Part shown: positions 1 to 38,263 of the stretch, piece after piece
Position numbering within the stretch: the first letter of the stretch is position 1
Layout: each line of letters begins with the position of its first letter
DNA from: Lewinellaceae bacterium
GTDB lineage: Bacteria; Bacteroidota; Bacteroidia; Chitinophagales; Saprospiraceae
Reading direction: 5' to 3'
Assembly (NCBI GenBank): GCA_947476195.1
Contig: CANJPT010000034.1
Location: forward strand, 1 to 38,263
Length of the DNA: 38,263 nucleotides
Notes under the pieces: generated by a model
What the model was told of the DNA's origin: nothing
The model's database searches: none
The model's input: only the letters and a program-made list of their open reading frames with translations
Position numbers and translations under genes: made by a program

Positions 1-10
1 CCGTGTACCG

Positions 11-979
11 TTACCCTAATTGCTTATCTCCGAAGATAGACTCAACGAAGGCGCGTTTATTGAAAATTTGAAGCTTATCTATGCTTTCACCTACACCGAT
101 GTATCGGATGGGGATCTTAAACTGGTCGCTGATACTGATGGCGACGCCCCCTTTTGCCGTTCCATCGAGTTTTGTAAGGGCCAGGCAGGTTATCGGGGCT
201 ACCTCTGTGAATTGTTTGGCTTGCTCCTGCGCATTTTGTCCCGTGCTTGCATCCAAAACCAGCAACACATCGTGCGGGGCTCCGGGCAGTTTTTTGTCCA
301 TACTTCGGTGGATCTTGCCCAGCTCAAGCATCAAGTGGCTTTTATTGTGCAAACGGCCAGCAGTGTCAATAATGGCTATGTCGCAGTTGTTTTCAAGGGC
401 ATATTGAGTTGTTTCAAAAGCTACTGCAGCTGGGTCAGCATTCATGCCTTTCGAATAGAAGTCACAGCCTACGCGGTCGGCCCAGATCTTAAGTTGATCT
501 ACTGCGGCAGCGCGAAAAGTATCAGCGGCGCCCAATACAACTTTATGACCGCGTTGTTTGAATTGCCAGGCCAGTTTTCCGATGGTGGTCGTCTTACCCA
601 CTCCATTGACCCCGATCACAAGCAATATATAAGGCTTTTTACCTGCAGGAATGTCAAAGTCTTCCAAATCTTCGGTGTTGTTCTCGGCCAAAAGATCCAC
701 GATCTCATCGCGGAGAATTTCATTCAGTTCTTCGGTGTTGACATACTTGTCCCGGTTAACCCGGGCTTCTATGCGTTCGATGATTTTGACTGAGGTGTCC
801 AGTCCAACATCACTTGAGATCAGGATATTTTCCACTTCATCGAGCACTTCAACATCCACCGTGCTTTTACCTGCGATCGCTCTGCCTAATTTGCCGAACA
901 GCCCTTCTTTCGTTTTTTCAAGCCCCTTATCGAGGTCTTCCTTCTTTTCTTTATTAAAAAATTTATCAAAAAAGCCCAT
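11..979 (-). CDS. ftsY: Signal recognition particle receptor FtsY
   Basis: 322 aa SRP-family GTPase that docks ribosome-SRP complexes at the inner membrane for co-translational insertion. Visible motifs in order: a short charged N-terminal A domain (residues 1-40), the four-helix N domain (about 40-110), the P-loop GVNGVGKT (123-130), DTFRAAA (153-159), DTAGR (205-209), TKLD (269-272) and the closing GVGE...F segment of the G domain. The length fits the short Bacteroidota form, which lacks the long acidic A domain of E. coli. The ATG start is followed directly by an amphipathic basic MGFFDKFFNK segment, typical of this family. The stop lies 10 bases from the window edge. A 57-base gap separates it from the upstream response regulator on the same strand, so co-transcription is possible, but no functional link is evident. 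Confidence 0.98.
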   Translation of the reverse strand: MGFFDKFFNKEKKEDLDKGLEKTKEGLFGKLGRAIAGKSTVDVEVLDEVENILISSDVGLDTSVKIIERIEARVNRDKYVNTEELNEILRDEIVDLLAENNTEDLEDFDIPAGKKPYILLVIGVNGVGKTTTIGKLAWQFKQRGHKVVLGAADTFRAAAVDQLKIWADRVGCDFYSKGMNADPAAVAFETTQYALENNCDIAIIDTAGRLHNKSHLMLELGKIHRSMDKKLPGAPHDVLLVLDASTGQNAQEQAKQFTEVAPITCLALTKLDGTAKGGVAISISDQFKIPIRYIGVGESIDKLQIFNKRAFVESIFGDKQLG

Positions 980-1036
980 TTCTTAGGGTTTGAATTGGTT
1001 AAGTTATTTGTTGAATTTGAACAGCATGGACCACAT

Positions 1037-1810
1037 TTATTTCCAGGTTTCTCCATGCGTACGCTTGAGTGCGTCCATAAGGTTTACCTTTTGACGGCGT
1101 GAGACCTCAATACTATCACCGTTTTCCATGATCAGGTAGCCGCCCTCTCCTTTAATGTAGGTTTTCATGAAGTTCATGTTCACGATATGCTTTTTATGAA
1201 CCCGTACAAAATTGAAGCTTGTAAGTGCGTCTTCATAGGCTTTGATTGTTCGACTGGCCGTGATCTTGTTCCCCCCAATCAGCAAAAAATGGGTGTAATT
1301 GTTTTCCGCTTCCAGCCGGGTAATGTCAGAAAGCCGAACGAAATGCACCCCATCTATGGCCGAAATGCCAATTTTGTTGAAGGCATTGGGCGCGTTGGGG
1401 TTGTAAGTCTGCTGGAGCACCTCGAGGCGAGCCTTGGTTTCCGTGTTGCGGGGTTTGATCCGGCTAACCGCCCGGATAAGTTCTTCCCGTTCAATGGGTT
1501 TTGTCACATAGTCAATAGCCGCAAATTCAAAAGCCCGAATGGCATACTTATCGAATGCTGTGACAAATATGATGTCAAATGGTAAGTCCTCGAGTTGTTG
1601 AAGAGCCTGGAAGACCAGACCATCGGGCAGACTGATGTCGAGAAATGCCACATCGAAGCGGTTGCTACGGTCGTCGGCCAAACGAAGCAGATCTGCGTTG
1701 GAGCCGCCCTCTGCCACTACTTCCACGTCCGGGCAGCACATGCGGAGTAAATTCTTGAGGTTCTCCAAGCCTTCTGGCTCGTCTTCGATAATGAGTGCGC
1801 GTGTGAGCAT
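1037..1810 (-). CDS. LytTR-family response regulator
   Basis: 257 aa DNA-binding response regulator. The receiver domain (residues 1-120) has the acidic pocket E9-D10, phospho-acceptor D58 in AFLDISLPDG, T84 and K104 in VTKP. A LytTR domain (about 150-255) follows, with the typical LEAENNYTHF and RVHKKHIVN segments. It would bind direct repeats in target promoters when phosphorylated. I chose the ATG at 1810 because MLTRALIIEDE matches the usual family start; an in-frame ATG at 1852 would add 14 residues without similarity to the family. The cognate histidine kinase (usually a LytS/7TMR-type neighbour) is absent from this window, so the regulator is an orphan here. Target genes cannot be deduced. 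Confidence 0.93.
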   Translation of the reverse strand: MLTRALIIEDEPEGLENLKNLLRMCCPDVEVVAEGGSNADLLRLADDRSNRFDVAFLDISLPDGLVFQALQQLEDLPFDIIFVTAFDKYAIRAFEFAAIDYVTKPIEREELIRAVSRIKPRNTETKARLEVLQQTYNPNAPNAFNKIGISAIDGVHFVRLSDITRLEAENNYTHFLLIGGNKITASRTIKAYEDALTSFNFVRVHKKHIVNMNFMKTYIKGEGGYLIMENGDSIEVSRRQKVNLMDALKRTHGETWK

Positions 1811-2640
1811 GTAGGTAGATTGATTGATAATCGATGAAGGGATGACCCGCATTCCCTACGGTTTCTACGGGTGAAAAATTGATTGATTTGTATTTTTAGC
1901 CAGATTTAGGTTGCATTACCGAAGGGTAGCGCAAAAATCCGTTTTTATTTACATAAACATACTCGAAGTTTTCAGAAACTTTAAATACTGCTCTAAATGA
2001 GTCTCGTAATACTTAAGGTTTCCTTCTACGGAGTCCCTTTTTCAGTATGATTTGCTTTGGATTATGGCCTGATCGTCATCCCATGTCTATGTTGCTGTAC
2101 TATGTGGCTGTTTATACCTATGGTTTTAGACCAACGTTAAGATCAATTCTGGATGTTCTTGGAAGAGAATCTGGTATTAGCCCCGAACCCTGCCCATGAC
2201 AAGGTTGAAGTCATACTTCCGAGTATTTTAGGAATCTGTATGCGCCTCCTCACCAACATTTGGGGCAGGCTGCCATTTATTTTCACTTTTACCATTCCAA
2301 CCTATGTACAAACACACCCGTAAGACGCTTTATCTCAGTGTGTCTCAAACGGTTGATTCCCGGTAGAAAAAGAATTGGCAACGGTGTCCCCTAACCCCAT
2401 CAGGGTCAACTTCAGGGTGGCTCTGAGCGCGAAACTGCGCATGCCTGTTTAGGCTACACAATCAAATGGCAAGGCCATCCGCGAGGCGCGGCTGACTTTG
2501 GGTATCACGGAAATAGGAGCCTTGGCTTTGCCCCCTGGCCTGTACTTACGGATGCTTACCTCTGTAAAAAGCGGAAAATTATCGAGCTTGCAGAACCAAA
2601 AAATAAATTGTCTCGAATGTTACAAGGCAGGTGAACGTCC
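1811..2640. other. Gene-free stretch with decayed coding remnants
   Basis: About 830 bases without an intact gene between the response regulator and the lytic transglycosylase. The right-hand part (2141-2644), read on the plus strand, holds two eroded T9SS sorting domains, annotated separately. In 1811-2140 I see only short open frames, the longest being 50 codons at 2047-2199, with no recognisable similarity. The promoter of the response regulator should lie near 1811-1950 on the minus strand, but I could not find a clear TAnnTTTG element there. Confidence 0.6.
2141..2365 (+). pseudogene. Decayed T9SS sorting domain, relic A
   Basis: Plus-strand reading frame 2141-2323 contains NLVLAPNPAHDKVEVILPS (from 2168), which is the opening strand and PNP motif of a type A T9SS sorting domain. 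Similarity fades in the middle, and a TAA interrupts at 2321. In the +1 frame just after it, KTLYLSVSQTVDSR (about 2322-2363) resembles the GLYLVxVxT strand near the end of such domains, suggesting one frameshift. A stop (2138-2140) precedes the piece and there is no start, signal peptide or ectodomain. I read it as the fossil 3' end of a surface-protein gene. Similarity was judged by eye against the intact sorting domains in this window. Confidence 0.6.
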
Positions 2641-2644
2641 TTAA
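2357..2644 (+). pseudogene. Decayed T9SS sorting domain, relic B
   Basis: In the same frame as relic A, a second and better preserved sorting domain reads FPVEKELATVSPNPIRVNF, then VALSAKLRMPV, an in-frame TAG at 2450-2452, then SNGKAIREARLTLGITEIG and LPPGLYLRMLTSVKSGKLSS, ending at TAA 2642-2644. The order PNP strand, SNGK turn, TEI strand, LPPGLYL and GK tail matches a complete type A domain. A TGA at 2354-2356 blocks the frame upstream. Its last bases overlap the stop codon of the convergent lytic transglycosylase gene. Because only a sorting domain remains, the gene that supplied it has otherwise been deleted or eroded beyond recognition. Confidence 0.7.
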
Positions 2645-4137
2645 AACTCCCGAATCTTCAAGCGCGTTCCAAACTTCACTGTATCCAGATTATTCATTTT
2701 GCGCAGACTTTCCACCGAGGTGGCATATTGTCGGGCAATGTCTTCAAACGACTCATTGCGGCGCACCGTGTGGTATTGATACTGTTTGATACGTGGGGCT
2801 TGTTCTTCCTGAATTACAGCGGTTTGATTGCCGCTACCAGGTTTGTTTTTGCCGGCAGGTACATTGTTCTTTTGCGGAGCAACCGTTGGCATATTAGACA
2901 AAGCGGGCGCATCAATATGAATGCCAGAGTGTTTTTGCACATAAACCGGACGATAGAGTTTAAGCATCTGGCCAGGTTGTACAAAGTTGGATTCCAGGTC
3001 ATTCCAGGATTTCAACTGAACACCTGAAATACCGAGGCGAGCCGCAAACTTATCGATTGACTCTATATCTTTAGGTTTGGCATTACTGATCCAATAACGG
3101 CCATCGCCAATATCAGCACTGGTGTATTTTTCAATGCTCTCTAATTTGTATTTCCTTGCACTACTCACCGAGTTCAGGTAACGGATAAAAGCTGGCATAA
3201 CACGCTCCGGAACGATCACAAAGTGTCCATCTGTAGTTGGTGGTACATAATCACGCTTAAATCCGGGATTGAGGTCTTTAATTACTTCGTATGAAATACC
3301 TGTTGCGTCTGAGATGTCGCGAAACGAAATGCCTTCGTAAACATTAACATAGTCCGTCAGTTGCTGATCCAGATCAGGATTATTTGGCGTAATTCCATGA
3401 ACCTGGAAGTAGTTGCAGATGTAAGTAGCTGCGATGAATGCTGGCACATAATTGCGCGTTTCTGCAGGAAGATAACGTTGAATCGTCCAAAAATCACGGC
3501 TTCCCGCACGGCGAATAGCACCGTTCACACGGCCTGCGCCACTATTATAAGCAGCCAGTGCAAGTGCCCAATCATCAAACTGTTTGTAAAGATCGCGTAA
3601 GTGGCGTGCAGCAGCATCTGTACTTTTTACGGGGTTACTACGATCTTCTACGGCTGTATTTGCACGTAGACCATATTCTCCGCCTGTACTGGGCATAAAC
3701 TGCCATAGACCAGTTGCCCCAACGCGGGAAACAGCCTTTGGGTTAAGTGCCGATTCCACCACAGAAAGGTATTTCAGGTCTTCCGGAACACCATACTCCT
3801 GAAGCTTTGCCTCGTACAGTGGGAAGTAGGTAAGCCGCTTACCAAGCATATTGCGTGTTTTCTCGGTCTGGAACTGTACATACGTTTTGATATAGGCTTT
3901 CACCACGGCGGTAGTACGCAATTCAAGGCAACTACTCAGTGACCCAAGTCTTTCACGCAATTCGGTGTCACTAACGCTAATCTCGTACCCGCCTTTGACG
4001 ACTAAAATATCAGATGTGTCAATCTCTTCTAAGTCAGAAATCTGTTGAGGCTCCTCCTTTTGAGCATAAACAACAATATTCGACAACAGGGCAAGGGCAA
4101 GGGCTAACCAGTAGCAAACAGATTTTTTTAGCTGCAT
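2641..4137 (-). CDS. Membrane-bound lytic murein transglycosylase, MltD type (SLT + LysM)
   Basis: 498 aa. An N-terminal signal peptide (residues 1-26, ending VVYAQ) is followed by a helical region and a family 1 SLT domain (about 110-240). The catalytic Glu is E128 in SVVESALNPKA, followed by GATGLWQFMPSTG and AAYNSGAGRVNGAIRRAG, all hallmarks of the fold. A degenerate LysM lies around 345-400 and a clear C-terminal LysM (YHTVRRNESFEDIA...) covers the last 45 residues. The enzyme would cleave the MurNAc-GlcNAc bond to 1,6-anhydro products in the periplasm. There is no lipobox, unlike E. coli MltD, so it may be soluble or held by LysM binding to peptidoglycan. It is a single gene with no clear operon partner. 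Confidence 0.95.
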   Translation of the reverse strand: MQLKKSVCYWLALALALLSNIVVYAQKEEPQQISDLEEIDTSDILVVKGGYEISVSDTELRERLGSLSSCLELRTTAVVKAYIKTYVQFQTEKTRNMLGKRLTYFPLYEAKLQEYGVPEDLKYLSVVESALNPKAVSRVGATGLWQFMPSTGGEYGLRANTAVEDRSNPVKSTDAAARHLRDLYKQFDDWALALAAYNSGAGRVNGAIRRAGSRDFWTIQRYLPAETRNYVPAFIAATYICNYFQVHGITPNNPDLDQQLTDYVNVYEGISFRDISDATGISYEVIKDLNPGFKRDYVPPTTDGHFVIVPERVMPAFIRYLNSVSSARKYKLESIEKYTSADIGDGRYWISNAKPKDIESIDKFAARLGISGVQLKSWNDLESNFVQPGQMLKLYRPVYVQKHSGIHIDAPALSNMPTVAPQKNNVPAGKNKPGSGNQTAVIQEEQAPRIKQYQYHTVRRNESFEDIARQYATSVESLRKMNNLDTVKFGTRLKIREF

Positions 4138-4476
4138 TGTTTATTCAACGTCTAAACGGTATTCGGTTTAAGTCAGATTTTTTGACCAAAAAATATAGAT
4201 GTTTTCGAGGCAATGCCCTGAAAACTGGACTACTGAAATGGTTAAGGAGAAAATAGGAGAGGCCGTTTAACGCCACACAATCGGTTTTATTCTTTGGGAT
4301 CTGATAACAGGTGCCGATTTATGGTGTTCCTCCAAAAAGGAAGGCAAAAGTCCAAAACAAATTCCAATTATGGAACTATTTGGTTGTTAAAGTTGAAAAT
4401 CCTCCATAAAATAGTCTCTTACGTGACAAATCAAATTCAGGATTAAACGCCACTCAGGATGTCGTAAAGCCGCTTT
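4138..4476. other. Intergenic, promoter region of the transglycosylase gene
   Basis: 339 bases between two minus-strand genes. It must carry the 3' end signals of the propeller gene and the promoter of the transglycosylase gene. I found no strong terminator hairpin and no exact TAnnTTTG box; the nearest is a TATTTTTTG-like run around 4184-4196, with one extra base in the spacer. No coding remnant was seen on either strand. Confidence 0.5.
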
Positions 4477-7400
4477 TTAAGGCGCAAAAACAAATTTTCC
4501 GGATTGCTTGCCCATCTGCCAAAAATAAACCCCTGGGTGAGGAAATAACCCAGATTCAAGGTGAATTGCTTCTTTTTGGACCAAGTTTTTTGAAAATACA
4601 AGCCTTCCATTTGCGTCAAAAACCGCAATCTTTTCAAAGGAACCCGCAGAAATCCAGGTACCGCCCAGTCCAAAAGGATTGGGAAATGTTTTAACCAGAT
4701 CCTCAGCCTGATCCAATACAGGCCGTAACGCAGCGCCATCACTTCGGTACATCAGCGCCAGCGTAGGCCAGTTGGCCAAACTCAATTGGGTATTCAATTG
4801 AACATCCTCTTTGACCCGAAAAACGATTTTGAAAAGCCCAGAATACATTGCTGACTGCAAGTCATCTGAGAAATAAGAAAAAGACAATATGCCCTGCCCA
4901 ACCTGATTCAATCCAAAGTTTTCCGTCGAAAGACCTGGAACAAGGGGCACTATTTTTTCAAATACCAACTTTGTGGGATCAAATTGAATGCTAAATTGTG
5001 CAGCAATCAGATCTGCTGCCGGAATTGAAAAGCTTGCTTCGACAAATCCTTTTTCCGGGAAGGCTGAAGCTACAGTCCTGCCATTTTCCCCACTTAACCA
5101 ATCCACCATTAAAGGCCATTCACCCTGCGTTCGTTCTTCTGCAGCGACCGACAGGTTTGGAATGGCAGTATTATTCACGTCCCCAGTTTTGATGGCGGTG
5201 AAATCAAGATTACTAATTGGGTTGGTAAGCACCTGCACGGCCAGCGTTTCGGGAAATGGAGATTGGAAAGGATTCAGTGCATTGTCAAATGTATGGCTGG
5301 ACGGCACAAAACGCCAGGCAGTGTTGTTTGCAAATTTGGAATCAATGCCCAGGATGAGTTTGCGCAATTGGACGATATCAAAGGTGGTGATGCTTCCAGA
5401 ATGGTTGGCGTCGGCTGCAATTATTTTGAAAGGAGAACTGAGCGTTTCTATGCCAAGAATATGTTTGGAAATCAGCACCAGATCGTAGGTGGTGACACCG
5501 TTGATCGGATTGTCGTTCCGGTATGGCGCGAGGGTATGCGGAGCGCAGCCCGGCACGTTGGGGAGGCTAAAGGTTCCGTCAGCTGCGCTCAAGGTTCCGT
5601 CCATATTCACTTCAATTACCCCTGTACCCATTTCATCCTTAATCTTACCTTCCAGGCTTACTGTGACTGGATTTTGTTGGACTAAAACAGAATCAAAAGG
5701 AAAGGTCCAGATCCCACGGGCAAAGGTGGCAGCCACAAGCTCTTTCCGTATCGGGTTTAGCTCCAGATCAAAAACAGGGATGTAAGGCATGTTTCCACCC
5801 ACCCGGTCCCAGGTCAGACCGCCTGTCGTGGTAAAATAAACCCCTGCATCTGTGGCCGCAAACAACACTTGGTCAGAATAGCCTGGGAGTATAGACAGGT
5901 CATTTACAGGTACCTGAGGCAAATTAGAAGAAATGTCTTGCCAGGTATTGCCATTATCGTCTGAACGGTGAATGCGCGGGATCTGTTCATTGTCACGGTA
6001 ACCCGAATGACTAACAAATAGACGGTTCGATACACTCGTGGAGTACTGAACAGAAGTGACATAGCGCTCTGGTAATCCTGACGAGATATTTGTCCAGGCA
6101 CCCGCTGGTTCGCGCCGCCAGACATTGCCGTCTGAAGTACCTGCAATCAGTTTATTCACTGCGACCGGCGATTCATTCAGGCAAGAAATGGTGTGGAATC
6201 TTGCACCAAAAATATTTCCATCGGTGAGGTCTCCGGAGAGTATGCCCCAGCCGCCGCCAGCGTCTTTGCCGTAAACACGGTAAGTGCCTGCATAGAGTCG
6301 GTTGGGGATATTGGGACTCATAAAAAACGGCGTGTCCCAGTTGGTACGATCCGAAGTGCTGAGTGCACCAGAACCGAATTGCCACGAATTGCCACCATCA
6401 GTGGTCTCGTGGATGGCACCATTTTGGATCTCCACCCAGAAATGTTGTGCATTTACAGGGTCAAATGCACAGCTAAAACCATCCGCGGTAAAAATGGATG
6501 TCCAGTTATTGGGGTTTAACCCATTGCCTTTTTGGATACCATTGTCCTGTGCACCTGCCCAATATTTGTCTGGCTCGTGCGGGTTAAAGTTGGTTCTGTA
6601 AAATTGGGTAACGGGTAGATTCAGGGACTTTGTCCAACTCACTTGTCCGTCATTGCGGTACACTCCGCCATCATTTGACCAATAACGCCGCCCGCTTTGG
6701 GTAAAAATAAGGTCGTGGCAATCTGCATGACCGCTCCCGGCGTTGAACCACCCACTATTCCCGGAGGGTTTACGCCACATCTGAATACCAAGAAAGTATA
6801 GCTCCTCGTCATCGACCGGGTTTGTGCGGATCTTGCCAAAATACCAGCCAAAGTCGCCGCAAGTATCTTCCAGCTGAATGATGTTGATGGGCGTCCACGT
6901 GGCTCCTCCATCGGTCGTTTTGTATAGTTCGCCTGGCGTGCTGAGCGAATCCATATACACCACATACACCTTGTTTGGGTTTGTCAGTGAGATGGCGAGG
7001 CCAGTACGGCCCATTACCCCTGTTGGCAAACCACCAGCAAGTTGTGTCCAGGTATTGCCACCATCGATGCTTTTATACACGCGGGCATGCGGTCCGTAAA
7101 TGACAGATTCAAAATTATTGCGGATACGGTCCCAGAAGGAAGCATACAGGATCAGCGGATTGGCAGGCGACTGCACGAGATCGCTTGCGCCGGACTGATC
7201 GCTCACAAAAAGCACTTGCTGCCAGGAATTTCCACCATCGGTACTTTTGTAAATACCTCGCTGATTGTCGCGCACATATGGATTTCCCATGGTAGCTGCC
7301 CAGATCACAGATGGATTCGTGGGATGCACGATAACTTTAGAAACGATGCCGGTCGGGCTATTGGCCAGGTGGTGCCAGGTTTCCCCGGCATCGCTGCTTT

Positions 7401-7914
7401 TGTAAATGCCATCGCCGTTGAAAACGTTGGAAGGCATATTAGGGTCTCCAGTACCTGCATACACAACATTGGAATTAGATGGATCGAATGTAATGTCGCC
7501 AATAGAAAGTTCAGCGCTTTCGTCAAAAACAGGATGCCAGTTTACAGCGCCATCCGTGCTTTTGAATATTCCACCTCCTGAAAATCCGGCAAGCACCGTA
7601 TTCTCATCATCAGGCTTTGCAGCCAGGGTATTGCACCGACCGCCAACATTCATAGGGCCTTGCTGTGTCCAATTGGTCAGGTTGGTACCGCAATTGAGTT
7701 CGCGGGATTGAGCCGTTTCAGAAATTCGGGTTTGCTGCATGGTTTTGCGCCAGCCTTGCCAATCAAAATCGAAGTCGGGATAAGAACGCTGGAAAGCAAA
7801 CAGGTCGTATGGCTCACTTTTTCTGTCGAGGGCGTTGGTGTGCGGGAGGTTGTTTTTTCCGCAAGCGAACAGGATTAGGGTAAAAAATATCGGGTAAGAG
7901 AGATGCTTGATCAT
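4477..7914 (-). CDS. BNR/VPS10-type beta-propeller protein with dockerin, cohesin-like and T9SS sorting domains
   Basis: 1145 aa surface protein. The N-terminal segment MIKHLSYPIFFTLILFACGK resembles a signal peptide with a possible lipobox (LFAC). Residues about 60-700 hold many BNR/Asp-box repeats (STDGGNSW, SSDAGETW, TTDGGATW, SIDGGNTW, SDDNGNTW) as in sortilin/VPS10-like and xyloglucanase propellers; no catalytic function can be assigned. A small beta module then leads to a dockerin (about 800-856; loops DNPINGVTTYD and DANHSGSITTFD), a cohesin-like domain (about 940-1050, with AAQFSIQFDPTKLVFEKIVP) and a C-terminal T9SS domain (1075-1145; FPNPFG, AVFDANGRLVFSK, PGVYFW). The dockerin-cohesin-sorting cassette closely resembles the end of the 2734 aa protein at 29519-37723. 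Export across the outer membrane by T9SS is inferred from the C-terminus. Confidence 0.9.
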   Translation of the reverse strand: MIKHLSYPIFFTLILFACGKNNLPHTNALDRKSEPYDLFAFQRSYPDFDFDWQGWRKTMQQTRISETAQSRELNCGTNLTNWTQQGPMNVGGRCNTLAAKPDDENTVLAGFSGGGIFKSTDGAVNWHPVFDESAELSIGDITFDPSNSNVVYAGTGDPNMPSNVFNGDGIYKSSDAGETWHHLANSPTGIVSKVIVHPTNPSVIWAATMGNPYVRDNQRGIYKSTDGGNSWQQVLFVSDQSGASDLVQSPANPLILYASFWDRIRNNFESVIYGPHARVYKSIDGGNTWTQLAGGLPTGVMGRTGLAISLTNPNKVYVVYMDSLSTPGELYKTTDGGATWTPINIIQLEDTCGDFGWYFGKIRTNPVDDEELYFLGIQMWRKPSGNSGWFNAGSGHADCHDLIFTQSGRRYWSNDGGVYRNDGQVSWTKSLNLPVTQFYRTNFNPHEPDKYWAGAQDNGIQKGNGLNPNNWTSIFTADGFSCAFDPVNAQHFWVEIQNGAIHETTDGGNSWQFGSGALSTSDRTNWDTPFFMSPNIPNRLYAGTYRVYGKDAGGGWGILSGDLTDGNIFGARFHTISCLNESPVAVNKLIAGTSDGNVWRREPAGAWTNISSGLPERYVTSVQYSTSVSNRLFVSHSGYRDNEQIPRIHRSDDNGNTWQDISSNLPQVPVNDLSILPGYSDQVLFAATDAGVYFTTTGGLTWDRVGGNMPYIPVFDLELNPIRKELVAATFARGIWTFPFDSVLVQQNPVTVSLEGKIKDEMGTGVIEVNMDGTLSAADGTFSLPNVPGCAPHTLAPYRNDNPINGVTTYDLVLISKHILGIETLSSPFKIIAADANHSGSITTFDIVQLRKLILGIDSKFANNTAWRFVPSSHTFDNALNPFQSPFPETLAVQVLTNPISNLDFTAIKTGDVNNTAIPNLSVAAEERTQGEWPLMVDWLSGENGRTVASAFPEKGFVEASFSIPAADLIAAQFSIQFDPTKLVFEKIVPLVPGLSTENFGLNQVGQGILSFSYFSDDLQSAMYSGLFKIVFRVKEDVQLNTQLSLANWPTLALMYRSDGAALRPVLDQAEDLVKTFPNPFGLGGTWISAGSFEKIAVFDANGRLVFSKNLVQKEAIHLESGLFPHPGVYFWQMGKQSGKFVFAP

Positions 7915-7948
7915 GGTATCGGTATGGTCGGTTTTTGAAGGTGGCCAG

Positions 7949-8040
7949 CAAGGTTGTTTTGACAGGATTTACAGGATGAACAGGATTTTTCATCCAAAAA
8001 TCTCAATCATGTTCATCTTGTAATTCCTGTCAAAACCTTG
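7949..8040. repeat. CAGGAT-word inverted repeat
   Basis: A long imperfect hairpin between two minus-strand genes. The left arm (7949-7990) contains three spaced copies of ACAGGAT, as in GACAGGATTTACAGGATGA. The right arm (about 7996-8040) is its imperfect reverse complement. The arms share their outer CAAGG/CCTTG ends and pair over about 40 bases with a short loop. CAGGAT-word palindromes of this kind are, to my knowledge, found between genes in many unrelated bacteria. It would lie in the 5' untranslated region of the propeller gene. Confidence 0.85.
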
Positions 8041-8094
8041 TACTTGTAATACAATCATTTTAAGAAGCCAAAATTACGCCAAGTTGTTCCATCC

Positions 8095-8136
8095 ATAAAA
8101 ACAAATTGCCGGGGCAAGCATGGTCGCCCCGGCAAT
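8095..8136 (-). terminator. Rho-independent terminator of the long C25-like gene
   Basis: A perfect 11-bp stem (8105-8115 with 8126-8136, ATTGCCGGGGC / GCCCCGGCAAT) with a 10-base loop. Read on the minus strand it is followed by TTTGTTTTTA (8095-8104) and lies 26 bases beyond the stop codon at 8162. This is the expected layout for intrinsic termination. Confidence 0.85.
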
Positions 8137-8161
8137 AATATTCGATGACAAGTTGTTCAGG

Positions 8162-11100
8162 TTATCTCACCACCGCCAGTTTCCGAACAAACACCTGACT
8201 ATCGACCCAAACTGAGACGGAATATATCCCCGCCGGACTGCTGCTCAGATCGATGGATAGATTCAAGACATTTGTTTTTACAGCCGGGTTTTCCCAGACC
8301 AGTCTTCCGGCCACATCCCGGATCTCCACGCGAAGTGCAGCGGTCTCATGCAGTTTAAGCAAGAGGGAAGCATGTCCTTCGGTAGGATTGGGAGAAAGCT
8401 GGAATTGCTCGAACATGGTGGCTTCTGCTGTACCTAAGGGTGAATTAACCGCAACAGTGGTTGTTTTAGTGCAGCCACTACCGGCATCTGTGACCGTGAC
8501 GGTATAAATGCCGGCATCAAGCCCGACCAGATCCTGGGTGGTCGCTCCATTGCTCCACAAATATTGAAATGTCCCTGTGCCAGCTGATGCAGTCAGGTTA
8601 ATGGCACCATTGTTTGCATTGGACGGCGATTCGTTGATAACGGTGTAGCTAAGCACAAAGGCAGGAGGCTGGGTGACAATGATACTTGTGCTTTGGAAAA
8701 CACAGCCTCCGGCATCACTGACCTTCACACTAATGGTTGCCGGAGCATTGTACGTTGCGCAGCTGCTGGTGGAACCATTCGACCAGAGGTAGGCATAGGG
8801 CGGAGTACCATCGGTTACTACGATACACAAGTTGGTGATTCCATCACAATTCACAATGGCCGGGTCAATCGTTGCGATTAATTGGGGCGCTTTGGTTACA
8901 ACGACGGTTCCTGATACAATGCAAGTTCCTACGCTTACAACCACCGTATAAGTCCCAGGCAGGGTAGCCGTTGGGCTCGGACAATTGCTACAACTTAAGC
9001 CTGTGGAAGGCGACCAGGCATAGGTTGAACCGGGGCTGTTGTTACCGCTTTGAAGTTGAACAGAAGGGTTGGCACAGTTGATCGGCCCACTGACGGTCGG
9101 ATTGACGCTTGGCAGATTGGGGTCAGCAATAACACTGACCACATCGGTATTCGTGCAGCCGTTTGCCGTATTTGTGATGAGCAATGTATAAGTGCCAGGG
9201 GTGCTGACCGTTGGATTGGGTTGGGTGGAGGAATATCCATTGGGTCCCGTCCAGAGTAAAGCAAAGTTCGCGCCAGTGCTGCTGCCAGCACTGGATAATT
9301 GCACGGTAGGATTATTGCAGGAAATTGTCGCGTCCGGACCAGCAGATGCGCTTGGAGTATTGGTATCTTCTGTAATGATCAGATCTACATCCTTCGTACA
9401 ACCGGTTGCAATTGATTTTACCGTGATGACAATAACGCCTGGTTGACAAATCTGAATCGGAGTACCCGGAGGAACTACCTGACCCAGATAGATAAACTGA
9501 TAACCCGGCAAATTGGGCGCTGTGAAAGTAGCGCATGGATTTACACAGGTCAATACAGCCGTTGGAAGATCGATACTCGGCAACTGAGTATCTTCTGTGA
9601 CCACTACACTTGTAGTATTGGTACAACCATTGGCAGCAGTGGCAACCACGGTATACGTACCAGCACATGATGCAGATGGCGGATTTCCAGGAACTACACA
9701 GGGGCCTGACCAGTGGGTAGTGGTATTCGGACCAACTACTGCATTCAGCAGGACAGTGGGGTTATTGCAGGTAATGGTCCCGCTTTGAGCAGACAGCGTA
9801 GGAGGAGTTATATTTTGATCTACTGTGGTGGTTGCCGTATTGGTACAGGAATTTGCCGGATTCGTGACGGTCACGGTATAAACGCCGGCACATGTTACTG
9901 TAGTGCCGTTTAAACAGGGTCCTGACCAGGCAAAGATTGTCCCTGGCACATTTGAAGTGGCAATCAATTGTGATGACGAATTCAGACAAGTAATTGCTCC
10001 GCTGTTGCTGGCCGTTGCTGGAGGTTGTGCGACATTTGAAAGGACCTGTATCGTACCATTTGCGATACAACCATTGGTAGATGAAACGACTGAAACACTA
10101 TAGATACCTGGCTGTGTAACGGTTGCAGAAAAACCCTGTACAAATGTACTTCCCGGGCCCGTAATGGTACACGACAAAAGGCCGACAGGGGACACAATAA
10201 TGGTGGCAGACGTATTGATACAGTCGAGCGTATTACTAACCGTTGCTGAAATAATTGGCGAAGTATAATCGCCTGTTACAACTGCGGTGGCAGTGGTGCT
10301 GCATCCGGCTGCATCGGTAGCAGTTACGGTATAGTTGCCAAGGTTTGATACCGTTGGGTTTTGTTGGCTACTACTGAAATTGTTGGGTCCTGTCCAGCCC
10401 CAGGTAATCACTGGGATGCTGGGACTTGCCGAAAGAATTATTGTAGTAAAGGTACAATTAAGGGTGCCGCCCGTTGCAGACACGGTTGGTCCTCCTGCTC
10501 CAGTGAATATAATGGACTGGATGGGGCCAATAGCGTTGTTTGCATAAGTGCCGCCGCCGGGGTTCGTCACGTTTTTGATGGCCCTGACCTGATAATAAAG
10601 CGTGTCAATCGGAGCAGCGATATCAGTGTACGTATTGGCGGTGATAGGAGTGGTGGTCAGGCGGGTATAGGCCCCGTCTTGCGAAAAGGCCCGATAGACA
10701 TGGTAGCCAATCACTGCATCTGCAGAAGCCGTCCAGTTGAGTAAAACGCTATGACAATCAGGTGCTGAAATAGCCAGATTCTTGGCTGGTCTTACCACAT
10801 TGGCCCGGAGTGTTGGATCTCCAAGCAAGGCTATGTGTGCGCCGCTTTTGCCGAACGAGCCCAAAAAGCCATTATTAAATTGGGTATTCATGGTTTCCCA
10901 GGTACAGTAGCCAATGGTTTCGCCGGAGGCAAGTGCTTGTTCAAACCAATGCGGTCTACCCGCCCAGGAGCAGGTTAGGATTCCGCCGCGGGAAGCCAAC
11001 GCCGAGGGCATAAACGGATCACTTTCATAATCCCAATCGCCGTGATAAGAGCCAAAAAGGTTTGAAAAAACAATATTTATCGAGTCTGTGGCAAAATTAG

Positions 11101-12214
11101 CACTACTTCCTACTCCATTAGCACTTTGATAAGAACCCGGTCCGGTAGCATAGCCTAATAAATAGGATTGAGTTTCTGTTCCGTCAAAAAAATCTGTTTC
11201 TACAATATTTGCTTCCCCGACGAGCGGGTATGCGTTGCGGAAACCATTGGCAGCAAAAGCCTCGCCACCGAAGTAGCCAAAGTTGTCATCAACCAATGCC
11301 TTATTCTGCACTGGGTAATCTCCAATACGCCATTTGTGATTTTTATCCAAATACCTTTTCATCAGCCCAATAGCGTTGGCCGAGCCAAAAAGCGGGGCAT
11401 TTATCCGACGAAAGTCTACACGACCCACTTGAAGTTCTGCAGCAGTAGGTATGAAACTTTGGTCAAATTTTCCATCGCCAGGGATGTTAACATTCGCAGC
11501 CCGTGAAGGGGTAACATCGTTCACGGTATTATCTGTCCAGACGCCATTCACGTCGGCGTAATAAGCATCTGAAGGCCAGGCACCTGCATGATCCGGGTGA
11601 CCATCCCAGTTGGCATCGCCAGAATAAGGAATGGGAACATTGCCAAGAAGAAGGAGCGATTTCACATTAAGCGGATCTGCGTTGTAGGAAGCAATAATCT
11701 GGTTTTTAACAGATTGCACTGTTGAAGAAAGCCCGGTGTAGAAAGTAATTGGCCACCAGCCATCGCCACGCATGTCATTTTTCAGACGCACAAGTTCTGG
11801 CGCCAATGCATTCGCTGTCGTAGAATCTACGAAGATCAGGACCTTACCGCGGGTATTCACCGGGTTGGCATTAACCGCGACGTGCGCGTAGCCAAACGCA
11901 TTGATGGTGCCCAATGTACGCTGAATCACGTACTCATATATCTGACCATTTACGATACCATTATCCGTGAGACCCGTAAGGTTTGAAGCCGTTGCGTTGA
12001 CAAGTTGTACCCAACCATTTCCCGCCTGACCCTTGGTTCGGCGCAGGATAAGCAGATTGGCATTGCCGGGATTTGCCCAGGTAAGCGTGATACTGGTTGG
12101 GCCCGTGTTAAGGGTAGCCGTCATTGGCACCGTAGCATCTTTAGAGACCTGAGCTTGCAAAGTGTTGAACCCCAGGCACAAGAAAGCGAAAAGCAAAGTA
12201 GAAATTAGCCTCAT
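8162..12214 (-). CDS. Gingipain-like (C25 family) T9SS protein with seven Ig-like repeats
   Basis: 1350 aa from the ATG at 12214, chosen because MRLISTLLFAFLCLGFNTLQAQ is a clean signal peptide and matches the start of the neighbouring paralogue; an upstream ATG in frame (12283) adds 23 unlikely residues. Order: Fn3-like (25-115); caspase-like peptidase region (about 128-500) with presumed catalytic His391 in GSYHGDWD, Cys415 in GGILTCSWAGRP, and the LLGDPTLR motif seen after the catalytic domain in C25 proteins; Fn3 (505-590); seven Cys-paired Ig-like repeats (573-1108, each opening near L/I-x-C); two SprB-like repeats (about 1110-1258); T9SS sorting domain (1273-1350, LSPNPTEG to KLAVVR). 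Predicted secreted or surface cysteine peptidase; substrate unknown. Assignment to C25 rests on motif order, not on a search. Confidence 0.85.
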   Translation of the reverse strand: MRLISTLLFAFLCLGFNTLQAQVSKDATVPMTATLNTGPTSITLTWANPGNANLLILRRTKGQAGNGWVQLVNATASNLTGLTDNGIVNGQIYEYVIQRTLGTINAFGYAHVAVNANPVNTRGKVLIFVDSTTANALAPELVRLKNDMRGDGWWPITFYTGLSSTVQSVKNQIIASYNADPLNVKSLLLLGNVPIPYSGDANWDGHPDHAGAWPSDAYYADVNGVWTDNTVNDVTPSRAANVNIPGDGKFDQSFIPTAAELQVGRVDFRRINAPLFGSANAIGLMKRYLDKNHKWRIGDYPVQNKALVDDNFGYFGGEAFAANGFRNAYPLVGEANIVETDFFDGTETQSYLLGYATGPGSYQSANGVGSSANFATDSINIVFSNLFGSYHGDWDYESDPFMPSALASRGGILTCSWAGRPHWFEQALASGETIGYCTWETMNTQFNNGFLGSFGKSGAHIALLGDPTLRANVVRPAKNLAISAPDCHSVLLNWTASADAVIGYHVYRAFSQDGAYTRLTTTPITANTYTDIAAPIDTLYYQVRAIKNVTNPGGGTYANNAIGPIQSIIFTGAGGPTVSATGGTLNCTFTTIILSASPSIPVITWGWTGPNNFSSSQQNPTVSNLGNYTVTATDAAGCSTTATAVVTGDYTSPIISATVSNTLDCINTSATIIVSPVGLLSCTITGPGSTFVQGFSATVTQPGIYSVSVVSSTNGCIANGTIQVLSNVAQPPATASNSGAITCLNSSSQLIATSNVPGTIFAWSGPCLNGTTVTCAGVYTVTVTNPANSCTNTATTTVDQNITPPTLSAQSGTITCNNPTVLLNAVVGPNTTTHWSGPCVVPGNPPSASCAGTYTVVATAANGCTNTTSVVVTEDTQLPSIDLPTAVLTCVNPCATFTAPNLPGYQFIYLGQVVPPGTPIQICQPGVIVITVKSIATGCTKDVDLIITEDTNTPSASAGPDATISCNNPTVQLSSAGSSTGANFALLWTGPNGYSSTQPNPTVSTPGTYTLLITNTANGCTNTDVVSVIADPNLPSVNPTVSGPINCANPSVQLQSGNNSPGSTYAWSPSTGLSCSNCPSPTATLPGTYTVVVSVGTCIVSGTVVVTKAPQLIATIDPAIVNCDGITNLCIVVTDGTPPYAYLWSNGSTSSCATYNAPATISVKVSDAGGCVFQSTSIIVTQPPAFVLSYTVINESPSNANNGAINLTASAGTGTFQYLWSNGATTQDLVGLDAGIYTVTVTDAGSGCTKTTTVAVNSPLGTAEATMFEQFQLSPNPTEGHASLLLKLHETAALRVEIRDVAGRLVWENPAVKTNVLNLSIDLSSSPAGIYSVSVWVDSQVFVRKLAVVR

Positions 12215-12283
12215 GATAATGTGATAGTTGGTGAAGAGATGCTGGTTGTTGGGCATTGGGATTGGCCGTAAGCAGTAACTCAT

Positions 12284-12405
12284 GCAAATGTCCTAATGAC
12301 TATATTTTCCGATGACTTTAATGACCCTATTGACCAATAATAAATCTGCCTGCAAGATCCAAAAAATCGGTGAAAAAGCTGCTTTGAATGTGAAAGAAAT
12401 TTTTA
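12284..12405. other. Intergenic region shared with the paralogue's upstream region
   Basis: The sequence at 12352-12405 (GCAAGATCCAAAAAAT ... GCTGCTTTGAATG ... GAAAGAAATTTTTA) closely matches 15047-15101, upstream of the second C25-like gene. The adjoining 12292-12340 has scattered TAATGAC words like those of the large array at 14881-15040. This supports a tandem duplication that included the upstream region. Confidence 0.75.
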
Positions 12406-14850
12406 TCACTTTACTACCGTCAACTTCCGTACAAAGACCTGATTCTCAATCTTAAAAGAAATTGTATACAATCCAGCCGGGCTTTGAGTCAGATCGATCG
12501 GAAGATTCAGTACGGCGGTTTGCATCGGTTGATTTTTCCAGATCAAACGCCCGGCACTATCCCGTATATCTACCTGAATTGTGGCGGTTTTGTGGAGTTT
12601 CAAGAAAAGGGATGCCAGACCTTTGGTTGGGTTGGGCGAAACCTGAAATTGCTCAAAGAGGGCGGCTTCATCTGTCCCGGAAGTCGTACTTACATGGGCA
12701 ATTATTATACTGCTACAGCCTGTTGGGACATCGGTGACCGTGACCGTATAATTACCACCCGTCAGCGCCGAGAGGTCTTCTGTGGTCGCAGCATTGCTCC
12801 ATAAGTAGGTGAATGGGCCAATACCACCATCAGTAGACAAGTCTATAGCGCCGTTGTTTGCATTCGGGACGGTTTCGTCTGTTGTCACAACTGAAAGCAC
12901 AACGAGGGTAGTGGATAAAACATCTACAGCATCGGTGGCGGAGCATGCGCCGAGGGTCACAACCACCACATAATTTCCTGGAGAAAATGTAGTGGGGTCG
13001 GAGAAAGTGGACGTGAAATTATTGGGCCCTGTCCAGGCATAGCTTGCACCTGGATCGTTATTGCCACTCTGGAGTTGAACTGGCAAGTTAAAGCAGTTAA
13101 GCGAGAAACCACTTGCCGTTGCATTCACCTGAGGTGGAAGTGCAAATACAATAGATTCGATCGGGCCAATCGCATTGTTCGCATATATACCTCCACCAGG
13201 AGACGTGACATTTCTGATGGCCCGGACCTGATAATACAGGGTGTCTGGTACAGGACTATTGTCTGTATAAGTGGTTCCGGTAACCAGGTTAGTGGTCAGC
13301 CGGGTATAAGGGCCGTCTTGCGATAAAGCGCGGTAAATATGATACCCTGCTACAGAATCTTCGGAAGCCTTCCAGTTAAGTTCTACACTGTGGCAATTCT
13401 GATTGGACACTGTAAACTCAGTTGCCGGTTTCAACACATGAGCGCGGAGGGTCGGATCGCCCAATAAAACCATATGTGCCCCACCCTTCCCGAAAGAATT
13501 CATGTATCCGGTATTGTATTGCGCATTCATCGTCTCTTTAGTGCAATATCCAATGGATTCGCCAGAAGCAAGTGCCTGATTGAACCAGTGCGGCCTGCCG
13601 GCCCAGGAACAGGTGAGAATCCCGCCCCGGGACGCCAATGCCGAAGGCAAAAACGGATCGCTTTCGTAATCCCAGTCGCCAAAATATGATCCAAACATAT
13701 TGGAAAACACGATATTAATGGTATCGGTGGCAAAGTTTGAGCTCGAGCCCACACCGCCCGCTCCATTGTAATTTCCGCCGCCACAGCCGTATCCAAGCAG
13801 GTAGGATTGAGATTCGGTGCCTTCAAAAAAATCTGTTTCTACAATATTGGCCTCCCCTACCAAAGGATAAGCATTGCGAAAGCCATTGGATCCGAAAGCC
13901 TCGCCACCGAAATAGCCAAAGTTATCGTCCACCAGAGCCTTGTTTTCCACAGGATAATCGCCAATGCGCCACTTGTGATCCTTATCCAGATACCGTCTCA
14001 TCAGTCCGATCTGGTCAGCTTCCCCAAAAGCGATTGCATTGATATGGCGAAAATCCACCCGACCAATTTGCAGTTCTACCACACCTGGCAAATAACTCTG
14101 GTCAAATTTGCCATCGCCGGGGATATTGACATTTGCAGCTCGGCCTGGGGTGATGTTGTTCACGGTCGTATCCGTCCAGTTGCCATTCACATCCGCATAA
14201 TAGGCATCCGAAGGCCAGGCGCCCTGGTGGTCTCCATGCCCATCCCAGGCAGTATTGCCTGAGTATGGGATAGGTATCGTCCCAAGTAGCAGTACCGCTT
14301 TCACCTTGGTGGGGTCGGCGTTGTAGGAAGCAACGATCTGATCTTTAATGGATTTTACTGTCGCGTAAGGCCCGGTATGAAAGGGAATGGGCCACCAGCC
14401 ATCGCCGCGCAGGTCGTTTTTCAGTCGAACGAGTTGAGGCCCCAAGGCATCCGCCGTGGTCGAGTCCACGAAGATCAGAATCTTCCCCCGGCTATCAATC
14501 ACGTTGGCATTGATGGCTACATGTGCATATCCAAATGCGTTGAGGCTGTTGATATTCCGTTGAATCACATATTCATACACCTGCCCTGCCGTCACACCGT
14601 TGTCTATAACCGAGGTAAGATTTGAGCTGGCCAGGTTGATGATCTGAGTCCAGGCGGAACCGCCTAGCCCCTTGGTCCTGCGTCGGATCAGGAGTCCGGC
14701 ATTGCCTGGATTGACCCAGTTGAGGGTGACCGTGGGTCCTGCGGCAACAGTGGCCGTGAGTGGCACGGTTACGTCTTTGGAGGTTTGGGCCTGTAACGAG
14801 TTGAAACTCAGAAAGACGAATGAAAACAGGAAAGTAGAAAGTAGTCTCAT
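12406..14850 (-). CDS. Gingipain-like (C25 family) paralogue, presumed catalytic His replaced
   Basis: 814 aa, a tandem paralogue of the gene at 8162-12214, very similar over the first 580 residues: signal peptide (MRLLSTFLFSFVFLSFNSLQAQ), Fn3-like domain, caspase-like region (about 127-500), and second Fn3 domain. Cys414 (GGILTCSWAGRP) and LLGDPTLR are kept, but the equivalent of the presumed catalytic His is Phe390 (GSYFGDWD, codon TTT at 13683-13681). After the core it has only one Ig-like repeat (from about 580) and one SprB-like repeat (645-720) before the T9SS sorting domain (737-814, VSPNPTKG to KLTVVK). It may be a non-catalytic, binding or regulatory version. The start is firm because the signal peptide begins at the first ATG. 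Confidence 0.85.
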   Translation of the reverse strand: MRLLSTFLFSFVFLSFNSLQAQTSKDVTVPLTATVAAGPTVTLNWVNPGNAGLLIRRRTKGLGGSAWTQIINLASSNLTSVIDNGVTAGQVYEYVIQRNINSLNAFGYAHVAINANVIDSRGKILIFVDSTTADALGPQLVRLKNDLRGDGWWPIPFHTGPYATVKSIKDQIVASYNADPTKVKAVLLLGTIPIPYSGNTAWDGHGDHQGAWPSDAYYADVNGNWTDTTVNNITPGRAANVNIPGDGKFDQSYLPGVVELQIGRVDFRHINAIAFGEADQIGLMRRYLDKDHKWRIGDYPVENKALVDDNFGYFGGEAFGSNGFRNAYPLVGEANIVETDFFEGTESQSYLLGYGCGGGNYNGAGGVGSSSNFATDTINIVFSNMFGSYFGDWDYESDPFLPSALASRGGILTCSWAGRPHWFNQALASGESIGYCTKETMNAQYNTGYMNSFGKGGAHMVLLGDPTLRAHVLKPATEFTVSNQNCHSVELNWKASEDSVAGYHIYRALSQDGPYTRLTTNLVTGTTYTDNSPVPDTLYYQVRAIRNVTSPGGGIYANNAIGPIESIVFALPPQVNATASGFSLNCFNLPVQLQSGNNDPGASYAWTGPNNFTSTFSDPTTFSPGNYVVVVTLGACSATDAVDVLSTTLVVLSVVTTDETVPNANNGAIDLSTDGGIGPFTYLWSNAATTEDLSALTGGNYTVTVTDVPTGCSSIIIAHVSTTSGTDEAALFEQFQVSPNPTKGLASLFLKLHKTATIQVDIRDSAGRLIWKNQPMQTAVLNLPIDLTQSPAGLYTISFKIENQVFVRKLTVVK

Positions 14851-14880
14851 GTGAAAGCGGTGGATGGTGAATAGATTTTT

Positions 14881-15040
14881 GTCATTGGGTCATTGGGTCA
14901 TTGGGGTCATTTTTGTCATTAAGTCATTGGTCATTAAGTCATTGGGACTTTCGGCTTGGCATTATGTTGTAATAATGACAAATGACCCAAATGACCAATG
15001 ACCTTAATGACCCAATGACTTAATGACAAAAATGACAAAT
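14881..15040. repeat. GTCATT-word array forming a large inverted repeat
   Basis: The left arm (14881-14947) is built from GTCATTGGG, GTCATTAA and similar words. The right arm (14973-15040) is built from their complements (CCCAATGAC, TTAATGAC). Within them 14906-14930 and 15012-15036 are a perfect 25-bp inverted repeat separated by 81 bases. The word units are 7-9 bases and irregular, so this is neither a simple tandem repeat nor a CRISPR. It lies immediately upstream of the C25-like paralogue and could form a cruciform or a strong RNA hairpin. Confidence 0.92.
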
Positions 15041-15100
15041 CACCCAGCAAGATTCAAAAAATGAAAGGTAATACTGCTTTGAATCGGGAAAGAATTTTAC

Positions 15101-15136
15101 ATTAAAACGGCGGCACAGCAAAGTGCCGTGCCGCCA
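15101..15136 (-). terminator. Terminator hairpin of the PKD-protein gene
   Basis: An 8-bp perfect GC-rich stem (15109-15116 GGCGGCAC with 15128-15135 GTGCCGCC) with an 11-base loop. On the minus strand it is followed by a short GTTTTAAT run. It lies 41 bases beyond the stop codon at 15177. The T-tract is short, so termination may be partial. Confidence 0.7.
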
Positions 15137-15176
15137 TTTGTATCAGTAGAACATTAGCTTCTTATTCCATTAATCC

Positions 15177-16913
15177 TTATTTCTTCACAAACTTCCCGTT
15201 CCATATTTTGTCCTCGGCACTGAGACTTAGGTAGTAGAGACCCAGTGGGAGACGACGAATATCTATGGACACTTGACTGGCAGTACCTGCAGTAGTTTGC
15301 TGTAAAACTTCCTTTCCTGTAGCATCAAATACACTAACACGGTCGATTTCTTGTTCTGCTTGCAAGTGCAGCAACTCCCCCACCGGATTCGGCCAGAGCA
15401 GTAATTTCCCGCCTTCTCCTTCCAGCGTAACCGTATTAACTGATGCTATTTCGATCAATTGGCAGCTCGTATCACAGGCATTGGCATTGCAGACGGTGAG
15501 GCATACCGTATAGATTCCTGGGGCTGAATAAAGGTGAACCGGGCTGGTATCCTGGCTGGTGCTGCCATCACCAAAGTTCCAATGCCAGGTGGCAGGCTCG
15601 TAATAGGACAGGTCCGTGAACTCAATTTGCTGCGGCGAGAGCGTATCCTCCACATTCCAGCGGAAGTGGGCGACAGGCAGATTATCAATGCCCAGCGTGT
15701 CACAGGGGCTGCCGTCAAGCGGGCCAAGACGGTAGTTGGGAAAGTTGGGCTCAAAATCACTTCCTCGGGCCGGGAGTTTTATTCCATGCTGCTCCACCTT
15801 GCAGGCAAGTCCTTTTTTTGTAGGGCTGTGGATGACGTGCAGTATATCGTTGTTGGTGGTGGTGAGGATATAGATTTTCCCGTCTGGACCCAGCGCAGAA
15901 TGGAAAAAATAGGTTTCTTCCGGGGACATAAAGCCGTCGTACTCTGCCACTATTTCCCTGCTGGCTAAAACATCCGGTGCAAAAAGGTCAAATTGTTGGA
16001 TTTGCCCCCCTGTGCTGAGATAAAGGAAGCGGTTGTCGTACGATATTGCGACCCCTCCAGAACCAGATGGCATAGTGTGATAATCCCAGTACACAGGGTT
16101 CGAAAACGTGCCGCTGCAACGGTCGAAATTCAGTATTAGCATTCCACCTGGGTGGTTTCGGAAGAATTTGCTGCCATCTGGCGTAAAGCGGGTCTGGTTG
16201 CAACAATAGCCACTGTCCACTTCTGTAAAGCCGACATCCTGCATGCCCATATACTGTACCGTGTCTGGTGTGACGAGCGTGACGTGGATCTCGCTATGGA
16301 AGCGGCGGGTCACCACCACCCACCAGTCGCGCCCATTCGCATGGCGTGTAGCTGTTACAAATTGCCCTAGTAAGATCGAATCGCTAAACACAGCCTTGTT
16401 TTTGCTGATCACTGCACCGTTACCGTTGTCACCACTGGCGTCAATCTCTGAATAGAGCAGATTCATTGGGTTACGGTATTTGTCGTCGCTCCGCAGGTGG
16501 AAGAGATAGTAGAGGCTGTCGCTGCCCGGCTTGGGCAAGAAAATGCAAGGCTGGATTATTGGATAAAAATAGGGCAAATTACAATAGACGTTATAGACCT
16601 TTCCAGGATTGAGTGAGTCCCCGTTCAGCATTAACTCTTTGTTTCTGTTAGCAATCCTGCATCCGTCGGTAAAGGCAACAAGATTGCCGTCTTTGTCAGA
16701 AATAGATGCAAAGGGATAATCCGTGATGAAGTCATTTAGCGTTAATTCAGGGGGGGAAGATTTGAAGTCCATCAAGGTGCCGCCAAAAACTGAGCTATTC
16801 CATGGAGTTATAGGGCCATGCCCAATGGGCCACACATAGTCATGGTTTACTTGAGAACAGAGTAGGCAAGGAAGGCAAAAAGAGAAGTATAGTAACGTAG
16901 GGAGTTTTTTCAT
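15177..16913 (-). CDS. PKD-domain T9SS protein with propeller-like N-terminal region
   Basis: 578 aa from the ATG at 16913, chosen because MKKLPTLLYFSFCLPCLLCSQ is a good signal peptide; the open frame continues to a TTG at 16985, but that would prepend a charged, unlikely leader. Residues about 25-400 contain beta-rich repeats (DKDGNLVAFTDGCRIANRN, TPDGSKFFRNHPGGM, SYDNRFLYLSTGG, GPDGKIYILTTT) that look like blades of a beta-propeller common in Saprospiria surface proteins. A PKD domain follows (411-491; WHWNFGDGSTSQDTSP, HLYSAPGIYTV), then a T9SS sorting domain (504-578; LLWPNPVGE, VFDATGKEV, LPLGLYYLSL, GKFVKK). It lies 68 bases downstream of the beta-helix gene and is probably co-transcribed with it. 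Function unknown; no enzymatic motif seen. Confidence 0.88.
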   Translation of the reverse strand: MKKLPTLLYFSFCLPCLLCSQVNHDYVWPIGHGPITPWNSSVFGGTLMDFKSSPPELTLNDFITDYPFASISDKDGNLVAFTDGCRIANRNKELMLNGDSLNPGKVYNVYCNLPYFYPIIQPCIFLPKPGSDSLYYLFHLRSDDKYRNPMNLLYSEIDASGDNGNGAVISKNKAVFSDSILLGQFVTATRHANGRDWWVVVTRRFHSEIHVTLVTPDTVQYMGMQDVGFTEVDSGYCCNQTRFTPDGSKFFRNHPGGMLILNFDRCSGTFSNPVYWDYHTMPSGSGGVAISYDNRFLYLSTGGQIQQFDLFAPDVLASREIVAEYDGFMSPEETYFFHSALGPDGKIYILTTTNNDILHVIHSPTKKGLACKVEQHGIKLPARGSDFEPNFPNYRLGPLDGSPCDTLGIDNLPVAHFRWNVEDTLSPQQIEFTDLSYYEPATWHWNFGDGSTSQDTSPVHLYSAPGIYTVCLTVCNANACDTSCQLIEIASVNTVTLEGEGGKLLLWPNPVGELLHLQAEQEIDRVSVFDATGKEVLQQTTAGTASQVSIDIRRLPLGLYYLSLSAEDKIWNGKFVKK

Positions 16914-16923
16914 GAGAACAAAT

Positions 16924-16968
16924 AGAAATGGCCGCACTCGGCCAAAAGGTCGCGAGCGGCTACATGAA
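16924..16968 (-). other. Hairpin in the spacer between two T9SS genes
   Basis: The 68-base gap between the beta-helix gene and the PKD-protein gene contains, on the minus strand, GCCGCTCG ... CGAGTGCGGC with an inner CC-TTTT-GG pairing. The outer arms match apart from a 2-base bulge. There is no T-tract, so it is more likely an RNA stability or attenuation element than a terminator. Confidence 0.55.
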
Positions 16969-16981
16969 ATGAGCAGAAAAA

Positions 16982-19603
16982 TCAATGATTTAGAGAAAGT
17001 GCCTCAATGCTTAAACGATGCCCTTGGGCATCCAATAAAACGCCCCAATAAAGACCGGAAGGTAGTTGTGTCAAATCCAATGATAGGTTCCGTGTTCCTG
17101 CAGTCAATTCAATACTTTGTACTTTTTGGCCGTAGGCATTTATAACTACAAACGATGTGGCCATGCTTGGAGACAAGGAAACTTCTACCAGCCCGCTGCT
17201 GGGATTGGGCGTAATGATGAATGCTGCTAAGCCAATAGCCTTGCTATCTTCATGCAGAGCAGGGCCACGTTGTGATACCTCTCCATCCGGATCGGGGAAG
17301 AGATATCGGTCGCAAAGGGCTACGAAATTGGCAGCAGACCTAACCGCTTTACCCGCTATGGCGGGGTCAAGTTGTGCTAAAGCAAGAATCTGTTGATAGT
17401 ATACCTGCGTCATTGGCACCTGAAGCAAGCGGTGTAGCCAAATGTCGTACAACGCCTTATTAGCAGCCTCATAGGCTTGGGATGTGGAGATTCCCGCATT
17501 GTAAGCCAAAACATTTTGCAAATTTGTGATTACCTGGGCGTTCCGTGCTATTTCCAAAGCATCAAGATTGGCAGTGTTGGCCATCAAGGGTTGTAGTAGT
17601 ATCTGCCGTGTCGCAAACCAGATTTCTGTCAAATTACTGGTGGTGGCATAATTCTGAACGGCATCCCAAGTGCTCAAATTTTCTGCCGCTTGTTTGGCTG
17701 ATGTATTATAGTTGTCAAATAACTGCTGATCAGTAGCCGAAATGGCCAAACTACCTGCAAGTGTTTGTATCACTTGGCCAAAGGAGGCAATGCTTGTATT
17801 AGCAAGGCTGCTCAAAAACGTCGCCTCGGGAGAACCCACAGGTCGCAATTCCGGGCGGAGCAGCAATTTTGTATAGGTTCGTAGCTTCAAATCCCAAAGG
17901 GTGGTTCCTGTGTATGTAGAAAGGCCGTCTACCAACTGCTTTTCGTAAGCCGTTAATTGTCGGGGAGATTCGGGCGAAAAGCCTGGGACGCAATAATCAG
18001 TATTGACAGCTTCTTCTCTAAACCAATTCAAATTAGGCCCTAAAACTGTCGGGTTTGGACTTATTTTACCAACATTGGGATAGTACCGGAACGGCGGACT
18101 CGTAAATTCAGGTATCCTAAAAGGCGAAGTTATTACATAAGGCATATTGCCAGGACCAATTGGCACATCATGACGTACTGCCCAGTCAACACAATCACCT
18201 GAAGCAGTGTTCCATGTGTTTCCTCGGCCAACTTGTGGGCCTACCCCAGGCATATCATTCGCAGAAATTCCAGAAATATCTAATCCTATGGTATGGTGGT
18301 GCATGTGGTTTTGGCGCAAGGCCACATCGCCACAGTCATTTTTAAAATGCAGACCCCTATAGGAAGTATCTACTATGTTGTCACAGTAACTTATGCCTTG
18401 TACAGATTCGCTGTGTATCGCGCAGGTGAGCGAGTTGATTGATACATCATGGCCAGTTACGGTGTTATGTTTCACCATATGTCCTTGAGATGCGTTTGGG
18501 CCGACTACATTGACGGGCTTAATTACAATGCCAAAGCTACCAAACCCTGACGCAGGAGAAGTGCCATAGGTTATGGTGTTCTCTTCAATTAGGAGCTTAT
18601 CCGAATTCCCCAGCACAGCACTAATGCCATAAACAGGGTTGAACATCGAGTTGACATTTATCGTATTCCAGGTTATCGTTGCTACATCGGTAGCATTAAC
18701 AAGGTCTAATAATTCGATGCAGGTAAATCCTTCAACATTAGCTCCTACCGTAAATGTATTGTGATCTATCATGCAGTGTTTTACATTTTGCGATGCTTGG
18801 GATCTCTCTACAAGAATTCCAAATTCCCAAAGGCTACCTAGGATGTTGAACTGATTTTGATTCCCAATGCCAATGCCTTGAGCATGTAAGTTGTTAACAG
18901 CATGAATACCTCCTACCCAATTTCCGCCGAAAACATTGTTTTGTGCACTAAGGCTTGTTCCATCAGTAAATATACAAACACCACTACCTAGTCCAAAAGT
19001 GCAGTTTAGAACACTGATAAAAGCGGCTTGAAAACTCCAAATTCCGTGGTCGGAAATCCGTTCATAAATATTATTGACAGAGGTTATATTACACCTATAA
19101 CCTTCGGTAATTAAGCCATTGAGAGTTGCTCCTGATGCATCCACGATCATTCCTTGCCACATATCAGTGCAACTATAAAGGTCGCAGTTTTCGAATGTGA
19201 CATTGATCGGGTCAGTGCCGATGGGGGTAATTTTGATTCGAGCATCGCCGGACATTCTAAATGTACAGTTCTTAAAAGTCGCACCTATTGTAAGCGTGTA
19301 GGTGCCTGCAATCTCAATCACCTTGTTTTCGACAAGGCCTCCAGGCGGTATCCCGGAATTTTTTGAAGGTACTCCTCCTGACCAGCAATAGCCTTCCGAG
19401 CAGATTGCTTGAGGCTCATCACAGCTGCGGGAGCCATTTAGACAACTCGGGGTAGGTGAAAGTTCAGGAGGGCAAGGGTTGTAAGGCGGCTCAGTCCCTT
19501 GTGTCCTTGCAGTGCTGGGTGCTAACAGGGAAATTAGGATCATAGCCGTAACTAGTCTAAGAAGCCGTGAAGTCGTGAAGCCGTGAGGTAAAATCTTTTT
19601 CAT
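16982..19603 (-). CDS. Right-handed parallel beta-helix T9SS protein
   Basis: 873 aa. The signal sequence is long (residues 1-34, hydrophobic core LVTAMILISLLAP). Residues about 85-500 are a series of short N-rich beta-strand coils (FENCDLYSCTDMWQG, SVLNCTFGLGSG, HCMIDHNTFTVG, LLIEENTITYG, YCDNIVDTSYRGLHFKN) typical of pectate-lyase-like parallel beta-helices. No catalytic site is recognised. A predicted helical stretch (about 555-780, repeated Leu/Ala-rich segments) comes before the T9SS sorting domain (796-873; FIITPNPSSGLVEVSL, VINAYGQKV, LPSGLYWGVLL). A word repeat in the DNA encodes part of the signal peptide n-region (HGFTTSRLL). Likely the first gene of a two-gene unit with the PKD protein. 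Role may be adhesion or glycan binding; uncertain. Confidence 0.88.
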   Translation of the reverse strand: MKKILPHGFTTSRLLRLVTAMILISLLAPSTARTQGTEPPYNPCPPELSPTPSCLNGSRSCDEPQAICSEGYCWSGGVPSKNSGIPPGGLVENKVIEIAGTYTLTIGATFKNCTFRMSGDARIKITPIGTDPINVTFENCDLYSCTDMWQGMIVDASGATLNGLITEGYRCNITSVNNIYERISDHGIWSFQAAFISVLNCTFGLGSGVCIFTDGTSLSAQNNVFGGNWVGGIHAVNNLHAQGIGIGNQNQFNILGSLWEFGILVERSQASQNVKHCMIDHNTFTVGANVEGFTCIELLDLVNATDVATITWNTINVNSMFNPVYGISAVLGNSDKLLIEENTITYGTSPASGFGSFGIVIKPVNVVGPNASQGHMVKHNTVTGHDVSINSLTCAIHSESVQGISYCDNIVDTSYRGLHFKNDCGDVALRQNHMHHHTIGLDISGISANDMPGVGPQVGRGNTWNTASGDCVDWAVRHDVPIGPGNMPYVITSPFRIPEFTSPPFRYYPNVGKISPNPTVLGPNLNWFREEAVNTDYCVPGFSPESPRQLTAYEKQLVDGLSTYTGTTLWDLKLRTYTKLLLRPELRPVGSPEATFLSSLANTSIASFGQVIQTLAGSLAISATDQQLFDNYNTSAKQAAENLSTWDAVQNYATTSNLTEIWFATRQILLQPLMANTANLDALEIARNAQVITNLQNVLAYNAGISTSQAYEAANKALYDIWLHRLLQVPMTQVYYQQILALAQLDPAIAGKAVRSAANFVALCDRYLFPDPDGEVSQRGPALHEDSKAIGLAAFIITPNPSSGLVEVSLSPSMATSFVVINAYGQKVQSIELTAGTRNLSLDLTQLPSGLYWGVLLDAQGHRLSIEALSLNH
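19558..19588. repeat. GTGAAGCC word repeat inside a coding start
   Basis: The plus strand reads GAAGCCGTGAAGTCGTGAAG followed by CCGTGAGG, that is three near-copies of an 8-9 base word. On the minus strand this encodes residues 7-15 (HGFTTSRLL) of the beta-helix protein, ahead of its hydrophobic signal core. Confidence 0.8.
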
Positions 19604-19644
19604 TGTTGGTAAAAGTGTTTAAAAATGGTAAAAAATAGCAATTA

Positions 19645-19667
19645 CCTATCCCGAATTTCGGGATAGG
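19645..19667. repeat. Perfect palindrome with TATCCCGAA arms
   Basis: CCTATCCCGAA (19645-19655) and TTCGGGATAGG (19657-19667) are perfect inverted copies around a single central base. It lies 42 bases upstream of the beta-helix gene and about 200 bases downstream of dapB. It could form part of a distal terminator or be an interspersed palindrome; without a T-tract directly after the stem, I do not call a terminator. Confidence 0.85.
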
Positions 19668-19873
19668 CAAAACTTTTTATGAAACTGCTGCAAGTAAGGG
19701 AGTTGGCGAAGCGATTAAAAGAGAGCGGATAAAAAAGCAGCTTGGCTACTTCGCCCCAGTGCGCACGCGGGAGCATTATCAGGGCTAAACTGAAAGCGAA
19801 ATTACTAAACAAAATTCAAACGCCCAAGCATCGCAATCAGATTTAACACTCGACCCACGGCCAAAAAAGAAAT

Positions 19874-20587
19874 TTACAACCCCAAAACATCCCCCATCTC
19901 AAAAACTCCCCGCTTACCTACAACCCATTGCGCCGCCAAAACAGCTCCTGCGGCAAAGCCCACCCGCGAATGCGCCTTGTGTTCAATACTAATTTCATCT
20001 ATCGCGCTTTGCCAGCGCACGAGATGGGTGCCGGGCACTTCACCCTCGCGAAGGGCCGTGATGGGAATTTCACCCGAAGCGGGTGTATCAGGGAGTAGCG
20101 ACCAGCCCGAGTAGCGGTCAGCATTTTGGATCAATTCGTTTGCGAGGGTGAGGGCCGTGCCGCTGGGGGCATCAAGTTTGTGGATATGGTGGGTCTCTGT
20201 GAGCGAAGCGGCGTATTCAGGCCGGTCAGCCATGAGTTGAGCGAGGCGGCGGTTGAGCGCAAAAAAGAGGTTGACCCCCACGCTAAAATTGGAGGCCCAG
20301 AGCATCGCGCCACTGTTTTCAAGACAATATTTTTGGGCTTCAGGGAGTTGGGCCTGCCAACCTGTAGTACCGCTCACTACCGGCAGACCAGCCTGAAGAC
20401 ATAACATCACATTGTCAAAAGCAGCTTCCGGCCGGGTAAATTCAATGGCCACATCCGCCTGGCGGAGTAGCGCTATGGAAGGCGAATCATCCCGGCGAAT
20501 GCGCCAGACGACCTCAATGCCTTGTTTTTCAGCGATCTGTTCGATCGCTTTACCCATTTTACCGTAACCAAATATGCCTAATTTCAT
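19874..20587 (-). CDS. dapB: 4-hydroxy-tetrahydrodipicolinate reductase
   Basis: 237 aa cytoplasmic NAD(P)H-dependent reductase of the diaminopimelate/lysine pathway, which supplies meso-DAP for peptidoglycan. Motifs: nucleotide-binding GIFGYGKMGKAI (4-15), EFTRPEAAFDNV (49-60), SGTTGW (72-77), SNFSVGVNLF (99-108), and the substrate/catalytic signature ETHHIHKLDAPSGTALT (131-147) with His133 and Lys137 as expected catalytic residues. I chose the ATG at 20587 because MKLGIFGYG places the Rossmann strand at the N-terminus; the in-frame ATG at 20608 adds seven non-conserved residues. It sits 94 bases downstream of the START-domain gene, with a palindrome between them. The length is in the short range typical of Bacteroidota DapB. 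Confidence 0.97.
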   Translation of the reverse strand: MKLGIFGYGKMGKAIEQIAEKQGIEVVWRIRRDDSPSIALLRQADVAIEFTRPEAAFDNVMLCLQAGLPVVSGTTGWQAQLPEAQKYCLENSGAMLWASNFSVGVNLFFALNRRLAQLMADRPEYAASLTETHHIHKLDAPSGTALTLANELIQNADRYSGWSLLPDTPASGEIPITALREGEVPGTHLVRWQSAIDEISIEHKAHSRVGFAAGAVLAAQWVVGKRGVFEMGDVLGL

Positions 20588-20643
20588 AATGCGTTCAAGT
20601 TGTTTCAAAACGCGAAAACATACCTCATTCCAAATTTCGTAAC

Positions 20644-20660
20644 TAACCTCGTAGAGGTTA
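20644..20660. repeat. TAACCTC-GTA-GAGGTTA palindrome
   Basis: A perfect 7-bp inverted repeat with a 3-base centre (20644-20650 and 20654-20660), flanked on one side by AATATTGGTAGAGCC. I recall palindromes of this form, with a TACCAATATTTAACC flank, as interspersed elements in Bacteroidota; that family link is from memory. It lies between the START-domain gene and dapB. Confidence 0.7.
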
Positions 20661-20681
20661 AATATTGGTAGAGCCCGAATA

Positions 20682-21329
20682 TCAATCTAATAATTGAGCC
20701 AATTTGACATTTTGATATTTTTCCTGCTGCACGAAATTACGAATATTCTTGATCGTCTCACGGGGCCCAACATCGAGCGCCATATTGATCAGCCAATCGG
20801 GAAGACTTCCGCCGGGATCAGAATAAATGTAGTATTCCACATACGTCCAGCCATTCGCGCCGGGTACCAGGGTCCACGTGGTATGTGCATTGCTCATCCG
20901 CACCACGCCTTTGTAGGTAGGCAGGTAGCCCAGTTGTGCAATACTGGTGGCTGTAATACGCCGGGTAATGGGGTCTTGCTCCATTTTGGAGTGAATGACA
21001 AGGTCCCGATCATCCAAAGGCCAGGGAAAATCAAGACGGGAGTAATAATAGATTTCCCGGTCTGATATTTTTTTTAGTTCACGGGACTCAGATACTTTAT
21101 AACCCCATTTTGGATAGTTATCAACTTCTGCAAGGAGGGTGACCAATCCTGAAAGGCTGACCTTAAGCGAGGTGGCAAGCTTCAATTCATACACGTCGGA
21201 AGTTTTTCGATAAAAAACTTTGACGCCCTCTTTTTCATCTTTAAAAATCCAGCCGTCGGTATTTTGGGCAAAAAAGTAAGCCGGGGTGACTAAAATGGCC
21301 AATAAGAGTACGAAGCGTAGTTTTTTCAT
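20682..21329 (-). CDS. Secreted START-domain (SRPBCC fold) protein
   Basis: 215 aa. The signal peptide MKKLRFVLLLAILVTPAYFFAQ predicts export. The rest is one START-like lipid-binding domain (about 23-210): WIFKDEKEGVKVFYRK, the YPKWGYKVSES segment, FPWPLDDRDLVIHSKM (a characteristic START strand), TTWTLVPGANGWTYVEYYIY, and a C-terminal helix (PDWLINMALDVGPRETIKNI). Such domains hold a hydrophobic ligand in a helix-grip cavity. The ligand is unknown; the predicted periplasmic or outer-membrane location suggests handling of a lipid or other hydrophobic compound. There is no T9SS sorting domain. It is divergent from the lysyl oxidase gene across a 293-base region, and the first gene of a possible pair with dapB. 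Confidence 0.9.
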   Translation of the reverse strand: MKKLRFVLLLAILVTPAYFFAQNTDGWIFKDEKEGVKVFYRKTSDVYELKLATSLKVSLSGLVTLLAEVDNYPKWGYKVSESRELKKISDREIYYYSRLDFPWPLDDRDLVIHSKMEQDPITRRITATSIAQLGYLPTYKGVVRMSNAHTTWTLVPGANGWTYVEYYIYSDPGGSLPDWLINMALDVGPRETIKNIRNFVQQEKYQNVKLAQLLD

Positions 21330-21622
21330 AAAAATTTAAGCGCGAACTGTAGTTAACAATTGGACTTTTTTGGAGTGTAAATGTTGAAACCCGGATATTT
21401 ATGTGGGTTCAAAGTAGTAAAATGTAAACATCGATTACCAAAAATCGTTCTAGTTTTAATTGTCCAAATCCCATCCTTATGCTACCCTATCAAAAATAAG
21501 ACCGAGTACATGAATTGTTAATCAACGTACAGATGATTTTTTCGCCCACGAATATCTCAATCGGCCCCTGTTTTGTACGTTCTTTGCATCAGTTTCTTTC
21601 AAAAATCAATTTCTCCCTTCGT

Positions 21623-24019
21623 ATGAAATTAGTACAGCTATTTTTTGCGCTTTTTTTGGGTTCCATTTCATTCAACGCAATGGCCCAATGCCCTACGGGG
21701 AGTGATTCCATCCGGGTAGAAATCAACCATAACAACTACTTTGCTGAGATCAGTTGGGCAATCACCAATGTTGACGGGAATATTGAATATGGTGCAGGTG
21801 CGCTACAGGACTCTACTACCAATGTTTTTATTTGCTGTGTGCCTGCAGATGAATGTGTAAAATTTACGATTTTCGGCGATGTTGCTGGTCTTTTCCCGGA
21901 TGGATGGTATCGCCTTTATGTAAACGATACGCTTGTATATTCACGGCTCAACGGCAGTTTTAAAACAGCGACGGAAAGTGTAGTGTTAAATTGCAGCCCT
22001 GGCACTTCTTGTGTTAGCCCCATTAATCTCAGTCTTGGCGCGGGTACTACCCCAACAGGAGGTGACACCTGGTTCTGCTTTACTCCGTTGGATACAGGCA
22101 GCTATGTTTTCGCTACTTGTGATGCAGTCTGCCCTACCAAAATCTGGGTCTATGATCGTTGCGCAGGTATTTTTGTTTCTGAAATTCAATTGGGTACCAT
22201 CGCATATTCCTTGGACGGATGTCCGGACAGTTCGGCTTCAATACACGTCAATTTGGAAGGCGGAAAAACATACTATTTCAGGGTACGCTATCAGGAAATT
22301 GGCTGTAGCCCTGTACCCATCCCTTACACCCTTGCCTTTTTAGGACCTGTGGTTGGCTGCCTGGACCCCAACGCTTGCAATTATGAGCCATTGGCTACCA
22401 GCAGCAGTGGAATCTGTATTTACCCTGGCGACCCGGCTTGTCCCAATGCGCCCGATTTTCAGATGAATCAGGCTTATCTGCTCAGTACGCTCGAACTTGC
22501 GGATATGTACAACGCCGATGCCTGTTTGATAGACGCAGGCTGTTTGCGCGGGCTGGGAACCAGGTATATCATCCGGTTTGCTACCCAGATCTCAAACATT
22601 GGCGATGAAGACTACTATATTGGGAAACCACCTGAAAACATCAATGAACCTTCCACCCAATTCGTATACGATCCCTGCCATGGGCATTGGCACTACATGG
22701 GCTATGCCGAATATATCTTATACAATTCAGAGGGCTATCGGGTGCCTATTGGCTCAAAAACCGGATTTTGTGTATTAGATGCCTTTTGTTTCGGAGTAGA
22801 GCGGAAATACAATTGTATCAATATGGGTATTTCAGCGAGCTGTGGCGATGTTTATGGCGCAGATACACCCTGCCAATGGATCGACATCACAGATCTCCCT
22901 GCAGGCAGCTACACCATGGTCGTGCGGGTAAACTGGGATAAAAGTCCTGACAAACTCGGCCGCGTAGAAAAAAAATACGACAACAATTGGGCACAAGCCT
23001 GCTTCACACTTTTGTATGATGGCAACACCCCTGAGGTGATTTTCAACACCGACTCTTGTGAGCAGTTTACCGACTGCACCGGGGAGGTGTTTGGCAATGC
23101 ACTCCCTGACTGCAACGGCGTTTGTAAAGGACCTGCGCTCATGGGCGACTGGAACCAGGATACCCTGCGCAACGTAGCAGATGTGAGCGCTTACCTGGCT
23201 GCTTCTCTTGCTGAAAACGGTTCTCCAACCTCCTGTAATGACCTCCACGAAGACGCTGTAATCAATGTCTTCGATGCCGCCTTGCTTCAGGAGTGCAATC
23301 TTTACAACAACGACCAGCAGCACTGGATTCAACGTTTCCCCTGCCAATTCCCAACTGGCTTTCTCAACACACAGGATATGGTGACCATCCAGCCAGGGAC
23401 CCTGGACACCCTTGCAAAAACTTTCGAGATCCTGATAGCCAATCCAATCAACAAGGTTATGGCCTATGAATTCGCCGTAAGCGGTATCGTGATCGAATCG
23501 GTAGAAAACCTTGCGCCAGAATATCTGACGGTACCGATGTTTAACCCGGCCAACGGAAAAATACTTGCCCTTGCTGCCGATGAGTCATGTATCAAAAAGA
23601 ACTTCACTCCTAACCCTTTTCTGCGCATACATTATTCAACCTTGACAGATCATCAAGTATGCGTGTCGAAAATTATAGCAGTGGTGAGCGACAAATACCA
23701 ACAAAGCAACGCCACGCTCGCTGATCCAAATTGTGTACCTGTGAACTACGTGTCCGTTGGTGAGCCAGGATCTGCCTCTTTTGCGGTATTTGTGCAGCCC
23801 AATCCCATGCGCGAAAGCACCACGGTATTTTTTGAAAACCCAAACGCTGAGCCAATGACGTTTACTTTAACTGATTTGACCGGTCGTACCCTGCGTTCTT
23901 TTAGCGATCTATGTGGCCAGTCTATTTCTGTTGAACGGTCCGGACTGCCTGCTGGCACCTACTTTTTCAATCTTTGCAGCAGTCGTGGCAGTGTGAGTGG
24001 GAAACTGATCATGCTGTAA
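21623..24019 (+). CDS. Secreted lysyl oxidase homologue with PPC, dockerin, cohesin-like and T9SS domains
   Basis: 798 aa from the ATG at 21623, which begins the signal peptide MKLVQLFFALFLGSISFNAMA; the frame extends to a TTG at 21515 with no signal-like sequence. Order: N-terminal beta domain (25-125), PPC-like domain (130-243), a GCLDPNACNYEP cysteine motif (244-), the lysyl oxidase domain (about 280-465), dockerin (507-560; DWNQDTLRNVAD and DLHEDAVINVFD loops), cohesin-like domain (about 590-690) and T9SS sorting domain (721-798; VQPNPMRE, LTDLTGRTL, LPAGTYFFNL). In the oxidase core, DPCHGHWHYMGY gives the HxHxH copper motif (His353, 355, 357), Lys379 (SKTGFCVLD) and Tyr411 (CGDVYGADTPCQWIDITD) match the two residues that form the LTQ cofactor in animal enzymes, with closely similar spacing. 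It would oxidise lysyl side chains to aldehydes using copper and oxygen. Confidence 0.88.
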   Translation: MKLVQLFFALFLGSISFNAMAQCPTGSDSIRVEINHNNYFAEISWAITNVDGNIEYGAGALQDSTTNVFICCVPADECVKFTIFGDVAGLFPDGWYRLYVNDTLVYSRLNGSFKTATESVVLNCSPGTSCVSPINLSLGAGTTPTGGDTWFCFTPLDTGSYVFATCDAVCPTKIWVYDRCAGIFVSEIQLGTIAYSLDGCPDSSASIHVNLEGGKTYYFRVRYQEIGCSPVPIPYTLAFLGPVVGCLDPNACNYEPLATSSSGICIYPGDPACPNAPDFQMNQAYLLSTLELADMYNADACLIDAGCLRGLGTRYIIRFATQISNIGDEDYYIGKPPENINEPSTQFVYDPCHGHWHYMGYAEYILYNSEGYRVPIGSKTGFCVLDAFCFGVERKYNCINMGISASCGDVYGADTPCQWIDITDLPAGSYTMVVRVNWDKSPDKLGRVEKKYDNNWAQACFTLLYDGNTPEVIFNTDSCEQFTDCTGEVFGNALPDCNGVCKGPALMGDWNQDTLRNVADVSAYLAASLAENGSPTSCNDLHEDAVINVFDAALLQECNLYNNDQQHWIQRFPCQFPTGFLNTQDMVTIQPGTLDTLAKTFEILIANPINKVMAYEFAVSGIVIESVENLAPEYLTVPMFNPANGKILALAADESCIKKNFTPNPFLRIHYSTLTDHQVCVSKIIAVVSDKYQQSNATLADPNCVPVNYVSVGEPGSASFAVFVQPNPMRESTTVFFENPNAEPMTFTLTDLTGRTLRSFSDLCGQSISVERSGLPAGTYFFNLCSSRGSVSGKLIML

Positions 24020-24031
24020 AATGGTATTATC

Positions 24032-24096
24032 GTGACTGGTATATTGGTGATCGTTAAGCAACCGGTTGCCAATTTACCAATCACTAATTTGCCAAA
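24032..24096. repeat. ATTGGTGAT-word inverted repeat
   Basis: The gap between the two plus-strand genes contains ATTGGTGAT (about 24043-24052), the self-complementary GCAACCGGTTGC (about 24057-24068), and AATCACTAAT (about 24079-24088), which together form an imperfect hairpin. The word style (CCAAT, ATTGGT) recurs at 25980-26034 and within lpxB. It may serve as a weak terminator for the lysyl oxidase gene. Confidence 0.55.
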
Positions 24097-24122
24097 ATCA
24101 ATAATTTTTTCAATTCAATTTT

Positions 24123-25973
24123 ATGTACCAACCACTACTAAAAAGTCTCTTTTTCACCCTCTCATTTTTTGCATTAGGCATCTTAAATGCTCAGTTGTCA
24201 ACCCCTTTCTGGAGTGAAAACTTTACCAATGGCGTTCCCACTAACTGGACCATTTCCGATGCTTCTGGTCAGAATATTCTTTGGACCTGGTGTCCAAACC
24301 CGGCCTTAGGCAATGACGATCCAGGCTGTTCCTCCATCTTTGAAGATGCACTCAATGGGCAGGTTCCGTTTAATAGCACCACAGCGACCACCGGTTCTAT
24401 GTTGCTTGATTCTGATGAGCCTGGCAATCTGAACAAGAATCACATCGCTCAATTGACCACAAGCACAATCAACTGTGCTGGCAAGAATGAGGTCTATATC
24501 ACTTTCCAGACTCACATTGGAGTGTACAGTTTAGCCGCTGAAGCAAACGCGGTGCTGCGCGTCAGTACTGACGGTACCAACTGGACCAACTATACAGTCT
24601 TCCCGGGCCTCACTACAACCATACGCTGGTCAGAAAACCCTGAAACGCCCATCATTGATATTTCTGCCACTGCTGCTAATCAGGCCAATGTTTTGATACA
24701 GTGGCAATGGACTGGCAACTGGGAGTACATGTGGAACCTCGACGATATCGAAATATACGACCAGAACCCAACCCCGCGCAATGACTTAGCCATCAGTGCA
24801 TTTTTCTACCCTCCGTCAAGCTTTGCGACTCCGGTTTCACAAATTGCTTCTGACTCATTCCAGTTTGAGGTCAACCTTAGCAATAATGGTTTGAATCCTC
24901 AGACCAATCTGGTAGTCACCGCATTTGTCAAAGAAGACGGAGGCAGCAGCTTTTATTCGCAGGCCATTAATATCCCTGTGCTTGAGGCTGGTGTGAAAGA
25001 CACTAGTATTGTATTTCCGATGCTCTATGCACCTGAGCTCAATACAGGACTGTATACGGTTGGTTATACCCTGAGCGCTGATTCTACAGACCAACGCCCG
25101 GTTGATAATGCCCGCGAAGACAATTTTGTGGTAAGCAACGACCAGTTTGCTAAAGAAGATGGTCCTGAGCAAGGTTACCGGCCAAGTGCGGGCGGCGACT
25201 GGGCTGTCGCGAACACTTATCGCATGAACGGCGGCAATTTTGAACTTTATAAAGCAACACAGGCGGAGTTTGCTTTTTCCACAGATGCAAACGAGATCGC
25301 TCCAGGCGAAGTAGAAGCAGCGATCTATTTATTCAAAGTCAACGATGATGTAGCAGAAGACTTTTCTGATTTTGATGGATCTTCCATACTTAGTTCGAGC
25401 ACTGAATGGCTTGGGGTGGCCAGTTATGAGGCTCCTGATTCTCTTGGAAACTACGAGCTGCAACAGATCGACATTGCGGACCTAAATACCGGATTGCCCG
25501 GTGTAGTGCTTCAACCCGGAAGCCGGTACATCCTCGCCATTGAATATGCAAACAACAGTGCGCTGGTTTATCACGCATTCAATGACGACATATTCTATTA
25601 CCAACCATCCACTTTTATTTTCAATTCGGATTGGAACACCGGTGGTTTTGGAGGAGATGTCAATGCACTGCTGCGTATGAACATCAGTTTAGTTAGTACT
25701 ACTGATGAGCAAGTGCTCCCGGATAACACCCTTAGCCTATTCCCAAATCCAGTATATGAAACCCTTCAGCTCGGTGTTCAATTTGAGGAACCTACCGATG
25801 CGACCATTACTGTCGCTGACATCAATGGCAGGGTCATTACTTTTGAAGATCGGACCGGACTCACGAATGAGACTTTAAGCTATCAATTGCCTCAGTTGGC
25901 CTCAGGCACTTATCTTGCTCGTATCGCTACCGCAAAAGGTAGTTTGACCAGGAAGTTTATAGTTATTAAGTAA
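24123..25973 (+). CDS. T9SS sorting-domain protein with jelly-roll-like N-terminal domain
   Basis: 616 aa. The signal peptide is MYQPLLKSLFFTLSFFALGILNAQ. Residues about 27-215 (PFWSENFTNGVPTNWTISDA ... AVLRVSTDGTNWTNYTV ... WNLDDIEIYD) resemble the choice-of-anchor J/MAM-type beta-sandwich common in Bacteroidota exoproteins. The region 225-330 looks like an Ig-like CARDB-type domain (DLAISAFFYPPSSF ... LSNNGLNPQTNLVVTAFV). A second beta domain (about 340-520) is not recognised. The T9SS sorting domain is at 537-616 (LFPNPVYETL, VADINGRVI, LASGTYLARI, RKFIVIK). It is codirectional with the lysyl oxidase gene, 103 bases downstream, and might be its partner or substrate, though nothing in the sequence proves this. 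Confidence 0.88.
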   Translation: MYQPLLKSLFFTLSFFALGILNAQLSTPFWSENFTNGVPTNWTISDASGQNILWTWCPNPALGNDDPGCSSIFEDALNGQVPFNSTTATTGSMLLDSDEPGNLNKNHIAQLTTSTINCAGKNEVYITFQTHIGVYSLAAEANAVLRVSTDGTNWTNYTVFPGLTTTIRWSENPETPIIDISATAANQANVLIQWQWTGNWEYMWNLDDIEIYDQNPTPRNDLAISAFFYPPSSFATPVSQIASDSFQFEVNLSNNGLNPQTNLVVTAFVKEDGGSSFYSQAINIPVLEAGVKDTSIVFPMLYAPELNTGLYTVGYTLSADSTDQRPVDNAREDNFVVSNDQFAKEDGPEQGYRPSAGGDWAVANTYRMNGGNFELYKATQAEFAFSTDANEIAPGEVEAAIYLFKVNDDVAEDFSDFDGSSILSSSTEWLGVASYEAPDSLGNYELQQIDIADLNTGLPGVVLQPGSRYILAIEYANNSALVYHAFNDDIFYYQPSTFIFNSDWNTGGFGGDVNALLRMNISLVSTTDEQVLPDNTLSLFPNPVYETLQLGVQFEEPTDATITVADINGRVITFEDRTGLTNETLSYQLPQLASGTYLARIATAKGSLTRKFIVIK

Positions 25974-25979
25974 TACGTT

Positions 25980-26034
25980 GGCAAATTAGCAGGGGGCAAA
26001 TTGGCAATCAGCCAATTAGCCCCTTGCTAACTTG
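25980..26034. terminator. Bidirectional hairpin between convergent genes
   Basis: GCAAATTAGCAGGGGGCAAA (from 25981) onward pairs imperfectly with GCCAATTAGCCCCTTGCTAA (from 26011), about 22 of 25 positions around an AATCA loop. It lies between the stop codons of the T9SS gene (25973) and lpxB (26027). Its right arm supplies the TAG stop codon and last codons of lpxB. The layout suits two-way termination, and the word composition (GCAAATTAGC / GCCAATTAGC) marks it as one of the palindromic word repeats of this window. Confidence 0.7.
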
Positions 26035-27145
26035 CTACTTTCAAAATCGCGTTTGCAGCTCTTGCTGAGGCGCCGCCGCCGCCCAGACGTTCGCGGAGTT
26101 CGGCATAGCCGGCCCGTAGTTCCACTGATTTTATAGGGTTCAAAATTTCAGTTAGCGCAGCGTAAAGATTTTCCCTGTTTAATTCATCCTGAATCAGCTC
26201 CTGAACCATTGGTCTGTCCATGATCAGATTCACCAGCGATATATATTTCACTTTTATCAGCTGCTTGGCTATGGTATAGGAAAGCCAATTGCCGGCATAG
26301 CACACCACTTGTGGCACGTCCAACAAAGCTGTCTCGAGTGTAGAGGTGCCCGATTTTACAAGGGCCGCATTTGATTCCCGCAACACTTCATAGGTCTGAC
26401 CACGCACGAGTCGGACTTTGGGATACTGCTCCAAAAATTGCTGATAATACGCTATAGACAAGGAGGTCGCTCCTGCAATTACAAATTCATAGGCAGGAAA
26501 ATCATCGGTCACCTCCAACATCCTTGGTAAAATACGACTTACCTCCTGTTTCCTGCTTCCTGGGAGAAGTGCGATCTGGTTGGTTAATGGTAGATTGGTT
26601 ATTGGTGATTGGGCTACACTTACGGCTCCAGCAGCCCCGAACTCCCCAAGTTCATCCAGCAGCGGATGACCAACGAACTCGGCTTCAATCCCGTATTTTC
26701 GAAAAAAATCCTGCTCAAAAGGAAGGATAACCAGCAATTTGTCGACATCACGACGGATGGCATGAGCCCTAGAAGCGTGCCAGGCCCACAACTGAGGGGA
26801 AATATAATATACGACCGGAATATGCTGCTCCTTTGCCCATTGTGCTATACGCAGGTTAAAGCCCGGATAATCAATCAGCACCAGCGCATCAGGTTTAAAT
26901 CTGAGGATATCCTGCTTACAAAAAGCAAGGTTAAACAGGATTGTACGAATGTTTTTTGCCACCTCTACAAAGCCCATGAATGCCAGTTCACGGTAATGTT
27001 TCACCAGTGTTGCACCTGTGTTTTGCATCAGATCGCCGCCCCAAACCCTGCAAGAGAGCCCGGTTTGTTGGGCATAGAGCTCCTTTAATAAATTGGATCC
27101 ATGTAGGTCGCCAGAAGCTTCTCCGGCTATGAGGTACAATCGCAT
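26027..27145 (-). CDS. lpxB: Lipid-A-disaccharide synthase
   Basis: 372 aa GT19 glycosyltransferase that joins UDP-2,3-diacylglucosamine and lipid X to form the lipid A disaccharide at the inner membrane. Motifs: MRLYLIAGEASGDLHGSNLL (N-terminal), GDLMQ, VLIDYPGFNLRIA, YYISPQLWAWHASRAHAIRR, ILPFEQDFFRKYGIEAEFVG followed by HPLLDE, IALLPGSRKQEV, and VKSGTSTLETALLDVPQVV. The length is normal. Two oddities: a DNA word repeat (26574-26613) encodes SPITNLPLTNQ just before IALLPGSRKQEV, where related proteins usually have a short loop; and the stop codon lies inside an intergenic hairpin. A candidate promoter is at 27287-27315. It is isolated from other lipid A genes in this window. Confidence 0.97.
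   Translation of the reverse strand: MRLYLIAGEASGDLHGSNLLKELYAQQTGLSCRVWGGDLMQNTGATLVKHYRELAFMGFVEVAKNIRTILFNLAFCKQDILRFKPDALVLIDYPGFNLRIAQWAKEQHIPVVYYISPQLWAWHASRAHAIRRDVDKLLVILPFEQDFFRKYGIEAEFVGHPLLDELGEFGAAGAVSVAQSPITNLPLTNQIALLPGSRKQEVSRILPRMLEVTDDFPAYEFVIAGATSLSIAYYQQFLEQYPKVRLVRGQTYEVLRESNAALVKSGTSTLETALLDVPQVVCYAGNWLSYTIAKQLIKVKYISLVNLIMDRPMVQELIQDELNRENLYAALTEILNPIKSVELRAGYAELRERLGGGGASARAANAILKVAS
26574..26613. repeat. ATTGGT word repeat inside lpxB
   Basis: The plus strand reads GATCTGGTTGGTTAATGGTA then GATTGGTTATTGGTGATTGG, a run of ATTGGT/GGTTA words. On the minus strand it encodes ITNLPLTNQ, in frame, within a surface loop of LpxB. It shares words with the intergenic repeats at 24032-24096. 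Confidence 0.65.
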
Positions 27146-27286
27146 AATCAGTAAAAAAACGCGGGAACTGCTTTAGGCTGATTCCATTAGCTTAGGGAAA
27201 GATGTTAGTGGGTATCCACTTTCCTTAAGTCACCTACATCAGAGTAAAAGCGGCTACTGCTATTATCAAAACACGCTTCAATTTGA

Positions 27287-27315
27287 CAAAGATATAAGTA
27301 TGCCTTTTTGAGCAA
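27287..27315 (-). promoter_or_regulatory. Bacteroidota-type promoter upstream of lpxB
   Basis: On the minus strand TTG (27315-27313) is followed 18 bases later by TATCTTTG (27294-27287). This fits the Bacteroidota sigma-ABfr pattern TTG, about 19 bases, TAnnTTTG. It lies about 140 bases upstream of the lpxB start at 27145. The match is exact at the -7 box; transcription was not tested. Confidence 0.5.
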
Positions 27316-27334
27316 CTTATTATTTCGCTTTTTT

Positions 27335-27373
27335 GAAAAAAATCGGCAGTCACGCCAAGCGCGACTGCCGATT
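27335..27373 (-). terminator. Rho-independent terminator of the Omp28-like gene
   Basis: A textbook hairpin: on the minus strand AATCGGCAGTCGCGC, a TTG loop, then GCGTGACTGCCGATT and a TTTTT tail (27336-27340). The outer 11 bp pair perfectly (27341-27351 with 27363-27373). It lies 47 bases beyond the stop at 27420. Confidence 0.93.
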
Positions 27374-27419
27374 ATAAGAAACTTCTTAGGCTTTAAAGCC
27401 TAGGAGATGTAGCAAAAAA

Positions 27420-29288
27420 TTACTTCACAACGATCCACTGGGTTTGAGCAACACCCTCTTTGCTTTGCAATACCACACGGTAGCTACCTGTAGCAAGTTT
27501 GGTGGCGTTCATCACTACGCGATTTTCACCGGAAGGAAGTTCGCCAAGCAGTTGCGACTGCACCAATGCGCCCTCAGCGCTGTAAACGCGAAGTTCAATG
27601 TTTTGTGCAGTTTCAAGGCCAAAACGAACCTCTGCGAAGTCGCGGGTTGGGTTTGGCACCAGGTTGAATACGCTGAGTGTCAATTCTTTTGTACCAACCG
27701 TAGATGTAACGTTTACATTGTCAACAAAAAGGTTGTTGCCGTAGCCGCTTACTCCTGTAAAACGGATAAGGATCTCATGGCCATTGAATGGTGTGATATC
27801 CACTTCATTTGGAGCCCATTGGCCGGCAACTGGCACAAATGCAGTAGTAATAGCCGGCGCTGTAGCCAGATCAAGATTTTCCAGATAAAATACCTGAGAC
27901 CAAGTTTGGCCACAATCAGTAGATACCTCAACGCGTAGGCCGTCATAATCAACGGTGCTATACGGAGCATATGCGTGATCGAAGGTCAATGTGCTGGTAC
28001 CGGTAGCAGCAGTCAGGTCGAGCTTTGGCGTGTGCAAGTATGTATCTGAACCCTTAGGGATATCGTACATATTGCAACGAGCCGAACGAGAGCTACCTGA
28101 ACCTGCATTAGTTGCAAGTTTCCAACCATTCGCACCTGCATTAATTGACGACCAACCTGTAGGAGGGAACGCTGCACTTTGGAAAGTATTGGCGAAAGGC
28201 AGTGCAGAAGCAGGATCAATTGCTGCAAGCACTTTGATAGTAGACGTTCCACCAACCAGATTGGTTTGGATGCCAAGATTTGAGCTGATAACAGCAACCT
28301 CAATGCTTACTGTTCCAGCAGCAGTGATTACGATGTCTGTAAGTTGTACGTCCTCTGAAGCACCAGCAGCAAGACTACCTGTCCAGTTCAGATCTGTCCA
28401 AGTAGTAGCTGGGAGCTTGCGGTAGCGCAAAAGGGCATTCGTAAGCGTACCATTACCATTGTTGTTAATGGTGAAAGATGGCGAAAAGCCTGAAGCGCAA
28501 GCAAATATATTTTCATTAGGGACTGTAGCACCCAGACCAGGAATGCCCGGAGTCAAAGGCTCCGAACGAACAGACTGGAAAACCTCTTTCGTAGCATCAT
28601 TTTGCAGGAAAGCAGCTACACTCAATTGATTCAGATCGTAGAAGTTAGCGAGTTTCCATTTGAATGAATAGCTCTTCGTTTCGCCGGCAGTGAAGTTACC
28701 TGTATTGGTACCATCCGTGTTAGGCAAGGTTTTGCGCATAATCTGGAAGAACCCTGTCTCTCCATTGCTACCTGGAGGTGCATTGAAAAAGATATTGTCT
28801 TCTACAACTACCGTACGGAGGCGAAGTGTACCAGTTAATGCAACATCTGAAGTCACTGCAACATTGATAAATACCGAGTCAAAAGTGGCATTAAAATGAT
28901 GCGCAGCAGTAATTGTTACCGGGGTAAGGTTGTTGTACTCTGCAGCAATGGAGGCAGATGTCAAATTGGACAATGGAAAAACTTCCACTGATCCACCTTG
29001 GCGACCATTAGGCACACCTGTAACTCCGTAGTATGATACGCGAGGAGCTACGTCGGTTTGGGTTTGAGCATTCATTGGATCAACCCCTGGCCAGTTTGTC
29101 TGCCACTTGATTGGAGTAATGTACTGCAAGTTGGCATCAATGGTAGCATTGAAGCCAGGATTTGCTGCAGCGCATGGACCACACGAAGCATTTGTAAACT
29201 CCTCTACAAGCACGCGACGCAGGTGTTGTGCCGATACAGAGAACGTGCACAAAAGGGCGATAGCAAGAATAGATAACTGTCTCATCAT
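27420..29288 (-). CDS. Omp28-like thioredoxin-fold T9SS protein
   Basis: 622 aa from the ATG pair at 29288/29285; a TTG further upstream (29297) is also in frame but less likely. The signal peptide MMRQLSILAIALLCTFSVSA is followed by an Omp28-like domain (about 22-230) opening RRVLVEEFTNASCGPCAAAN, with the CxxC pair Cys36 and Cys39 in a CGPC context as in thioredoxins, and YYGVTGVPNGRQGG, a thioredoxin-like cis-Pro region. Residues about 240-360 are an Ig-like region; 361-520 is a choice-of-anchor J-type domain (PFANTFQSAAFPPTGWSSIN ... NNLFVDNVNV). The T9SS sorting domain covers 541-622 (LVPNPTRDFAEV, VYSAEGALV, LATGSYRVVL, TQWIVVK). A surface thiol-disulfide or redox role is possible but unproven. 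Confidence 0.9.
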   Translation of the reverse strand: MMRQLSILAIALLCTFSVSAQHLRRVLVEEFTNASCGPCAAANPGFNATIDANLQYITPIKWQTNWPGVDPMNAQTQTDVAPRVSYYGVTGVPNGRQGGSVEVFPLSNLTSASIAAEYNNLTPVTITAAHHFNATFDSVFINVAVTSDVALTGTLRLRTVVVEDNIFFNAPPGSNGETGFFQIMRKTLPNTDGTNTGNFTAGETKSYSFKWKLANFYDLNQLSVAAFLQNDATKEVFQSVRSEPLTPGIPGLGATVPNENIFACASGFSPSFTINNNGNGTLTNALLRYRKLPATTWTDLNWTGSLAAGASEDVQLTDIVITAAGTVSIEVAVISSNLGIQTNLVGGTSTIKVLAAIDPASALPFANTFQSAAFPPTGWSSINAGANGWKLATNAGSGSSRSARCNMYDIPKGSDTYLHTPKLDLTAATGTSTLTFDHAYAPYSTVDYDGLRVEVSTDCGQTWSQVFYLENLDLATAPAITTAFVPVAGQWAPNEVDITPFNGHEILIRFTGVSGYGNNLFVDNVNVTSTVGTKELTLSVFNLVPNPTRDFAEVRFGLETAQNIELRVYSAEGALVQSQLLGELPSGENRVVMNATKLATGSYRVVLQSKEGVAQTQWIVVK

Positions 29289-29322
29289 GTTTAGCAATTT
29301 TATAGTTGGTGAAAAGTACCGG

Positions 29323-29330
29323 CAAATGTA
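29323..29330 (-). promoter_or_regulatory. Candidate -7 promoter box of the Omp28-like gene
   Basis: On the minus strand TACATTTG matches the TAnnTTTG consensus exactly and lies 35 bases before the start codon at 29288. A TTG box at the usual 17-23 base spacing was not found, so support is partial. Confidence 0.4.
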
Positions 29331-29474
29331 ATCAAGACTTCAAGTAACTTAATTTTTTTGGTCAAAATTGTCGTTGGCTGTCATTCCATTGGTCTAAAAG
29401 ACACTTTCTTTTATGCACGATTTGCACTTTTAAATTTATTTCCGCAATTTGATCTTCACGCAACGACGCTTATC

Positions 29475-29529
29475 AGGCCGGGTGTATTGTTATTCTGGGT
29501 GGGGACAAACCCCACCCCCTACCGGGCCT
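29475..29529 (-). terminator. GC-rich hairpin at the end of the 2734-residue gene
   Basis: Nested inverted repeats around the stop codon at 29519: the inner stem GGTGGGG/CCCCACC (29498-29504, 29510-29516) and the outer arms AGGCCGGGT/ACCGGGCCT (29475-29483, 29521-29529; one mismatch). There is no T-tract, so it may be a processing or stability hairpin, or an interspersed palindrome, rather than a terminator. Confidence 0.5.
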
Positions 29530-32500
29530 GAATCATCTTCTTAGTAGCACTATCCGTAGCCGTTTCCAACTTGTAGTACAGCAATCCAGTTGTATTGATC
29601 AGCGCACGATCGAGCGAGATGCTATTCTCGCCTTTCGCAAACTGGCCTTTTTGTTGGTACACGACCCTACCCGTTTCGTCAAACACCGATAACGTTGCTT
29701 CAGCTGCATCTGGAAGGTAGAAACCAATCAAAGTCTTGTTCACAAACGGATTTGGCTGGTTCTGGTACAACTCGAAACCTACCCCTGAGATCGTCTTGCC
29801 GTCGAAACGGAAAGCCACACCGAGGCGTGACATTAGGTCATTGGCTGCGTACGCCTCAGCTCTGGTGATCGAGCCAGATACGCCCAGCATCTGGCTCAAC
29901 TTGCCAGCTTTCTCAGCCCGAAAACGTACTGTGAACGACTGTGCTCCGTCAATCGAAACCGACATAGCATTTTCTGGCAACAGGTTGAAGTTGTTAACTG
30001 AAACATTCTCCCCCTCAACGATACCAATGGCCGTCAATCCATCAAGGGCTAAAGTGAACTGAAAGCCCTTGAGATCCTGGGCAGATTTGAAAGTTACCTC
30101 AAAGGTCTCTCCCGCTTTTACGTCGCGGTCCTGGACCTCGAACAGGGCCGTCCCAACAGTCCGCTCTTCCGCCTGTATCGTGGCATTCGCCACCGCGGAA
30201 TAGTTCACATCCCCAATTTTAACACCCATGAAATTTTCATACATGTGGTTCGTCAAAGCAGCGGCAATCGAAATAGTTTCGGGGAATGTCGTCGCAAATG
30301 GGTTATTTGAATTTGGGAAGACGAAGCCATGGTCTACAAAACGCCATGAATTGTTGTTAGGAAGGTCGGTGTATATACCCAGAATCAACTTGCGGAGCTC
30401 TACAATGTCAAATGTAGTGATTGAACCAGACTTGTTGGCGTCAGCAGCGATTATTTTGTACGGCGAGTCCAATGATTCAATAGCAAGAATATGCTTAGAG
30501 ATCAACACCAGATCGTAGGTAGTAACTCCATTGAGCGGATTGTCATTTTTCTCTGGTGCAATCGTAAAGTTGGCATCAAGTGAAAGATGGTTCATCACCT
30601 GGTACACACCGTCCTGATCGGTAAGGTCAAAGTAAGAATATGGCGGTGCAAAGGTACTAGTACCTGCTATTTGTACCGTCACTTCTTCCACCCCTGCAGC
30701 CATTTCGGTCTCCAATCGACCTCCAACATTGATGTGACCGCTTGTAGGGCAGGTATTCAAATTATCCTGAACAATCACATAAGTTTCACAATAATCAGCA
30801 TTACCTGCGGCGTCTATAGACCAGATCTCCACACATTGAGTGCCAAGTTCCGTACAATCGAACGTCACGTTTGTAATTGGATTGCCGTTGTTATCCACAG
30901 GGAACCCAATTCCGGTGCCACACTTGCGAACACCGATCTTCAATTGAGCAGCAGGGGTACAGTTATCTTCTGTATACTGCAGGAAATCAGATGCCCACAA
31001 CTGTATCATCCCGGTAGGCATAATGTTTACACTCAGACCATTCAGACATACAATGGTTGGTGCTTTGCAGTCTTTAATCGTGAAATTATATTCGCAAACC
31101 GATTGGTTGCCACAACCATCCTGTAAGATCCACTTGATTTTGTGCGTTCCATACGGAAATTCCGGTATGGAATAAGCATTCGGAGATTGTGTCGTATTCC
31201 AACGCACAGAAAAGCTCTTTTTGGTGCCTGTAACATTGAGGTGCTGCTCCAGCGCAAACTGGTAGGTTTGATTGGTGGGTAGCCCCCTGTTGTCAAATGC
31301 CCGCGGTGTACCTCCTCCAAAATTAGGGGTATTTACATTGCCAAAATAAACAATCCCTGGCGGTGGTGGGTTCAGGCTGTTCACGACAGTTTCCATCGTT
31401 CCATCCTGGTCGAGGTCGAGGAAAAGCAGGTAATTTGCCATAATATTCGAACCTGAGCAAACGTCTCGACCTGCGATTGCAAGATCAGCCGGACCTTCGC
31501 AGAGGTTATGCGTTTGTATTGTATTGTCCCACCATTCAGTATCATTCCATTGGCCTGTACTATTGACCGTTATATCGCAGATGCTGGTATCAGAAGGGCA
31601 ATGATCCAATTTGGGTGCCTTACCATCTAGGATTTTAATAATCTGCTTATACTGGTAGCAATTGGCATTGGCTTGCCAAAAGGTGCAATAGTCTGTTGCA
31701 GCCGGGTCACTTGGACTTATTTTGACAACTGTTGATTTCCAGGGCGGCAAAGTACCACAAGCTGAAACAGTAGGACCCTGCAGGTTTGCTATATTGTTGG
31801 TGTTTACGTTCGGGCTCGGATTTGGCACGTAAATACAGCCCAGATTCGGATTGTACGTACACCAGTTAATGACAGTCCAGTTCCGTTCTATCTTGAAGCA
31901 TGCATCAGGCACTACCGTGAATATTTCATCTTCGTAGCTAATACCCAAGAGTTCACAATCCTCGCCAAAAAACTTAGGCCCATCATATCGGGCCGAATCG
32001 TCGCACACGGTTACAATTACATCGTTCGGGAATCGCAGGAAATAATCCTGCAGGTAAGTTACCACTACCCGTTGAGTACACTGACTGCTTTGTCCCTGGC
32101 AGTCAAATGCCCTGAAAGTTCGGGTGATCGTACCCTTGTTGCAAACGGTATCAAACAAGGCGTAATTTACCGAGTGTGTCAGACCTTCCTGGCCCTGATA
32201 AATTTTTGTATCGTCCAGACAGCAATTGTCGTCAACTGCGGCGATGCCATAGACCCAAAGGCTTGGATCAAAGTTCTCGCAATTGACCGTTACAGCCGCA
32301 GGAGGTAAACAGGAGGGCTTAATCTTGTCCTGTACTGCTGCCTGTACGATGCAATCGTTTGTATTCCCACTACAGTCGGTGACGCGGAAGGTAACCATGA
32401 TTATCTCGCCTACATCCCGGCAATTGAAACTCACGGTTGACTCAAAGCCTGCACCACGCGATACCGTAAATTCTTCCAGGCAACAGTTATCGTAAGAGCC

Positions 32501-35500
32501 ATTGTCAAAAGTCGAGGCATTCACCACTGCTTCACCGTTGTCGGTGAGCGCTACTGTGGTGAACTGGTCGCATACAGCTACAGGTGGAATAAGATCTTGA
32601 ACGATGAGCTTGAATGAACAGGTTGTGTTATTCCCACAATCGTCTTCAGCCATATATGTTACCGTCTGGGTGCCAATCTGCAGACAAGGCGTAGAGCCAA
32701 ATGCTGCCATTGTATCCCGGTTCCACCAGTTATTCCCTGGAAAATCCTGGAGTGTTCCTCCAAAGGTATACGAGCCGGTTTGTTCTCCAGTGCTGGGATC
32801 AAAGGTCACGATTGTCCCGCCGATATTGTTCACGCGGGAGCACTCGTCTTTGATGATGATATTTGGAAGATCAATCGTACCACAGCAAGTGAATGGATCT
32901 ACCGACACCGTTTTGTTGGGCGGACAGGTCATTGCCGGGCCTTGCTTATCCTCCACTTTGATGAGCTGTTCGTACTTAATAACGCCTGTTGCGCAGGCGT
33001 TAAGGGCGGTCCATTTTCGGTTAATCTTGTAAGTACCATCACAGACTGGGATGAGTACATCTTTAAATACCCAGTTAAAGTTGCAGCCATCTGGTTTGCC
33101 AAAAACATAGGGATATCCTTGTAAACCCTGGCTTTCAATCCAATCAGGGGATGGATAGGCTGCTGTGCAACCGAAGCTTGGTGCCTGCAGTCCGTCGTAA
33201 AATGGCGGAAACTTCAGGTCGGCCAATGTCGGACGGGTCAAACTGATCGTTTGGATACAAGTAGAGGAGTTACCGCTTGCATCGATGGTCGTCCATTTGC
33301 GCGTAATAATCTTAGTTAAACCCGAAGCACAATCTTTCGGTATTTCCGAGTCGTTGTAAGTCAGGGTAAAGGTCTGACAGTCTGTTACCGTTGGGAGGGC
33401 AGCTGATATTCCCAGAGAATTGAACAGGTAATTGGCGCTAAGATCTGTGGTATTACAAGGCACAGCAAAATTCGTGCACATCAATACAGGAGAGAGTTTA
33501 TCCTCCACTTTAATATTTCCCCAGCATTTGTTTCCACTGACGAGGTGCGTCACGCGCACCTGGTAAGTTTTGCCAATGTCGCTTGTTACCACGGTTCCAG
33601 GTTCCCATGGACCATTACCAAATGGCAAGGTGCGATCTATCTCGACAATATAATCGTCATAGCAGCCATAGGTACCTTCCAGAATATCATCCGGCAAAAT
33701 ATTTTCCGTGCAATCCGCATCGAGTGACAAATACACCAGGTCATTACAAGTTAGACTGGTAGGAGTAGCCACTACATTGACGTATACAGTGATATCCTGG
33801 ATACATCCGGGATCGTTTGGACCAAAAGCTTTGGGTACCCCGCCATTTACGGAATAAACAATTTTGTATTGGCCCACGCCTTGTCCAGGGTTGAATACCG
33901 TAGCCGGCACACCGTTAATGGTAAAGCCCTGGCTTAAAATATTCGCATCGCCGGGCGTACCTGTGAGGGTTACCGGATTTGAAAACAGGCAAAACGCCCC
34001 GTTTAGGTCAGCAGTAATGGTCGGGTTTGGGTATTCGCAGGAGTTTCCAATGCTTACCGTTTGGCCTAAATCATTTCGCACCGTGATAGAGTACCCGATC
34101 GCATCCACATGAAGCCCGGTGAAATAATAATCGCCGCTATTATTTGGATTTTGGGCAAATAGGGTGCCTATCGGAACCAAAGTTGGGGCGTTAGGCGGGG
34201 GAAGGCTAGTGGAAAGGTAAAGTCCATTGACCGCGATCACCGACCAGGTTTGTCCTGCAAGGCTTTCTATTTTGATGGTTTCCCCAAATTGGCCGTCAGC
34301 CAGGGTTGTAGCATTGTTTTTGCAAACGCATGGGTCTGATATGAGGATCTTAGGTGTGCAACGGTCAAAAGGATTGATTGTCACCTGCGCGGTACAGGAT
34401 GAAGTATTCCCGCATGGATCCGTAGCGGACAGCACAACAGACTGCGTAGTACCCTGATGTAAACAGTTGAAGCTAAAGGGACCCGGAGGTGTCACTACGA
34501 GGTTATTCCCCGGTGAACAGTTGTCACTAACCGATTGAAGCAGTTGCGCCTGTGTAACCACAACAATTCCAAAAATATCAAGATTGACGCTAATGTTTTT
34601 ACAGACGATGCTTGGTCCGGAATTATCCGAAACATTGATTGTTTGGGTGTATATTGCGGTATTTCCACAAGCATCGGTCGTTGACCAGGTACGTTTGATG
34701 ATTTGTGATTGTGCACAAGTACCTGGCATACTGGTCTGTGTAAAGCTCACTGGCAGGCCTACCGGAGGTTGAACCGGGAATGATTGACCCTGGTTTACGG
34801 CATCAGGCGTGGCTGAATTGGCTGCTGATGGCCCGCTCCAGGTAAAATTAGCATATACCGTACCATTGCCAAAAAGCCGCAAAGACTGCCCGATGGCTTC
34901 ATTGCCTGTTTCAGACACCCCTATATCAGTGGAAACCATCCCGTTGGCTGGCCCACCAATCGCTGTCATCACGCCTTCATAACTCAGAAACTGCAAAACT
35001 GTACCACCTTTGACAAAAGCAATGCCATCAGATGGACCATTTTCAATACCCGGAATCAGAAAGGCAATGGTGCCATACCCATTGCTTAGGTTGGGGATAA
35101 CGCCTGTAAGCGGCACGTTCAGATAAGTGCCACCCATATTAGCTGTGCTACCGTTGTACAGGAATAGCTCGTATCCGCTGCCCAGGTTGGTACCGGCGCG
35201 TCCAGCAATCTCAATAAATTCGTTGACATCGTTGCCCGTATTATCGTAGTGTATTTCATTGATCCAGACGGGCCCGTTGATAATACCGGCAGGATCGCAG
35301 GCATCTGTACCAATTACGGAAGGGACTGGAGGGATCGGATCATTACAAGAGATCGTGATATTAGCTGGCTTGGGCGTCAGTACTGGCGCATCCGTATCGG
35401 TTACGGTGATCACCTGTGTGTGGGTGTTTTGGTTGTTACAAGCATCAGACAAGGTCCATTTACGGGTGACGATGCGAGATCCGGCACACTGGCCCGGCAC

Positions 35501-37723
35501 CTCTGTCTGCATAAAGCTTGCAGCATTAGACGCCGGCAATGGATTAATCGTCTGACCTGCATTCAAGGTTCCTGGTGATTGGGCAATAGGGCCTACCCAA
35601 GTGAAATCGGTAGCCACCTTACCAGTTCCCGTCAACTGCAAAGAGAGACCTGCGGCCTCTGTACCAGCTTCAAAAACACCAACATCTGTAGAGAAGATAC
35701 CCATAGCAGGGCCGTCAGTGGCCTGGAAAGGTCCCTCATAACTCAGAAACTGTATGACCTGATTGGTTGAAATGCGATATAGGGCAATTCCATCCGGCGT
35801 GCCGTTTTGAATCCCATTGGCAGGGTAAGCTAAGGAAACTGCGCCGAAGCCATTGCCTTCGTTATCAATGACGCCAACCAAAGGATCTGTGTCATAGACC
35901 ACGCCACCGTTGCCGTTGTATAAGATTATCTGATAATCAGTAAGGTTAATACCCGCAGTACCGGCAACCTCCACAAATTCATTTACATCCGCCCCAATAT
36001 TATCATAGTGGAACTCATTGATAAAAATGACCGGAGGTACTGAGCCGCCGCCGCAATTGTCTGTACCTGTTAGCGCCGGGGCAAGGGGCAGCGGGGCTGT
36101 GCAGGAAATGGTGATGTTCGCTGGTGGCGGCGGGATTGGATTAAAGGTCGGCGCCGTCATGTCCGGAGCGTAGGAATACGTAAGGGTGCACGTAAAACCG
36201 ATCTCGTTGGCATCTTTTACGCCATTCACAGGCGGAAGGTCATCAAATATCGTATAGGTTCTGGTAACGGACGTGGAACTGCAATTGTTAAAGCTGCTTG
36301 TCACCGAAGTGATCGTCAGCATACCACAAAACGTGCCGTTGATACTTCCGCCCAAGGCTTGAAACCCTGCCTGGGTCGTCACCGGCGCTGGAATAGGATT
36401 CGTGCAACTGAACGTACCGCTTGGTTGAGGTGGACAGTTGACCGTGAAGCTGCAATTGCTTGAGCAGCTGAACACCGCGGGGCCGTTGTTCACGGTAAAA
36501 TTGCAAGTAGGGTTCGCACTAAAAGTAGCCGTAACCACACTGGGGGTTCCATCGGCCTTCAGGCGTACGCCCGTAAAAACAGTTGGGCTGGTAAAAGGGG
36601 CTGAAACAGAAAGCGCGCCACCTCCGGCCAGCACATCGCCCGTAAGGGTAAGATTGCCAGTAGCCGGGGCATTGGCAAAGTTTACGGTGATGTTAGCCGT
36701 GAAATAATCGTCTAAAGAATTGGAGCTGGTGCCGTTATCATTGCATTGGCTAACATTCGCAAAAGTAAGAGCAGAAACGCCGCAAGCCAAAGAGCAATTG
36801 CCGACGTTTGGACCATTGTTTTCTGTAAATGCACAACTATTGGTGCTAAAAGTAGCAGTCATCACACTGGGAGTTCCATCAGCCTTCAGACGAATGCCGG
36901 TGAAAACAGTGGAAGTAGCGTTAAAAGGCGCAGCCACAGAAAGCGCCCCGCCGCCGGCCAGCACATCACCGCTCAGGGTTAGATTGCCGCTAGTGGGTGG
37001 ATTGGTATAATTGACGGTGATATCGGCTGTAAAATAATCGTCAGAAGGATCCGAACTGGTACCGTTGTTATTGCAGGAACTAATATTTGCAAACGTAATG
37101 GAACTTAAAGAAGTCTGAACAGCGGTGCCATTGATGATCAGGTCATTGTCCAGGGCGACCACCGACGTGCCAATACGCATCGTACCGCCAGTGCCCGGGC
37201 TTCCACTCACGGCGTTTCCATATCCGTAAAGTCGGAACGTAATGGTACCGGTATTGCCGTTTATGTTGACATTGAAGGTGTTCAATACAGATGCGGCGGT
37301 CACAGGCGCTGTGCCCAGATCGGCCGCATATCCGTCAATACTGCTTCGAAGCGTGGCGGTATTTGGGCCTGTGTTGGAACTACGCAGCACAATCTGCACC
37401 GTCGTAATATCCGCCCTGTAACAACTTTGAATTGGGAGTGTGAACTCGTAATATTCGTTGTTAGCAACGGCATCGGCAAGCGTAGTGGGAACACCCGCTG
37501 TATTAAACCAGCCAGAAGAACTGATAGAACCTGCAGCAGCAGCAGCCGTGACACCTGCCCCGCGTTGCAGGATGCCAACGTTTATCCCGGCTGCATTGGT
37601 CGTAGCGTTGTTGGAGACCTGGTTGCCAGCCTGCGTGCTAAGTTCCCATGCTTCCAGTTGGGCAAAGGCGATTTGAGCAAAAAGAAGCGCTAACAGGAGG
37701 AGTAATCCTTTTTTCATATGCAT
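29519..37723 (-). CDS. Giant multidomain T9SS surface protein (LTD, HYR-like, dockerin, cohesin-like)
   Basis: 2734 aa. The signal peptide is MHMKKGLLLLLALLFAQIAFAQ (a second ATG at 37717 could be the start). Order: N-terminal beta domain (25-200); two similar ~110-residue repeats (about 205-310 and 316-420; ITFANISSCNNNGTSS / LTFANVSQCNDNGTSS, each with LKADGTPSVM/VTATFS); Cys-rich HYR-like domains in which two lamin-tail domains are embedded (564-712 INEFHYDNIGADVNEFVEVA; 818-965 INEIHYDNTGNDVNEFIEIA); many more HYR-like repeats with the pattern C-P...D.CGN..C (to about 2290); a dockerin (2394-2448; DNPLNGVTTYD, DANKSGSITTFD); a cohesin-like domain (2521-2618); a T9SS sorting domain (2654-2734; QPNPFVNKTLIGF, VFDETGRVVY). 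Likely a long cell-surface fibre or adhesin. No enzymatic motif seen. Confidence 0.92.
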   Translation of the reverse strand: MHMKKGLLLLLALLFAQIAFAQLEAWELSTQAGNQVSNNATTNAAGINVGILQRGAGVTAAAAAGSISSSGWFNTAGVPTTLADAVANNEYYEFTLPIQSCYRADITTVQIVLRSSNTGPNTATLRSSIDGYAADLGTAPVTAASVLNTFNVNINGNTGTITFRLYGYGNAVSGSPGTGGTMRIGTSVVALDNDLIINGTAVQTSLSSITFANISSCNNNGTSSDPSDDYFTADITVNYTNPPTSGNLTLSGDVLAGGGALSVAAPFNATSTVFTGIRLKADGTPSVMTATFSTNSCAFTENNGPNVGNCSLACGVSALTFANVSQCNDNGTSSNSLDDYFTANITVNFANAPATGNLTLTGDVLAGGGALSVSAPFTSPTVFTGVRLKADGTPSVVTATFSANPTCNFTVNNGPAVFSCSSNCSFTVNCPPQPSGTFSCTNPIPAPVTTQAGFQALGGSINGTFCGMLTITSVTSSFNNCSSTSVTRTYTIFDDLPPVNGVKDANEIGFTCTLTYSYAPDMTAPTFNPIPPPPANITISCTAPLPLAPALTGTDNCGGGSVPPVIFINEFHYDNIGADVNEFVEVAGTAGINLTDYQIILYNGNGGVVYDTDPLVGVIDNEGNGFGAVSLAYPANGIQNGTPDGIALYRISTNQVIQFLSYEGPFQATDGPAMGIFSTDVGVFEAGTEAAGLSLQLTGTGKVATDFTWVGPIAQSPGTLNAGQTINPLPASNAASFMQTEVPGQCAGSRIVTRKWTLSDACNNQNTHTQVITVTDTDAPVLTPKPANITISCNDPIPPVPSVIGTDACDPAGIINGPVWINEIHYDNTGNDVNEFIEIAGRAGTNLGSGYELFLYNGSTANMGGTYLNVPLTGVIPNLSNGYGTIAFLIPGIENGPSDGIAFVKGGTVLQFLSYEGVMTAIGGPANGMVSTDIGVSETGNEAIGQSLRLFGNGTVYANFTWSGPSAANSATPDAVNQGQSFPVQPPVGLPVSFTQTSMPGTCAQSQIIKRTWSTTDACGNTAIYTQTINVSDNSGPSIVCKNISVNLDIFGIVVVTQAQLLQSVSDNCSPGNNLVVTPPGPFSFNCLHQGTTQSVVLSATDPCGNTSSCTAQVTINPFDRCTPKILISDPCVCKNNATTLADGQFGETIKIESLAGQTWSVIAVNGLYLSTSLPPPNAPTLVPIGTLFAQNPNNSGDYYFTGLHVDAIGYSITVRNDLGQTVSIGNSCEYPNPTITADLNGAFCLFSNPVTLTGTPGDANILSQGFTINGVPATVFNPGQGVGQYKIVYSVNGGVPKAFGPNDPGCIQDITVYVNVVATPTSLTCNDLVYLSLDADCTENILPDDILEGTYGCYDDYIVEIDRTLPFGNGPWEPGTVVTSDIGKTYQVRVTHLVSGNKCWGNIKVEDKLSPVLMCTNFAVPCNTTDLSANYLFNSLGISAALPTVTDCQTFTLTYNDSEIPKDCASGLTKIITRKWTTIDASGNSSTCIQTISLTRPTLADLKFPPFYDGLQAPSFGCTAAYPSPDWIESQGLQGYPYVFGKPDGCNFNWVFKDVLIPVCDGTYKINRKWTALNACATGVIKYEQLIKVEDKQGPAMTCPPNKTVSVDPFTCCGTIDLPNIIIKDECSRVNNIGGTIVTFDPSTGEQTGSYTFGGTLQDFPGNNWWNRDTMAAFGSTPCLQIGTQTVTYMAEDDCGNNTTCSFKLIVQDLIPPVAVCDQFTTVALTDNGEAVVNASTFDNGSYDNCCLEEFTVSRGAGFESTVSFNCRDVGEIIMVTFRVTDCSGNTNDCIVQAAVQDKIKPSCLPPAAVTVNCENFDPSLWVYGIAAVDDNCCLDDTKIYQGQEGLTHSVNYALFDTVCNKGTITRTFRAFDCQGQSSQCTQRVVVTYLQDYFLRFPNDVIVTVCDDSARYDGPKFFGEDCELLGISYEDEIFTVVPDACFKIERNWTVINWCTYNPNLGCIYVPNPSPNVNTNNIANLQGPTVSACGTLPPWKSTVVKISPSDPAATDYCTFWQANANCYQYKQIIKILDGKAPKLDHCPSDTSICDITVNSTGQWNDTEWWDNTIQTHNLCEGPADLAIAGRDVCSGSNIMANYLLFLDLDQDGTMETVVNSLNPPPPGIVYFGNVNTPNFGGGTPRAFDNRGLPTNQTYQFALEQHLNVTGTKKSFSVRWNTTQSPNAYSIPEFPYGTHKIKWILQDGCGNQSVCEYNFTIKDCKAPTIVCLNGLSVNIMPTGMIQLWASDFLQYTEDNCTPAAQLKIGVRKCGTGIGFPVDNNGNPITNVTFDCTELGTQCVEIWSIDAAGNADYCETYVIVQDNLNTCPTSGHINVGGRLETEMAAGVEEVTVQIAGTSTFAPPYSYFDLTDQDGVYQVMNHLSLDANFTIAPEKNDNPLNGVTTYDLVLISKHILAIESLDSPYKIIAADANKSGSITTFDIVELRKLILGIYTDLPNNNSWRFVDHGFVFPNSNNPFATTFPETISIAAALTNHMYENFMGVKIGDVNYSAVANATIQAEERTVGTALFEVQDRDVKAGETFEVTFKSAQDLKGFQFTLALDGLTAIGIVEGENVSVNNFNLLPENAMSVSIDGAQSFTVRFRAEKAGKLSQMLGVSGSITRAEAYAANDLMSRLGVAFRFDGKTISGVGFELYQNQPNPFVNKTLIGFYLPDAAEATLSVFDETGRVVYQQKGQFAKGENSISLDRALINTTGLLYYKLETATDSATKKMIQAR
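36480..37100 (-). repeat. Two-copy internal repeat in the giant gene
   Basis: Two copies of about 300-330 bases, roughly 36480-36780 and 36790-37100, encode the repeats at residues 205-310 and 316-420. Long stretches match closely in DNA, for example CCGGCCAGCACATC (36628 and 36955 regions) and the TTCCATC(A/G)GCCTTCAG segment, while third positions differ elsewhere. This indicates a duplication old enough to have drifted. Confidence 0.75.
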
Positions 37724-38263
37724 GTGACAAAGCTATTAATAGCGAGTTTTAAATCCTAAACAGATTTAAAACTTAATAAATTTGATGGCCTGAAATGTCA
37801 AAGTACTGCCGTGGAGCAGCTTTCAAAAAGCCCGTATTTAGGAATTGACCGTATTGGAAATCGTACTTACTTCTCCGAGGGCAAAAATTGAGCCTTAAAG
37901 CTGATAAAGCTAAAAATGACAGCTCAAAATAGAAGAAAAGTCAGCGGCAGAAAGCCAAACAAGTCATGAGATTACAAATAACAAGGATTAAAATAACGAT
38001 TGCAAAAGTAAGCAAGACCCGCCGAAAATATAGTAAGATTTTGACTTTTTCCCGAAAACTTAACTTCAAATATTAGAAACCGCCGGTTTTTTGTGAAAAT
38101 AACGGGCTGAGTACTTAGAAAGGGTACACATTTTTCAGGTAAAAACCTCGTTGAAGTTCTTTGACAATTCGGAAAAGAAAATAAGGACTCCTTTGCAGTT
38201 GTTCTTAATAGCCAATTGAGCGATAGCAATTGGGGTTATTTTGCGCAGTCGGTCTTTTCGTAC
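37724..38263. other. Upstream region of the giant gene, no gene recognised
   Basis: 540 bases, AT-rich near the gene. The promoter for the minus-strand giant gene is expected here, but no exact TAnnTTTG with an upstream TTG was found. An 85-codon minus-strand open frame (37972-38229) has no start context, no recognisable motif and a composition unlike the neighbouring genes, so it is not annotated as a gene. Confidence 0.5.

Follow-up and report, generated by a model that had tools for sequence, protein, structure and literature searches.

Background

Lysyl oxidase (LOX), the copper enzyme by which animals strengthen their connective tissue, was reported from Bacteroidetes, four other bacterial groups and Archaea in 2015 by Grau-Bove et al. 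(PMC4448552), whose text, in the part available, leaves the role of bacterial LOX open and describes most prokaryotic LOX (except three) as a LOX domain alone, with or without a signal peptide or membrane region. The archaeal HTU-LOX, from H. turkmenica, was active after truncation and refolding and had relaxed specificity; the full-length protein was inactive, cultured H. turkmenica was without amine oxidase activity, and the excerpted report calls the properties and functions of prokaryotic LOX enigmatic (PMC6452851). Given that relaxed specificity, the inactive full-length form and the inactive culture, prokaryotic LOX may have other substrates or be active only rarely.

Here we describe a LOX gene within a 38,263-nucleotide stretch of DNA (the window; contig CANJPT010000034.1 of assembly GCA_947476195.1, a Lewinellaceae bacterium). 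The original prediction, made from the letters of the window, had treated a LOX in a bacterium as unexpected; that surprise is lessened by the 2015 report from Bacteroidetes (PMC4448552) and by the refolded, active archaeal enzyme (PMC6452851), as far as the accessible parts of both go, but the subfamily to which this gene belongs differs in architecture.

A complete lysyl oxidase domain

The forward-strand frame 21623-24019 translates into 798 residues with a single stop, at its end, and by translation and Pfam is the whole gene of a LOX exported by type IX secretion (T9SS). Its catalytic domain (residues 275-470, 22445..23032; this and all other features of the gene are on the forward strand) was delimited by Pfam, by phmmer against LOXL2 and by fold. 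The Pfam Lysyl_oxidase model (PF01186), proposed from the start as a check, matches residues 311-468 with clear significance (E 5e-28, 98.6 bits against a cut-off of 20.4); a phmmer search of solved structures matches human LOXL2 (5ze3, E 1.2e-21), and in that alignment the copper histidines, the Lys and Tyr of LTQ and the CQW motif all stand in register; and the predicted structure of the domain has the LOX fold. These results confirm the LOX observation as real, beyond chance.

The residues predicted for the active site are where they had been placed. HGHWH begins at residue 353, just after Cys352, giving His353, His355 and His357 of the putative HxHxH copper site (22679..22693, by motif position and alignment). 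Alignment to LOXL2 pairs the candidate LTQ precursors Lys379 (22757..22759) and Tyr411 (22853..22855) with Lys653 and Tyr689; the spacings, 22 from the last His to the Lys and 32 from the Lys to the Tyr, are as first read, and CQWIDITD, from 417, is as close to the animal enzyme as claimed (CQWVDITD in LOXL2).

The three His, Lys379 and Tyr411 are invariant in 21 of 21 sequences comprising the window copy and the 20 best-scoring relatives retrieved by HMM. A relative is encoded in 407 stretches of named genome contigs, and the best 80 of these were used; with the window and one further relative (L022) these make 82 sequences, all of which keep His353/355/357, Lys379, Tyr411, Asp409, Gln418 and Trp419, as well as cysteines 301, 307, 352, 383, 389, 398, 407 and 417. 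Because the two retrieval patterns for the 80 contained CHxHxHY and G-K-GFC motifs, selection accounts for part of the conservation of Cys352, the His, Lys379 and Cys383; Tyr411 and the remaining cysteines lie outside the patterns and escape this bias. The eight cysteines correspond, by alignment and counting of residues, to LOXL2 573, 579, 625, 657, 663, 673, 685 and 695, which in the accessible text of PMC9180022 form the pairs 573-625, 579-695, 657-673 and 663-685. The cysteines of four of the five LOXL2 catalytic-domain disulfides are thus present in 82/82, the fifth pair (732-746) falling outside the LOXL2 excerpt compared. Overall identity to LOXL2 in the LOX domain is 36% over 175 columns.

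Two positions count against an animal-like site: LOXL2 His623 and His652 are replaced by Asp350 and Ser378. Substitution of either His in LOXL2 left less than 50% of the LTQ (PMC9694262, section 2.8, available in part); the first of them is missing from bacterial LOX, and Grau-Bove et al. argue, on the strength of mutant data, that activity survives its loss (PMC4448552, same partial text). The excerpt of PMC9694262 also places the equivalents of the Lys and Tyr 16.6 angstrom apart in the LOXL2 precursor crystal, so the Lys-Tyr distance in a model is no valid test of the LOX reading.

Module architecture and export

By eye, the N-terminus reads as a signal peptide (residues 1-21, 21623..21685) ending before a mature N-terminal Gln22, and the predicted model has a helix at residues 2-17; export would run through Sec. 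The Q-rule is the subject of PMC5837995. Two modules follow. N1 (residues 22-126, 21686..22000) is beta-rich and unnamed: lenient blastp matches it in 70 of 82 sequences, and no Pfam family is common to more than one of 40 relatives scanned. N2 (residues 125-243, 21995..22351) is nearest PF23759, GBD_T9SS_assoc, a T9SS-associated, galactose-binding-like family found at this place in 10/40 relatives scanned and absent from the window copy; lenient blastp matches residues 130-245 in 81/82. The N2 profile also has weak matches to the hemagglutinin component HA70/HA3 (E 0.008 to 0.05), a likeness taken as a common beta fold. A PPC domain had also been proposed, an assignment for which Pfam scans of the window copy and relatives gave no support. 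Between N2 and the catalytic domain lies a Cys-rich segment (residues 246-274, 22358..22444; residues 245-276 matched in 82/82 by lenient search), and beyond the catalytic domain a Cys-rich linker (residues 479-502, 23057..23128, placed by alignment) has Cys479, 497 and 501 invariant across 80 aligned sequences.

The dockerin proposed next in the chain (residues 506-560, 23138..23302) is supported by conservation, by Pfam in relatives and by a family profile. Asp509 and Asp520 are invariant over 80 rows, and Asp540 and Asp551 are conserved in at least 90%; these four we take to be dockerin calcium-ligand positions. With helices at 518-530 and 549-561 in the predicted model, the paired calcium-binding loops and helices of a type I dockerin are present, the ligand role being predicted. 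The window copy by itself has no Pfam dockerin match up to E 10; a match at E 0.01 occurs in 23/80 relatives. The family profile compared with short chains of cellulosomal enzymes gives a best E of 0.0026, and the chains matched are presumably dockerins (one is so named). The cohesin-like claim holds through predicted fold: for the module at about residues 582-713 (23366..23761), cohesin titles make up 38 of the top 41 structural rows, at 5-14% row identity. In Pfam, PF00963 at E 0.01 is found in 0/80 relatives, and the place is absent from the genome-wide matches at E 0.1. The dockerin-cohesin unit is present in 81/81 loci.

Seven more ORFs of this genome show the same order, a dockerin match and then a cohesin match within one polypeptide; in four of them both exceed their cut-offs. 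The seven lie at 4477-7914 (-) of the window, where the pair accompanies sortilin/BNR-type repeats, and on contigs C1, C5, C7, C11, C92 and C178. This order is possibly a common surface-assembly cassette.

The chain closes with a T9SS type A sorting domain (residues 726-796, 23798..24010), as predicted: Por_Secre_tail matches in Pfam (E 1.6e-7), and NCBIfam and the fold agree. Genome-wide, 150 T9SS tails were scored, of 361 candidates, and the machinery check, which covered SprA and GldL, found both (2274.6 bits; 120.6 bits over two pieces). As an interpretation, then, the original prediction keeps its complete LOX catalytic domain with copper and LTQ residues, its T9SS signal, its dockerin and its cohesin-like module, with PPC left unsupported.

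Distribution and relatives

At E <= 0.001 this gene is the sole PF01186 match in its own genome, and 0 of 14 control genomes match. Near-relative genomes match in 33 of 60 cases (its own, 24/36 others of the genus and 8/23 others of the order, some of the last weak), a patchiness even within the genus that counts against the best explanation given below; a phylum-wide draw gives 4 of 395, its own included, two of the other three being a second LOX type. By title, the best 80 of the 407 loci comprise 29 Saprospiraceae, 7 Chitinophagales bacterium and 9 Flavobacteriales, the rest carrying other Bacteroidota titles except one (L090) titled only 'bacterium'. Among named relatives a Saprospiraceae bin comes closest (L025, 80% in the LOX domain), in a scan from which records very near the window genome may be absent. 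Phaeodactylibacter xiamenensis KD52 (L096) is also a holder, a named strain and not a metagenome bin.

Bacteroidota also have a second LOX type, represented by L023 and L024: its sequence is divergent, PGHxHxH, Lys and Tyr can be read in it by eye, and in the tree it stands apart from the window type. Local family expansions give five, four, three and two LOX-domain matches in genomes G037, G047, G049 and G045, the ORFs of G045 being about 1600 aa, and in five Flavobacteriales loci (L076, L086, L088, L091, L100) the LOX domain and dockerin-cohesin region lie inside ORFs of about 1900-2250 aa.

Phage carriage was rejected, none of 36 pattern-matching stretches from viral contigs encoding a relative. 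Five plasmid records matched a pattern (four Streptomyces, one Gemmatirosa), and three were retrieved. The GC content of the gene (0.479) matches that of the window (0.474), a crude measure that gives no sign of recent transfer, and foreign composition was likewise set aside.

To relate these sequences to animal LOX, a tree was built from 37 rows (31 of the 82 type-A sequences, two type B, two Streptomyces, Gemmatirosa, and LOXL2 as the one animal sequence). LOXL2 joins Bacteroidota type A at 93/83, not starred, on long branches with unsettled bootstrap. By AU tests a grouping of LOXL2 with Gemmatirosa (p 0.19), with Streptomyces (0.47) or with type B (0.29) is not rejected, and type A is only one of several candidates for the nearest kin of animal LOX.

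Gene neighbourhood

Upstream and divergent from LOX is a START-domain gene, followed by dapB (Pfam); downstream on the same strand lies a 616-aa T9SS protein with no other named domain, and beyond it, on the other strand, lpxB and an Omp28-like protein (Pfam, NCBIfam). Recurrence of six window neighbours was measured by blastp (E 1e-8) and all-against-all clustering in the flanks of 80 loci, which extend up to 6 kb and are often ended by contig ends that limit the counts: the START-domain gene turns up again in 11, the T9SS gene downstream and lpxB in 3 each, Omp28 in 2, dapB in 1, and the 16982-19603 protein in none of the 80. Of the clusters, the two largest, with 54 and 15 loci, seem, judging by one example of each, to consist of the LOX gene itself read antisense or out of frame. 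Conservation thus fades beyond near relatives, and a family-wide gene partner or substrate beside LOX was rejected as a candidate, as was a collagen-like substrate, the sole collagen match in the genome being below cut-off.

Elsewhere in the window, 12406-14850 (-) encodes a T9SS protein that matches Peptidase_C25 (gingipain-like) and SprB repeats, and 29519-37723 (-) a 2734-aa protein with 88 cysteines and LTD, HYR, dockerin and T9SS-tail matches, all but HYR under their cut-offs.

Proposed role and alternatives

Our preferred reading, at a probability of roughly 0.55, is a T9SS-exported, surface-attached LOX that oxidises protein lysines, leaving a stiffened protein layer round the cell. It builds on what was observed here, namely sequence, conservation, predicted fold, export signal and export machinery genes. 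Copper, LTQ and catalysis would follow by analogy with studied LOX enzymes, and an active copper/LTQ amine oxidase is very probable; that cross-linking of protein lysines is the main role of such an active enzyme is somewhat favoured, and the figure for the whole is the product of the two. Substrate, cross-linking and docking partner are what we infer only. Copper would be loaded on His353/355/357 and the LTQ cofactor built from Lys379 and Tyr411; the enzyme would then oxidise primary amines to aldehydes, most likely on lysine side chains of extracellular proteins, releasing H2O2 and ammonia, and the aldehydes may condense with neighbouring amines and stiffen the protein layer, the dockerin-cohesin unit near the C-terminus presumably keeping the enzyme at a distance from the cell or attaching it to other surface proteins. 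This suggests, short of proof, that bacteria with such a surface LOX can staple proteins chemically outside the cell. The surface-matrix role first proposed is a reasonable inference, tempered by a neighbourhood in which no gene is conserved past near relatives and a genome in which no collagen match exceeds cut-off.

The rival that survives best, though unlikely, is a scavenging amine oxidase that deaminates polyamines, small amines or lysyl peptides for nitrogen and has no structural role. HTU-LOX does oxidise various primary amines including taurine and glycine (PMC6452851), and peptidase activity has been linked to Saprospiraceae epiflora (PMC11495043), as both excerpts state; yet a dockerin-cohesin unit at every locus and a T9SS tail fit surface retention better than free diffusion, and no catabolic gene recurs beside LOX in the flanks examined. 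Antagonism or protection, with H2O2 near the surface harming competitors or amine antibiotics being deaminated, is quite improbable: HTU-LOX is active on several aminoglycosides and polymyxin and its assay reads out H2O2 release (PMC6452851, in part), but no neighbour recurs across the family, PADLOC finds no defence gene among LOX and its six neighbours, and the window neighbours scanned with Pfam include no named defence or immunity gene. Least probable of all is that the LOX fold is catalytically dead and serves as a binding module. The loss of two His that aid LTQ formation in LOXL2 (here Asp350 and Ser378) could speak for this, but five core residues and eight disulfide cysteines are the same in 82/82 while identity falls to about 50% across the LOX domain and to about 28% in the dockerin-cohesin region.

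Beyond the preferred surface-attached, lysine-oxidising LOX, a bolder and distinctly doubtful extension would be a covalent matrix-hardening system in Saprospiraceae and kin, combining T9SS-exported LOX, a dockerin-cohesin lattice and allysine cross-links, in a lineage that may be the closest to the source of animal LOX; if true, it would be a bacterial counterpart of animal connective-tissue maturation.

Comparison with known systems

Bacterial LOX itself is already known from the parts of the literature cited above; what therefore appears new is the T9SS-tailed, dockerin-cohesin LOX architecture, and among open-licence PMC papers that pair lysyl oxidase with type IX secretion, with dockerin or with Saprospira, none concerns such a protein by its title. 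This architecture predicts the cell surface as the site of action and makes the question of prokaryotic LOX testable. Through the eight shared disulfide cysteines, animal LOX can be compared more closely with this subfamily than with the enzymes of Streptomyces or Gemmatirosa examined here, and a LOX of the window type may also behave better as a protein in structural studies of LTQ formation.

Animal LOXL2 (5ze3) has His623, His652 and SRCR modules, whereas the window protein is bacterial and has dockerin, cohesin-fold and T9SS modules instead. The prokaryotic LOX of PMC4448552 and HTU-LOX, as far as the available texts describe them, share its His, Lys and Tyr core, and the bacterial ones likewise lack the first His; unlike them, the window protein is multidomain, with a module order common to the relatives compared. 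The plasmid LOX of Streptomyces (L107, L108; 24% identity to the window) and Gemmatirosa (L106; 28.8%) share the positions of the three His, Lys, Tyr, Asp409 and Gln418, but of the eight disulfide cysteines the former keep one or two and the latter four. With cellulosomal dockerins and cohesins the window protein shares the dockerin ligand pattern and profile and the cohesin fold, the latter at 5-14% identity, but it carries both modules on one polypeptide together with an oxidase and a T9SS tail.
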